From positions 1 through 41,638 of the forward strand of contig NZ_LR130587.1 in NCBI RefSeq assembly GCF_900625025.1: 41,638 bases of DNA. Reading direction: 5' to 3'. The notes beneath the pieces were generated by a model. The model was given only the letters and a program-made list of their open reading frames with translations. It ran no database searches and was not told the origin of the DNA. The DNA comes from Lachnoclostridium sp. Marseille-P6806. GTDB lineage: Bacteria > Bacillota > Clostridia > Lachnospirales > Lachnospiraceae. The translations under genes were made by a program, and so were the position numbers. Shown here piece by piece: positions 1 through 41,638 of the stretch (position 1 is the stretch's first letter; each line of letters starts with the position of its first letter).

Positions 1-2
1 AG

Positions 3-806
3 TTCCACTTTTTTATGCAGCAAAAAGTCTCGTTGAAGAACAATCTTATTTCTCTTCTGGATCTGACTTATCCAGGCGCAAACGCCCTGTTTGACAGCCC
101 TGTTCGCTCTGACGGAAGCGAAAAATGGATTGATTACGTTCATTCTTTCTGGCATGCAGACTGTGTTCGCAAGATTGGTCTGAAAGCTTTCACAGAACGC
201 TACCAGAACTTCTGTAAGCATCATGGATATAACTTTCAGCCCGATAAGCCCCAAAAGCTTTTTGAAGCCTCGAAAGACCTTGTAACTGTCGTTCCGAAAG
301 TTCCTGTCTACAAGCAGTTGATTCTCAGCAGTATTGAACAGCTGAATACGGTTTCTAAACAGATCGAGATTTTTCGCTATCCCATGAATGAGCTTGCTTC
401 TACGCTTCCGGAATATCAGACCGTTATGTCCATGTATGGCGTAGGCCCCTCCTACGGGCCCCAGCTTATGGCTGAGATAGGCGATATTTCGCGTTTTGAT
501 CATCGTTCTGCGATTACAGCCTTTGCAGGCGTTGATCCGGGTGTGAATCAATCTGGAACTATGAACTACGAAAGTAATCGGGCTTCCAAACACGGAGCGC
601 CGAGACTGCGCAAAACTCTTTTCCAGATCATGACTACTTTGCTCCAGCTGGCGCCTGCAGATGATCCGGTTTACCGCTTCATGATGAAAAAGAAATCAGA
701 GGGGAAGCCGTATCAGGTCTATATGACGGCTGGAGCGAATAAATTTCTCAGAATCTACTACGGCAGGGTAAAGGAGTGTTTGGCTTCTCCATCTACCACT
801 GAATAG
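3..806 (+). CDS. IS110-family transposase, C-terminal part (cut by window edge)
   Basis: The reading frame is open to the left edge, so this is the C-terminal part (268 codons) of a protein that usually has about 400 residues. IS110 enzymes are RNA-guided DEDD recombinases that cut and join DNA through an N-terminal RuvC-like domain and a C-terminal Transposase_20 domain. The RuvC-like domain is mostly outside the window. The Transposase_20 domain is clear: GVGP, then AEIGDISRF, AFAGVDPG and NQSG; the serine of NQSG is in the position of the conserved family serine that attacks DNA. The last residues (ANKFLRIYYGRVKE) are typical of the family. A hairpin with a T-run follows directly. It is a different subgroup from the IS110 protein at 12390-13619. 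Whether the element is active cannot be judged from this part. Confidence 0.9.
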   Translation, partial: FHFFMQQKVSLKNNLISLLDLTYPGANALFDSPVRSDGSEKWIDYVHSFWHADCVRKIGLKAFTERYQNFCKHHGYNFQPDKPQKLFEASKDLVTVVPKVPVYKQLILSSIEQLNTVSKQIEIFRYPMNELASTLPEYQTVMSMYGVGPSYGPQLMAEIGDISRFDHRSAITAFAGVDPGVNQSGTMNYESNRASKHGAPRLRKTLFQIMTTLLQLAPADDPVYRFMMKKKSEGKPYQVYMTAGANKFLRIYYGRVKECLASPSTTE

Positions 807-830
807 CAAATGTGTTTCTTCTTTTTCTCA

Positions 831-855
831 GACCGGCATTACTGGCGGTCTTTTT
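831..855 (+). terminator. Intrinsic terminator after the IS110 transposase
   Basis: GACCG and CGGTC form the base of a short hairpin with an inner CA/TG pairing and are followed by TTTTT. It starts 24 bases after the transposase stop and fits rho-independent termination of plus-strand transcription. Confidence 0.6.
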
Positions 856-1171
856 GTGGCGCCTCCATTTCTGCCTGCTTTTTTCAAATCTATGCTTGAC
901 TTTTTATTAGTAGGCTTTCGCCCTCGGGCATAAAAAATGACCAGTCGCAGTTTTCGCAATCGGTCAGGTTCATGGATATGAAGTTGTGATCCGGGATGCT
1001 GTCCCGGAAAAAAGGGATAGCCGCAAAGCGGCGCAAGGGGAACGATAGTTCCTCTTGGGATGACAATCGGACTGGCGGCGCTCCCTGGGCTGACAGTTAC
1101 GATGTCATCGGGCCTCCGGCAGGAACCCTCGGAAGAGCGCAATGCCCCACGGCAAGTGGGGTATAATTGCG
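856..1171 (+). other. Structured non-coding region downstream of IS110 transposase
   Basis: No credible gene is visible in this stretch. It is dense in short perfect hairpins: CCGGGA/TCCCGG near 990-1007, GCCGC-AAA-GCGGC near 1020-1032 and CCCCAC-GGCAA-GTGGGG at 1145-1161. Members of the IS1111 branch of IS110 elements keep their guide RNA gene downstream of the transposase, so this is a candidate guide (bridge/seek) RNA region. That is inference from position and hairpin density; the right end of the element was not located. A 104-residue open frame on the minus strand here has no recognisable features and no ribosome site. Confidence 0.35.
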
Positions 1172-1194
1172 CCCTAACAAGTTAGGGTCTTTTC
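1172..1194 (+). terminator. Possible intrinsic terminator
   Basis: CCCTAAC-AA-GTTAGGG is a perfect inverted repeat followed on the plus strand by TCTTTT. It touches the stop of the DUF3847 gene on the other strand. It would end any plus-strand transcript running through the structured region downstream of the IS110 transposase. Confidence 0.4.
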
Positions 1195-1501
1195 AGTTTG
1201 TCTCTTCATCGATGGCTTTCAGCATTTCGTCCAGGGCTTCTTTCACCTCCTTCTGCCTGAACGCGATCCGCAGAAGATCCATGACCTGATCGTTGGTCAG
1301 CAGCTCCGGATGCACAAGAAATGATTCCAGCATACCGGCGCGGGTGCAGAGACGATTGGTTCGCTCCTTCCTGGTCAACTGTGGAAGTACTTTTCTTGAC
1401 AGAATCTTTTCCTGCTGTTCGTAGTACCGGCGCTTCTGTTCGGCCTTCTCGATCTCGGCTTCAAGCCTGGCTCTTGACTCGGCATAATTCTTTTCTGGCA
1501 T
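1193..1501 (-). CDS. DUF3847-type mobile-element protein
   Basis: A small, highly charged protein whose first 45 residues form a predicted coiled coil (ESRARLEAEIEKAEQKRRYY). Its second half carries NRLCTRAGMLESFL, HPELLTNDQVMDLL and a closing helix. This is the pattern of DUF3847 proteins, which sit beside relaxase genes in clostridial plasmids and conjugative elements; their function is unknown, and a role in the relaxosome is only a guess. I choose the ATG at 1501 (second in-frame ATG) because GGAGGT lies about nine bases before it; the ATG at 1507 would leave only about three. Transcription runs toward the IS110 copy at the left edge, so the relaxase normally expected next may have been separated by that insertion. 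Confidence 0.75.
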   Translation of the reverse strand: MPEKNYAESRARLEAEIEKAEQKRRYYEQQEKILSRKVLPQLTRKERTNRLCTRAGMLESFLVHPELLTNDQVMDLLRIAFRQKEVKEALDEMLKAIDEETN

Positions 1502-1594
1502 AGGCATCTCACCTCCTTCCTATGTATCGGGACAAAAGAAATGCTCCCGACTTTTTACGGTCGAGAGCTATGTATTACTGGGTCATTCAAATTA

Positions 1595-2881
1595 TTATCG
1601 CATGATCATGTCGGCAACATTGAGCGGCGCAGTGAGAACCAACGTGCCGTCGGGCGTCCGCGCTGTCTGAAAAACTGTTTTCCAGAAATCATAATTATTC
1701 TTACCTCCGAAGATCGTCATAGACATCGACCTATCCTTCCATATTGGAAGTTCCCGAAGATTAATCACGAATGTCTGGATATTCTCCCAAAGTTGATCCG
1801 GAATCTTTTGCTGGAACAGATTGTCCTCGTTATACATCGTACCGGCAAAAGCAAAATGATTCTTGATCAGAAGTCTCAGATACTGGATCCAGTTATACAT
1901 GATTTCTTCTTTGAATAATCTGTACGCAATCAGATGTGCATCCGGAATAGAATCTCCACGCCCTTCAGCGATATTGTTCTCAATTCGATGTGTGCCGATT
2001 TCTGTATCGTACTTTCCAATAAGGAGTTCTTCAGCCAGGATATTGCTTAGTCTAATCAATTGCTCCTTCTCAAGAATTCGCGGATTTAATCCTTCCTCTA
2101 CTCTGAAATTTATCGAAGTCGTAAGAATCGTCTTGGCATTCACAAACGTGGCCAGGAAGGTTTTTTCAAAGGTGCTGTAAGAAAGCGGCAGCTGCGTCCC
2201 ACGCCCCTCAAAATTGATATAGGCTTGTAGTTTATTCTCAGGGCTTCTTGTTATAGCATTTTTCTGGCTGTTTATGATATACAGACGGATGTTGCCGCGT
2301 TCCCCCTTAAAATAGTCCACAAGATTCTGTTCGGAGAAGGAGAAATTATCCTCATCCAGATAATGATCAACCTGATATTTCTTCAGCCTTTCTGAATAAA
2401 GCGTGTCATGGAGCTGACGCACAATGGCTTTGTCAAAAGCAATTTGCTTCAGCTTGCTGCCTGCGTTTGTATTTGTTTCAATCAGCCGTTCAACATCCGG
2501 CGAAATAAAGAGTCGGACAACAATACTTTTCACGCCAAGCATGATCTGAGCAACAGCCTTATGTTGCCCGTCAAAGATTCTGATCTTATCGCCATCTAAC
2601 CGCGCCAGACTCAGGTGAAGCTGCGGATTCGGTTTGTGAAACTCTTTGATCAGAAGACTGATACTCTTATTGATTCCTCTTGGATTGATGACATCATCGT
2701 GATAAAGATATGCCAGCGGCACATTGATGAATGCCGTTTGTTCACCGGATAGACTGTCAGTAAAAATTTCCGACTTATGAATCGAGGTGTCTCCGTCTTC
2801 ATCAAATGAATACAGGATTTGATCCCCCTTCAATTTTGTACTTGAAGGCGTATTTTGAGCCACCATTAGCGGCAAGGACAT
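1595..2881 (-). CDS. DGQHK-motif (DndB/ParB-like) protein, probably the C-terminal part of an HNH fusion
   Basis: Residues 90-150 carry the signature RIFDGQHKAVAQIMLG followed by an NTNAGSKL segment. This resembles the DGQHR/DGQQR nucleotide-binding motif of DndB-like and DUF262-like ParB-fold proteins, many of which act in DNA-modification-dependent defence. The family link is by motif only. The remaining 280 residues, rich in aromatic and charged helices, are not recognised. The annotated ATG has no Shine-Dalgarno sequence and lies 80 bases inside the upstream HNH gene. If one G is removed from the GGGGG run near 2821-2825, HNH and this frame join into one protein of about 533 residues without a gap. 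It is therefore either made by frameshifting, split by a mutation, or truly overlapping. It is the last gene of the type I RM operon. Confidence 0.7.
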   Translation of the reverse strand: MSLPLMVAQNTPSSTKLKGDQILYSFDEDGDTSIHKSEIFTDSLSGEQTAFINVPLAYLYHDDVINPRGINKSISLLIKEFHKPNPQLHLSLARLDGDKIRIFDGQHKAVAQIMLGVKSIVVRLFISPDVERLIETNTNAGSKLKQIAFDKAIVRQLHDTLYSERLKKYQVDHYLDEDNFSFSEQNLVDYFKGERGNIRLYIINSQKNAITRSPENKLQAYINFEGRGTQLPLSYSTFEKTFLATFVNAKTILTTSINFRVEEGLNPRILEKEQLIRLSNILAEELLIGKYDTEIGTHRIENNIAEGRGDSIPDAHLIAYRLFKEEIMYNWIQYLRLLIKNHFAFAGTMYNEDNLFQQKIPDQLWENIQTFVINLRELPIWKDRSMSMTIFGGKNNYDFWKTVFQTARTPDGTLVLTAPLNVADMIMR

Positions 2882-3197
2882 GCTTCAACGAAGGGGTCTC
2901 ACGTGCGGTCTCAGCTTCAGATATAATTCTGGAAAGCTGATAAAGCTTCTTCGCCACTTCAAGATCCGCATCCTGTTTTGATTTATTGCAGTGCTCATGA
3001 GCAATTGCAAAGTTGCTGGAATCGTCCTTTCCGCCGTTCGCAAGCGGTCTGATGTGATCAATATTCGTCTTTTGGATATCCGGATCAATCGCCTCCCCGC
3101 AGATAAAACACCTGTGGTTTTGAATGCTCCAGAGCTTTTTGCTGAGTGCGGTCTTTTCATCGGCGTTAAGGCCATCAAGATATTTAGAGTTTCCCAT
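2802..3197 (-). CDS. HNH endonuclease domain protein
   Basis: A 131-residue protein with a compact HNH (beta-beta-alpha metal) nuclease core: C30-F-I-C33, NIDHIRPLANGG around H48, N62, and HEHC at 67-70 followed by NKSKQ. It should cut DNA with a divalent metal. The first base of its ATG is the last base of the TGA stop of the upstream gene (TGATG), which indicates translational coupling. Its last seven residues are read only because the frame differs from the next gene at a five-G run; a one-base change there would fuse this nuclease to the DGQHK protein. Nuclease plus ParB-like NTP-binding domain recalls the domain pairing of GmrSD/SspE/BrxU restriction enzymes (DUF262 plus DUF1524), but in reversed order. 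That comparison is inference. Confidence 0.75.
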   Translation of the reverse strand: MGNSKYLDGLNADEKTALSKKLWSIQNHRCFICGEAIDPDIQKTNIDHIRPLANGGKDDSSNFAIAHEHCNKSKQDADLEVAKKLYQLSRIISEAETARETPSLKHVLAANGGSKYAFKYKIEGGSNPVFI

Positions 3198-3814
3198 CAG
3201 ATCATCCCTTCCTTCTGCAGTTTCGGTAAATAGTACAGCTTTCCTTCTTTGGCAATAAGGCGAACATCTTCCTTGAATAAGTCCGGATCTTCCCGTGCTT
3301 CATCTGTTCGCCGTCCTGATGTCTGTCTTGAAATCATAGGCACGGTTCTTTGGGAAATATCCTTATAGTGAAGATCGTCATTGAACACTGCCGGTATATT
3401 CATGAAGAATCCTTCTATGCCCTGTCGGCGCCTTCTGTTTGCCTCAAGATCTATTTGAAGAGCGACACCTGCATTCTTATGCCATGTCTCAAGGGCCTTC
3501 AGTGCGTCGTCTGCCTGCTTTGCGTAAGGCAGATACATCGAATAGCAATTCTCTTTAGAAAGCTGTCCAAGGCTCAACGCATAGGTCAGTTCTTCAATCT
3601 TCAGCATGATGTCTAAAAGCACCTGCTGATACTGATACCATGTCTGAGCTTCTGCAACTAATTTTTCATAGTTGCCATAATCAAGACCTGTTTTCTTTTC
3701 ATACTCTTTGATGGTCAAGTTTGCCTGTCCAAGCAGCTGCGCACATTCATGTTCAAGGCTCTTCAAATGGTCAAGTTCACGCTTTCGCAACTCTTCATTT
3801 TCAACAATTTCCAC
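3197..3814 (-). CDS. Coiled-coil protein, downstream half of a gene split by an amber codon
   Basis: A 205-residue, mostly helical protein with long charged helices (residues 1-110) and a C-terminal domain containing FFMNIPAVFNDDLHYKDI. Its function is not recognised. The start given is a GTG with no convincing ribosome site. Reading the same frame upstream passes six sense codons and meets TAG at 3833-3835, which is the stop of the membrane gene. So one base separates these two ORFs from a single 437-residue gene (3197-4510). A CAG-to-TAG transition is the simplest explanation. It ends in TGATG, overlapping the HNH start. Its position in the hsd operon suggests a defence-related role. Confidence 0.65.
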   Translation of the reverse strand: MEIVENEELRKRELDHLKSLEHECAQLLGQANLTIKEYEKKTGLDYGNYEKLVAEAQTWYQYQQVLLDIMLKIEELTYALSLGQLSKENCYSMYLPYAKQADDALKALETWHKNAGVALQIDLEANRRRRQGIEGFFMNIPAVFNDDLHYKDISQRTVPMISRQTSGRRTDEAREDPDLFKEDVRLIAKEGKLYYLPKLQKEGMI

Positions 3815-3832
3815 CTGAAACTGAGAGCACTT

Positions 3833-4510
3833 CTAAACCTCTGCAACCAGCGCATATATCTTGCTCTGATATTCCTTGTCCTGGAAGGTCGCTATCTTAT
3901 CAAGCTCGCCATTAATCTGATCAAACTGATCATTAATCTGTGTCATATAGTACTGACCAACAACCATTGCTGCAGCTCCCATCGCTGCGTTCGCCACATT
4001 CATCGCTGCAAGTCCGCTGCCCATATTCCCATCGACGGCCACAAGATTTGCATGTCCTTGAATACCATCAGCTCCGTGGTAAATTCCTCTGACAGCTCCT
4101 TGCATAGCTTTTGAATCAGCGAGGACAGCGTCATTAGGAATGATGGCCTGATATAGCTGTCCGGCATTTTGTACAACTTGCTGATATTGATGGATAACAC
4201 CAGCATTTGCCACGGCCTGCAGTGTCCCCGGTACCGCACTATCGATTCTTGCAAGTAATTTCTGATCCTTTATCTCAACCAAAGCAGCTTCTTCAGTCTC
4301 GGTTAAGGCGGGAAGGTCTTCAAATCTTACTGCGAGATCTGTCTGTCGGTTTTGAGCCACAGCATCTATTCCTGCTATAGTAAGATCCGTCTTATCTTGT
4401 CCATTACTGCTCTTGTCAGGAATCGGCGGTGACTTTCTCTTATAAAGCACTACTGCAATGATAGCTGCAGTGACGATAATACCTATAATGATGGCAATGT
4501 TAGGTTCCAT
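3833..4510 (-). CDS. Single-pass membrane protein, upstream half of an amber-split gene
   Basis: The start is the ATG at 4510, five bases after the hsdR stop; the longer frame to 4558 lies inside hsdR. Residues 3-23 (NIAIIIGIIVTAAIIAVVLY) form a clear transmembrane anchor followed by KRK, predicting an N-out, C-in protein. Residues 60-130 are helical, and residues 160-195 form an Ala/Gly/Met-rich hydrophobic stretch (NVANAAMGAAAMVVGQYYM) that could be a second membrane segment. The last part (INDQFDQINGELDKI) is a coiled coil. The stop is TAG, and the frame stays open on the far side into the next ORF. The family and function are unknown. A membrane protein translated directly after hsdR is not part of a normal type I system. 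Confidence 0.65.
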   Translation of the reverse strand: MEPNIAIIIGIIVTAAIIAVVLYKRKSPPIPDKSSNGQDKTDLTIAGIDAVAQNRQTDLAVRFEDLPALTETEEAALVEIKDQKLLARIDSAVPGTLQAVANAGVIHQYQQVVQNAGQLYQAIIPNDAVLADSKAMQGAVRGIYHGADGIQGHANLVAVDGNMGSGLAAMNVANAAMGAAAMVVGQYYMTQINDQFDQINGELDKIATFQDKEYQSKIYALVAEV

Positions 4511-4514
4511 GGTA

Positions 4515-7500
4515 TCAATTGTCCTTCTTTGTACCGTATTCTGCCGATGTCTCCGCAACCATCTGCATCGGTGCTGGGCGGAAATTGTAAGTTACAGGAT
4601 TCTCTTGCACAATGCGGAATGGCACAACATCAGCAGAGGCAGAAGTGAAGTCACTATTTTCCTCAAAGTTCTCGACCTGCTCCATCACCTTGCTGAAGAC
4701 TTCCGGACTGTACTGCGGCGGATATCCATTCTTAACGAGGCATATTTTGATGTCCAGTTTTAACTGATTCCGTACATTCTGATTGTTCAGCCAGTCAGCA
4801 TATGAAGACTTCTCATCAATGATCTCTTTCACCTTCTTGGCAAGAACTTTACATTTGTCATTTATGATTACACCATCAATTTCCTTGTCTTCACCATACT
4901 CAAAATTGTATTGATCGCGGAGCGCCAGCAAGATATCGTAGAATGCTTTTTCTTCAAAGGTAAGGCCTATCTTTCGGAAGCTTTCTTTACTTTCGTTCAT
5001 CTCTCGTAAAATAGCCATTGCCTGTTCTGTTGCGCTGCGGATAATATCCTCAGAAGCCTGCTCCTGTGTTGCCCCAGCTTCTTCAGCAGTCAGGTGCTTT
5101 CTACGTTCATGATATTCTTCGATTGTCTTTTCAAGCATCTCCTGGAACTTCTTCGCCGCCACCTGATTGATCCTGCCGTACTCCAGAATCTGTTTCTTAA
5201 GCATCTTTACCAAAAGTTCCAGCTTGGTCGCTGGCATCTTCACATCAGATAGTTTTTCAAAGAATTCAGGACTGAAGATATCTTCCTGTTCTCCATCATC
5301 CAAAACGCTCTCAACCTCACTGTACTTGAGGGCTTCCTCTACCATTTTCGCCACATAGCGATTCATGGTATCGGTATCGACCTCGCTGGTTCCGCTCATC
5401 TTGCGGACAAATCCAGCGATAGCCATAAAGCATTGTGCCAGGGCAGATTCTTCCTCCCCCAGTTCTCCGGAAGGCTGGCAGATATCAAATGCCGCCCTCA
5501 TACGCTTCACTGTCTTTAGAAAGTACGTTTTAAAGGAAACAGAAACACTCTTACCACTCTTGCTGACACTCTTTAGCTCTTGTGTAGAGGCGAAGACATA
5601 TTCAGCCGCTTTTGCAAGCAATCTATAACGCTCTACCGGGTCACAGTCAGGATTTAGGAATGGCGCAAGATCATAACCGGTAAACATTCGCTCAAGAACG
5701 ATCAGTTCTTCGCGGAAGACCTCTGTTGCCTGCTCCACATCGTCAGCTGTCGGCGCAACCGAAGTATCTTCGCCATATATCACCATGGCTTCGCGCATAT
5801 TATCGCGAATACCGATGTAGTCTATGATCATGCCGTATTCTTTCCCGGGATATTTCCTGTTGACACGGCTGATCGTCTGAATCAGCATATGCTTCTTCAG
5901 TGGCTTATCGTTGTACATATAGGTGAGTGCAGGCACGTCAAAACCTGTAATCCACATATCTACGACAATGACAATACGGAAATTGGATTTCTCCTGTTTA
6001 AAAGCAGCATCCATATCCTCGGAACGTTTATCGTTGGCTGCGCCTCCAAGATAGTTATATATGCCTGCTTCATCATTTTTACCGACACTGGCCACCATCG
6101 CCATAAAGGGCATTGGCTTCAGTTCCCTCAGTTCCTCCTGCGTAACAGTCACATCATCGGCGCACTTCTTTTCCGCGAACCACTCAGGATACTTGGTTTT
6201 GAATATCTGCAACAACGCATAGGCAATCGGTCTGCTTGAGCAGACAATCATTGCCTTTTGTATTCTGCTTGGATCTTCATCACAAGAAGCGACATAATGA
6301 TCGTGAATATCAACCGCTAACCGCTCCAGACGGGAAGGTTCTCCGAGGATCACTTCCATAGAACTCATGGCTTTCTTGCTGGCTTCAATGTCCTCTTCAG
6401 TAGCACCATCATCAGCGCATTTCTTATAATAATCCTCTATCTGCTTTACTTTTTCCTGATCCAACAGCACTTTGGCAATACGGGGATGATACTTTATCGA
6501 CACTGTAAGTCCATCGGCAACTGCCTGATCCATGGTATAACGATCGATCTCATCACCAAAGGTCTGATAGGTTTCCGCAATAGGTGTTCCGGTAACCCCC
6601 ACAAAAGTCGCATTCGGAAATGCTTCCCTCAGCACTTTCGCATAGGGCTTGGAAACCATCGCCTTCATATTGGCGTCAGCATCCTTGCTGAATTGAATCT
6701 TCTTGGAATGCTCCAACTGCGTCCGGTGAGCTTCATCGGAGAAGCAGATAATATTCCCGCGGTCATTGATCAGCCCGATCTTATCATCCTCACGGTCGCA
6801 GAACTTCTGAATCGTGCAGATGTAAAAACCGCCGCTTTGCCTTGCTCCCAATTCTTTGCGAAGCTGATTACGGTTCTTGACCACGGAAACATCGCCCAGA
6901 TTCAGGAATTCCTTGCTCTTGGTGAACAGCTTCGCACCTTGTTTCTGTAATTCCTCACGATCAACGATCATAACAATCGTGGGCGAGCCAATTTCCGGGA
7001 CTTCTGTGCATCGCAGAGCAAGTTGTCTGGCAAGGAAGGCCATGGTATAGGTTTTGCCGCATCCGGTTGCCCCAAAGTATGTACCGCCTTTGCCGCTTTT
7101 TTCCACAACAGATTTAACAATGCTTTGCTTCAGAAGTCTTGCAGCAAAGAACTGCGGATACCGACAGACTATTTCTACTTCATCTCTGTCATAGATGCTA
7201 TCCTGAAAATAGATATAGTCACGGAAGATCTCCAGGAAACGTTCCGGCGCATATACGCCATTAATCATGGCTTCTGTTTCTTCAAAGGGAAGTGTAGATA
7301 CCCGATCTCCGTCATTCACACGTCTCCAGGCATAAAAATGCTCATATGGTGTACGGACCGTACCTAGTCTCGTCTTTACGCCATCAGAGATGCAGACCAA
7401 AGGGCAGTAGTGCAGCAAATGAGGAATATCTCGCCAGTAGCGGATGTTGATCTGCTCCCAGGCATCATAAATCGTGGCATTTGAGTCAGCTGGATTCTTC

Positions 7501-7976
7501 AGCTCGATCACACATAGCGGCATTCCGTTAACAAAGAGCAGCACATCGGGCCTGCGATTCTCTTTCTTTCCATTGTTGGTATAATCAACCACAAACTGAT
7601 TCACCACACGGAAAATGTTATTGTTCGGATGATCATAATCGATCAGGGCAACCATGCGAGCCTGCCCATTCTGTGGCGTAAACTGAAGGCCGTCAACCAT
7701 CCAGCCGTATACCCTATGCAACGTGGCGAAATCGCTTTCCGCGCCGACGAGTCGCACGTTGTCGTAAAGCTGCCCAATTTCATCAGAAAGAAGGTCGGGA
7801 TTTGTTCTGGAAAGGAATTTTTCCAGGTCGTCCTTATATAGTACTTCCTGTCGGGTCTTCCGGGGAATACTGTTTCCAGGCAGATACTGCCATCCTACTG
7901 CTTCCAGGAACGCAACGAAGGCATACTCATATTCTGATTCGCAATAATGGCCATTAAATTCTTTCAGCTTAGCCAT
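4515..7976 (-). CDS. hsdR: Type I restriction enzyme R subunit
   Basis: This 1153-residue protein is the usual length for HsdR, the motor and nuclease subunit of type I restriction-modification. It pumps DNA using ATP and cuts far from the recognition site. The N-terminal nuclease has D144 (RRPDVLLF) and E158-x-K160 (CVIELKNP), a PD-(D/E)xK site. The SF2 motor follows: Walker A GATGCGKT at 302-309, DEAH at 414-417, TGTP at 462-465 and a motif VI of the form QTISRVNRKYPG near residue 710. The C-terminal 300 residues are helical and should bind HsdM. The ATG has AAGGAGG nine bases upstream, inside the end of hsdS. Three bases separate it from hsdS, and a membrane protein gene follows directly. 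It looks intact. Confidence 0.95.
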   Translation of the reverse strand: MAKLKEFNGHYCESEYEYAFVAFLEAVGWQYLPGNSIPRKTRQEVLYKDDLEKFLSRTNPDLLSDEIGQLYDNVRLVGAESDFATLHRVYGWMVDGLQFTPQNGQARMVALIDYDHPNNNIFRVVNQFVVDYTNNGKKENRRPDVLLFVNGMPLCVIELKNPADSNATIYDAWEQINIRYWRDIPHLLHYCPLVCISDGVKTRLGTVRTPYEHFYAWRRVNDGDRVSTLPFEETEAMINGVYAPERFLEIFRDYIYFQDSIYDRDEVEIVCRYPQFFAARLLKQSIVKSVVEKSGKGGTYFGATGCGKTYTMAFLARQLALRCTEVPEIGSPTIVMIVDREELQKQGAKLFTKSKEFLNLGDVSVVKNRNQLRKELGARQSGGFYICTIQKFCDREDDKIGLINDRGNIICFSDEAHRTQLEHSKKIQFSKDADANMKAMVSKPYAKVLREAFPNATFVGVTGTPIAETYQTFGDEIDRYTMDQAVADGLTVSIKYHPRIAKVLLDQEKVKQIEDYYKKCADDGATEEDIEASKKAMSSMEVILGEPSRLERLAVDIHDHYVASCDEDPSRIQKAMIVCSSRPIAYALLQIFKTKYPEWFAEKKCADDVTVTQEELRELKPMPFMAMVASVGKNDEAGIYNYLGGAANDKRSEDMDAAFKQEKSNFRIVIVVDMWITGFDVPALTYMYNDKPLKKHMLIQTISRVNRKYPGKEYGMIIDYIGIRDNMREAMVIYGEDTSVAPTADDVEQATEVFREELIVLERMFTGYDLAPFLNPDCDPVERYRLLAKAAEYVFASTQELKSVSKSGKSVSVSFKTYFLKTVKRMRAAFDICQPSGELGEEESALAQCFMAIAGFVRKMSGTSEVDTDTMNRYVAKMVEEALKYSEVESVLDDGEQEDIFSPEFFEKLSDVKMPATKLELLVKMLKKQILEYGRINQVAAKKFQEMLEKTIEEYHERRKHLTAEEAGATQEQASEDIIRSATEQAMAILREMNESKESFRKIGLTFEEKAFYDILLALRDQYNFEYGEDKEIDGVIINDKCKVLAKKVKEIIDEKSSYADWLNNQNVRNQLKLDIKICLVKNGYPPQYSPEVFSKVMEQVENFEENSDFTSASADVVPFRIVQENPVTYNFRPAPMQMVAETSAEYGTKKDN

Positions 7977-7979
7977 AAT

Positions 7980-9107
7980 TTATGCCTCCTTCAGAGCCTC
8001 TTCGAGGGAGCCTTTTATGAGAATAGGGCAAATATCTTTTATTTGATCTCTAAGCCTATCGTTTATTTTCTTTCTTGAAACATATACCGTGTAAATATCA
8101 GAAATCGCATGCTGCACATTAATATCTGGGATCGGAATCTCGATATTACACATTTCATCCCAATCAAATGTCTCACGTGCACTTCCCCATGAACAGAACC
8201 TTGCATATCTATCAAATTCAGATCTGGTCAGGAACAGCATAAGATATTGAGGCATCAATTCTTCTTTTGTTCCGAATACGGTTGAAATAGATGAAACTAA
8301 ATATGTTTCGTGCGAATCATTAAATCCAAGGGATATTTTATCTCCCCTTCGTGAAGTGTCCGAAACATAAGCAATTTGTTCGGGTAATACTGTTTTATAG
8401 TTAGACAAGCTTACTCCGTCCATGTTTGCTTTGGTTGAGATCATTTCTTTGCTTGTAGCTAATCCGCGTACAGCTTTCACGGTTAAATTACATTCGTTTC
8501 GTCTATCACTTTCCACGAGATATGGACCGATTCTTTTTTTGTTTGATATTCTGCTTAAGTTTTCAATATATGCGTCACAAGTCAGCTTCAGATCATCCAA
8601 TCCACGCTCATAGCTCTGTTGATTGGTGAGCATAGCCTTGTAGACATTCACATATCTCTGCTGGATGGAAAGCGAAGGAAGTTCGATATCAATATCACAC
8701 ATGTCCTCCCAGTTAAACGTCTCTCTTGCAGATCCCCAGGAATTGAATCGAGAATACCTATCAAATTCTGGACGATTAAAGTACATGAAGAGATAGCTTG
8801 AGTTCAGCAAATCAGGTTGAGACACTTTAAAAACCGTATAAATGGACGAAATCAGAATCTCTTTTCCCGAGTTATATGCAAGAGCGATTTTATCTCCACG
8901 CCTTGACGTGTCAGCAACATATGCAAACTCATTCTTGCAGACAACTTTGTATGAGATTAAACTGACGCCATCCATATTGGCTTTTGTTTCGATAAATTCC
9001 TTGCCTGTTGAAATCCCGCGAACATCATCAACAGTGTACTTGCCGTCACTGTTTCGTGCATCACTTTGTTGAATCAGGTCGCCCAATTTATACTTAGTCA
9101 ATGCCAT
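7980..9107 (-). CDS. hsdS: Type I RM specificity subunit with two near-duplicate TRDs
   Basis: HsdS reads the bipartite DNA target and holds the R and M subunits. The protein (375 residues from the ATG at 9107) has two target recognition domains, about 1-165 and 195-350, joined by helical spacers. The two are clearly homologous: each holds KANMDGVSL, DTSRRGDKI and SWGSARETF in the same order and spacing. The target halves are therefore predicted to be similar or identical in inverted orientation. The start is the ATG at 9107, overlapping the end of hsdM by 14 bases with a GGGGG ribosome site; the longer frame to 9113 begins with TTG. The duplicated TRDs also make the gene prone to internal recombination. 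Confidence 0.92.
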   Translation of the reverse strand: MALTKYKLGDLIQQSDARNSDGKYTVDDVRGISTGKEFIETKANMDGVSLISYKVVCKNEFAYVADTSRRGDKIALAYNSGKEILISSIYTVFKVSQPDLLNSSYLFMYFNRPEFDRYSRFNSWGSARETFNWEDMCDIDIELPSLSIQQRYVNVYKAMLTNQQSYERGLDDLKLTCDAYIENLSRISNKKRIGPYLVESDRRNECNLTVKAVRGLATSKEMISTKANMDGVSLSNYKTVLPEQIAYVSDTSRRGDKISLGFNDSHETYLVSSISTVFGTKEELMPQYLMLFLTRSEFDRYARFCSWGSARETFDWDEMCNIEIPIPDINVQHAISDIYTVYVSRKKINDRLRDQIKDICPILIKGSLEEALKEA

Positions 9108-10707
9108 ATCCAATCCCCCTGAATGCTTCTTCCAGCATCTTCTGGGACTGCTTTTCGGCAGCCATTATCTCCTGCATTTCTTTCTGAATTCGTGCCATTT
9201 CCACCGGATAGTCAATTTCTAGGTCATGGTCAATGAATTCGATATATTTACTTGGAGTCAACGCCCAGTTCTTCTTTTCGATTTCATCCATGCTGACGCT
9301 ACGATACAGCTCTGGCACCTCATATCTGCTTCCGTCTGTTCCTTCTGCCTGCCAGAAATGGTAAATATCCGCAGCACTTTTAATTTGTTCCGTAGTCAGA
9401 TGGACTTTCTTTTTATTCTCGTTTTTCACTGGATTTTCTGTCCATGTACGGAGATCCATAAAGAGAAATTCATACTCACGGTTGCGAAGCTGCCGACCAT
9501 GATACAGGCCACCCCTCTTATTTTGATTCAAAATCCACAGAGTGACGCTGATGTCAGTAGTAATGAACAGCTCTCGCGGAAGAACGACTATCGCTTCTAC
9601 CTTATCGTTCTGAATCAGTTTTCGCCGGATTTCAATTGTATCACTGTCATTCAAAGCCCCATTTGCCAGCAGGAATCCAGCCACACCGTCGCGGGGCTTC
9701 AGGTGAGACAGGATATGCAGAATCCATGCGTAGTTAGCGTTGCTGTCTGGCGGGGTCACATAGTCAGCCCAACGAGGGTCATTCTTCAGGTTGTCATCAT
9801 ACCAGCCCTTAAGATTGAATGGTGGGTTTGCCATGCAGTAGCTAAAGTACAGACCTTTATGAAGATCGTGCGTGAAGGAAGAGTCGTTTGTTTCCCCAAG
9901 GTTATGGCTGATACCGCGCAATGCCAGATTCATCTTGGCAAGCCGATAAGTGGCAGCATCTTTTTCCTGGCCATACACATTGATACCATTCAAGTCACCC
10001 TGACGTAATTTCACCAGTTCTGCACTCTGAATAAACATTCCTCCAGATCCACAGCAAGGGTCATAGAGAGTGCCATCATAAGGCTCTATCATAGTTGCAA
10101 TCAGCTGCACCACATCATGCGGCGTGTAGAACTCGCCCTCTTCTTTTGTGGCATTGACTGCAAATTCCTTGAGAAAATATTCATATACACGACCAATCAG
10201 ATCAATTTCTTTATCCAAGGTTTTATGGCTGATTTTATTGACCTCATCAACCAATTTCTTAATATCATTTGCACCAAGGTTCCTAGTCGTAAAGGTTCCT
10301 TCTACGAAGCACCCTTTCAGATCTTTTGAGCTTGTTGCGATGCCATGCAACGCAGTATCCAAAGCAACATTCAGCTTAGGTGCAGGTGTGTTGATGATAG
10401 TAGACCATCGAGCCTCCGGCGGAAGATTATAGGTACCATCAGTAAAAGTTGCATCATCAAAGAATGCCGCCCTGATATTCTCATCATCCGGATCAAGACC
10501 CTGATCAATTAGTGTCTGCCGGAGCTTTTCCACACCGTCTTCGTATTTTTCCCCAATGAAGCGAAGAAATACTAACGTAAGCATCATGTCCCGCTTTTCA
10601 AAGAAGGAACCTGAATTACGTGCAGCTCTAAGGATGTCACGGCAATTAAAGAGTATGCTATCAAGATTTATGGCCTTCTCACTGGTCTTGCTTGCTTTCT
10701 TAGCCAT
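9094..10707 (-). CDS. hsdM: Type I RM N6-adenine methyltransferase subunit
   Basis: HsdM transfers a methyl group from S-adenosylmethionine to adenine N6 in the target chosen by HsdS. The N-terminal helical domain (RDILRAARNSG, LTLVFLRFIGEKY) is the standard HsdM_N. The methylase core shows motif I DPCCGSGGMF near 216-225 and motif IV NPPFN at 294-298. The C-terminal part is the helical region that contacts HsdS. The best start is the ATG at 10707, with AAGGAG eleven bases upstream; the GTG at 10719 would use the ribosome site itself. The upstream RHH gene ends at 10716, so the two are translationally close. The 537-residue length is normal and the gene appears intact. Confidence 0.95.
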   Translation of the reverse strand: MAKKASKTSEKAINLDSILFNCRDILRAARNSGSFFEKRDMMLTLVFLRFIGEKYEDGVEKLRQTLIDQGLDPDDENIRAAFFDDATFTDGTYNLPPEARWSTIINTPAPKLNVALDTALHGIATSSKDLKGCFVEGTFTTRNLGANDIKKLVDEVNKISHKTLDKEIDLIGRVYEYFLKEFAVNATKEEGEFYTPHDVVQLIATMIEPYDGTLYDPCCGSGGMFIQSAELVKLRQGDLNGINVYGQEKDAATYRLAKMNLALRGISHNLGETNDSSFTHDLHKGLYFSYCMANPPFNLKGWYDDNLKNDPRWADYVTPPDSNANYAWILHILSHLKPRDGVAGFLLANGALNDSDTIEIRRKLIQNDKVEAIVVLPRELFITTDISVTLWILNQNKRGGLYHGRQLRNREYEFLFMDLRTWTENPVKNENKKKVHLTTEQIKSAADIYHFWQAEGTDGSRYEVPELYRSVSMDEIEKKNWALTPSKYIEFIDHDLEIDYPVEMARIQKEMQEIMAAEKQSQKMLEEAFRGIGYGID

Positions 10708-10715
10708 GGTTATTT

Positions 10716-10916
10716 TCACTCCTTCGCATTGTGTTGGAAGATAGATCTTTCAGATTCTGGTCTTTTAAAATACTCATCAAAAAAATGCGTAAAGATTTTC
10801 TCTGCAGCAACTGTCTTAGACATACCGGTTTCTTCGCAGAATTCATCAAGACGGTCATATACTGGAGTAGCCAGCTTTATATTCAGAAGTTTCGCATCCT
10901 TTTTAGCTCTAGGCAT
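10716..10916 (-). CDS. Ribbon-helix-helix regulator heading the type I RM operon
   Basis: A 66-residue basic protein. After PRAKKDAKLLNIKLATPVYDRL it continues with DEFCEETGMSKTVAAEKIF, the strand-helix-helix pattern of CopG/MetJ-type DNA-binding dimers. The start at 10916 is fixed by GGAGG seven bases upstream; the longer frame is rejected. It is the first gene of the hsdMSR operon and carries the hsdM ribosome site in its 3' end. By analogy with controller proteins of RM systems and antitoxin-like RHH proteins it probably tunes expression of the operon. The region upstream is AT-rich (TATGATATGAT near 10965) but no textbook -35 is visible. Confidence 0.7.
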   Translation of the reverse strand: MPRAKKDAKLLNIKLATPVYDRLDEFCEETGMSKTVAAEKIFTHFFDEYFKRPESERSIFQHNAKE

Positions 10917-11008
10917 ATCTTCAACCTCCATACGGATTAAGAGACACTGCTTCAAGTTAAATCATATCATATTTATGAGGTATCGTCTATACGTTTCCGC
11001 AAAATATC

Positions 11009-11314
11009 TCACGTTTTTGACTTCTGTTTATTACTTTTTGTCATGTTGTCTTTTGCACATTTGCTAGCAACTTTTCGCCTTTCCTCGCTATATGGCGCTG
11101 TCAGCCGGATTGAAAGCCGTCTCTTGTCGATCACATAGCTCTGGCTGCCGTACTTCCGGTCCTCGCTTTCCAAGCGGCAGACCGCCGGATATTTCTTCGC
11201 GAAGCCAGCCAGCCGCCTCTTCAGTGCGGGATTGTAGGTGAAGACATTGTAGGTGTCGTCACCCTCGCTGGTCAGGATAATCGTTTCCTTCTCATACTTC
11301 GTAAGTCTGGTCAT
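11009..11314 (-). CDS. Hypothetical mobile-element protein
   Basis: A 101-residue basic protein starting MTRLTKYEKETIILTSEGDD, with AAGGAGG ten bases before the ATG. The middle (YNPALKRRLAGFAKKYP) and end (KRRLSIRLTAPYSEERRKVA) are very basic. I have the impression that similar small proteins recur in clostridial conjugative elements, but I know no function for them. It may bind nucleic acid, judging by charge only. It is in the same direction as the hsd operon but is separated from it by about 90 bases. Confidence 0.6.
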   Translation of the reverse strand: MTRLTKYEKETIILTSEGDDTYNVFTYNPALKRRLAGFAKKYPAVCRLESEDRKYGSQSYVIDKRRLSIRLTAPYSEERRKVASKCAKDNMTKSNKQKSKT

Positions 11315-11347
11315 AGTGCTTCATCCTCCTTCAAAATCACAGGTCAA

Positions 11348-11378
11348 GAGCCGCCATTCTACAAGAGAACAGCGGCTC
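11348..11378 (-). terminator. Strong hairpin after the 11416-11991 gene
   Basis: GAGCCGC and GCGGCTC pair perfectly, and the inner bases continue the stem with wobble pairs to about 13 base pairs around a CTTGT loop. On the minus strand it lies between two genes, but it is followed only by a weak T-run, so it may be an attenuator or RNA-stability hairpin rather than a full terminator. Confidence 0.45.
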
Positions 11379-11415
11379 CCATATATTTTTCCCCGTCCAT
11401 GCCGGATTTCCGGTA

Positions 11416-11991
11416 TCAGCCCTTTCCAGTGAAATATCCCAAGTCATCAATGCGGATCTTCCAAAGTCCGTCAACCTTTCTGGCATCCGCCAGCAGCTCT
11501 GGGTATTTCTCTGATTTGAAGATCCCCATGTGCGCGACATCTGACGCCAGCTCATGAACGATCACTCTCAGATCAGGATCAACCGTCACCTGCTCCACAT
11601 AGGCAAGCCTGCGGACAGTGGCTCCGCAGTTTTCGTTGCCGAATATTGCAAGAAACTTCTTCCTGGCATAGGTTCTCCATGCCGAAGTTCCGGACACATT
11701 TCCGGTCCGGTTCACGGTCTCCCTCTCCATGTTCATGATCTTTTCCTGCATCTCCAGCCGGATCTTATACAGCAGATCCTCGAATTCCTCTTCGGTAATC
11801 CCGATGGTTTCGATCAGGTCGGCAAGGTGCAAAAGGATGGCTTTGGTCAGCTCTCCCTCGCACATACTGGCAGCGATCATGAGGTTGCAGCCTGTCGCAG
11901 CTTTGCCCTTTTCTCCGAAGGCAAAGAGCGCATTCTTCTGGGTCTCAGTGAGTGTCCTGGCAAAGATGTTCTTCATTGTTCTTTCGTTCAT
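11416..11991 (-). CDS. Hypothetical protein next to IS110
   Basis: A 191-residue soluble protein beginning MNERTMKNIFARTLTETQKN. It has a helical N-terminal half (LTKAILLHLADLIETIGITEEEFEDLL) and a C-terminal domain with VIVHELASDVAHMGIF and a final IDDLGYF. No known domain is recognised. GAGGAC lies ten bases upstream of the ATG. The IS110 element begins just upstream, so the promoter of this gene may have been replaced or cut off by the insertion. Confidence 0.55.
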   Translation of the reverse strand: MNERTMKNIFARTLTETQKNALFAFGEKGKAATGCNLMIAASMCEGELTKAILLHLADLIETIGITEEEFEDLLYKIRLEMQEKIMNMERETVNRTGNVSGTSAWRTYARKKFLAIFGNENCGATVRRLAYVEQVTVDPDLRVIVHELASDVAHMGIFKSEKYPELLADARKVDGLWKIRIDDLGYFTGKG

Positions 11992-11999
11992 AGTTCATT

Positions 12000-12389
12000 T
12001 GTCCTCGTATAGTAGTTTTATAAGGTTAATAGTTGCCTTGATTCCTCTCATAGAGGAGCTCCCTTGGAGGAGTCCCCCGCGCCTTGACAATCGATCAATC
12101 GGCTTGGTAAAGCCCATGATATAATTGCCCACAGTGTCAATCAGGTATAAGTTCTTTTTTCTCCTGTTGGCCAGCAATGGCACTTCACAGAAAGCCTGTT
12201 CCCCTGAACCGAAAGTTAACTTCAAACCAGCTGGCTGTTTGCCTGAGCTTTGGGACTGCCCTTTGGCAGTGGGGTTCGCATCAGTCCTTCTCAGGCTGAA
12301 TTCTGATACGCGAGGGTGTTGATGCTCCGGTATCGTGGGCCTTACCAAACCGATTGACCGCAAATACAGATCGAAGGGATGTGAATCCT
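12000..12389 (+). ncRNA. Candidate bridge RNA region of the IS110 element
   Basis: There is no credible gene in this 390-base stretch; a 122-residue minus-strand frame has no features. It contains several hairpins: CCTCT-CAT-AGAGG near 12043-12055, CTCCC-TT-GGAG near 12059-12070 and others around 12230-12290. In the IS621-type branch of IS110 the guide (bridge) RNA is transcribed from exactly this place, between the left end and the transposase. The assignment rests on position and structure only; the loops that pair with target and donor were not identified. Confidence 0.4.
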
Positions 12390-13619
12390 ATGAACCCGCT
12401 TTACGTCGGTATTGATGTAAGCGGCAGAAACAACGTGGTCTTCCTTATGAAACCCGATGGCTCCAAGATCAAAAACTTCTCTGTCCCCAACTCGAAGGAT
12501 GGTTCCCAGAAGCTTGTGAAAGAGATCCTGGCTGCGCTCACTTCTTTTGCCCTCACAGACGTCATCATCGGCCTCGAAGCCACTTCCGTTTATGGTGACA
12601 ATCTCGTCTGCTTCCTGAGGGAAAACGGCTCTCTTGTGCCGTTCAACCGGAAGATCCATGTCCTGAATCCCAAGCAGGTCAACAAGTTCAAAGAATCTTA
12701 CAATGATCTGCCTAAGAACGATGACGTGGACTCTTTCGTTATCGCAGACTGCCTGCGCTTCGGAAGGATCAACAAAGAGGTCTATCTGGATGATTACCGC
12801 TATAAGGCCCTCCAGAACCTCACCAGAGCACGCTTCCTTGCGGTGCAGAACCTTACCAGGGAAAAGCAACGCTTTATGAATGTGCTCTTTAAGAAGTATT
12901 CTTCCTTAGCTCAGGAGAAGGTGTTTTCCGACACCTTCGGTACGACAGCCCTGGCTGTCTACGAGAAGTTCGATTCTGCAGACATCCTGGCTTACATGGA
13001 CTTACATGAGCTGACCGCTTTTCTTCGGGAAAAGGGGAAGAACCATTTCCCCAATCCCGAGGAGGTCGCCAAAGCCATCCAGAAAGCCGCCCGTTCGTCG
13101 TATCGTCTGCCTAAAACAGTGAACGATTCCGTGAACCAGGTGCTTTCTATATCCATAACCTCCATGAAAGCTCTGGAGGCACAGATCAAGGAGTTCGATA
13201 AGGCCATCGCTGCTCAGATGGAACTGATTCCGAATACTCTGACTTCAATCAAAGGGATCGGCCCCGTCTATTCTGCTGGCATTATCACGGAGATCGGTGA
13301 TATTAACCGATTCCCGAATCAGGCGAAGCTGGCCAAGTATGCCGGCCTTGCCTGGGGGCAGCACCAGTCCGGTGAGTTTGAGGCACAGAATACGCGCCTG
13401 ATCCGGACCGGCAACCGATTTCTAAAGTATTACCTGGGCGAAGCAGCCATGTCTCTTGTGAGATGCGACGCAGAGTACAGCCGCTTCTACCACCTCAAAT
13501 ACAAAGAGGTGAATAAGTACCAGCACAAACGTGCACTTGCCTTAACTGCCCGTAAGCTTGTGCGGTTAGTCTATCGGCTTTTGAAAGACAACCGCCTGTA
13601 TATCGCTCCGAAGGGCTGA
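12390..13619 (+). CDS. IS110-family transposase
   Basis: A full-length (409-residue) RNA-guided recombinase. The N-terminal DEDD/RuvC-like domain begins YVGIDVSGRNN with the first catalytic Asp, continues with GLEATSVYG (Glu) and ends with NDDVDSFVIADCLR (Asp pair). A helical linker leads to Transposase_20: SIKGIGPVYSAGIITEIGDI, then AGLAWGQHQSGEF with the conserved QSG serine, and RTGNRFLKYYLGEAA. The start is the ATG at 12390 with GAAGGGA upstream, which puts the domain at residue 4 as usual; the 12-residue upstream extension from a TTG at 12354 is rejected. The enzyme appears intact, so the element may be active. Confidence 0.95.
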   Translation: MNPLYVGIDVSGRNNVVFLMKPDGSKIKNFSVPNSKDGSQKLVKEILAALTSFALTDVIIGLEATSVYGDNLVCFLRENGSLVPFNRKIHVLNPKQVNKFKESYNDLPKNDDVDSFVIADCLRFGRINKEVYLDDYRYKALQNLTRARFLAVQNLTREKQRFMNVLFKKYSSLAQEKVFSDTFGTTALAVYEKFDSADILAYMDLHELTAFLREKGKNHFPNPEEVAKAIQKAARSSYRLPKTVNDSVNQVLSISITSMKALEAQIKEFDKAIAAQMELIPNTLTSIKGIGPVYSAGIITEIGDINRFPNQAKLAKYAGLAWGQHQSGEFEAQNTRLIRTGNRFLKYYLGEAAMSLVRCDAEYSRFYHLKYKEVNKYQHKRALALTARKLVRLVYRLLKDNRLYIAPKG

Positions 13620-13887
13620 CCTTTGGCATACCTTCGGTTGGTTCTATGCCCAGCTCTGTTTTTTAAGAGCAGGTCGACTGGGCTTAGGTGAGTGTTTTGC
13701 GCCTTGCCCGAAACGGGTAAAAAAACGCGAACTATTTCTCATCTAGAGCTTGACATATCACCGCTGAGCTTGCTCTCTACTACGGACAAAAATCAAAAAT
13801 GCCAAACGCCGGGGCGGAAAAATTTCCCTCTCACTTACTACTACAATCTGAACAGGGCAAAATAGCCGGAAAAGGAGACTGGACAAC
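13620..13887. other. Intergenic region: IS110 3' end and element sequence
   Basis: I see no gene here. The left part belongs to the IS110 3' end with GCCCAG...CTGGGC and CCCG-AAA-CGGG hairpins. The right part is element sequence before the terminator at 13888. An 88-residue plus-strand frame beginning at 13799 runs across the terminator and into the opposite-strand gene and is not credible. Confidence 0.5.
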
Positions 13888-13922
13888 AAAAAAAGCAGCA
13901 AATCTTTTTCAGACTTACTGCT
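13888..13922 (-). terminator. Intrinsic terminator of the sigma/HTH operon
   Basis: On the minus strand AGCAGTAAGTCT and AGATTTGCTGCT form a 12-bp stem around a GAAAA loop, followed by a run of T residues. It lies 44 bases after the stop of the HTH gene and is a textbook rho-independent terminator. Confidence 0.85.
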
Positions 13923-13965
13923 TTCACTGGCCGCGCCGGTGGCGGCTGGTATTCAGTTTTAGTGC

Positions 13966-14163
13966 TTATCGGTCAAAGCGAAACTTGAACAGTGCGGCGA
14001 TTAACTTCTGTTCCACATATTCCTCAACCTCGGCGTTGACTTGTCCGTGTACTTTGGAACAGTAGCGGATATATCCGGCATAGTGGGCAAGAACAGTGTC
14101 GATTGCGTCCGGGCCGCCCTCATGGGCTTTGACGACTGTTTCATAAGGGAGAAGTTTACTCAT
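13966..14163 (-). CDS. Tn916 Orf8-like helix-turn-helix protein
   Basis: A 65-residue protein with LLPYETVVKAHEGGPDAIDTVLAHYAGYI and ending in EQKLIAALFKFRFD. This matches the small HTH_16-type proteins (Orf8 of Tn916) always found after a sigma-like gene in conjugative transposons, where they are thought to control transfer genes. Its start lies eight bases inside the end of the sigma-like gene, showing translational coupling. A strong terminator follows. A second, more distant pair of the same kind lies at 19462-20128, which argues for two separate elements in the window. Confidence 0.75.
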   Translation of the reverse strand: MSKLLPYETVVKAHEGGPDAIDTVLAHYAGYIRYCSKVHGQVNAEVEEYVEQKLIAALFKFRFDR

Positions 14164-14488
14164 AGCGTTTTTCCTTCATAAGCCGCCGGAGCCGCTTCAA
14201 GGCAAGCTGGATATGCCGCCCCGCTGTGCTGCGTGTCCGGCTAATATGTACGCCGATCACGCGCTGCGGCTGGCGCAGGAAATAATAACGGAAAATTTCT
14301 ACCTGTGTCTGCTCCGGCTCGGCAAACTGGATAAACTTCTCATTCATCAGATAGTCAAGGGAGACTTCCCGTTCCCACCTCCGGAGCAGCTTCAAAATTA
14401 TATCTATGGCTGCGTGACGAATGACAACCTTGCAAAAGGCGTTAAAGGTGTACTGGATATGCACCTTGTAGGCTTTATCTTCGGTCAT
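14156..14488 (-). CDS. Sigma-70-like (Tn916 Orf7-type) protein, internally shortened
   Basis: A 110-residue protein. The N-terminus (MTEDKAYKVHIQYTFNAFCK, RHAAID, REVSLDYL) is typical of the sigma-like regulators of conjugative transposons. The C-terminal part (IFRYYFLRQPQRVIGVHISR and RSTAGRHIQLALKRLRRLMKE) is a region-4-like helix-turn-helix. Family members usually have about 135-150 residues; the stretch between the two halves, including the acidic linker and first half of the region-4 domain, is missing. It may be non-functional. The ATG has GAGGGGG upstream and the gene is coupled to the HTH gene. Confidence 0.7.
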   Translation of the reverse strand: MTEDKAYKVHIQYTFNAFCKVVIRHAAIDIILKLLRRWEREVSLDYLMNEKFIQFAEPEQTQVEIFRYYFLRQPQRVIGVHISRTRSTAGRHIQLALKRLRRLMKEKRYE

Positions 14489-14657
14489 GGAAATTCCCCC
14501 TCTCTGATAATAGTGCAGGGCGGCAGCACTCCTTGCTGTCGCCCCCTTGATTGCCTGTTTGCAAAGGCGGGCGGGGCCGTCAACGGCGGCGCGTATGCCC
14601 CGTTCATCTTGACCGTTGACTGGCTCGGCTGGCTTTGCTATAAATTCCGCTTAAAAC
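14489..14657 (-). other. Leader between mutM and the sigma-like gene with inverted repeat
   Basis: No gene is seen. GTCAACGG near 14578 and CCGTTGAC near 14612 form an 8-bp inverted repeat across a GC-rich loop on the transcript leading into the sigma-like gene. It could act as a terminator or attenuator, but no T-run follows. Confidence 0.35.
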
Positions 14658-15482
14658 TTATTTTTGACAATTTGGACAGAATGTGCTGCTTCTTCCTCCG
14701 ATTACAGTTCGACAAAGAAACTTGCCACACACGGGACAAGGCTCTCCCTCATGGCCGTAGGCTTGTAAAAAATGTGTGTTGCGGTAATCCTGACCTTTTG
14801 TTTCCAGATATTCTTCTGGGGTGATTTCATTTTTCTGGATAAAGAACGACAGCCGTTCTGGGATAACCTCGGCAAGTCGTTTCCATTCTTCCCCGGTCAA
14901 ACTGTTTGCTGGCCGCGCTGGATATATTCTTGCCGTAAACAGGATTTCGTCTGAATAAATATTCCCAATTCCGGCAATCACGCTTTGCTCCATTAAACAT
15001 TCTTTGATAGCTTTTTTCCGTTTTCCTAATCTGACAGACAGATGTTCCGCAGTAAAGCCCGGGGCAAACGGCTCCTTGCTTAACTTTTTAATTCCGCTGT
15101 ATGCATCCGTTTCTCCTTTCCTAATCAGCCAGAAGCGTCCGAAACGTCGCGTGTCCGAAAAGCGCATTTCGTTGCCGTTGTTCAACCGGAAAATAATATG
15201 TGTATGCTTTTCTTCTGGGTAGGCAGCCGGTGTTACCAGCAGGCAGCCGGTCATTCGCAGATGAATAATAATCTTATCGCCGCTTTTAAGCCAGATAACA
15301 AGGAATTTTCCCCGACGTGTCATACTGTCAAAAACTTGTCCCGTGAGGCAGCGACAAAATTCATCGGCGGTAGGGTGGGCAACCACTTCCGGGCGGCTGA
15401 CTGTAATCTGCTCAATCGCAAGTCCCCGTATCTGTGGCTCAATCACTCGTCTTATAGCTTCTACTTCGGGCAATTCCGGCAT
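14658..15482 (-). CDS. mutM: Formamidopyrimidine-DNA glycosylase (MutM/Fpg)
   Basis: MutM removes oxidised purines such as 8-oxoguanine and nicks the strand. The start at 15482 is fixed by the invariant N-terminus MPELPEVEAIRR: the proline after Met is the catalytic nucleophile and the next Glu is essential. RRGK near residues 56-59 supplies the conserved Lys. MEQSVIAGIGNIYSDEILF is the helix-two-turn-helix. The C-terminus is an intact zinc finger, CPVCGKFLC...RSSTFCPNC, with the conserved Arg. The 274-residue length is normal. The reading frame extends 26 residues upstream without a start context, so that part is excluded. A DNA-repair gene between mobile-element regulators is unusual and suggests a cargo role, perhaps protection of incoming single-stranded DNA. 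Confidence 0.93.
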   Translation of the reverse strand: MPELPEVEAIRRVIEPQIRGLAIEQITVSRPEVVAHPTADEFCRCLTGQVFDSMTRRGKFLVIWLKSGDKIIIHLRMTGCLLVTPAAYPEEKHTHIIFRLNNGNEMRFSDTRRFGRFWLIRKGETDAYSGIKKLSKEPFAPGFTAEHLSVRLGKRKKAIKECLMEQSVIAGIGNIYSDEILFTARIYPARPANSLTGEEWKRLAEVIPERLSFFIQKNEITPEEYLETKGQDYRNTHFLQAYGHEGEPCPVCGKFLCRTVIGGRSSTFCPNCQK

Positions 15483-15648
15483 AGCTGTCACCGCCTTTCC
15501 TTGCTGATTTTTTAATCTGCTCGTGATAAAAATAATTGACAACAACAGGCGGTGCGTCAAAAGGTCGCGTCATGCTGTCGTCGTTTGCCACATAGTCAAG
15601 ACCAATTGCTACGGCATAAGCTTTTAACTCTGTCAGTCTTGCTTTCAT
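15439..15648 (-). CDS. Small hypothetical protein overlapping mutM
   Basis: A 69-residue protein starting MKARLTELKAYAVAIGLDYV with AAGGAG seven bases before the ATG, so it is probably translated. It contains VVVNYFYHEQIKKSARKGGD. I do not recognise the family. Its end overlaps the mutM start by 44 bases, and its start lies inside the tail of the upstream excisionase-like gene. The overlaps at both ends suggest genes brought together by recombination. Confidence 0.5.
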   Translation of the reverse strand: MKARLTELKAYAVAIGLDYVANDDSMTRPFDAPPVVVNYFYHEQIKKSARKGGDSYAGIARSRSYKTSD

Positions 15649-15886
15649 CTGTCTGCTCCTTTCTGTACTCTTCCCTTATATACTCTTCAAATACATCTCT
15701 CCGGATCCTGACGAATCGGGACCCAATCTTGTAGACAGCCCCTGCCTCCTGGGCCAGCCTGGTCATTACCTTCTCTGTCAGATCGTAATAATCACATCCA
15801 TCCCCGTAAGTGATGAAGGATCTCTGGGCAAAGAGAATATCCCAGTCATCCATCCGGTCCGAATACATCCAAATTGTCCCGCTCAT
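15596..15886 (-). CDS. Excisionase-like winged-helix protein (DUF6462 type)
   Basis: About 96 residues. The core YDLTEKVMTRLAQEAGAVYKI, then RFVRIRRDVFEEYIREEY, is the pattern of small DUF6462-type/excisionase-like proteins found near integrases of clostridial elements. The start is the ATG at 15886 with AGGTGG upstream, overlapping the upstream stop as ATGA; the GTG at 15895 is less likely. The last 20 residues (after YRKEQ) look unrelated and overlap the next gene by 53 bases, suggesting that the original stop was lost at a recombination joint. Confidence 0.65.
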   Translation of the reverse strand: MSGTIWMYSDRMDDWDILFAQRSFITYGDGCDYYDLTEKVMTRLAQEAGAVYKIGSRFVRIRRDVFEEYIREEYRKEQTDESKTDRVKSLCRSNWS

Positions 15887-16170
15887 TTCTTCCACCTGCT
15901 GATCTTCGGTGCGGCTTTGCCCTTTGTCTTGGGCGGCTGGCGGAACTGCTCCAGGTACTCATCGAAGATGTCCCGGTTGATGAGCACGTATCCGTCGATC
16001 CGGTAAAGGGCTCCTGCATCATCGGCAAGCTCCAGAAGCTTCTTGTGCTGAATGCTGTAGACGATCTCGACCTCCTTGTATCTCAGGTACTTCTTCCTGA
16101 GCTTCCGGGACTCCTCCCGCACCTGCTTCCGTCTTGCTACGCTGTAATAGTCATCGTTCTCTGTTCCCAT
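15883..16170 (-). CDS. Excisionase-like winged-helix protein (DUF6462 type)
   Basis: A 95-residue protein. After a basic N-terminus (EESRKLRKKYLRYKEVEIVY) comes SIQHKKLLELADDAGALYRI and LINRDIFDEYLEQF, matching the neighbouring paralogue and the gene at 18620-18898. These proteins resemble MerR-type excisionases and are expected to bend DNA at attachment sites or regulate the integrase. AAGGAGG lies eight bases before the ATG. It forms an ATGA overlap with the following paralogue. Confidence 0.7.
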   Translation of the reverse strand: MGTENDDYYSVARRKQVREESRKLRKKYLRYKEVEIVYSIQHKKLLELADDAGALYRIDGYVLINRDIFDEYLEQFRQPPKTKGKAAPKISRWKK

Positions 16171-16233
16171 TGAATTTCCTCCTTGATTTTTGCCCGGGTT
16201 ATCGGATCAAAAGTGATATCTGCTGAAACAACA

Positions 16234-16279
16234 AAGGAGCCGCCCCTCTTAAAATTTCTTTTAAGAAAGGCGACTCCTT
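16234..16279 (-). terminator. Long bipartite stem-loop, probable terminator
   Basis: AAGGAG, GCC and CTTAAAA pair in order with TTTTAAG, GGC and CTCCTT across a TTTC loop. On the minus strand it is followed by TTTGTTGTTT. It lies between the metG 3' end and the excisionase-like gene and would stop readthrough from metG into the left element. Confidence 0.65.
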
Positions 16280-16350
16280 GAGAAGTCTAATGACTATTCA
16301 ATTCTGCAACTTGATAACACGGGTTGACACAAACTGTGTTTCGATGGGTT

Positions 16351-16418
16351 TTTGTGGTCAGATTGTTGTAAATCAGCCACTACAACACCAGAAATCGGCT
16401 CAATTTGTTGTCAGATTT
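16351..16418. repeat. Direct repeats downstream of metG
   Basis: TTTGTGGTCAGATT at 16351-16364 and TTTGTTGTCAGATT at 16404-16417 differ at one position and are 53 bases apart. TTGACACAAA (plus strand, 16324-16333) also recurs inverted as TTGACACGAA near 16418-16427. Such arrays are typical of integrase arm or core sites. They may mark the end of the element lying to the left, immediately behind metG. Confidence 0.4.
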
Positions 16419-16428
16419 CGTGTCAATC

Positions 16429-16917
16429 TCAATACAACTTCGCACCTGCCGGGATGTGGTTGTCCACCATAAGAAGGTGAAGCTCCTCATCCTCTGAATC
16501 CTTATAACCCGTTACTGCGCTGAGAAGCATTCCGCAGGAGTCGATGCCCATTATCTTGCGAGGGGGCAGATTTTCGATTGCAATCAAGGTCTTTCCAATC
16601 AGCTCTTCAGGCTCATAATATGCGTGAATACCGCTTAAAATCGTACGGTCTGTGCCTGTTCCGTCATCCAGTGTAAACTGAAGAAGCTTCTTGGACTTCG
16701 GTATTGCAACACAGTTCTTGACCTTCACGGCCCGGAAATCAGACTTGGAGAAGGTATCAAAATCAACCTGCTCCTCGAACAACGGCTCGATCTTTACATT
16801 ACTGAAATCGATCTTCTCGTTCGGGGTAAAGAAGCCGGTCTTTTCCTCTTCCTTCTTCTCGTCCTCATGTCCTGTTGTGTTACCAGCCTTTTGTGACTTG
16901 AGTGTCGGGACGACTGC
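16429..16917 (-). pseudogene. metG: 3' fragment of methionyl-tRNA synthetase gene (metG)
   Basis: The frame encodes the C-terminal tRNA-binding (OB-fold, CsaA-like) domain of MetRS: VDFDTFSKSDFRAVKVKNC, KSKKLLQFTLDDG, ILSGIHAYYEPEELIGKTL, LPPRKIMGIDSCGMLLSA and IPAGAKLY at the end. The whole catalytic part is absent. The frame is open upstream only to a TGA at 16918-16920, with the linker TGFFTPNEKIDFSNVKIEP, and has no plausible start codon or ribosome site. This is the expected picture of a displaced gene end left when an element integrates near the 3' end of metG, with the integrase gene directly adjacent. A complete metG should lie at the other end of the element. Confidence 0.8.
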
Positions 16918-17083
16918 TCACAATAATGTCGCTATCCTGCATTATCATGCAATCCCAACAAGTCATCGAACAACACATTTGTCGTTATCCTGCACCGTAC
17001 TGCACCATACATTGGAATATCTGTGGCACAGATGTGGTACTCAGCATTTTTTGTGGTACTTGGGAGTCCATCAAGGACTCTTC
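16918..17083. repeat. Probable attachment-site region with integrase arm-type repeats
   Basis: Between the metG fragment and the integrase stop are two sets of direct repeats: TGTCGCTATCCTGCA at 16927-16941 and TGTCGTTATCCTGCA at 16980-16994; and TGTGGTACT at 17033-17041 and 17052-17060, with a weaker CTGTGGCAC at 17021-17029. Short direct repeats beside a tyrosine-integrase gene are the usual arm-type binding sites. The crossover core itself cannot be fixed without the other end. Confidence 0.5.
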
Positions 17084-18316
17084 CTAAATGACATCATGAT
17101 CATTTAACTGATCAAATATATCCTTCTTTTTGCTCTCCGATACTTCGGCGTAGATGTCCAAGGTTGTCTGGATATCCTTATGCCCCATAACGGATTGTAT
17201 TACCTTAACATTGGTTTCATTCTCACAAAGCCTCGTACAGAATGTATGCCTTGTGATGTGGCAGCTGAAATCCGGTATAATCACCGGCTCTCTGCCTTCT
17301 TTCTTTGCATCCACTATTTCCTTTGCGTTATGATCCGATACTATGCGCTTTATTACCTTATTCACGCCAGCCGGATTGAGCAGCCCGCCAAAACGATTAC
17401 AAAAGATGAAGTTCTTCATTCCTCCAAGCTCTACAACGCAATGATAGCCGTACTTTTCCTGGTTCTCTTTTTCAATCTCCAGAGCTTCCTTGACCTTCTT
17501 GAGCATCGGAATAGTTCTGATGCCCGCCTCTGTCTTTGGAAGAGCAAGCTCATATTCACATTTGTAGTTCTTGTCAGATTTCGGATAATAGGTAATATCG
17601 TGATCAATGGTTATAATCCCATTATCCATATCGGCATCATCCCAACGCAGACCGATAACCTCTCCTATACGGCATCCAGTACCGAACATCACGGTAAACA
17701 GTGGCTTCCATTTCAGATTCTTCTGAAGATTAAGACAATCAAGGAATGCCATTTCTTCCTCTATTGTGAGTGCATGTCTTACCCCGGTCTCGCCGTCCCA
17801 CTTCTTATTTACTGCAGCCATTGCTCCATCCGCAGGATTATTACGAATGACATTATCCCTGACTGCGAGCTGGAAGGTGGGGCGTAGCACCGTATGAACA
17901 GAATCCACCGTGCTTACGGATAATCCCTTGCCAAGCAAAGCATTGTAAAACAGCACCACATCAGAATACCTGACACTTGAAAGTTTCTTCTTTCCGAATC
18001 CGTTTCTTACGTAGCGGTCATAGGTATACAGGTAATTGGTTCGTGTCGAACTACGAAGTTCAGTCTTAGTAGCTATGTAGCGGTCAAATGCGAAGTTCAC
18101 ATCTGCTTTGCCCTGGACATACATATCAAGTCCATCAAGCTGATCCCGCTGAAGCTGCTTTTCCTTCTCCCTAAGTTCCCCTAAGTCCTTGGAGTAGATA
18201 CATCTCCTTTTTCCAAGGGGATCCGTATAGGAGTATCGGTAAAGCTTCTTCTCCTTCTTGTAGTCCTCGCCCTTGTGTAGTACCTTGCCCTTAGTGTCTT
18301 TCCGTATTTTTGCCAT
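17084..18316 (-). CDS. int: Tn916-type tyrosine integrase
   Basis: A 410-residue site-specific recombinase. The N-terminal about 70 residues (YRYSYTDPLGKRRCIYSKD) match the Tn916 Int arm-binding domain. A SAM-like core-binding domain covers about 75-165 (AFDRYIATKTELRSSTRTNY). The catalytic domain shows R216 in GTGCRIGEVIGLRW, H353-x-x-R356 (HITRHTFCTRL), H379 in VMGHKDIQTT and the nucleophile Y389 in LDIYAEV. All catalytic residues are present. The ATG has AAAGGG eight bases upstream. It is read toward the metG fragment, as expected for an integrase next to its attachment site. The RHH gene upstream is probably cotranscribed. Confidence 0.95.
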   Translation of the reverse strand: MAKIRKDTKGKVLHKGEDYKKEKKLYRYSYTDPLGKRRCIYSKDLGELREKEKQLQRDQLDGLDMYVQGKADVNFAFDRYIATKTELRSSTRTNYLYTYDRYVRNGFGKKKLSSVRYSDVVLFYNALLGKGLSVSTVDSVHTVLRPTFQLAVRDNVIRNNPADGAMAAVNKKWDGETGVRHALTIEEEMAFLDCLNLQKNLKWKPLFTVMFGTGCRIGEVIGLRWDDADMDNGIITIDHDITYYPKSDKNYKCEYELALPKTEAGIRTIPMLKKVKEALEIEKENQEKYGYHCVVELGGMKNFIFCNRFGGLLNPAGVNKVIKRIVSDHNAKEIVDAKKEGREPVIIPDFSCHITRHTFCTRLCENETNVKVIQSVMGHKDIQTTLDIYAEVSESKKKDIFDQLNDHDVI

Positions 18317-18355
18317 AGTTCATCCCTTTCTATTCAGGAAAGAGATTTTGCAAAA

Positions 18356-18529
18356 TTACTTGTGCTTGGTTTCAAACAGTAGCCTGACACCTTCACGTAT
18401 GGTTTCTGTTATGGTCTGGTCGTTTTGGTCTGCACGCTGCTTTAACTGCTCAAATTCTTCATCGGTAAAGCGGATGGATATTTTACTCGACTTAGGCTTT
18501 TCTGCCTTCGGTCTTCCCATCTTTGCCAA
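18356..18529 (-). CDS. Ribbon-helix-helix repressor upstream of int
   Basis: A short protein (57 residues from the TTG at 18529, 54 from the ATG at 18520): MGRPKAEKPKSSKISIRFTD, then EEFEQLKQRADQNDQTITETIREGVRLLF, a classic RHH DNA-binding fold. GGGAGG at 18538-18544 is nine bases before the TTG. The longer open frame to 18586 cannot be the start because it overlaps the promoter. It lies about 40 bases upstream of int, probably in one transcript, and is likely to repress that promoter. Confidence 0.75.
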   Translation of the reverse strand: MAKMGRPKAEKPKSSKISIRFTDEEFEQLKQRADQNDQTITETIREGVRLLFETKHK

Positions 18530-18557
18530 ATCAGCGTACCTCCCTTCAACCATCCTC

Positions 18558-18586
18558 ATTATACTTTTTGTCCTACAACATGTCAA
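18558..18586 (-). promoter_or_regulatory. Consensus sigma-A promoter with candidate operators
   Basis: On the minus strand TTGACA (18586-18581) and TATAAT (18563-18558) are separated by exactly 17 bases, a perfect consensus. A direct repeat, AGGACAAAAA, occurs in the spacer (about 18565-18574) and again just upstream of the -35 (about 18590-18599). This is a likely operator pair for the RHH protein encoded immediately downstream. The promoter should drive the RHH gene and int. Confidence 0.85.
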
Positions 18587-18619
18587 GGTTTTTGTCCTGC
18601 AAAATCTCCTAACCGAATC

Positions 18620-18898
18620 TTATGAATTGTTGAGTTTTATGTACTCTTCAACCTTTTCAAGATCCACAAGCGCTATCTTATCAACATGTACAACCGCATC
18701 GGAATTGTTTGCCAGATCAGTAAACTTCCTCTCGCTCATGCTATACAGTTCTGCGCCTTCTTTATACCTAACATATTTCTTTGTTGAGTATCTTTGCGTC
18801 CGCAGGAGAACAATAGAAAAGACATCACTCGGCACATAAAAGACCATATCGTTATAGATGCACTTAACGAGGCTCTCTTCATCTTTCTCTTTCGCCAT
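18620..18898 (-). CDS. Excisionase-like winged-helix protein (DUF6462 type)
   Basis: A 92-residue protein whose C-terminal half, YVRYKEGAELYSMSERKFTD followed by LANNSDAVVHVDKIALVDLEKVEEYI, matches the two DUF6462-type proteins at 15596-16170. Its position just upstream of the RHH/int transcript is typical of an excisionase or recombination directionality factor. GAGGAG lies nine bases before the ATG. A palindrome TGGCT-AATC-AGCCA sits at about 18930-18943, upstream of the gene, and could be its operator. Confidence 0.7.
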   Translation of the reverse strand: MAKEKDEESLVKCIYNDMVFYVPSDVFSIVLLRTQRYSTKKYVRYKEGAELYSMSERKFTDLANNSDAVVHVDKIALVDLEKVEEYIKLNNS

Positions 18899-19461
18899 AG
18901 GCTTATGCTCCTCTCGCTATAATATTTCATGGCTAATCAGCCAATAAAGGCGCACTTATCCCCTAAAACTCAAATTCTCTTTCGCAAATGCGCTTTTATT
19001 GACCGATAAACCTTTTTCTTAAAAAAATACTTTGCAGTGATCCTGGGTACAGATCACATTGGAATTCCACCAGCTTCTTCAGCCCCCATTCTTCGGGGAA
19101 GTAACTTTAACTAAGGAACGCATCATCGCCATAGGATCCCCAATCCTATTCTCAGCAACATATACGACGCTCCGCAGCTCATAGAGAAATTCGCTTTTCT
19201 TCCTAAATATAAGAGCCGCATCATGGCGTACTTACTGTTTGGCTTAACGCTCCGGTTGTTCTGCAAAGTACAACAATATTCAGTTTTCAAAGTTCAGTGC
19301 CACCGTTACGGTGGTAATTCCTAACGCCGGACTTGTCAGCCCGAAAGGTACATAAGTGACACCTGCAGCTGCTACACCGCTTTTAGGCTTATGCACCTTA
19401 TGAGAATGACAAATAATAAATAATGAAGGCGATAGGAATCAGGAGTTATCGTTATAGTTGA
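18899..19461. other. 563-base intergenic region without a confident gene
   Basis: I see no convincing gene. A 33-codon plus-strand frame at 19223-19324 (MAYLLFGLTLRLFCKVQQYS...) has only a weak ribosome site. Within it CCACCG-TTA-CGGTGG is a perfect inverted repeat at about 19301-19315. The rest may hold the regulatory region of the sigma/HTH operon or attachment-related DNA. Confidence 0.4.
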
Positions 19462-19710
19462 TTATTCCTTAAAGTTCATTACTGCGTTATCGAGGATAAC
19501 GCCAACATCCCCGAGGAGATTGTCAAAGTCAAACATATCGGGGCTGAAGCCTATAGCCTCTGACAAGGCCATTATCTCTTTGTTCAACTTATAACGCATA
19601 AGCCTGTCATAGTGCGCTCTCACATCAAACAGCGCAACAATATTGCCGGTAATAGCTGGCCTGATAAGATCAGCCTCCGGCGGAGTATATTTACGCCTCT
19701 TCACTTTCAC
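19462..19710 (-). CDS. Tn916 Orf8-like helix-turn-helix protein
   Basis: An 82-residue protein with YTPPEADLIRPAITGNIVALFDVRAHYDRLM and a C-terminal IGFSPDMFDFDNLLGDV, the pattern of HTH_16-type regulators that follow sigma-like genes in conjugative transposons. The start is a GTG at 19710 with AAGGAG six bases upstream, 20 bases inside the end of the sigma gene, so translation is coupled. It probably helps control excision or transfer. Confidence 0.7.
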   Translation of the reverse strand: MKVKRRKYTPPEADLIRPAITGNIVALFDVRAHYDRLMRYKLNKEIMALSEAIGFSPDMFDFDNLLGDVGVILDNAVMNFKE

Positions 19711-20128
19711 TTGCCGCTCCTTTCCTCAATTCTTTAATCGCCTTCGATTTTGTAGATTTTACTGTCTCGTATTCAATGCCCAGCTCGTTAGCGATTTCCT
19801 CAAGCGTCATATCCAGCAGGTAATACATAAGTAAAATCTCACGCTTTCGTTTCTGTAATTTGGGGAGCATTTTAGCAAGGCGCTCATCTCCAATGAAGAC
19901 ATCCTTGCCCCGTACCGTCATTTTTATAGCGTACAGGTTGTCATGCTCATCTTCATGCATCATCATCGACGGATCAATCTCACCGCCGCCAAAATGAAGG
20001 ATCAGGTACTGTGCCTGTTTGAATACCAGGTTGTGTGCTGCTCGACCAATCACCTCCTTGCAGTAACAGTCAAACCTGTCCCTTAAACTCCCATCTTTAT
20101 CTTTTGGATCGAATTCATAGCCGCTCAT
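19691..20128 (-). CDS. Sigma-70-like regulator of the element
   Basis: A 145-residue protein of normal length for the Tn916 Orf7-like family. The N-terminal half has RFDCYCKEVIGRAAHNLVF; the C-terminal half is a region-4 helix-turn-helix: LQKRKREILLMYYLLDMTLE, then EIANELGIEYETVKSTKSKAIKELRK. It should recruit RNA polymerase or act as a regulator of transfer genes. AAAGG lies seven bases before the ATG. It is complete, unlike the shortened relative at 14156-14488. Confidence 0.8.
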   Translation of the reverse strand: MSGYEFDPKDKDGSLRDRFDCYCKEVIGRAAHNLVFKQAQYLILHFGGGEIDPSMMMHEDEHDNLYAIKMTVRGKDVFIGDERLAKMLPKLQKRKREILLMYYLLDMTLEEIANELGIEYETVKSTKSKAIKELRKGAASESEEA

Positions 20129-20238
20129 AGTTTTCCTTTCTACGATTGGCTCCTGATTCCGTCCTTCATTACAGAGAAGTATTTTCGAGGTCCAAATGTG
20201 GGTATAAATCTTGAAAAAATATTTTTTTCTTTCAAAAC

Positions 20239-20267
20239 TTTACATTTAGACTTTACTATTATATAAT
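20239..20267 (+). promoter_or_regulatory. Promoter of the abiE operon
   Basis: TTTACA (20239-20244) and TATAAT (20262-20267) with a 17-base spacer stand 34 bases upstream of the abiEi ATG. AbiEi-type antitoxins repress their own promoter in characterised systems, so operators are expected close by; no clear repeat was identified. Confidence 0.8.
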
Positions 20268-20300
20268 TAAAGTGCGTTAGTTTCGAGGAGGTGATGCAAA

Positions 20301-20918
20301 ATGTCAAAACTTCGAGAACAAAGAATTGAAATGCTAAAAGAAATGGCCGAAAAGACCGGCGGCATGATCACAACATTCCAGATAGAAAAAGCAGGTATCA
20401 GCCGTGTACTGATACCCACCTTTATTGATGAAGGCATTCTTGTAAAAGAAGCTCGTGGAATATATTATTATGCAGATGAGTTCCCGGATGATCTCCAGAT
20501 CATACAGGCGAACAACCCAAGAGTAGTTTATTCCTACGGCACTGCCCTTTACCTTTGGGATATGTCCGACCGTACTCCCCATTTATGGGATGTCTCCGTA
20601 CCGCAGGGATTTAATGCAACCCGGTTAAAAAAGGACAATAAGAATATCAGATTACATTATATAAATGCCGATAAATGGAGTGTTGGCATTACAGAGACCT
20701 TAACACCTGACGGCAACAAAGTCCGTCTGTATAATAAGGAACGATGTATAATTGACCTGATCAAGAAAAAAGACAAGATAGATAAGCAGTTATATCTGCA
20801 GGCTCTGCACGAATACTTTAATGACCGAACTAACGACCATGCGCAGCTTATCAGATATGCTAAGATTTTCCATATAGAAAGACCTGTCCGAGATTACATG
20901 GATATACTGACAGGCTGA
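20301..20918 (+). CDS. abiEi: AbiEi-family type IV antitoxin
   Basis: A 205-residue protein with an N-terminal winged helix-turn-helix (QRIEMLKEMAEKTGGMITTF, AGISRVLIPTFIDEGILVK, EARGIYYYADE) followed by the AbiEi C-terminal domain (VVYSYGTALYLWDMSDRTP and LYNKERCIIDLI). In known AbiE systems the antitoxin represses the operon and counteracts the toxin. GAGGAGG lies nine bases before the ATG. It is 16 bases upstream of the toxin gene on the same strand. It faces away from the integrase module and has its own promoter. Confidence 0.9.
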   Translation: MSKLREQRIEMLKEMAEKTGGMITTFQIEKAGISRVLIPTFIDEGILVKEARGIYYYADEFPDDLQIIQANNPRVVYSYGTALYLWDMSDRTPHLWDVSVPQGFNATRLKKDNKNIRLHYINADKWSVGITETLTPDGNKVRLYNKERCIIDLIKKKDKIDKQLYLQALHEYFNDRTNDHAQLIRYAKIFHIERPVRDYMDILTG

Positions 20919-20934
20919 AAGGAGCACACCACAG

Positions 20935-21789
20935 ATGAAAACACCGGAGCAGCTAAAAGGCGCGATCCGCAATATAGCCAAAGAGAAAGATCTTCACGCT
21001 CAGGAAGTATTACAGATTTTTATGTTCGAGCGTATTCTTGAGAGATTATCCCTCTCTCCATATAAAAAGAACTTTGTCCTTAAGGGCGGTCTGTTGATTT
21101 CTTCCATGATCGGCATTTCTGAAAGAACCACCATGGACATGGATACAACCGTCCGTGGAATAGATATGGACGAAGAAAACATTGAAAAAATCGTAAAAGA
21201 GATCTTCGACATTGATACCGGAGACGGAATCATCTTCCGTTTTGAGAAGATCGAGCCTATCCGTGAAGATGATGATTATAACAATTTCCGAGTTCACTTT
21301 GTTGCAGAGTACGGCAAGATAAAGAACAAAATGAAGATCGACATCACCACCGGGGATGAGATCACTCCTGCAGCCATTGAATATTCTTTTCATACCATGT
21401 TCGATGAAAAGGACATTGATGTATATGCCTATACTTTGGAAACGATCCTTGCAGAAAAATATGAAACAGTTATCCGCAGAGGCATCGGAAATACCAGATC
21501 AAGGGACTTCTATGATCTGTATGTTCTCTTCCATCTTTACAGGGATTCCATCAATCCGGCACATTTCAGATTGGCTGTAGAGCATACTGCCAAGAAAAGA
21601 GGATCCTTTGATCTTTTGAAACAATATGAGTCCATCTGCGCTGAAGTAAAAGCAGAAGAATCTCTGGCAAATGACTGGCGCAATTACATCACTGATGAGA
21701 CATATGCAGCCAGACTCTCATTTGATGAAGTGGTCGATAATGCTGTTGTAGTCGGAAAATATCTTGAGAACATTCCTGAAAACAATTGA
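20935..21789 (+). CDS. abiEii: AbiEii-family nucleotidyltransferase toxin
   Basis: A 284-residue protein with the four motifs of the AbiEii/AbiGii (MenT-like) nucleotidyltransferases: KNFVLKGGLLIS (residues 45-56), TTMDMD with the metal-binding aspartates near 65-70, KIDITTGD near 135-142 and ILAEKYETV...SRDFYDLY near 170-195. Members of this family modify RNA, in studied cases by adding nucleotides to tRNA, and give phage abortive infection. All motif residues look intact. AAAGGAG precedes the ATG. With abiEi it forms a complete type IV toxin-antitoxin pair that would also stabilise the element. Confidence 0.92.
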   Translation: MKTPEQLKGAIRNIAKEKDLHAQEVLQIFMFERILERLSLSPYKKNFVLKGGLLISSMIGISERTTMDMDTTVRGIDMDEENIEKIVKEIFDIDTGDGIIFRFEKIEPIREDDDYNNFRVHFVAEYGKIKNKMKIDITTGDEITPAAIEYSFHTMFDEKDIDVYAYTLETILAEKYETVIRRGIGNTRSRDFYDLYVLFHLYRDSINPAHFRLAVEHTAKKRGSFDLLKQYESICAEVKAEESLANDWRNYITDETYAARLSFDEVVDNAVVVGKYLENIPENN

Positions 21790-22226
21790 CGTCATGCTCC
21801 CGCTCTGCTAACATGACCTCAGTTCAAATTTTATAAGACACCTAAACTGCTACTATTACCGGTGCACCCGTGCGCCCGTACTGTGGCAGTTTTTTATTTT
21901 CCATTTATTCCCCCACAGTACAAAAGCATAAGAACAATCGCCGGATACGGCGTTATGGGTTCAAAGCCGCCTGCCCTATGGCAGTCTGAACCCGCAAATC
22001 GCAGGCGATTTGCAAGAAGAATACCAAGCATTGGATGTGTTCCCACACATCCACATTTGCTGAACATTTCTCCTGCCGGAAAATGACGCAAATGAGCTTG
22101 CAAGGGTCTACGCCCCCTGACCCCCATTAATGCAAAACCGCTTCAAATTCTCCTACAGCAATATGAACAGTTTTGCTTCAAAAACACACACGCCGGAAAC
22201 GGCAATTTTGAAAGGAAGTGGTATAT
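21790..22226 (+). other. oriT-like region upstream of mobC
   Basis: No gene is visible in these 437 bases. It holds three perfect 9-bp inverted repeats: GTACTGTGG/CCACAGTAC (21878-21886, 21913-21921), GCAAATCGC-AG-GCGATTTGC (21994-22013) and TGGATGTGT-TCCC-ACACATCCA (22032-22053). A GC-skewed stretch follows at 22099-22125 (CAAGGGTCTACGCCCCCTGA is its core). Inverted repeats plus a C-rich strand upstream of MobC and relaxase genes are the usual layout of an origin of transfer. The nick site was not determined. GTCATG...CATGAC just after abiEii could be a weak terminator. Confidence 0.6.
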
Positions 22227-22571
22227 ATGAGCGGCAAGCGAGACCGCACCAATGAGCTAAAAGTATTCCTCAGCGACAATGAGCAATATGTGCTTGATGA
22301 AAAGGTCAAAATCTCTCACATGAGGAACAAATCCGAGTATATCCGTCACCTGATCCTATACGGTTATGTCTATGACATCGACTATAACGGGCTGAAGGAA
22401 TACAGCTACCAAATAGCCGCCCTCGGCAGAAACATAAACATGATCAGAGAGCGAATTATGAAAACAGGGAACGCTTACGAAGAAGATCTAAATGAGATAA
22501 AGGAGCTGATGGATAAGATATGGCATACACACGAATCCATGCTATCAAAAGTACCGTTACAAAAGCTGTAG
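22227..22571 (+). CDS. mobC: MobC-type relaxosome protein
   Basis: A 114-residue protein with RTNELKVFLSDNEQYVLDEK and MRNKSEYIRHLILYGYV, the ribbon-helix-helix pattern of MobC/TraY-like accessory proteins that bind oriT and open it for the relaxase. The later part (YQIAALGRNINMIRERIMKT) is the conserved MobC helix. The ATG at 22227 is preferred over the GTG at 22218; AAAGGAAG lies upstream. Its end overlaps the relaxase by 52 bases in another frame. Confidence 0.85.
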   Translation: MSGKRDRTNELKVFLSDNEQYVLDEKVKISHMRNKSEYIRHLILYGYVYDIDYNGLKEYSYQIAALGRNINMIRERIMKTGNAYEEDLNEIKELMDKIWHTHESMLSKVPLQKL

Positions 22572-23965
22572 CTTATATTTGCAACCCGGATAAGACCGAG
22601 CAGCAACTGCTCGTTGATTCATTTGGCTGTAGTCCCGAAACAGCCAGGCATGACTTTGACTATGCACTTTGTAAAACAAAGTCTACCGACAAAAATTTAG
22701 CGTATCATCTGATCCAGTCTTTCGCAAAAGGCGAGGTATCTCATGATGAGGCTCATAGGATCGGGATTGAGCTTGCGGACAAACTGCTCGGCGGCAAATA
22801 CTCCTATGTTGTCGCAACCCATACAGATAAAGGTCACCCACATAATCACATTGTATTTTGCGCCGCCGATAACATAGATCACAAAAAATACAATGCCTGC
22901 AAGAAAAGCTATTATCACATCAGGCAGCTTAGTGATGAATTATGCAAAGAACATGGTCTTTCCATCATCGAAGCAAGTGGCAGAAAAGGCAAAAAATATG
23001 TTCAGTGGAAAGCTGAGCAGGAAGGCACATCTTGGAAAAAGCGACTTCAGGAAGATATTGACGAATGCATTAGAATCGCCAAGTCATACGAGGATTTTTT
23101 GTGCCTAATCAAAGAAAAAGGCTATACAGTTATCGGTGAAAAAATCGGTGATCCTCATTCAAAATACATAAAGTTCACTGCCCCGGGACAGGAGCGACCT
23201 GTGCGTGGCAGCTTCCGCAATTTTGGAGCCGGTTATACAAAAGAAGAAATCAAAGACAGGATTGAAAATCCCGAGAAATGGCAGAATAAAGAACAAACTG
23301 TACAGGAGCCAAACACCACAGAAGCTCCAAAGCAGAAATCACGGATCAAGATACCAAAGAAGGATATCCTCACCCGTACCAGTGCAAGCAGAACGATCAT
23401 AGACACCTCCGGAAAAAATTTTCAAAACAGCCCCGGTCTACAACACTGGGCATCCGTCAAGAACCTCAAGACTGCCGCTGCCAGCTATGCCGCCGCAGAT
23501 AATCTTTCTCAGCTTCAGAAGCAAATTGATAAAAAAACAACCGAGGCAAAGTCCGCCCGTACCGAGCTTGTAGAGCTGGAGCATCAAATGAAAAAAGTCT
23601 CCGAACTGCTCCTATATACGGACCAGTACAGAGACAATAAACCCTTTCAAGAAAAGTATAAGAAATCCAAGGATCCGGACAGATACCTTCGGATGCATGA
23701 AACACAACTTATCCTGTATGACGGTGCTGAGCGTATGCTCCGGCAGATGGGTCTTGACCCAAAATCTGTTAATCCAGCAGAGATACACTCTGATTATGAA
23801 ACTATGCAGGCTCGTAAATCCATACTTGAGAAAACATATAAATTAGCAGAAAGCGATGCAAAAGCTCTCCAACAAAAAATGGCTAATGTAGAGCAATACC
23901 TGGGACATGACCTTCAAAAAAAACAAGAACACATTAACTCTCAAAAACAATCCAGAGAAGAATAA
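22520..23965 (+). CDS. MobP-type relaxase
   Basis: A 481-residue relaxase that should nick oriT and pilot the single strand during transfer. Residues 1-110 show the MobP/VirD2-like order: TRIHAIKSTVTKAVAYICNP, then AYHLIQSF at 61-68, and the metal motif HTDKGHPHNHIVF at 101-113 with three histidines. Residues 165-260 form a domain ending in RPVRGSFRNFGAGYTKEEI. The C-terminal 200 residues are charged coiled coil without a known domain. The gene overlaps mobC by 52 bases and is followed by a strong hairpin. It looks complete. Confidence 0.93.
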   Translation: MAYTRIHAIKSTVTKAVAYICNPDKTEQQLLVDSFGCSPETARHDFDYALCKTKSTDKNLAYHLIQSFAKGEVSHDEAHRIGIELADKLLGGKYSYVVATHTDKGHPHNHIVFCAADNIDHKKYNACKKSYYHIRQLSDELCKEHGLSIIEASGRKGKKYVQWKAEQEGTSWKKRLQEDIDECIRIAKSYEDFLCLIKEKGYTVIGEKIGDPHSKYIKFTAPGQERPVRGSFRNFGAGYTKEEIKDRIENPEKWQNKEQTVQEPNTTEAPKQKSRIKIPKKDILTRTSASRTIIDTSGKNFQNSPGLQHWASVKNLKTAAASYAAADNLSQLQKQIDKKTTEAKSARTELVELEHQMKKVSELLLYTDQYRDNKPFQEKYKKSKDPDRYLRMHETQLILYDGAERMLRQMGLDPKSVNPAEIHSDYETMQARKSILEKTYKLAESDAKALQQKMANVEQYLGHDLQKKQEHINSQKQSREE

Positions 23966-23987
23966 TCCCCTATCTCCAAATGATTTA

Positions 23988-24016
23988 AACCTCTATCTCA
24001 TTTTGGGATAGAGGTT
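23988..24016. terminator. Bidirectional intrinsic terminator
   Basis: AACCTCTATC and GATAGAGGTT form a perfect 10-bp stem around a nine-base loop, with T- or A-rich flanks on both sides. It lies between the converging relaxase gene and cargo array and can stop transcription in both directions. Confidence 0.8.
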
Positions 24017-24034
24017 ATTTGTGCAAATTTGAAG

Positions 24035-24577
24035 TTATCTGACAGACTGCCATTCCTCTTTGGAAAGGCATGTTATGTGTTCCGTTCGGAGAACGCCCTC
24101 TATGGCACAGGGCACATTATAGGCCGTATGATGATAATGAAAACCGCACTTCTCCTGAACACGCTTTGACTTTTCGTTCCCATCAAAGTAACCACACCAT
24201 ATTTTATTAAGTTTCAGGTTTTCAAAACCGTAGCGCACCAATTCCCTGACTGCTTCCGGTATCAGCCCTCGTCCCCAATACGGAACTCCGATCCAGTAGC
24301 CGATTTCACCTTCTGAATCAGGAAGGCCAATATTGCTGGCTTTCCCAAGCATAAGTCCAATGCTGCCAACAGGCTGGCCTACTTCTTTTAATATCACAGC
24401 ATAGGTCTCCGGCGCTGAAAGAACCCTCCGGATTATTTCACGGCTATTCTCTACACTTGTATGAACCGCCCATCCTGCGATTGGTCCCACATCAGGATGA
24501 CTTGCATATTTAAATAAATTCTCCGCATCGCTTTCTTCCCACGGTCGGAGGATCAATCTTTTCGTTTCAAGTATCAT
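24035..24577 (-). CDS. GNAT N-acetyltransferase (RimJ/RimL-like)
   Basis: A 180-residue acetyltransferase of the RimJ/RimL type: [20 protein letters not shown] at the start, [27 protein letters not shown] (acetyl-CoA loop, near 93-112) and [13 protein letters not shown] near 133-145. The substrate is unknown; relatives acetylate ribosomal proteins or small amines including antibiotics. It is the last gene of the cargo array. GAGAGG lies eight bases upstream of the ATG. About 180 non-coding bases separate it from the flavoprotein gene and hold two copies of the array dyad, so a cassette may have been lost there. Confidence 0.85.
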
Positions 24578-24761
24578 GGCATACCTCTCTTACCAACGGC
24601 ATCTCTGCAAACTTGAATTTGTGCGATTAACTTCCGGTATAAATGATGAACATTTCTTCCATAACTCGTCTATTTGCTATAGTTGTGGAAGTTTTGTCGG
24701 GGATTATCCTGTAATATAATTTGCCTCTAAAAATATCGATTTGTTAATCAAGTTTTATCAC

Positions 24762-25307
24762 CTATATCTTGCTACAAAAATCAATAATCTCCTGCTTCCT
24801 CAGTTCTACATCCTCTTTGTATTCGATGGATGTAAGACCCAAATGACCAACGCACTCTATTTCTAGATGCCCGTAAAAATGCTCGATACTACTAATGATT
24901 CGCTCACACTCCGGCATATTCGGTCCGGTTCTTAAAGCAATCGCATAGCCCTTCTTTCCAGGCTTAATTGTTGCATGCGGTTCATGGGTATTACACCACG
25001 GCGTACATCGGTCAATGAATGCCTTGAACTGTCCCGGTACATCCGCCCAATAAGATGGTGACACAGAGACAATCACATCCGCCTCATCATACTCATGCAT
25101 GATGTCTTCAATGACTGCCGCATCATTCATGACACACTTTGCCGTATCGTGACACGAACGACAGCCTCTGCAAAAAGCAAACGCATAGTCATCGATACAA
25201 ATACTTTTTACACTGTACTTTACTGATAACTGGTCCGATACCAGCTTAACTATTTCCGCAGTTGCGCCTGTACGTACAGGGCTGCAATTGATAACAAGTG
25301 CCTTCAT
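24762..25307 (-). CDS. Flavodoxin-fold NAD(P)H-dependent FMN reductase
   Basis: A 181-residue protein with MKALVINCSPVRTGATAEIV, the FMN phosphate-binding start of the NADPH-dependent FMN reductase / iron-sulfur flavoprotein family. CRGCRSCHDTAKCVMND near 46-62 carries closely spaced cysteines that in relatives bind an iron-sulfur cluster. SPSYWADVPGQFKAFIDR near 83-100 is the second FMN contact. The likely role is electron transfer or reduction of quinone- or nitro-type compounds; the substrate is not visible. GGGGGGAAG precedes the ATG. Confidence 0.85.
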   Translation of the reverse strand: MKALVINCSPVRTGATAEIVKLVSDQLSVKYSVKSICIDDYAFAFCRGCRSCHDTAKCVMNDAAVIEDIMHEYDEADVIVSVSPSYWADVPGQFKAFIDRCTPWCNTHEPHATIKPGKKGYAIALRTGPNMPECERIISSIEHFYGHLEIECVGHLGLTSIEYKEDVELRKQEIIDFCSKI

Positions 25308-25329
25308 CTTCCCCCCTAATAAACCTGAA

Positions 25330-26100
25330 TTAATTCTTACGCATCTTAATAATCATATAGACCGGTGTTTCTAAGAAGCCCTCATAACGATAAGGCTGGG
25401 TCTCCTTCCAGTCTTCCGGAGCCATCGGCTCACAGACTTGCTCGATGGATAATCCGGCGGCAATAATCGCATTCATATAATCCGACATGGTATGATGATA
25501 ACTCTTGCTGAGATGATTCTCATACACATCATTATACTCAAGCCACGGCTGAATATAGGATCTCATGGACTTATCCAAGTATCTTACATTCCACTCCTCA
25601 TCCTCCGGAAAACTACCATCCGCATGCTCCACTGGATACATTGCAGAATATACTGGATGAATAATAGAGAAGACACACTCTCCACCATCCTTCAAGCTCT
25701 TAGCGACATTCTCAAATAGATGCCCGAGATTCTCGATATAGTGACTTGTCGTCGATGAAAAAATGAAATCCACCGGTTCCTCAATCACTTCTTTGCAGGT
25801 TGCGGCATCATGCAGAATAAACTCTGCTTTGGAGTTACTTACCTTTGCTTTGTCTCTGGCAATCTGTAACATTTCTTCGGATAAATCAATTCCAATTAGC
25901 TTGGATGGATCACTCTTCTCCAAAAGAAATGTAAAGATACCTGTACCGCATCCCAAATCTACAATGGTCTTCCCTCTCAAATCAGGAAGTAAATCCTTAA
26001 TACATGGCCATTCAATGTTAAAGCTATAGGAGTCTTCTGCATTGTTAAACTCCTCATAAGCCTTGGCCATACTGTTCCAATCAATTTTTATTTCGTTCAT
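25330..26100 (-). CDS. Class I SAM-dependent methyltransferase
   Basis: A 256-residue small-molecule methyltransferase. Motif I is GKTIVDLGCGTGIFTFLL near 38-55, preceded by EWPCIKDLLPDL; LIGIDLSEEMLQIARDKA near 63-80 is motif II and FILHDAA the adenine-contact motif. The C-terminal half (YHHTMSDYMNAIIAAGLSIE) is typical of UbiE/BioC-like type 11 enzymes. The substrate is unknown. GGGAGG lies upstream of the ATG. It is part of the one-direction cargo array. Confidence 0.88.
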   Translation of the reverse strand: MNEIKIDWNSMAKAYEEFNNAEDSYSFNIEWPCIKDLLPDLRGKTIVDLGCGTGIFTFLLEKSDPSKLIGIDLSEEMLQIARDKAKVSNSKAEFILHDAATCKEVIEEPVDFIFSSTTSHYIENLGHLFENVAKSLKDGGECVFSIIHPVYSAMYPVEHADGSFPEDEEWNVRYLDKSMRSYIQPWLEYNDVYENHLSKSYHHTMSDYMNAIIAAGLSIEQVCEPMAPEDWKETQPYRYEGFLETPVYMIIKMRKN

Positions 26101-26131
26101 TATCTAGTCCTCCCATGATTCCAATAAAATC

Positions 26132-26566
26132 TTAATTATTCTGTGCTTCTGCGTATCGCTCTTTACCCCACCAGTTCGGCATCAATTCCTTCAAGGTGAT
26201 GGTCTCTCTTGTTTCATAATCAACCATGATTTCCATATCCTCGTTGGCCTCATTCAGCTGATACAGAAATTCTCTGCAAGCGCCACAAGGCATACCGCTG
26301 CCACCTCCACTTGGGGCCCCATCGCGAAATGCAATCAATCGCTTCACTCTAGTCTGGCCGCTACTCAAATACATATTCAAAACTGCCACTCGCTCCGCAC
26401 ATAGATTCATCACACCACTACAACTCTCGATGCAGAAACCTGTGTAAATCTCGCCATTCTCGGCTTCAATCGCACACACAACATGATGTGCATATACAAA
26501 AGGTGATACCTCCTCTGGATGATATTCCACCTTTGCTTTTTCATATAACTTTTCCCAAATATCCAT
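26132..26566 (-). CDS. Cytidine deaminase-like zinc enzyme
   Basis: A 144-residue deaminase with the zinc and catalytic signature C56-A-E58 (NLCAERVAVLN) and P93-C94-x-x-C97-R-E (MPCGACREFL). It should deaminate cytidine or a cytidine-like nucleoside. The variant neighbourhood (SGGGSGMPCGACREF, and a C-terminal LKELMPNWWG) also resembles blasticidin-S deaminase-like proteins, so a nucleoside-antibiotic target is possible. AGAGGT lies upstream. It follows the tautomerase gene after ten bases without the array dyad. Confidence 0.85.
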   Translation of the reverse strand: MDIWEKLYEKAKVEYHPEEVSPFVYAHHVVCAIEAENGEIYTGFCIESCSGVMNLCAERVAVLNMYLSSGQTRVKRLIAFRDGAPSGGGSGMPCGACREFLYQLNEANEDMEIMVDYETRETITLKELMPNWWGKERYAEAQNN

Positions 26567-26576
26567 ATTTACCTCT

Positions 26577-26807
26577 TTACTCGCATGTATATCCCGGCTT
26601 TTTATAAAGATTAGTTAATTCTGGGACAATCTGCTTATCCCAAACTTTTTCTTTCCACTCTTCTTCAGGCACATCTGTAATTGCAACAGAAACACTAGAA
26701 GTCTTACACCCAAGTGTGTCAGCAACTACATCTGCTATTTTCTCAGCACACTGTTTTTTCTGCTCCTCTGTTCTACCAGGAAAGCACTGTATTACAATAT
26801 GTGGCAT
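26577..26807 (-). CDS. 4-oxalocrotonate tautomerase-like protein
   Basis: A 76-residue protein starting MPHIVIQCFPGRTEEQKKQC, with the catalytic N-terminal proline exposed after Met removal and the family helix AEKIADVVADTLGCKTSSVS. VAITDVPEEEW follows as usual. Such enzymes isomerise enols or dehalogenate small acids; the substrate here is unknown. Length is normal. AGGGGAAAAG precedes the ATG, directly after an array dyad. Confidence 0.88.
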   Translation of the reverse strand: MPHIVIQCFPGRTEEQKKQCAEKIADVVADTLGCKTSSVSVAITDVPEEEWKEKVWDKQIVPELTNLYKKPGYTCE

Positions 26808-26839
26808 ATTCTTTTCCCCTATAAATTTGAATTTGTCGA

Positions 26840-27490
26840 TTAAAGCTCTACGAATCCCTCAATCTCCTGTTCCAGGAGACGGAATACGTTTGCTACCAGA
26901 TAACCATCAGCGATCGCATGATTCAAGCGAACGGTCACAGGCATGACAAGTCGGCTGTTTTCTTCCTTGTATTTTCCCCAATTGATAACCGGCGCAAAAA
27001 ACATATGAACGTCGGGCAGCTCAAGATGTATGGAATCATAGGACAGCCACGGTATACATGACGCATCAAACCAGTTGGGATGATTCATAATATCAAAACC
27101 GTATTCTCTGGTCTTTTTTGCCTCTTCAGCATCCCGCAGAGCCGTTTTGTAGAATTTCTCATAATCTTCATCGTATTCCGTATAAACAAGCGTGAAGGTT
27201 TCTGTATCTTCATGAAAGATATACTGTATGGGATTGATCACGTCATAACAGATCAATTCGTTTGTTTCTTTAAGATACCCCATCCTGTAATCCTCTCGGG
27301 AATTCAGAACCTTTGACAGGATATAAAGAAAGTTGATGTAGAACTTTGTCCCAGTCTCTTTGGAATGATGAACAAGATCTGTAACATCAATCCTCGCCGT
27401 CATGGAAGTCGAACACGCACAATCTTCCGTAAAGTGGCGAAATACGCCTTTACGATAATATGTCTCTTTGTCAATTACTTTATAGTTCAT
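26840..27490 (-). CDS. Type A chloramphenicol acetyltransferase-like protein
   Basis: A 216-residue protein with the CatA layout and length: KFYINFLYILSKVLNSREDYRM near 50-71, IFHEDTETFTLVYTEY near 91-106, WLSYDSIHLEL near 146-156, and the active site H191-A-I-A-D195-G. Catalytic His and the structural Asp are present, so it should transfer acetyl from acetyl-CoA. In the classical resistance enzymes the residue before the catalytic His is also His; here it is Asn. Resistance to chloramphenicol is therefore possible but not proven by sequence, as many distant CAT-like proteins act on other substrates. Confidence 0.85.
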   Translation of the reverse strand: MNYKVIDKETYYRKGVFRHFTEDCACSTSMTARIDVTDLVHHSKETGTKFYINFLYILSKVLNSREDYRMGYLKETNELICYDVINPIQYIFHEDTETFTLVYTEYDEDYEKFYKTALRDAEEAKKTREYGFDIMNHPNWFDASCIPWLSYDSIHLELPDVHMFFAPVINWGKYKEENSRLVMPVTVRLNHAIADGYLVANVFRLLEQEIEGFVEL

Positions 27491-27519
27491 TTTCTTAACC
27501 CTTACAAACGAGAAGTTGT

Positions 27520-27951
27520 CTATTTATTCAGTATGCAGTTATATCGAACCACTGACCCGTCGGGGTATTCAATGACGATTTTCTCCTCTGAAAAGCCACA
27601 CTTGCGGTAGAAACCGATCGAATCATCATCTGTTTGGGCTTTGACACTTTCCAGATTCTCCGATTCCATCACCCGTTGAATCATTTGTTTCCCAATTCCC
27701 TTACGGCGAGCATTGGCAGATACGGCTATTCCGATAATCTCTGCATCAGCTTCTGATAGGTTCAAAACCATCATTCCTGTTTTCTTGCCTTGATATTCAA
27801 TTACAAATACTTTTACCGAAGAATCGGTCAAACAGTCTTCCATCTTTGTTTTATATTCCTCATATGTCGGATGAAACATACAGGGAGCATAGATTAAGAA
27901 CGCTTCTTCTGACAACAGCCAATCTGTATCCTCGCATAACAAGACTTTCAT
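27520..27951 (-). CDS. GNAT N-acetyltransferase
   Basis: A single-domain acetyltransferase of 143 residues. The acetyl-CoA motif is AEIIGIAVSANARRKGIGKQMIQ (R/Q-x-x-G-x-G/A form) and the end SIGFYRKCGFSEE is typical. The start at 27951 is preferred to the ATG at 27963: GAGG lies six bases before it, at the same distance from the array dyad as in neighbouring genes. The substrate is unknown. Confidence 0.83.
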   Translation of the reverse strand: MKVLLCEDTDWLLSEEAFLIYAPCMFHPTYEEYKTKMEDCLTDSSVKVFVIEYQGKKTGMMVLNLSEADAEIIGIAVSANARRKGIGKQMIQRVMESENLESVKAQTDDDSIGFYRKCGFSEEKIVIEYPDGSVVRYNCILNK

Positions 27952-28029
27952 AACCATCCTCATAAATTAGAATTTACCGGTTTAAGAATGCTTTGATCAA
28001 TTCAATATCCTTTTTATCCTTCCTCATAA

Positions 28030-28557
28030 TCATTCCTTTCCTACTAAGGAAAATGGAACGATCTCCCCGCAGTTTGGATGTGGTACTCCGGTCACGGCTT
28101 CAATCATCATTCCATGTCCAATCACGATGACTTTTGGAACATCTGCATATTTTTGCAGCACAGGAAGCACTCTTCGCCTAATGGTTGCAGCATCTTCCCA
28201 TCGGCAGCCGGAATCCGGGTGGATTCCTTTGTTCTTCACATATTCTTCGTATGCCTTCTCTGCGGTATGATCATCCTCATAGATATAAAGGTCGTTTGCA
28301 ACCCATTCGTGCAGATCCGTCTCAATCCTGATTTCCAGCCCCAATTCCTTAGAAAGAATGGCTGCAGACTGCACGGCTCTTGTATAAGAAGAACACAAAA
28401 TCAGGTTCGCCTCCTGAAGTCGAATATCCTTTGCCGCTTTCCTTATCTGGCCGATCCCAGTTTCCGAAAGAGGCGCTAAATTCGTTCCGTGTCCTTGATA
28501 AATTTTGGTTCCACGTTCTGTATAATCTGTCTCCCCGTGCCGCACAAAATAAAACAT
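28030..28557 (-). CDS. Histidine phosphatase (phosphoglycerate mutase-like)
   Basis: A 175-residue protein with MFYFVRHGETDYTERG at the N-terminus; the RHG motif carries the catalytic histidine. LILCSSYTRAVQSA near 53-66 and VIVIGHGMMIEAV near 143-155 with the second histidine complete the active site. The branch-2 histidine phosphatases act on diverse phosphorylated metabolites; the substrate is unknown. AAAGGAG precedes the ATG. About 66 bases separate it from the next acetyltransferase and include a 17-codon frame of doubtful meaning. Confidence 0.88.
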   Translation of the reverse strand: MFYFVRHGETDYTERGTKIYQGHGTNLAPLSETGIGQIRKAAKDIRLQEANLILCSSYTRAVQSAAILSKELGLEIRIETDLHEWVANDLYIYEDDHTAEKAYEEYVKNKGIHPDSGCRWEDAATIRRRVLPVLQKYADVPKVIVIGHGMMIEAVTGVPHPNCGEIVPFSLVGKE

Positions 28558-28581
28558 ACACTTCTCCTTTACAAATCCGAT

Positions 28582-28929
28582 TTACCGACGTATCAAAACG
28601 CCTTTCATATACTGCGTTTCGTTATGCGTTTTGTATACTTCCAGTTTTTCTTCTTCCGTACAACCCACCAGTATTTTGATCTCCGAATCTTTCTTCCTTA
28701 AATCAACGATACACATGATGGCATCGATCTTTTTCTCACCGCTTCCGACCCATACATCAATTCCTCCGCCATCCATAGAGGCGGTATCTTTCAAATAGCC
28801 ATAGTCAACCTTATAGATGAAGTTTGGAAATCTGGGATGAGCAGAGCCTCTATGCCTGTCGATCACGATTTCTGAATTGCTTACCAATTCATCTAACGCT
28901 TTCCAAAAATCCTCGTTATAGCCATCCAT
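28582..28929 (-). CDS. Inorganic pyrophosphatase-like protein
   Basis: A 115-residue protein. VIDRHRGSAHPRFPNFIYKV and DYGYLKDTASMDGGGIDVWVGS follow the pattern of soluble family I inorganic pyrophosphatase (the DRPKGS...YPVNYGYI and GDPLDV motifs), with DGGGIDVWVG as the metal-binding loop. It is shorter than housekeeping pyrophosphatases (about 175 residues). It may hydrolyse pyrophosphate or a nucleotide. AAGGAGG precedes the ATG. It is separated by 24 bases from the phosphatase gene, which includes an array dyad. Confidence 0.78.
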   Translation of the reverse strand: MDGYNEDFWKALDELVSNSEIVIDRHRGSAHPRFPNFIYKVDYGYLKDTASMDGGGIDVWVGSGEKKIDAIMCIVDLRKKDSEIKILVGCTEEEKLEVYKTHNETQYMKGVLIRR

Positions 28930-28964
28930 CTTATCGCCTCCTTATAAAAAGCGATTTGTTGATA

Positions 28965-29459
28965 TCAAAGAGTCAGTATTTCACTCACGATATCACAAAC
29001 ATTCTTATTGACTGTATCCACTTTTATGGTGTCAAGTATTTGATACATGTTGATTCTTGCAACACTTCTGTCGATTGCATCGTTACTGCGAATCCCCCTG
29101 GAGATGTCAGAAGAGAGTCTTTTACGCAAATTGGTTTCATCGATCATAAGCGAAATCTTTATGACTCTCGCATCTCCTGTGTCCAGACTATTGATTATTT
29201 CGTCAATAATTGATTGTTCATGCATTACCCAGCAGAAAATGATATTTTTATAGGCCGTACAGTGGAGAAAACTATTCAGCAAGAAGCAGATGTTGCGCAT
29301 GACCATGGCTTTTGTTTCTTCTGTTACCTGAAACGGATCGGCATCCCAACACCAATCGCCGTCAAGAAAAACACTGTTCGGCAACTCCTTTTTCAGCTGC
29401 TGACTTACCGTCGTTTTACCGACGCCCATTGTACCGCCGATCAGATATATTGTTTTCAT
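28965..29459 (-). CDS. P-loop kinase-like protein (AAA_33 type)
   Basis: A 164-residue P-loop protein starting MKTIYLIGGTMGVGKTTVSQ; the Walker A is GGTMGVGKTT. VFLDGDWCWDADPF near 30-43 is the acidic lid region seen in small-molecule kinases, and RLSSDISRGIRSNDAI near 113-128 an arginine-rich lid. The size and layout resemble shikimate/gluconate/antibiotic kinases. The substrate is not evident. GAGGAAAAG precedes the ATG. Confidence 0.8.
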   Translation of the reverse strand: MKTIYLIGGTMGVGKTTVSQQLKKELPNSVFLDGDWCWDADPFQVTEETKAMVMRNICFLLNSFLHCTAYKNIIFCWVMHEQSIIDEIINSLDTGDARVIKISLMIDETNLRKRLSSDISRGIRSNDAIDRSVARINMYQILDTIKVDTVNKNVCDIVSEILTL

Positions 29460-29510
29460 ATCTTTTCCTCACAAATACCGATTTATCAATTTAATATGCC
29501 AATAATCATA

Positions 29511-29729
29511 CTACAATCCTTCCCTGACATATGAACTTATTACTTTTGCGGCATTCTTTTCATCCTCAACATTTCCTCTCCAAAGATTGATTGCGGACTT
29601 CGACATATAGGACTCTTCACCAAGAGTCAGGGCAAGATAAGAATGTGCCACATTGTTTGCAATATTCTGATCCTCACTGAGCACGTATGCTGCAAAATCC
29701 CACATGCCAACCGCAGTTTTTTTCAGCAT
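29511..29729 (-). CDS. Small protein of unknown function at the head of the cargo array
   Basis: A 72-residue helical protein: KKTAVGMWDFAAYVLSEDQN, then SYLALTLGEESYMSKSAINLW. No family is recognised. The ATG lacks its own ribosome site, but a seven-codon frame (29746-29723, MLQLAGC) with GGGAG upstream ends in TGA overlapping this ATG, so translation may be coupled. Alternatively this is the 3' end of a truncated gene. GGGAGTAAA occurs twice, 20 bases apart, just upstream (29752-29780). No clear promoter is seen for the array. Confidence 0.45.
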   Translation of the reverse strand: MLKKTAVGMWDFAAYVLSEDQNIANNVAHSYLALTLGEESYMSKSAINLWRGNVEDEKNAAKVISSYVREGL

Positions 29730-29847
29730 CCCGCTAGTTGTAACATTTTATTTTACTCCCTTTTTTCAAACTTTACTCCCACCATTTTGGTGGTGATTTT
29801 CACTGGAAGTTATGCATTATTACACCCATAATCCTACCTAGATATTA

Positions 29848-30819
29848 TTACCCCTTTGCTATCTCCATCAGATAATCTACATCGCTCTTTTCATCCAATA
29901 TGTGCATTTTTCTATGACAGTTCGGGCAGAGTGCTACAGCATTATACACTTCATCTGCTCCACCTCTAGCTATCCATATCACGTGATGGCATTCAAGATA
30001 CGCTTCACCCTTTTTGTTGAAAAAAGGTGCTGGTTTATTGCATAACTGACATACACCTGCCGCTCTCTCTTTCACAATTTCAGCCACAAGCGTAGACCTT
30101 TCCTTGACTTCTACTTCAGTCATATGAGTCTTTACATGCCTACCATCAAAAGCCTTTAGATCATCCTTAAGTTTTTTTAGCCTTGTCTTCTTTTTTGCAA
30201 GTCCTTTATCGACTGTTGGTGGCACTCCAAAATGCTCATAAAGATATGCTACATACTCCAACAAGCTCTGATTTTGTATATCTGGCTGATTTTCCTTCCA
30301 CTGCAAGAGTTTTCTTTGAAGCACAAGTTCATCATCATCTTGAAGATATGGAATACCAGCTTTCTTACAAAAATATGTCAAATGCCTCTCTGAATGAATT
30401 GTGAGAAACTTATCCGGATAATACATAGCAAGAATTTTATATCGTACTATCGGTGCCAACATATTCTTACGAATCGCATTAAAATCGTCCTCTTTTCCTG
30501 CATCCACAAGCCTACACAGTTCAGATCTGATTACGCTAAAAGCTTCCTCCGCAGTCTGACCATATTTCTTTGTAAAATCATATTCTCCAGTTGATTTGCG
30601 AACCCATATACCAAACTTCTGAGCTGTAGCATTTCTTATATCTCCCATGCCAATCTGCTCACGCTCAAGACGATAACAAAAGTTCTTTTTATCGCCAGTA
30701 CGCATTGCATACTGCTCCAAGGTTATGCCTTCCAGCATATCCCTATCAAAGTCAGAAACAAACTTTTTTCTCAATGCTTCAATATGTAAAATGTTCGGAT
30801 TTGGTTCACTTATCTTCAT
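29848..30819 (-). CDS. McrA-like HNH endonuclease
   Basis: A 323-residue nuclease. The C-terminal zinc-type HNH domain reads CQLCNKPAPFFNKKGEAYLE, CHHVIWIARGGADEVYNA and VALCPNCHRKMH, with four cysteines, the catalytic HH and N in place. The N-terminal 200 residues include LEREQIGMGDIRNATAQKFG and FLTIHSERHLTYFCKKAGI, and may recognise DNA or a modification; the domain is not named with certainty. It is the last gene of the type III RM operon, 12 bases after the TrlF-like gene. McrA-type enzymes cut modified foreign DNA, so it could complement the RM system. Confidence 0.82.
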   Translation of the reverse strand: MKISEPNPNILHIEALRKKFVSDFDRDMLEGITLEQYAMRTGDKKNFCYRLEREQIGMGDIRNATAQKFGIWVRKSTGEYDFTKKYGQTAEEAFSVIRSELCRLVDAGKEDDFNAIRKNMLAPIVRYKILAMYYPDKFLTIHSERHLTYFCKKAGIPYLQDDDELVLQRKLLQWKENQPDIQNQSLLEYVAYLYEHFGVPPTVDKGLAKKKTRLKKLKDDLKAFDGRHVKTHMTEVEVKERSTLVAEIVKERAAGVCQLCNKPAPFFNKKGEAYLECHHVIWIARGGADEVYNAVALCPNCHRKMHILDEKSDVDYLMEIAKG

Positions 30820-30831
30820 ATACTTTTTCCA

Positions 30832-33306
30832 TCAAAAATTATTTTTCAGTATAGGTTGATAAACTCTTATCTTATGTTCAAACGAGTCTATTCCACCCTC
30901 CATATAGTTCACAATATCTCTTTTAATCGTATCTTCAGAAGGATACCCAGCTCTTTCTATCCAGCCATTCTCTCCATCAGAACACATAACACAAACCTGA
31001 TCTGCCATAGCATTTGTAACTATAGTGGCACTATGAGTAGCGATGATAATCTGCCTTTTATTTTTGATATCACGTAATTGCCTAACAAGATTCTTGTATA
31101 TGTATTGACTGTCAAGGTTATCTTCTGGCTGATCAATTAAAATAGGTCTATGATCATCTACAAAATCACCGTATCCAAAAATAAAGTCGAGCATAGCCAC
31201 TACTTTTTGTCCAAGAGAAAGATTTCTTACATCTTTATAATCTGCTCCTTGTTTAGTAGTGGTCTTACTATTTATATTGAACTCCAAAGATAGTTTTTCC
31301 GACTCTCCAACCATTCTTCTTAAATAGGTTATGGCTTGAAAATATCTGTTATTATCAATCAAAGCGTCAAATATCTCATCTATAGCATTTTTTTGTTCTT
31401 CTATACTGGGATCCGGTCTTGTTCTATTAAAGAAGTCAGCAATATCAAATTGATATCTATCCTCCTCTTTCAATGCCATTTTCAGCAAAGATACAATCCC
31501 GACATTCCTATATACATAGTGAAGATAATCAACAGCATTTTCCTCCGAGACATCAGTATCCTGAAATCCATCTCTCTTGTTTGCTCGTTTTCCACTAAAA
31601 AGCCAGTTCTCAAAGTCAGGTGCATCTACGGGCTCATTTTGCATGTAAATGATTCGAAGAGTCTTATCCATTTTTTTGTTAAATGGCCCAATAATTTCTT
31701 CTACTTCTTTTTTTCTTTTCTTCAACAATTCTTGCATATCATTTATGGCTTTTGCCAAGCCATTCTTCGATCTGCAATTGATAGTCTTCTCCGGCGATGA
31801 AAGAATTTTATTTTGGAACATAAGTTGCCTTATAAAATCGTCTATCTGATTACTGCTGGCTGTTTGCACCAACTCATTAACAGAATATCTCACATCATAG
31901 AGTTGACTTAGCGTTCCATACTTTTTTACTGATTTTATAACAATCTCACTCTGCCCTTTACTTTTTATCACCTCATATATGGTCAAATAGTTCTTAACCG
32001 CATAATTTCTTACCTTGTCCTCCGAAAAATAATACTTGTAACGATATCTGTCTGCTTCGTTTTCTCCAAAACACCTTAAAATATTATCATTTGTATCTGC
32101 TTTAATTGGAGTAGCCATCCGTATGAGGTATTCCTTATTCCCATCCGCAAACAGCACCCATATATCCCCATGTTTACAAATAAAGTCCAGAATCCTCTCA
32201 TCTGAAATCCTTAGTCCAACTGCATAATCCAGCACTTGCAATATTGTACTTTTACCTGTTCCTCGTCCGCCAATAAAACAGTTAAGAGAGTCAGAAAAGG
32301 CAAGGGAAAAATCGCCTCCATCTTTCCCCTTCAAAAATCCTCCGCTCTCTATAAGTACACTTTTTATATATTTGCGTTCCTTGATCTCGTTTGTTAATGA
32401 TACGGATATTTCAAAATCGTCAAAAGCTTCTTTTAATGTCTTAAAACTTCTCTTGCCGCTCTTTATCCAGAAATAGTTTTTATCTATCGTTTCTATTGAG
32501 TGTGAATCATTATCAATTACAAATCCTCTGGTTGTTATTTTCTGACTTTTCAGTATTTTAATTACCGATTCTATTTGAGACTGTTGATGAACCCCTATGT
32601 ATTCAAAACAGTCAGCGTTCTTAAGTTTCTTTTTATAAGCGCCACTCAAGTATTTCTCATCATTAAACAAATCAGAAGAATTGATATGCGCAATATAAGA
32701 GATTCCGTTAAGCTCTCTTTTGAAGAAATCTATTACTTCGAGACTCGTTTTATATGTTCCATCAACTTTACTGATTAAATACTCATCAAGCCAACTCTTA
32801 ACTTTTTCTGTATCTTTTTTATCAAATATACCAACAACATGAAGCCTGTCAGCACAGGATATTTCAATACCACATATAATCTCAGGATACTCATGTGAGC
32901 CCTTTAAATTATGGATATCCTTAATAGCAAGTTCTAGCTTGCTAATTCCATCAATGCTATTGTGATCAGTTACAACAACAATTTCATAGTCATTACATAC
33001 AAGCTCATTAGCCAGAAGAATATATGAAAGCCACTCTTCTTTTGTAGTATAAATACTTCGCTCATTAACAAGCGTTACGCTTGTTAAAAACTCCTTTTTC
33101 GGAACAACTTTCTTCTGCATACAATATTGCATTATCTGCGTTTCATCAGCTTTGACGTAATTATCATGTTTCCATGATGAAAGGAGCGTATAATCGTGCG
33201 AGGCTGGTGTATGAAGGTGAAATAAAGTCTTATGATAAAAGCCATATTTTTTATTTATGGCACTCATTCTCTCATATATTTTTTTAATCGCCTTCATATC
33301 TTCCAC
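30832..33306 (-). CDS. TrlF-family protein: PHP hydrolase fused to SMC-like ATPase
   Basis: An 824-residue two-domain protein. The N-terminal PHP (metal-dependent phosphoesterase) domain has H30-L-H32 ([11 protein letters not shown]), TDHNS near 113-117, ICGIEISC near 144-151 and AHI near 205-208. The C-terminal domain is an ABC/SMC-type ATPase: Walker [10 protein letters not shown] at 346-354, a helical insertion ([20 protein letters not shown]), signature NLSLGQKV, Walker [12 protein letters not shown] near 723-733 and ATHSAT near 756-761. NCBI names such proteins TrlF-family AAA-like ATPases; they occur in defence islands. An ATP-gated nuclease or phosphatase is likely. The start is the GTG at 33306 or the ATG at 33297. 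It lies between res and the HNH gene. Confidence 0.88.
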
Positions 33307-33321
33307 GCTTATGTCCCTCGC

Positions 33322-35979
33322 TTACAATTGCTTAACTATCTCCATAAACTTGTCATAAGAGTATGCCCCCGCATATCCTGGATCCTTACTTTGAAATACC
33401 ATATAATATTTATAAAGCCTTCCCGCCTGACTGGCCCATTCGGAGCCTGTAGCTGCCTTTGCCTTAGACTCCGGATTATCCAAATGATCTCCTTTTGTTT
33501 CAATCATAAGAATTTTTCCATCTGTCAGCATGACCATAAGATCTGGATAAGCGGTTACAGCACCATTAATTGCAAATCCCTTTCGAGATATATTCCTGTG
33601 CCACCACTTCACATTATCAAGACTGGCAAGCTCATACACAACCTTCTTCTCGTAATCATTCAGATCACCATCCTCCTCCTCATACAATGATTTTGGAATA
33701 GAAGAAATTGAGGTTGTTGGAGATATACTCTCCTTCATCTGATACATGGGCTGACACTGTACGATATCTGTCTCCACCCATTTGCGGAACATCTTTGCCT
33801 CATGCTCTGCCAACAAATCATCTACCTTCTTTTTGATTTTCTCTGCATAAAGCTCCGTATTCTGCTCCAAATCCGTGAGCTGTGCCTCTGACATCTGCTC
33901 CATGATTTTCCCTACATAATCCCGAATTTCTCTATCATCAACAGCGTTGTTTTTTGAAAGGCGCGTGCATATACGGTCTTTGCAGAGATTTCTCTTTGTT
34001 GCCGTAGGTCTTGAATCGAACCATTCTTTAATAGCCTCACTCTCGAAACCTTTAAATTTCCAAGCCTTTGGAGCTTCATGTGCATCATCAACATCAACCT
34101 TCGCTATCTCTGCCTCGATTGAATCAAAATCTATCTCCGTATCTTTATCACGAAGGGTAAAGCCTTTTCGTAGATTTTCTCTATCAAGCAGTTCATATTC
34201 ATGCTCTGAGAAAAGACTCGCATCTCCTTCAACAACAAATTGCGGGAGCCTTAATTCTTTGAGATCGTCCTCAAATTCTTTCCTTACATGATACATTTTC
34301 ATTTTGCTCACCACTTCATCAGGAATATCATCATACTGCTCGTTTTCTTCACTTGTGATATTCTCCCAATAAACCGTATTTTCAGTCAAAGCCGTCTCAA
34401 TCATGGTATCAACGATTTCGTTTGCTTGGTTTGTAGTCCCCTCCGTTTCATACTCATCATTTAAGACCGTTTCTAACTGTTTTTTTAACTCATCAGTATT
34501 TACATCTACTGGCTCAGTATCAGATAGATCTGTTTCCAGAGACGGCTGAAGATTCGGTAACTCCATCTGCTCAGGTTCTATCTCATCTGTTTCTTTCACT
34601 GCAGGATTGTCCAAATCTTTGACCATATAATCACGCTTGCTGAATCCGGCATTATTCAAACCTTTTACTACTTTATCAAGTGTGCCGTAAAAGTCCGCAG
34701 ATGATGTGATTGCATAAGAAAGGTTTAGTTCCTGTTCCTTACTCATCTTGGTATAGGGTAATCGAAGCACTCGTCCCAATATCTGTTCAACATCAACCGT
34801 TGAATTACGATTCGCCACTGTCGCTAGAATATATGCGAAAGGACAGTCCCAACCTTCCTTCAGTGCATTTACCGTAATGATGTATCGGATTTTGCAGTCC
34901 CTTGAAAGCAAGTTCTCCGTCTTAATATCATCCCTATCTCCGGTTTTAATTGCTATCTCTTCCTCAGGAACACCTATTTCTATGAGAGTCGTCTTGATCT
35001 TTTCATAAGTTGCACTGTCTTCCGATGTGCGTGGTTGAGCCTGCAACAACACAATGGGTCTAATATACTTACCCGTTTCCTGTTCGTTTTTCCTTGCCTT
35101 AATCTCTAGGCGTTTCCTTAATGTTATTGCACTGAGATAAACATCCTCCTGGCTCTTCATGTTGTAAACGATAACAGGTAGCTTCACCATTTCCTCTTTT
35201 TTAAGCTGTCTTGCATCAACATAGGAAATAATATTGCTTCCCTCTTTCGGTGTAGCTGTAAGATCGAGAACAAAGCAGGGATTAAAATTCTCAAGCATTT
35301 CTATACTGAGCTTTGAAGTAGCATGATGGCTTTCGTCCACAATAGCAACCGGATTCAACTGCCGTATTACTTGGATAAGTGCTGTATCATCCACATCTTC
35401 AAGCAGCATGCCTGTATCACCCTTAAAGCCATTGAATGCCGTAAGATTGCCGTTCTGCTGATATGCCTTCCTCCCATCTTTTTTGTTTGTTCTAAACGAA
35501 TCATATGTTAAAACAAAGATAGAGAGATTCTCATCAACCGATACTGGATTAAAATTCTGACCATTTAATAGCTGCTCTTTTGTATATACTTCTACTTTGC
35601 CACCAAAGTCCACATCTATCTTCTGTCTATACGGATGTTCCACATTTGTAAGGTTGGTTATCGTCTGTTGCATAATTGCATCAGACGGTACTAACCACAC
35701 TACTGCCTTCGGATGTATATGTGGCATAGCTTCAAATATCGGCTTTATGGCATTGGCTGCAAGAAATGTTTTTCCTCCACCGGTAGGCACCTTAAGACAG
35801 ACATGAGGAACTCCTTGTAATGATGCATTATAAAAAGGCATTCCCAATGGGCCTAAGCATACCCCTTTTTCTTCCCAAAGCTGACTATATGCCCTACTGA
35901 TACTCTGCTTTTCAGTCAAAAGATTTAAAAACCGAGTAAGGTCTTTTATAACAGCTTTCTGATAGTTTTTTAACTCCAT
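33322..35979 (-). CDS. res: Type III restriction enzyme Res subunit
   Basis: An 885-residue Res subunit. The SF2 motor shows PTGGGKT at 65-71, DESHH at 215-219, DLTATP near 238-243 and QILGRVLRLPY near 401. An acidic insertion (SLETDLSDTEPVDVNTDE) follows. The C-terminal nuclease has D813 (AYPDLMVML) and E827-x-K829 (MIETKGD), the PD-(D/E)xK triad. Type III enzymes need two head-to-head unmodified sites and ATP. The start is the ATG at 35979 with GAGG upstream, five bases after the mod stop. Length is slightly under the usual 900-980 residues but all motifs are present. Confidence 0.94.
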   Translation of the reverse strand: MELKNYQKAVIKDLTRFLNLLTEKQSISRAYSQLWEEKGVCLGPLGMPFYNASLQGVPHVCLKVPTGGGKTFLAANAIKPIFEAMPHIHPKAVVWLVPSDAIMQQTITNLTNVEHPYRQKIDVDFGGKVEVYTKEQLLNGQNFNPVSVDENLSIFVLTYDSFRTNKKDGRKAYQQNGNLTAFNGFKGDTGMLLEDVDDTALIQVIRQLNPVAIVDESHHATSKLSIEMLENFNPCFVLDLTATPKEGSNIISYVDARQLKKEEMVKLPVIVYNMKSQEDVYLSAITLRKRLEIKARKNEQETGKYIRPIVLLQAQPRTSEDSATYEKIKTTLIEIGVPEEEIAIKTGDRDDIKTENLLSRDCKIRYIITVNALKEGWDCPFAYILATVANRNSTVDVEQILGRVLRLPYTKMSKEQELNLSYAITSSADFYGTLDKVVKGLNNAGFSKRDYMVKDLDNPAVKETDEIEPEQMELPNLQPSLETDLSDTEPVDVNTDELKKQLETVLNDEYETEGTTNQANEIVDTMIETALTENTVYWENITSEENEQYDDIPDEVVSKMKMYHVRKEFEDDLKELRLPQFVVEGDASLFSEHEYELLDRENLRKGFTLRDKDTEIDFDSIEAEIAKVDVDDAHEAPKAWKFKGFESEAIKEWFDSRPTATKRNLCKDRICTRLSKNNAVDDREIRDYVGKIMEQMSEAQLTDLEQNTELYAEKIKKKVDDLLAEHEAKMFRKWVETDIVQCQPMYQMKESISPTTSISSIPKSLYEEEDGDLNDYEKKVVYELASLDNVKWWHRNISRKGFAINGAVTAYPDLMVMLTDGKILMIETKGDHLDNPESKAKAATGSEWASQAGRLYKYYMVFQSKDPGYAGAYSYDKFMEIVKQL

Positions 35980-35983
35980 GCTT

Positions 35984-37561
35984 CTACAACCTCGCTATAT
36001 CTCTTGGAATCTTCTTAAATGTAATGTTAAATCTATTCATCTTTGTATCTGATAAATTGCAGGTATCCGAATAAATAACATACGCATCTGCCTTGGTTTT
36101 TATAGATTTTAAAAATTCATTATCTAAAACAGTTTGCCTATCTTTTTCATAATTGAAGTAATATGCAGTGTCGTTATGAATCCCTAAATAATAGGGATTA
36201 TCATTGGCATTACTCCGTTCATATGACTTTTTTGTTTCCATATACCAGATGTATTCTCTAATAACTTCATTATCAACATCTGGGTTTATGTTTTCATTAT
36301 CAATAAGTAACTGCTCTCCAAGCTCATAAAAGCTAAAGCCACCACCAATACCATCTTTTTTATTGTTTCCTTCTCCATATCCTTGAATAACGCGTTTCAC
36401 CCTCTCAGCTGTTATCTCATCTGCGTATTCATCCATTTCAATAATGATAAATTTACGTTCTCCTCCGTCCTTTCTGTTTATATTAAGTACGGCATGGGCA
36501 GTAGTACCTGATCCAGCAAATGAATCCAAAATAATTGAATCCTTATCCGTTGCTATTTGTAAAATACGTTCAATCAATCTTAAAGGTTTTGGTGTATCAA
36601 AAATACTTTCACGATCCGGGAAAATACTCATGATTTCCTTTTTTGCCTCATCTGTATGTCCAACCTCATCACTTGGCCACCATGACCACGGAACGGCTCC
36701 CTCTACTTCTGAAAGATAACGTATTGTTTGCGGTTGACCATCTCCATTCTTGCCAAAATATATTCTTCCTGCCGCCAACAGTTTTTTATACTCTGACTCT
36801 ACTGTGCTCCAGCATCTGCCCTTCGGAGGATACACAACTTTTCCGCTTGGTGTTTCGATACCATACATTTGATTGGGTCGATATCCCTGAGCTGTCATTG
36901 GCACACCACGCCATCTTCCCTTTGGATCATTATTGGGATTCTTATATATTTTTTCCTGCTTCTCATCAAATCCTACTTTATGATGTATTTCCTTAAATTT
37001 CTCAACATTAGATGCATAAACAAGGATATACTCATGTGCATCACCAAATGCACCTCTATTTTCACGAGAATATCTTTTTTGCCATGCAATAGTAGCTATA
37101 TGCTTACTCTTTCCAAATATCTCGTTACAAACCATCTTCAAAGTTTCTATTTCATTTTCATCAATAGAAATAAAAATCACACCCTCATCTCGATGCATTA
37201 ATTTCTGAAGTAGCCGTAATCGGGGATAAATCATACATAGCCACTTATCATGCCTCGAAAGATCATCTCCTTCTTTGCCAACAACCTCTCCCAACCATTT
37301 TTTTATCTTTGGATCATTTACATTATCGTTATATATCCATCCTTCATTGCCGGTATTATAAGGAGGATCAATATAAATACATCGTATTTTTCCCTCGTAC
37401 TTAGGCAAAAGGGACTTTAACGCTTCAAGGTTATCCCCATGAATAACCATATTCCCAGCATCATCGTCCCCATAGCTATACTTCTTATTTAAGACACGAT
37501 AAGGCACTTCATTATGATGATTAAGCACCTTATCCTTTCCAATCCAATTCAATGACGGCAT
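35984..37561 (-). CDS. mod: Type III N6-adenine methyltransferase Mod subunit
   Basis: A 525-residue beta-class methyltransferase that also gives the type III enzyme its DNA specificity. Motif IV is DPPYNTG at 65-71 and motif I near residue 340-350 is DSFAGSGTTAHAVL. The region between them, including ENRGAFGDAHEYILVY and the variable central part, contains the target recognition domain. The C-terminal part (ITAERVKRVIQGYG) binds Res. AAGGAGG lies eight bases before the ATG. It is the second gene of the operon after the HTH regulator. Confidence 0.94.
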   Translation of the reverse strand: MPSLNWIGKDKVLNHHNEVPYRVLNKKYSYGDDDAGNMVIHGDNLEALKSLLPKYEGKIRCIYIDPPYNTGNEGWIYNDNVNDPKIKKWLGEVVGKEGDDLSRHDKWLCMIYPRLRLLQKLMHRDEGVIFISIDENEIETLKMVCNEIFGKSKHIATIAWQKRYSRENRGAFGDAHEYILVYASNVEKFKEIHHKVGFDEKQEKIYKNPNNDPKGRWRGVPMTAQGYRPNQMYGIETPSGKVVYPPKGRCWSTVESEYKKLLAAGRIYFGKNGDGQPQTIRYLSEVEGAVPWSWWPSDEVGHTDEAKKEIMSIFPDRESIFDTPKPLRLIERILQIATDKDSIILDSFAGSGTTAHAVLNINRKDGGERKFIIIEMDEYADEITAERVKRVIQGYGEGNNKKDGIGGGFSFYELGEQLLIDNENINPDVDNEVIREYIWYMETKKSYERSNANDNPYYLGIHNDTAYYFNYEKDRQTVLDNEFLKSIKTKADAYVIYSDTCNLSDTKMNRFNITFKKIPRDIARL

Positions 37562-37584
37562 ACGCCCGCCTCCTTATCAATGCT

Positions 37585-37794
37585 TTATTTATCTTCGTCT
37601 ATATACTCAACAATATCCCCAAAATCAGTTCCCAGCACATGACATATCTTACACAATATAGTCATAGATACTTCTTCATCCCTATTCAGTTTTGTAAGCG
37701 TATTCGGCGCAATGTCTGCCTTTTTTCTAAGCTCAACCTTACTCATTTTTTTGTCAATCAATAATTTCCATAACCTGTCGTAAGATACTGCCAT
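37585..37794 (-). CDS. Cro/C1-type HTH regulator of the type III RM operon
   Basis: A 69-residue DNA-binding protein: SYDRLWKLLIDKKMSKVELR, KKADIAPNTLTKLNRDEEVS and MTILCKICHVLGTDFGDIVE form the five helices of the Xre/Cro fold. The start is the ATG at 37794 with GGAGG seven bases upstream, not the longer frame. It heads the mod-res operon and is preceded by a consensus promoter, which fits a controller protein that times methylation and restriction after entry into a new host. Confidence 0.85.
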   Translation of the reverse strand: MAVSYDRLWKLLIDKKMSKVELRKKADIAPNTLTKLNRDEEVSMTILCKICHVLGTDFGDIVEYIDEDK

Positions 37795-37840
37795 CAAATT
37801 GCCTCCATTACCTTTAAACATGCACAATAGTACAGATTTT

Positions 37841-37869
37841 ATTATAACAAAGCAATTTCAAGATTTCAA
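37841..37869 (-). promoter_or_regulatory. Promoter of the type III RM/TrlF/HNH operon
   Basis: On the minus strand TTGAAA (37869-37864) and TATAAT (37846-37841) are separated by 17 bases. TTTCAAGA is present twice in the spacer/-35 area (37856-37863 and 37864-37871), and its reverse-like copy TTCTTGATTTC lies at about 37884-37894. These overlapping repeats are candidate operators for the HTH protein. Confidence 0.85.
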
Positions 37870-37905
37870 GATTAATTCGCAAGTTCTTGATTTCAAATAT
37901 ATGCG

Positions 37906-37937
37906 AAAAAAGGGTGTGAAGCCATAGCTCCACACCC
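37906..37937 (-). terminator. Intrinsic terminator after the polyvalent protein gene
   Basis: On the minus strand GGGTGTGGAGC and GCTTCACACCC form a strong stem around TATG, followed by TTTTTT. It lies just after the stop at 37945 and insulates the conjugation genes from the defence operon. Confidence 0.9.
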
Positions 37938-37944
37938 CTATAAA

Positions 37945-39321
37945 TTATATATCTCTCTGTGAAGCTACTGCTTCCTGCGCCTCTCGCTGTTTACTTCTTT
38001 GGGGGACTGCACTATTCGCAGCTACTATAGCTTTCTTGGCCGCAAGTCTCGCCCGAAGTGATGGGCGTTCCCCTCTTGCCCTGCGCTTTCGCTCTTCTTC
38101 CTCGATGCGCTGCAGTTCTTCCAAGCGTTCCTGCTCCGCCTGCCGGGCTTCCCTTTTCTCTTCTGATTTTGGAACCGTATTGCTGAGTACATTGTCGATC
38201 TGGTTAAGATTGACCTCTTCAAGCTCCTCCACCTTGGCAAGTGGCTTGTACTCAGCCAACTTCACAAGAAGCTCCGCCGCCTTACGGACATCTTCGATAT
38301 TATCACTCTCTTCTATCACAGTTCCCAGGTACTTTTTATAATCCGCAGAATTGCCGTTTCTTATATCATCGGCTATGTTCTGCACCTGCAGTTCCCAGTT
38401 ATCGACCGTATCCTTGTACTCATAGGGATCAAAGTCACTGGAAAAGCGGTCTATCTCTGCGGCCAGCTTCGCAGCTTCATCAATATATACCGGCTTTACG
38501 GCATCCATATCCGGTTGCGCTCTATCCTGCACAGTTAATCCCGGCAGTTCTCCAACCACCTTTGCATCCGGGAAAGCATCTATGATCTGCCCGACCTTTG
38601 ACAGCCCCTCCTGATCATTCCATATCTGAGGAACATACCGCAGATTATCAAGGTCTATGCTGTTTCCATAAAGTACATCCATCTGCACATCATCTATCTC
38701 CAGTGTCCCGGTTTCATGTATGTTGATACCGACAGCAGGAATCATATTACTATGGTTTTCACGGATGCTTTCAAACAGTGATTTTGCCTCTTCTATCGTG
38801 GCAATCCCCTCATGATAGGCTCCCATGCTGTGAAATTCTCCGCACTCCGCAACGGTATAGGTTATCTCCGTGTTATGCTGCTGTGCTTCCTGCATCATCA
38901 GAGCCTGCTTTTCTGTAAGGTACGCTTCCACGCCTGTCAGATACTCGGAAAGACTCCCGTGCTGTTCCTGTGATATCGTGTTTATATCGAGCTTTACGCC
39001 ACCCATTATGATATCGCTCTGATGAAGAGTATTAAAAAGATCGTCCTCTCTCACCGAGCCGCTGTAATACAGCACCACATCAAGGTCAGCTCCTTTCTCC
39101 TCCATACCTCTGCAACGACTGCCGGATACAACGACATCCTCAATTGTTACATCCATCCCATAATCATTCACTATGCCCTGTACTATTGTTTTAACATTAG
39201 CCTCTATCGTTTCAGGATCCAAGCCGTCAAGCTCATGGAACTTCTCTTTGGTCTTATCCTTGAATGCGCTTATGACAGCGGCATCATTAAGGCTTTCGTC
39301 TTTTGTTTCATCTTTTGCCAT
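37945..39321 (-). CDS. Polyvalent protein with nucleotidyltransferase-like and LPD domains
   Basis: A 458-residue acidic protein. Residues 60-110 (VVVSGSRCRGMEEKGADLDV, then VLYYSGSVREDDLF) look like a nucleotidyltransferase fold with the G-S and D-x-D residues of that superfamily. Residues 155-260 (ECGEFHSMGAYHEGIATIEE, VGINIHETG, LRYVPQIWNDQEG, IIDAFPDAK) match the small LPD/YodL-type modules of large polyvalent proteins transferred with conjugative elements. The end is a charged coiled coil with a tail RPSLRARLAAKKAIVAA, repeated in the helicase gene upstream. GGAGCGG precedes the ATG. Such proteins are thought to protect incoming DNA; the exact activity is unknown. Confidence 0.7.
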   Translation of the reverse strand: MAKDETKDESLNDAAVISAFKDKTKEKFHELDGLDPETIEANVKTIVQGIVNDYGMDVTIEDVVVSGSRCRGMEEKGADLDVVLYYSGSVREDDLFNTLHQSDIIMGGVKLDINTISQEQHGSLSEYLTGVEAYLTEKQALMMQEAQQHNTEITYTVAECGEFHSMGAYHEGIATIEEAKSLFESIRENHSNMIPAVGINIHETGTLEIDDVQMDVLYGNSIDLDNLRYVPQIWNDQEGLSKVGQIIDAFPDAKVVGELPGLTVQDRAQPDMDAVKPVYIDEAAKLAAEIDRFSSDFDPYEYKDTVDNWELQVQNIADDIRNGNSADYKKYLGTVIEESDNIEDVRKAAELLVKLAEYKPLAKVEELEEVNLNQIDNVLSNTVPKSEEKREARQAEQERLEELQRIEEEERKRRARGERPSLRARLAAKKAIVAANSAVPQRSKQREAQEAVASQRDI

Positions 39322-39335
39322 TTCCGCTCCTTTCC

Positions 39336-39368
39336 AAAAGGCTCCGGAGATACTCCCCGAAGCCTTTT
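39336..39368 (-). terminator. Hairpin between helicase and polyvalent protein genes
   Basis: AAAAGGCT and AGCCTTTT pair, with GGAG-TAT-CTCC inside, giving a strong stem right before the ribosome site of the next gene. It may be a partial terminator or a processing site setting the ratio of the two proteins. Confidence 0.55.
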
Positions 39369-39372
39369 AATC

Positions 39373-41514
39373 TTATGCTATAACCTCTTCTTTTTTCTTT
39401 GCTACCGCAGGCGCTTTCTGATCCATGGCAGCTACAACAGCCTTTTTCTCATTCAGCCTTGCAATTAGGGACGGTCTTTCCTCTTTTGTCTCCGGTTTTG
39501 TTGTAGGGTTCTCCATATCCTCTGTTTCTGATATATCAGCCTCCTCTGCTTTTTCGCTTATTTCAGCCTTATCCTCCGATCTGTGACCCGCCTCTGTCGT
39601 AGTCTCCTGTGCCGGCGCTACCGTCTCGGTCTGCTCTGCTGTTTCTTTCTCCTGCTCCGGCTTTGGAGCATCTTCATCAAGATCAACCGCATCCTCACCC
39701 TTTTCATCCATATCGAGCAGGCTGTTCAGCTCTGCAAGCCTTGTCAGCTTATCGTTAAGCTCCTGCTCCTGTGGGAATGGCTTTTCCACCTCAATCTTTG
39801 CAGTTTCAAGCTGCTGTTCCACATTGGCCAGTTTAGCAATCGCATCTTCAAGCTGTTTTGACATGGATTCCATGGCATTACCAATACGGGTTATATTACC
39901 GGATGGATCTGAGCCAATCTCTACTTCATGGCTGAGTTTTCCCTTCATGTTCAGCGTAAACTTTCTGAAAAATGAATCAAAGGTTACATTCATCTTCATA
40001 CCCAGGTACTCACCGATTGGCACAGCCACATTAGCCTGCTTCATCTCCTTACAGATACCGATAATCGCTGTCCCGGCTTCCTTCCTGTCATCATAGGTCT
40101 TACCGGCTACCGTCATGGTAAAGATATCCTTATCCGCTGGCTTGTTGGCATTATAGGTTGCGATATCTGCCTTCATTCCTGCGATGCGTTCTTTTAACGC
40201 TGATATCTGTTGAGGATAGTTCTTTGCGATATTATCCTCCAGTCGGTATTTCTGACTGGTATGGTTTGCCTTCATCAGCTTCAGCTTCGATACCTGAATG
40301 TCCAGATCCATCTTTTCCTTAATGTACGGATTGCCTGTTGCCAATGCCTTGACCTCTGCATAGGTAAGAGCCGCCTCGTCGATATCCTCACAGCTTCTGA
40401 CCGGAGATTTGCTGGTCATGATCTGCCCGATGAACTTCTGCTTGTTCTCGATCAGCTGCCAGGAGTACGCATCAAACGTACCCTCGGTAACGTAACGGAA
40501 GATCTTTACTTTCGGGTTTGTATTACCCTGTCGTAAGATACGGCCTTCCTGCTGTTCAATGTCAGAGGGTCTCCATGGCACATCAAGATGGTGTAAAGCT
40601 ATCAGCCTGTCCTGCACGTTCGTACCGGCTCCCATCTTCTGTGTTGATCCCAATAAAAAACGGACCTGTCCGCTTCTTACTTTGCCAAACAGCTCCGCTT
40701 TCCTCGTTTCGGTATTTGCATCATGGATAAAGGCTATCTCTTCCGGTGGTACTCCTTTTGCTATCAGCTTGTCCCTGATATCCTCATATACATTGAAGGT
40801 TCCGTCTCCTTTAGGTGTACTCAAATCGCAAAAAATGAGCTGGGCTGACCGCTTATCTTTTGTCTCCTCCCAAATCTCAAATGCTTTCTCCACGCATACG
40901 CTGGACTTACTGTTTTCATCATCCGGTAGCATATCGTTCATAAGCCTCTGGTCAAGTGCCAGCTTACGCCCATCGTTTGTAATCTTAAGCATATTGTCAA
41001 CGGAAGAATCCACCATGCGGTTACGCACCCGCTCCGCTCTGTCTGCCAGGGACTCCACCATCTGCTTCTGCGCTTCGGACGGCTTTAAGGTCACATTTTC
41101 ATACTCCGCCTCCGGCACAGGGAGCTTTAACATATCCGGTGTCTGAATGTCGGCACTCTCCTTAAAGAGTGATATAAGCTCCGGCAGATTAAAGAACTTC
41201 GCAAACCTTGTCTTGGCACGATACCCTGTGCCTTCCGGTGCCAGCTCTATTGCCGTCTGTGTATCACCAAAGTTAGCCGCCCATGCATCGAACTGTCCAA
41301 GCCCCAGCTTCTGAAGAGTACCATACTGAAGGTATCTCATATTGGTGTAAAGCTCCGTCATGCTGTTGCTGATTGGCGTTCCGGTTGCAAAAGTTACACC
41401 CTTTCCGCCTGTCAATTCATCAAGGTACTGACATTTGTTGAACATATCCTGCGACTTCTGTGCCTCGGTCTGTGCAATCCCCGCCACATTCCGCATTTTC
41501 GTGTATAGGAACAA
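39373..41514 (-). CDS. SNF2-like conjugation helicase, 3' exon only
   Basis: The last about 713 residues of a giant helicase typical of Lachnospiraceae conjugative elements. LFLYTKMRNVAGIAQTEAQK and GVTFATGTPISNSMTELY follow the DEAH box in SF2 order. The C-terminal RecA domain has FLLGSTQKMGAGTNVQDR and DIEQQEGRILRQGN (motif VI). A coiled coil, a small domain (FTMTVAGKTYDDRKEAG) and an acidic linker lead to the tail RPSLIARLNEKKAVVAA. The reading frame continues 36 codons upstream, but those residues do not belong to the helicase: they are translated group II intron. The exon limit at 41514 is therefore inferred from where the family pattern begins. Confidence 0.85.
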   Translation of the reverse strand: MFLYTKMRNVAGIAQTEAQKSQDMFNKCQYLDELTGGKGVTFATGTPISNSMTELYTNMRYLQYGTLQKLGLGQFDAWAANFGDTQTAIELAPEGTGYRAKTRFAKFFNLPELISLFKESADIQTPDMLKLPVPEAEYENVTLKPSEAQKQMVESLADRAERVRNRMVDSSVDNMLKITNDGRKLALDQRLMNDMLPDDENSKSSVCVEKAFEIWEETKDKRSAQLIFCDLSTPKGDGTFNVYEDIRDKLIAKGVPPEEIAFIHDANTETRKAELFGKVRSGQVRFLLGSTQKMGAGTNVQDRLIALHHLDVPWRPSDIEQQEGRILRQGNTNPKVKIFRYVTEGTFDAYSWQLIENKQKFIGQIMTSKSPVRSCEDIDEAALTYAEVKALATGNPYIKEKMDLDIQVSKLKLMKANHTSQKYRLEDNIAKNYPQQISALKERIAGMKADIATYNANKPADKDIFTMTVAGKTYDDRKEAGTAIIGICKEMKQANVAVPIGEYLGMKMNVTFDSFFRKFTLNMKGKLSHEVEIGSDPSGNITRIGNAMESMSKQLEDAIAKLANVEQQLETAKIEVEKPFPQEQELNDKLTRLAELNSLLDMDEKGEDAVDLDEDAPKPEQEKETAEQTETVAPAQETTTEAGHRSEDKAEISEKAEEADISETEDMENPTTKPETKEERPSLIARLNEKKAVVAAMDQKAPAVAKKKEEVIA

Positions 41515-41638
41515 TGAACACCATCCGTGCCGCCTGCTACGGTCAGCACGGTAGGTGCTGAGCGATAGGTAATCCTTTGAGGTTATCTCCGGATTTTCCC
41601 CCGCCTCACACCGGGCATGCACCTTTCAGCGCACCCGG
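41515..41638 (-). other. 3' end of a group II intron (domains V and VI), cut by window edge
   Basis: Bases 41611-41638 on the minus strand form a domain V-like hairpin: CCGGGTGC, an upper stem capped by GAAA, and GCATGCCCGG, with a two-base bulge. A domain VI-like hairpin follows (GAGG...CCTC with an unpaired purine-rich side). The intron sits exactly where the helicase frame should continue from the DEAH box. The 3' splice site is uncertain within 41510-41590 because the sequence after domain VI is longer than usual. The intron reverse transcriptase should lie beyond the right edge. Confidence 0.6.

Follow-up and report, generated by a model that had tools for sequence, protein, structure and literature searches.

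A dyad-punctuated array of eleven small genes in Lachnoclostridium sp. Marseille-P6806 points to an integron-like gene-swapping system in gut Clostridia

Integrons are the textbook system for the capture of genes one at a time, and they are known mainly from bacteria other than the Clostridia. Among the titles and abstract openings of open PMC papers that were searched, part of the search being on neighbouring topics, none described a clostridial counterpart. The pdif modules of Acinetobacter, which are moved by XerCD, are genes flanked by short recombinase sites in a module without a recombinase, as is the case at the locus described here, but XerCD/dif sites are 28 bp long and alternate in orientation, whereas the present cassettes share one orientation and their sites have a different sequence.

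According to the part of PMC5704250 that was available, a CIME is an att-flanked element which lacks an integrase of its own and moves with an ICE by accretion. For the Tn916/Tn1549 family, the accessible portion of PMC5871717 gives a crossover of 5-7 nt and the integration consensus TTTT-n6-AAAA. At the pneumococcal tvr locus, as far as the available text of PMC6265443 goes, a tyrosine recombinase excises circles and reshuffles hsdS gene parts via short direct repeats.

The window, that is, the whole stretch of DNA that was analysed (41,638 nt; positions 1-41,638 of contig NZ_LR130587.1, assembly GCF_900625025.1), belongs to Lachnoclostridium sp. Marseille-P6806. An array of eleven ORFs, all co-directional and each encoding 72-256 amino acids, was found on its minus strand at positions 24035-29729 (Table 1). 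The initial annotation had described small genes of one direction encoding unrelated enzymes, and this was borne out, with Pfam assigning nine different families across ten of the genes (GNAT twice) and giving no match for g1. Nine copies of a degenerate dyad of 26 bp (RACAAAT-YSNR-RTTTGTNGAG) are interspersed in the array, and the right half of the dyad merges with the ribosome-binding site.

Table 1. Genes and dyad sites of the array (positions in the window; G and L numbers denote genomes and loci).
Feature	Position	Strand	Description
g1	29511..29729	-	72 aa, no family
g2	28965..29459	-	small NTP-binding protein (AAA_18)
g3	28582..28929	-	InPase-like; Pfam InPase score just under cut-off
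g4	28030..28557	-	histidine phosphatase family
g5	27520..27963	-	GNAT acetyltransferase
g6	26840..27490	-	CatA-like O-acetyltransferase family 3; NCBIfam NF040638 over cut-off
g7	26577..26807	-	tautomerase family
g8	26132..26566	-	cytidine deaminase-like; clear site on neither side
g9	25330..26100	-	SAM methyltransferase
g10	24762..25307	-	NADPH-dependent FMN reductase fold
g11	24035..24577	-	GNAT acetyltransferase
site 1 (g1/g2)	29464..29489	-	18.2 bits; left border of g2 copy in L036
site 2 (g2/g3)	28937..28962	-	8.7 bits; g2 right border in L036 and L051; g3 left border in L035
site 3 (g4/g5)	27955..27980	-	15.6 bits
site 4 (g5/g6)	27497..27522	-	14.9 bits; overlaps g5 stop; right border of g5 copy, left border of g6 copies
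site 5 (g6/g7)	26814..26839	-	26.7 bits; G412 diverges after ...GACAAATTC
site 6 (g9/g10)	25312..25337	-	8.9 bits; left border of g10 copy in G206
site 7 (g10/g11 gap, first of two)	24722..24747	-	14.5 bits
site 8 (g10/g11 gap, second of two)	24600..24625	-	28.9 bits; g11 left border in four contexts
site 9 (array end)	24016..24041	-	13.5 bits; overlaps g11 stop; g11 right border in six contexts

Sites were scored with a held-out matrix of 26 positions, trained on 47 sites of other loci and none from the window, although relatives of window genes adjoin some of these sites and others come from loci of the flank test and the other-array count given below. The ICE integrase loci described below were scored with it as well. 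At a threshold of at least 8 bits, nine sites (8.7 to 28.9 bits) were found on the sense strand of the 5.75-kb array, while 200 dinucleotide shuffles of the array gave a mean of 0.285 and a maximum of 2; a further three matches on the antisense strand arise because the dyad is a near-palindrome. The remaining 35.9 kb of the window held two sites and a 400-kb sample of the same genome held 16 (both strands), so intergenic DNA of this host does not generally carry the dyad. An earlier matrix, which included window sites, was used for the set of 228 sites, the density around HsdS-type recombinases, the Xer surroundings, a survey of serine recombinases and the G262 loci.

The sites lie 3' of genes 1, 2, 4, 5, 6, 9, 10 (two copies, in a gap of 184 nt) and 11. 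No recognisable site was found in the gaps between genes 7 and 8 (10 nt) and genes 8 and 9, and the gap between genes 3 and 4 holds, as judged by eye, only a site variant one base shorter. The initial annotation was correct in its count of nine dyads and in their doubling in the long gap before the last gene; its statement that they occupy most gaps implied more regularity than there is, three gaps being without a full site. Its suggestion that the long gap marks a lost cassette gained no specific support, because a 43-nt piece of this gap recurs in another genome (91% identity) and similar spacers are present in other arrays (by eye). Among 228 non-redundant sites the two arms are conserved and show no covariation with each other, and the bases between them are variable; conserved arms that do not covary suggest recognition by a protein.

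In other genomes the same units recur singly beside other genes, the joints lying at the dyad, which supports the recombination-based capture proposed at the outset. Copies of g11 (97.6-100% identity over aligned lengths of 49-604 nt) were present in seven other genomes among the matches listed. Its six downstream contexts, the window included, all diverge directly after the same base, the final C of ...AACTTC, and its four upstream contexts are identical from GTTTGCAGAG/GTTTGAAGAG on, two bases to the right of the dyad centre. Besides the window, g11 is complete only in G193; the copies in G189, G407, G415, G437, G438 and G455, as well as that of g6 in G412 (99% identity over 316 nt, then divergence after GACAAATTC), are fragments at contig ends, so that mis-assembly at repeats is possible for individual joins. 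Complete copies elsewhere have their borders at a site on both sides for g2 (95% identical, in G081) and g6, on the right for g5 (90%, G297) and on the left for g3 (90-92%, G238) and g10 (91%, G206). The copies of g2 and g3 have other neighbours, and relatives of g6 were found in many different contexts. Exchange of single-gene cassettes at a defined base, as in integrons, is thus seen in the g11 contexts, mostly partial copies at contig ends, and in complete copies of g2, g3, g5, g6 and g10 with site borders.

Among the matches listed from 299 family and 62 genus genomes (its own included), none spanned two window genes; for the genus this amounts to 0/61 other genomes, and the gene order is therefore not invariant. 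Neither of the two observations that the initial annotation had named as refuting its hypothesis was thus made. Homologues of g2 and g3 (72% and 66% identity) are close together in G057 and may be a pair that was kept. In the flank test, a site adjoined the ORF in 10/28 homologues compared to 0/345 control ORFs, all rows being kept as obtained (L005 with an ORF on the wrong strand, L019 with an ORF that was too short and L031 with none). At 70-79% identity, 17 of the 22 homologues had no site and thus look like ordinary genes. In other arrays, from loci chosen for their sites or cassette matches, 96 sites were intergenic and 26 intragenic where non-ORF DNA makes up 16%, and 73 of the 88 sites with two neighbours sat between two sense genes. 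Sites were also present in the cultured organisms Kandleria vitulina DSM 20405, Anaerovibrio lipolyticus DSM 3074 and Selenomonas ruminantium TAM6421. Neither a circle nor an empty/filled pair of sites was observed, such a pair having been sought in the genus of G304.

The region is probably an array of single-gene mobile cassettes that have been recombined site-specifically, with a Tn916-type ICE integrase acting in trans as the likeliest enzyme; that the enzyme is most likely a tyrosine recombinase at all is what we infer from these data. One cassette would comprise a right half-site ((G/A)TTTG..), the ribosome site, the gene, its stop codon and the next left half-site (ACAAATTC). Cassettes would be gained, lost and reshuffled in the transcribed orientation by conservative site-specific recombination between sites, their excision as circles being assumed. 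A tyrosine recombinase would treat the dyad as an attachment site and tolerate its variable spacer, and Tn916-type integrases of conjugative elements would provide this activity in trans, the cassettes themselves having no recombinase. Such units share with integron cassettes the combination of one gene and part of a short recombination site in one orientation, the many unrelated small enzymes exchanged between arrays and, in some other arrays, promoter-like sequence before the first site (by eye).

Tn916-type ICE integrases are the best lead for the cassette enzyme and are regarded as a candidate. At 27/31 ICE integrase loci a cassette-type site followed the integrase C-terminus at a distance of no more than 300 nt, compared to 9/335 control windows from the same loci (mostly coding DNA), and in 26 of these 27 the distance, counted from where the alignment of the C-terminus stops and not from the stop codon, was 108-168 nt. 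Three loci (L073, L369 and L374) had come to notice because of their site and, when they are set aside, the figure is 24/28; on either count the flanks of the cassettes are of the site type of an ICE integrase. This integrase (431 aa) has no more than remote similarity to the Tn1549 Int of solved structure (E 1.1e-10 over 46 residues). Conserved arms flank a variable crossover region, as described for the Tn916/Tn1549 family in the accessible portion of PMC5871717, with AAA-n6-TTT here against TTTT-n6-AAAA there, but the ICE integrase here, unlike that family, targets the cassette dyad. No match to the ICE integrase was found in the array's own genome (E<=1e-40), nor in any of seven genomes with near-identical cassettes (G073, G081, G189, G193, G206, G238 and G297). 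The search for a co-occurring recombinase that the initial annotation had proposed therefore yielded candidates elsewhere which use the same kind of site, but none in the genome itself.

In G262, an ICE is apparently inserted within an array (L099, L355). Attachment-type flanking sites, the lack of a recombinase, a tandem arrangement and an ICE apparently within an array are features shared with CIMEs as the available part of PMC5704250 presents them; CIMEs are decayed ICEs, whereas the present cassettes are single genes of 0.2-0.8 kb which we infer to move in trans.

More tentatively, gut Clostridia and their relatives may hold one pool of 26-bp attachment-type sites that serves as a landing place for conjugative elements and bare single-gene cassettes alike, the element integrases acting as a common, distributed 'integron integrase' and arrays being able to grow in genomes without a recombinase. 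If integrases were shared in this manner, array-bearing genomes would not need one of their own. If it is at ICE attachment sites that cassettes move, conjugative elements would have a further function, that of providing recombinase for free single genes, some of them from families often seen in resistance cargo. The sequence signature allows such arrays to be counted in any genome.

It is unlikely that the cassettes are exchanged in trans by tyrosine recombinases of the HsdS-shuffling kind (about 322-331 aa), which we take to be CreX/PsrA/TvrR-like and which plasmid records name site-specific tyrosine recombinase/integron integrase. Cassette-like sites adjoin such recombinases, their density within 200 bp of 71 of the ORFs being 7.5 times that elsewhere in the same loci (16 compared to about 2 expected), but window sites were among those used to train the matrix, and palindrome matches were counted per strand. 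Several sites lie directly between recombinase and hsdS (L084, L098, L224), but the similarity of the hsdS sites owes part to the coded motif KSRFVEMF (by eye) and may thus be coding convergence; at L219 and L227, where hsdS is missing, the recombinase is flanked on either side by site-like dyads, one of which is weak. The type was present in only 55/299 family genomes and in only one (G193) of the seven family-sample genomes with near-identical cassettes; it was absent (E<=1e-25) from six genomes of the genus that have g11 or g6 in common with the window, and it had no match in the array's own genome at E<=1e-30, the search at E<=1e-25 giving only the housekeeping Xer (2.6e-27) there. The shufflons, tvr among them, rearrange hsdS parts within one locus and not unrelated whole genes between genera.

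Movement of the cassettes by an Xer-like recombinase of the host chromosome (about 340-380 aa), in the way that pdif modules are moved by XerCD, is rather improbable. Such an enzyme would be available in every cassette-bearing genome, and an ORF of Xer length was present in each of 16 genomes (judged by length), six of which were inspected, but the 4.6-7 kb surrounding the Xer genes (L229-L234) contained no site at >=12 bits. The cassette sites presumably do not resemble dif, as judged against the Bacillus sequence.

Other recombinases were also considered. Relatives of large serine recombinases were present in four other array loci, in one case 118 bp from a site (L095). IS91-type rolling-circle capture was rejected, as the element with Y2_Tnp and an integrase in G319 lies inside a site and was read as a passenger. 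The integrase of the window's own element (17084-18316) was rejected because similarity to its relatives stops at 16904 or 16431, where there is no cassette site; the gene beside these end points is presumably metG-like. The pSRC6 plasmid resolvase was rejected, since none of the other ORFs in the arrays is similar to it.

It is very improbable that the array is a true integron whose attC sites have diverged strongly and whose IntI escaped recognition. The logic of one-gene units in one orientation is shared, in some long gaps two sites form inverted repeats in the manner of an attC stem and the array at L034 begins with a full hairpin (both by eye), but the arms of single sites, each site being about 26 bp with conserved arms, show no covariation in the 228-site set, and the site type is common to ICE attachment. 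IntI (TIGR02249) was over cut-off in 0/16 genomes with sites or shared cassettes. In 98% of the 228 sites the right arm has a T directly after (G/A)TT, so GTTRRRY fails, in agreement with the missing attC pattern recorded initially; judged by these sequence features, the array is not an integron.

Less credible still is an ordinary operon in which the dyads are regulatory or translational signals and genes are swapped by homologous recombination. Co-directional genes, short gaps and a right half-site merging with the ribosome-binding site are what an operon would offer, but this reading is largely refuted by 89-98% identical copies of single genes in differing surroundings, by the one common divergence base of g11, by the rarity of sites in the rest of the genome and by the insertion of ICEs at sites of this type. 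Capture based on RNA, raised in the initial annotation, was discarded, there being no Rfam match and no covariation between the arms. The exact dyad consensus was absent from viral contigs; array DNA was found in one plasmid record and one phage record.

The array consists of small open reading frames in a single orientation (g1 to g11 in transcription order; see table for details); g6 was assigned by NCBIfam to the CatA-like O-acetyltransferases of family 3, so its role in drug resistance is putative. A degenerate 26-bp near-palindrome (RACAAAT-YSNR-RTTTGTNGAG, hereafter the site) was searched for, at a threshold of 8 bits, with a matrix built from 47 sites of loci outside the window. Nine sites were found on the sense strand of the array, compared to a mean of 0.285 (maximum 2) in 200 shuffled versions of it, which bears out the nine dyads reported among these genes in the initial annotation; the remaining 35.9 kb of the window held 2. 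The same matrix gave 16 sites on both strands of a 400 kb sample of the same genome, and the dyad is therefore not a general intergenic feature of this host. The sites lie downstream of a gene's stop codon, and most of them run into the ribosome site of the following gene. The long gap between g10 and g11, tentatively read earlier as the trace of a lost cassette, is more probably a spacer that recurs, since another genome (G153) contains a 43-nt stretch of it at 91% identity.

Features of the array, its surroundings and related loci (L, loci from other records, with local coordinates)
Feature	Record	Position	Content
Array g1-g11	window	29729 to 24035, minus strand	eleven ORFs, 72 to 256 aa
g1	window		no Pfam match
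g2	window		AAA_18
g3	window		InPase-like, just under cut-off
g4	window		histidine phosphatase
g5	window		GNAT
g6	window		CAT
g7	window		tautomerase
g8	window		cytidine deaminase-like
g9	window		methyltransferase
g10	window		FMN reductase
g11	window		GNAT
Element	window	16900-24000	integrase, AbiE pair, NikA-like and relaxase genes
Flanks	window	4515-10719; 30832-41622	probable defence islands
Dyads	L219	7137; 8347	beside HsdS-type recombinase
Dyads	L227	2444; 3811	beside HsdS-type recombinase
Recombinase	L095	128-1963	large serine recombinase relative
Insertion	L239 (G319)	9269-11539	IS91-family Y2 transposase, own tyrosine integrase
Radical SAM mobile pair	L288 (Selenomonas plasmid)	7994-10025	record's own name
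Radical SAM mobile pair	L116 (Kandleria)	2446-4043	TIGR04471/TIGR04470
30-nt repeat	L117	6667-6696; 7476-7505	identical, promoter-like

The array was compared by blastn with 299 Lachnospiraceae genomes (its own included), giving matches in 121, and among the matches listed each spans one gene, apart from one 43-nt match inside the long gap. The closest copies among these, of g11 (98%, G193), g2 (95%, G081), g10 (91%, G206), g5 (90%, G297), g3 (90%, G238) and g6 (89%, G238), each occur at another place with other neighbours. In the genus sample 18 of 62 genomes matched (own included), again with single genes only among the matches listed. Dyads joining different genes in different orders had been named as support for cassette exchange, and the same genes were indeed observed beside different neighbours, joined at the dyad; the invariant order of an ordinary operon was not seen among the matches listed, where the sole hint of a kept pair was homologues of g2 and g3 (72% and 66% identity) near each other in G057.

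The downstream sequence of g11 differs among six contexts (the window, G193, G415, G437, G438 and G455), yet all six are identical up to ...CAGTCTGTCAGATAACTTC and diverge from the very next base. Upstream, four different sequences (the window, G193, G189 and G407) turn identical starting at GTTTGCAGAG (GTTTGAAGAG in G189), the two preceding bases being AA, CA, CA and CT. The g11 copies align over 49 to 604 nt at 97.6 to 100% identity, and are complete only in the window and G193, the rest being truncated by contig ends. A g6 copy in G412, which likewise lies at a contig end and matches at 99% over 316 nt, diverges after ...GACAAATTC. Contigs start or stop inside g11 or g6 copies in seven genomes (G189, G407, G412, G415, G437, G438 and G455), suggesting that several copies of these cassettes are present in those samples. 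Mis-assembly may lie behind the joins of the contig-end g11 copies; complete copies remote from contig ends give the same picture, as both borders of g2 and g6, the right border of g5 and the left borders of g3 and g10 fall at a site. Genes of the g6 type were found in seven site-bounded contexts whose common part runs from (G/A)TTTGT onward. From the g11, g6 and complete-copy borders, the unit is read as the right half of one dyad through the left half of the next, with the join placed no more than 2 bases from the dyad centre. Homologous exchange of operons would not yield borders fixed within two bases of that centre.

Conservation across 228 non-redundant sites is concentrated in the arms, ACAAAT and RTTTGT, which show no covariation with each other; the bases between them are variable (two main forms, TTCCAG/TTCAAR and TCGGRA). 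This is the pattern expected of protein half-site recognition rather than of a conserved hairpin within single sites. The base following (G/A)TT is T in 98% of these sites, so the integron core GTTRRRY is absent, as first noted, and in the 16 genomes searched, all having sites or sharing cassettes, no integron integrase scored over the cut-off. A true integron was rejected on both counts; the system works like an integron cassette array, yet lacks these integron hallmarks.

Two tyrosine recombinase families are tied to the site in other loci. The first, an integrase of approximately 431 aa from integrative conjugative elements (ICEs), occurs in 39 of 299 family genomes, with a site within 300 nt past its C-terminus in 27 of 31 loci (24 of 28 without three loci first met via their site) compared to 9 of 335 same-size control windows. 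The ICE junction lies at the same dyad position as the cassette borders, and its outside half varies among loci; by eye, several of these halves look like the tail of a cassette, or like a head together with the ribosome site. In G262 (L099, L355) a cassette array appears to be interrupted by an element with an integrase of this type, and the second of the two resulting parts finishes with another such element end. Nearer to the solved Tn1549 integrase (E 3.3e-16) is a second integrase of 396 aa in L112, with a site approximately 120 nt from its gene; for Tn1549, PMC5871717 describes a crossover region of 5-7 nt and the target TTTT-n6-AAAA. The cassette flanks behave like the attachment sites of CIMEs, described in PMC5704250 as att-flanked elements without a recombinase, but here the units have shrunk to single genes.

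The second family (HsdS-type, approximately 322-331 aa) was found in 55 of 299 genomes, mostly accompanying hsdS, and sites within 200 bp of 71 such ORFs (16 seen) are 7.5 times as dense as in the rest of those loci; coding constraint may partly contribute to the signal at hsdS. In L219 and L227 such a recombinase, here without hsdS, is flanked on each side by a site-like dyad (one of these four is weak), perhaps forming an invertible segment. In L095 a relative of a large serine recombinase is found 118 bp away from a cassette-type site, and the array loci L116, L060 and L035 contain others. In L239 a transposase/integrase gene pair, with a second copy in tandem, is seemingly inserted inside a cassette-type site.

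For the co-occurring recombinase sought initially there are candidates at sites elsewhere, but neither family was detected in the window's own genome. Seven genomes of the family sample with near-identical cassettes all lack the ICE integrase, and an HsdS-type gene is present in G193 alone. A search for the HsdS type in the six genus genomes that share g11 or g6 found none. Possibly the recombinase is active during transfer and no longer present afterwards, as in cassette arrays left without an integrase, or a third enzyme such as a housekeeping Xer may be responsible. Neither circles nor empty/filled pairs were seen.

Of 397 family genomes, 316 contain the degenerate pattern; over the first 42 rows of the genome table it has 93 matches and its reversed form 17. 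In the named species collection the exact word ACAAATTCCAGTTTGTNGAG turned up in 43 stretches. Record titles assign 36 of these to Bacillota, chiefly Clostridia but with three Negativicutes, and the remaining 7 fall outside that phylum; viral contigs contained none. Arrays in other genomes share the layout of the window array: in 40 loci, picked for sites or cassette matches and partly used in training the matrix, 96 sites were intergenic versus 26 within ORFs, although non-ORF DNA makes up just 16%, and 73 of 88 two-neighbour sites sit between two sense genes. Full-text searches of open PMC papers gave no title or opening of an abstract describing such arrays.

Besides a type I restriction system, the window carries large ATPase, helicase and N6/N4 methylase genes, and the flanks on either side are probably defence islands. 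Two other genera contain 6.8-7.5 kb of the element adjoining the array at 94-96% identity, and a third has 2.2 kb of it at 90%. On Selenomonas ruminantium plasmid pSRC6, a g6 relative (80%) is flanked by two sites and directly follows a radical SAM mobile pair and then a site. In L288 and L116 the genes of such a pair, a name under which no papers were found, precede cassette sites. In L117 the repeat stands directly 5' of two different sites, as would result from duplication of an array-start module.
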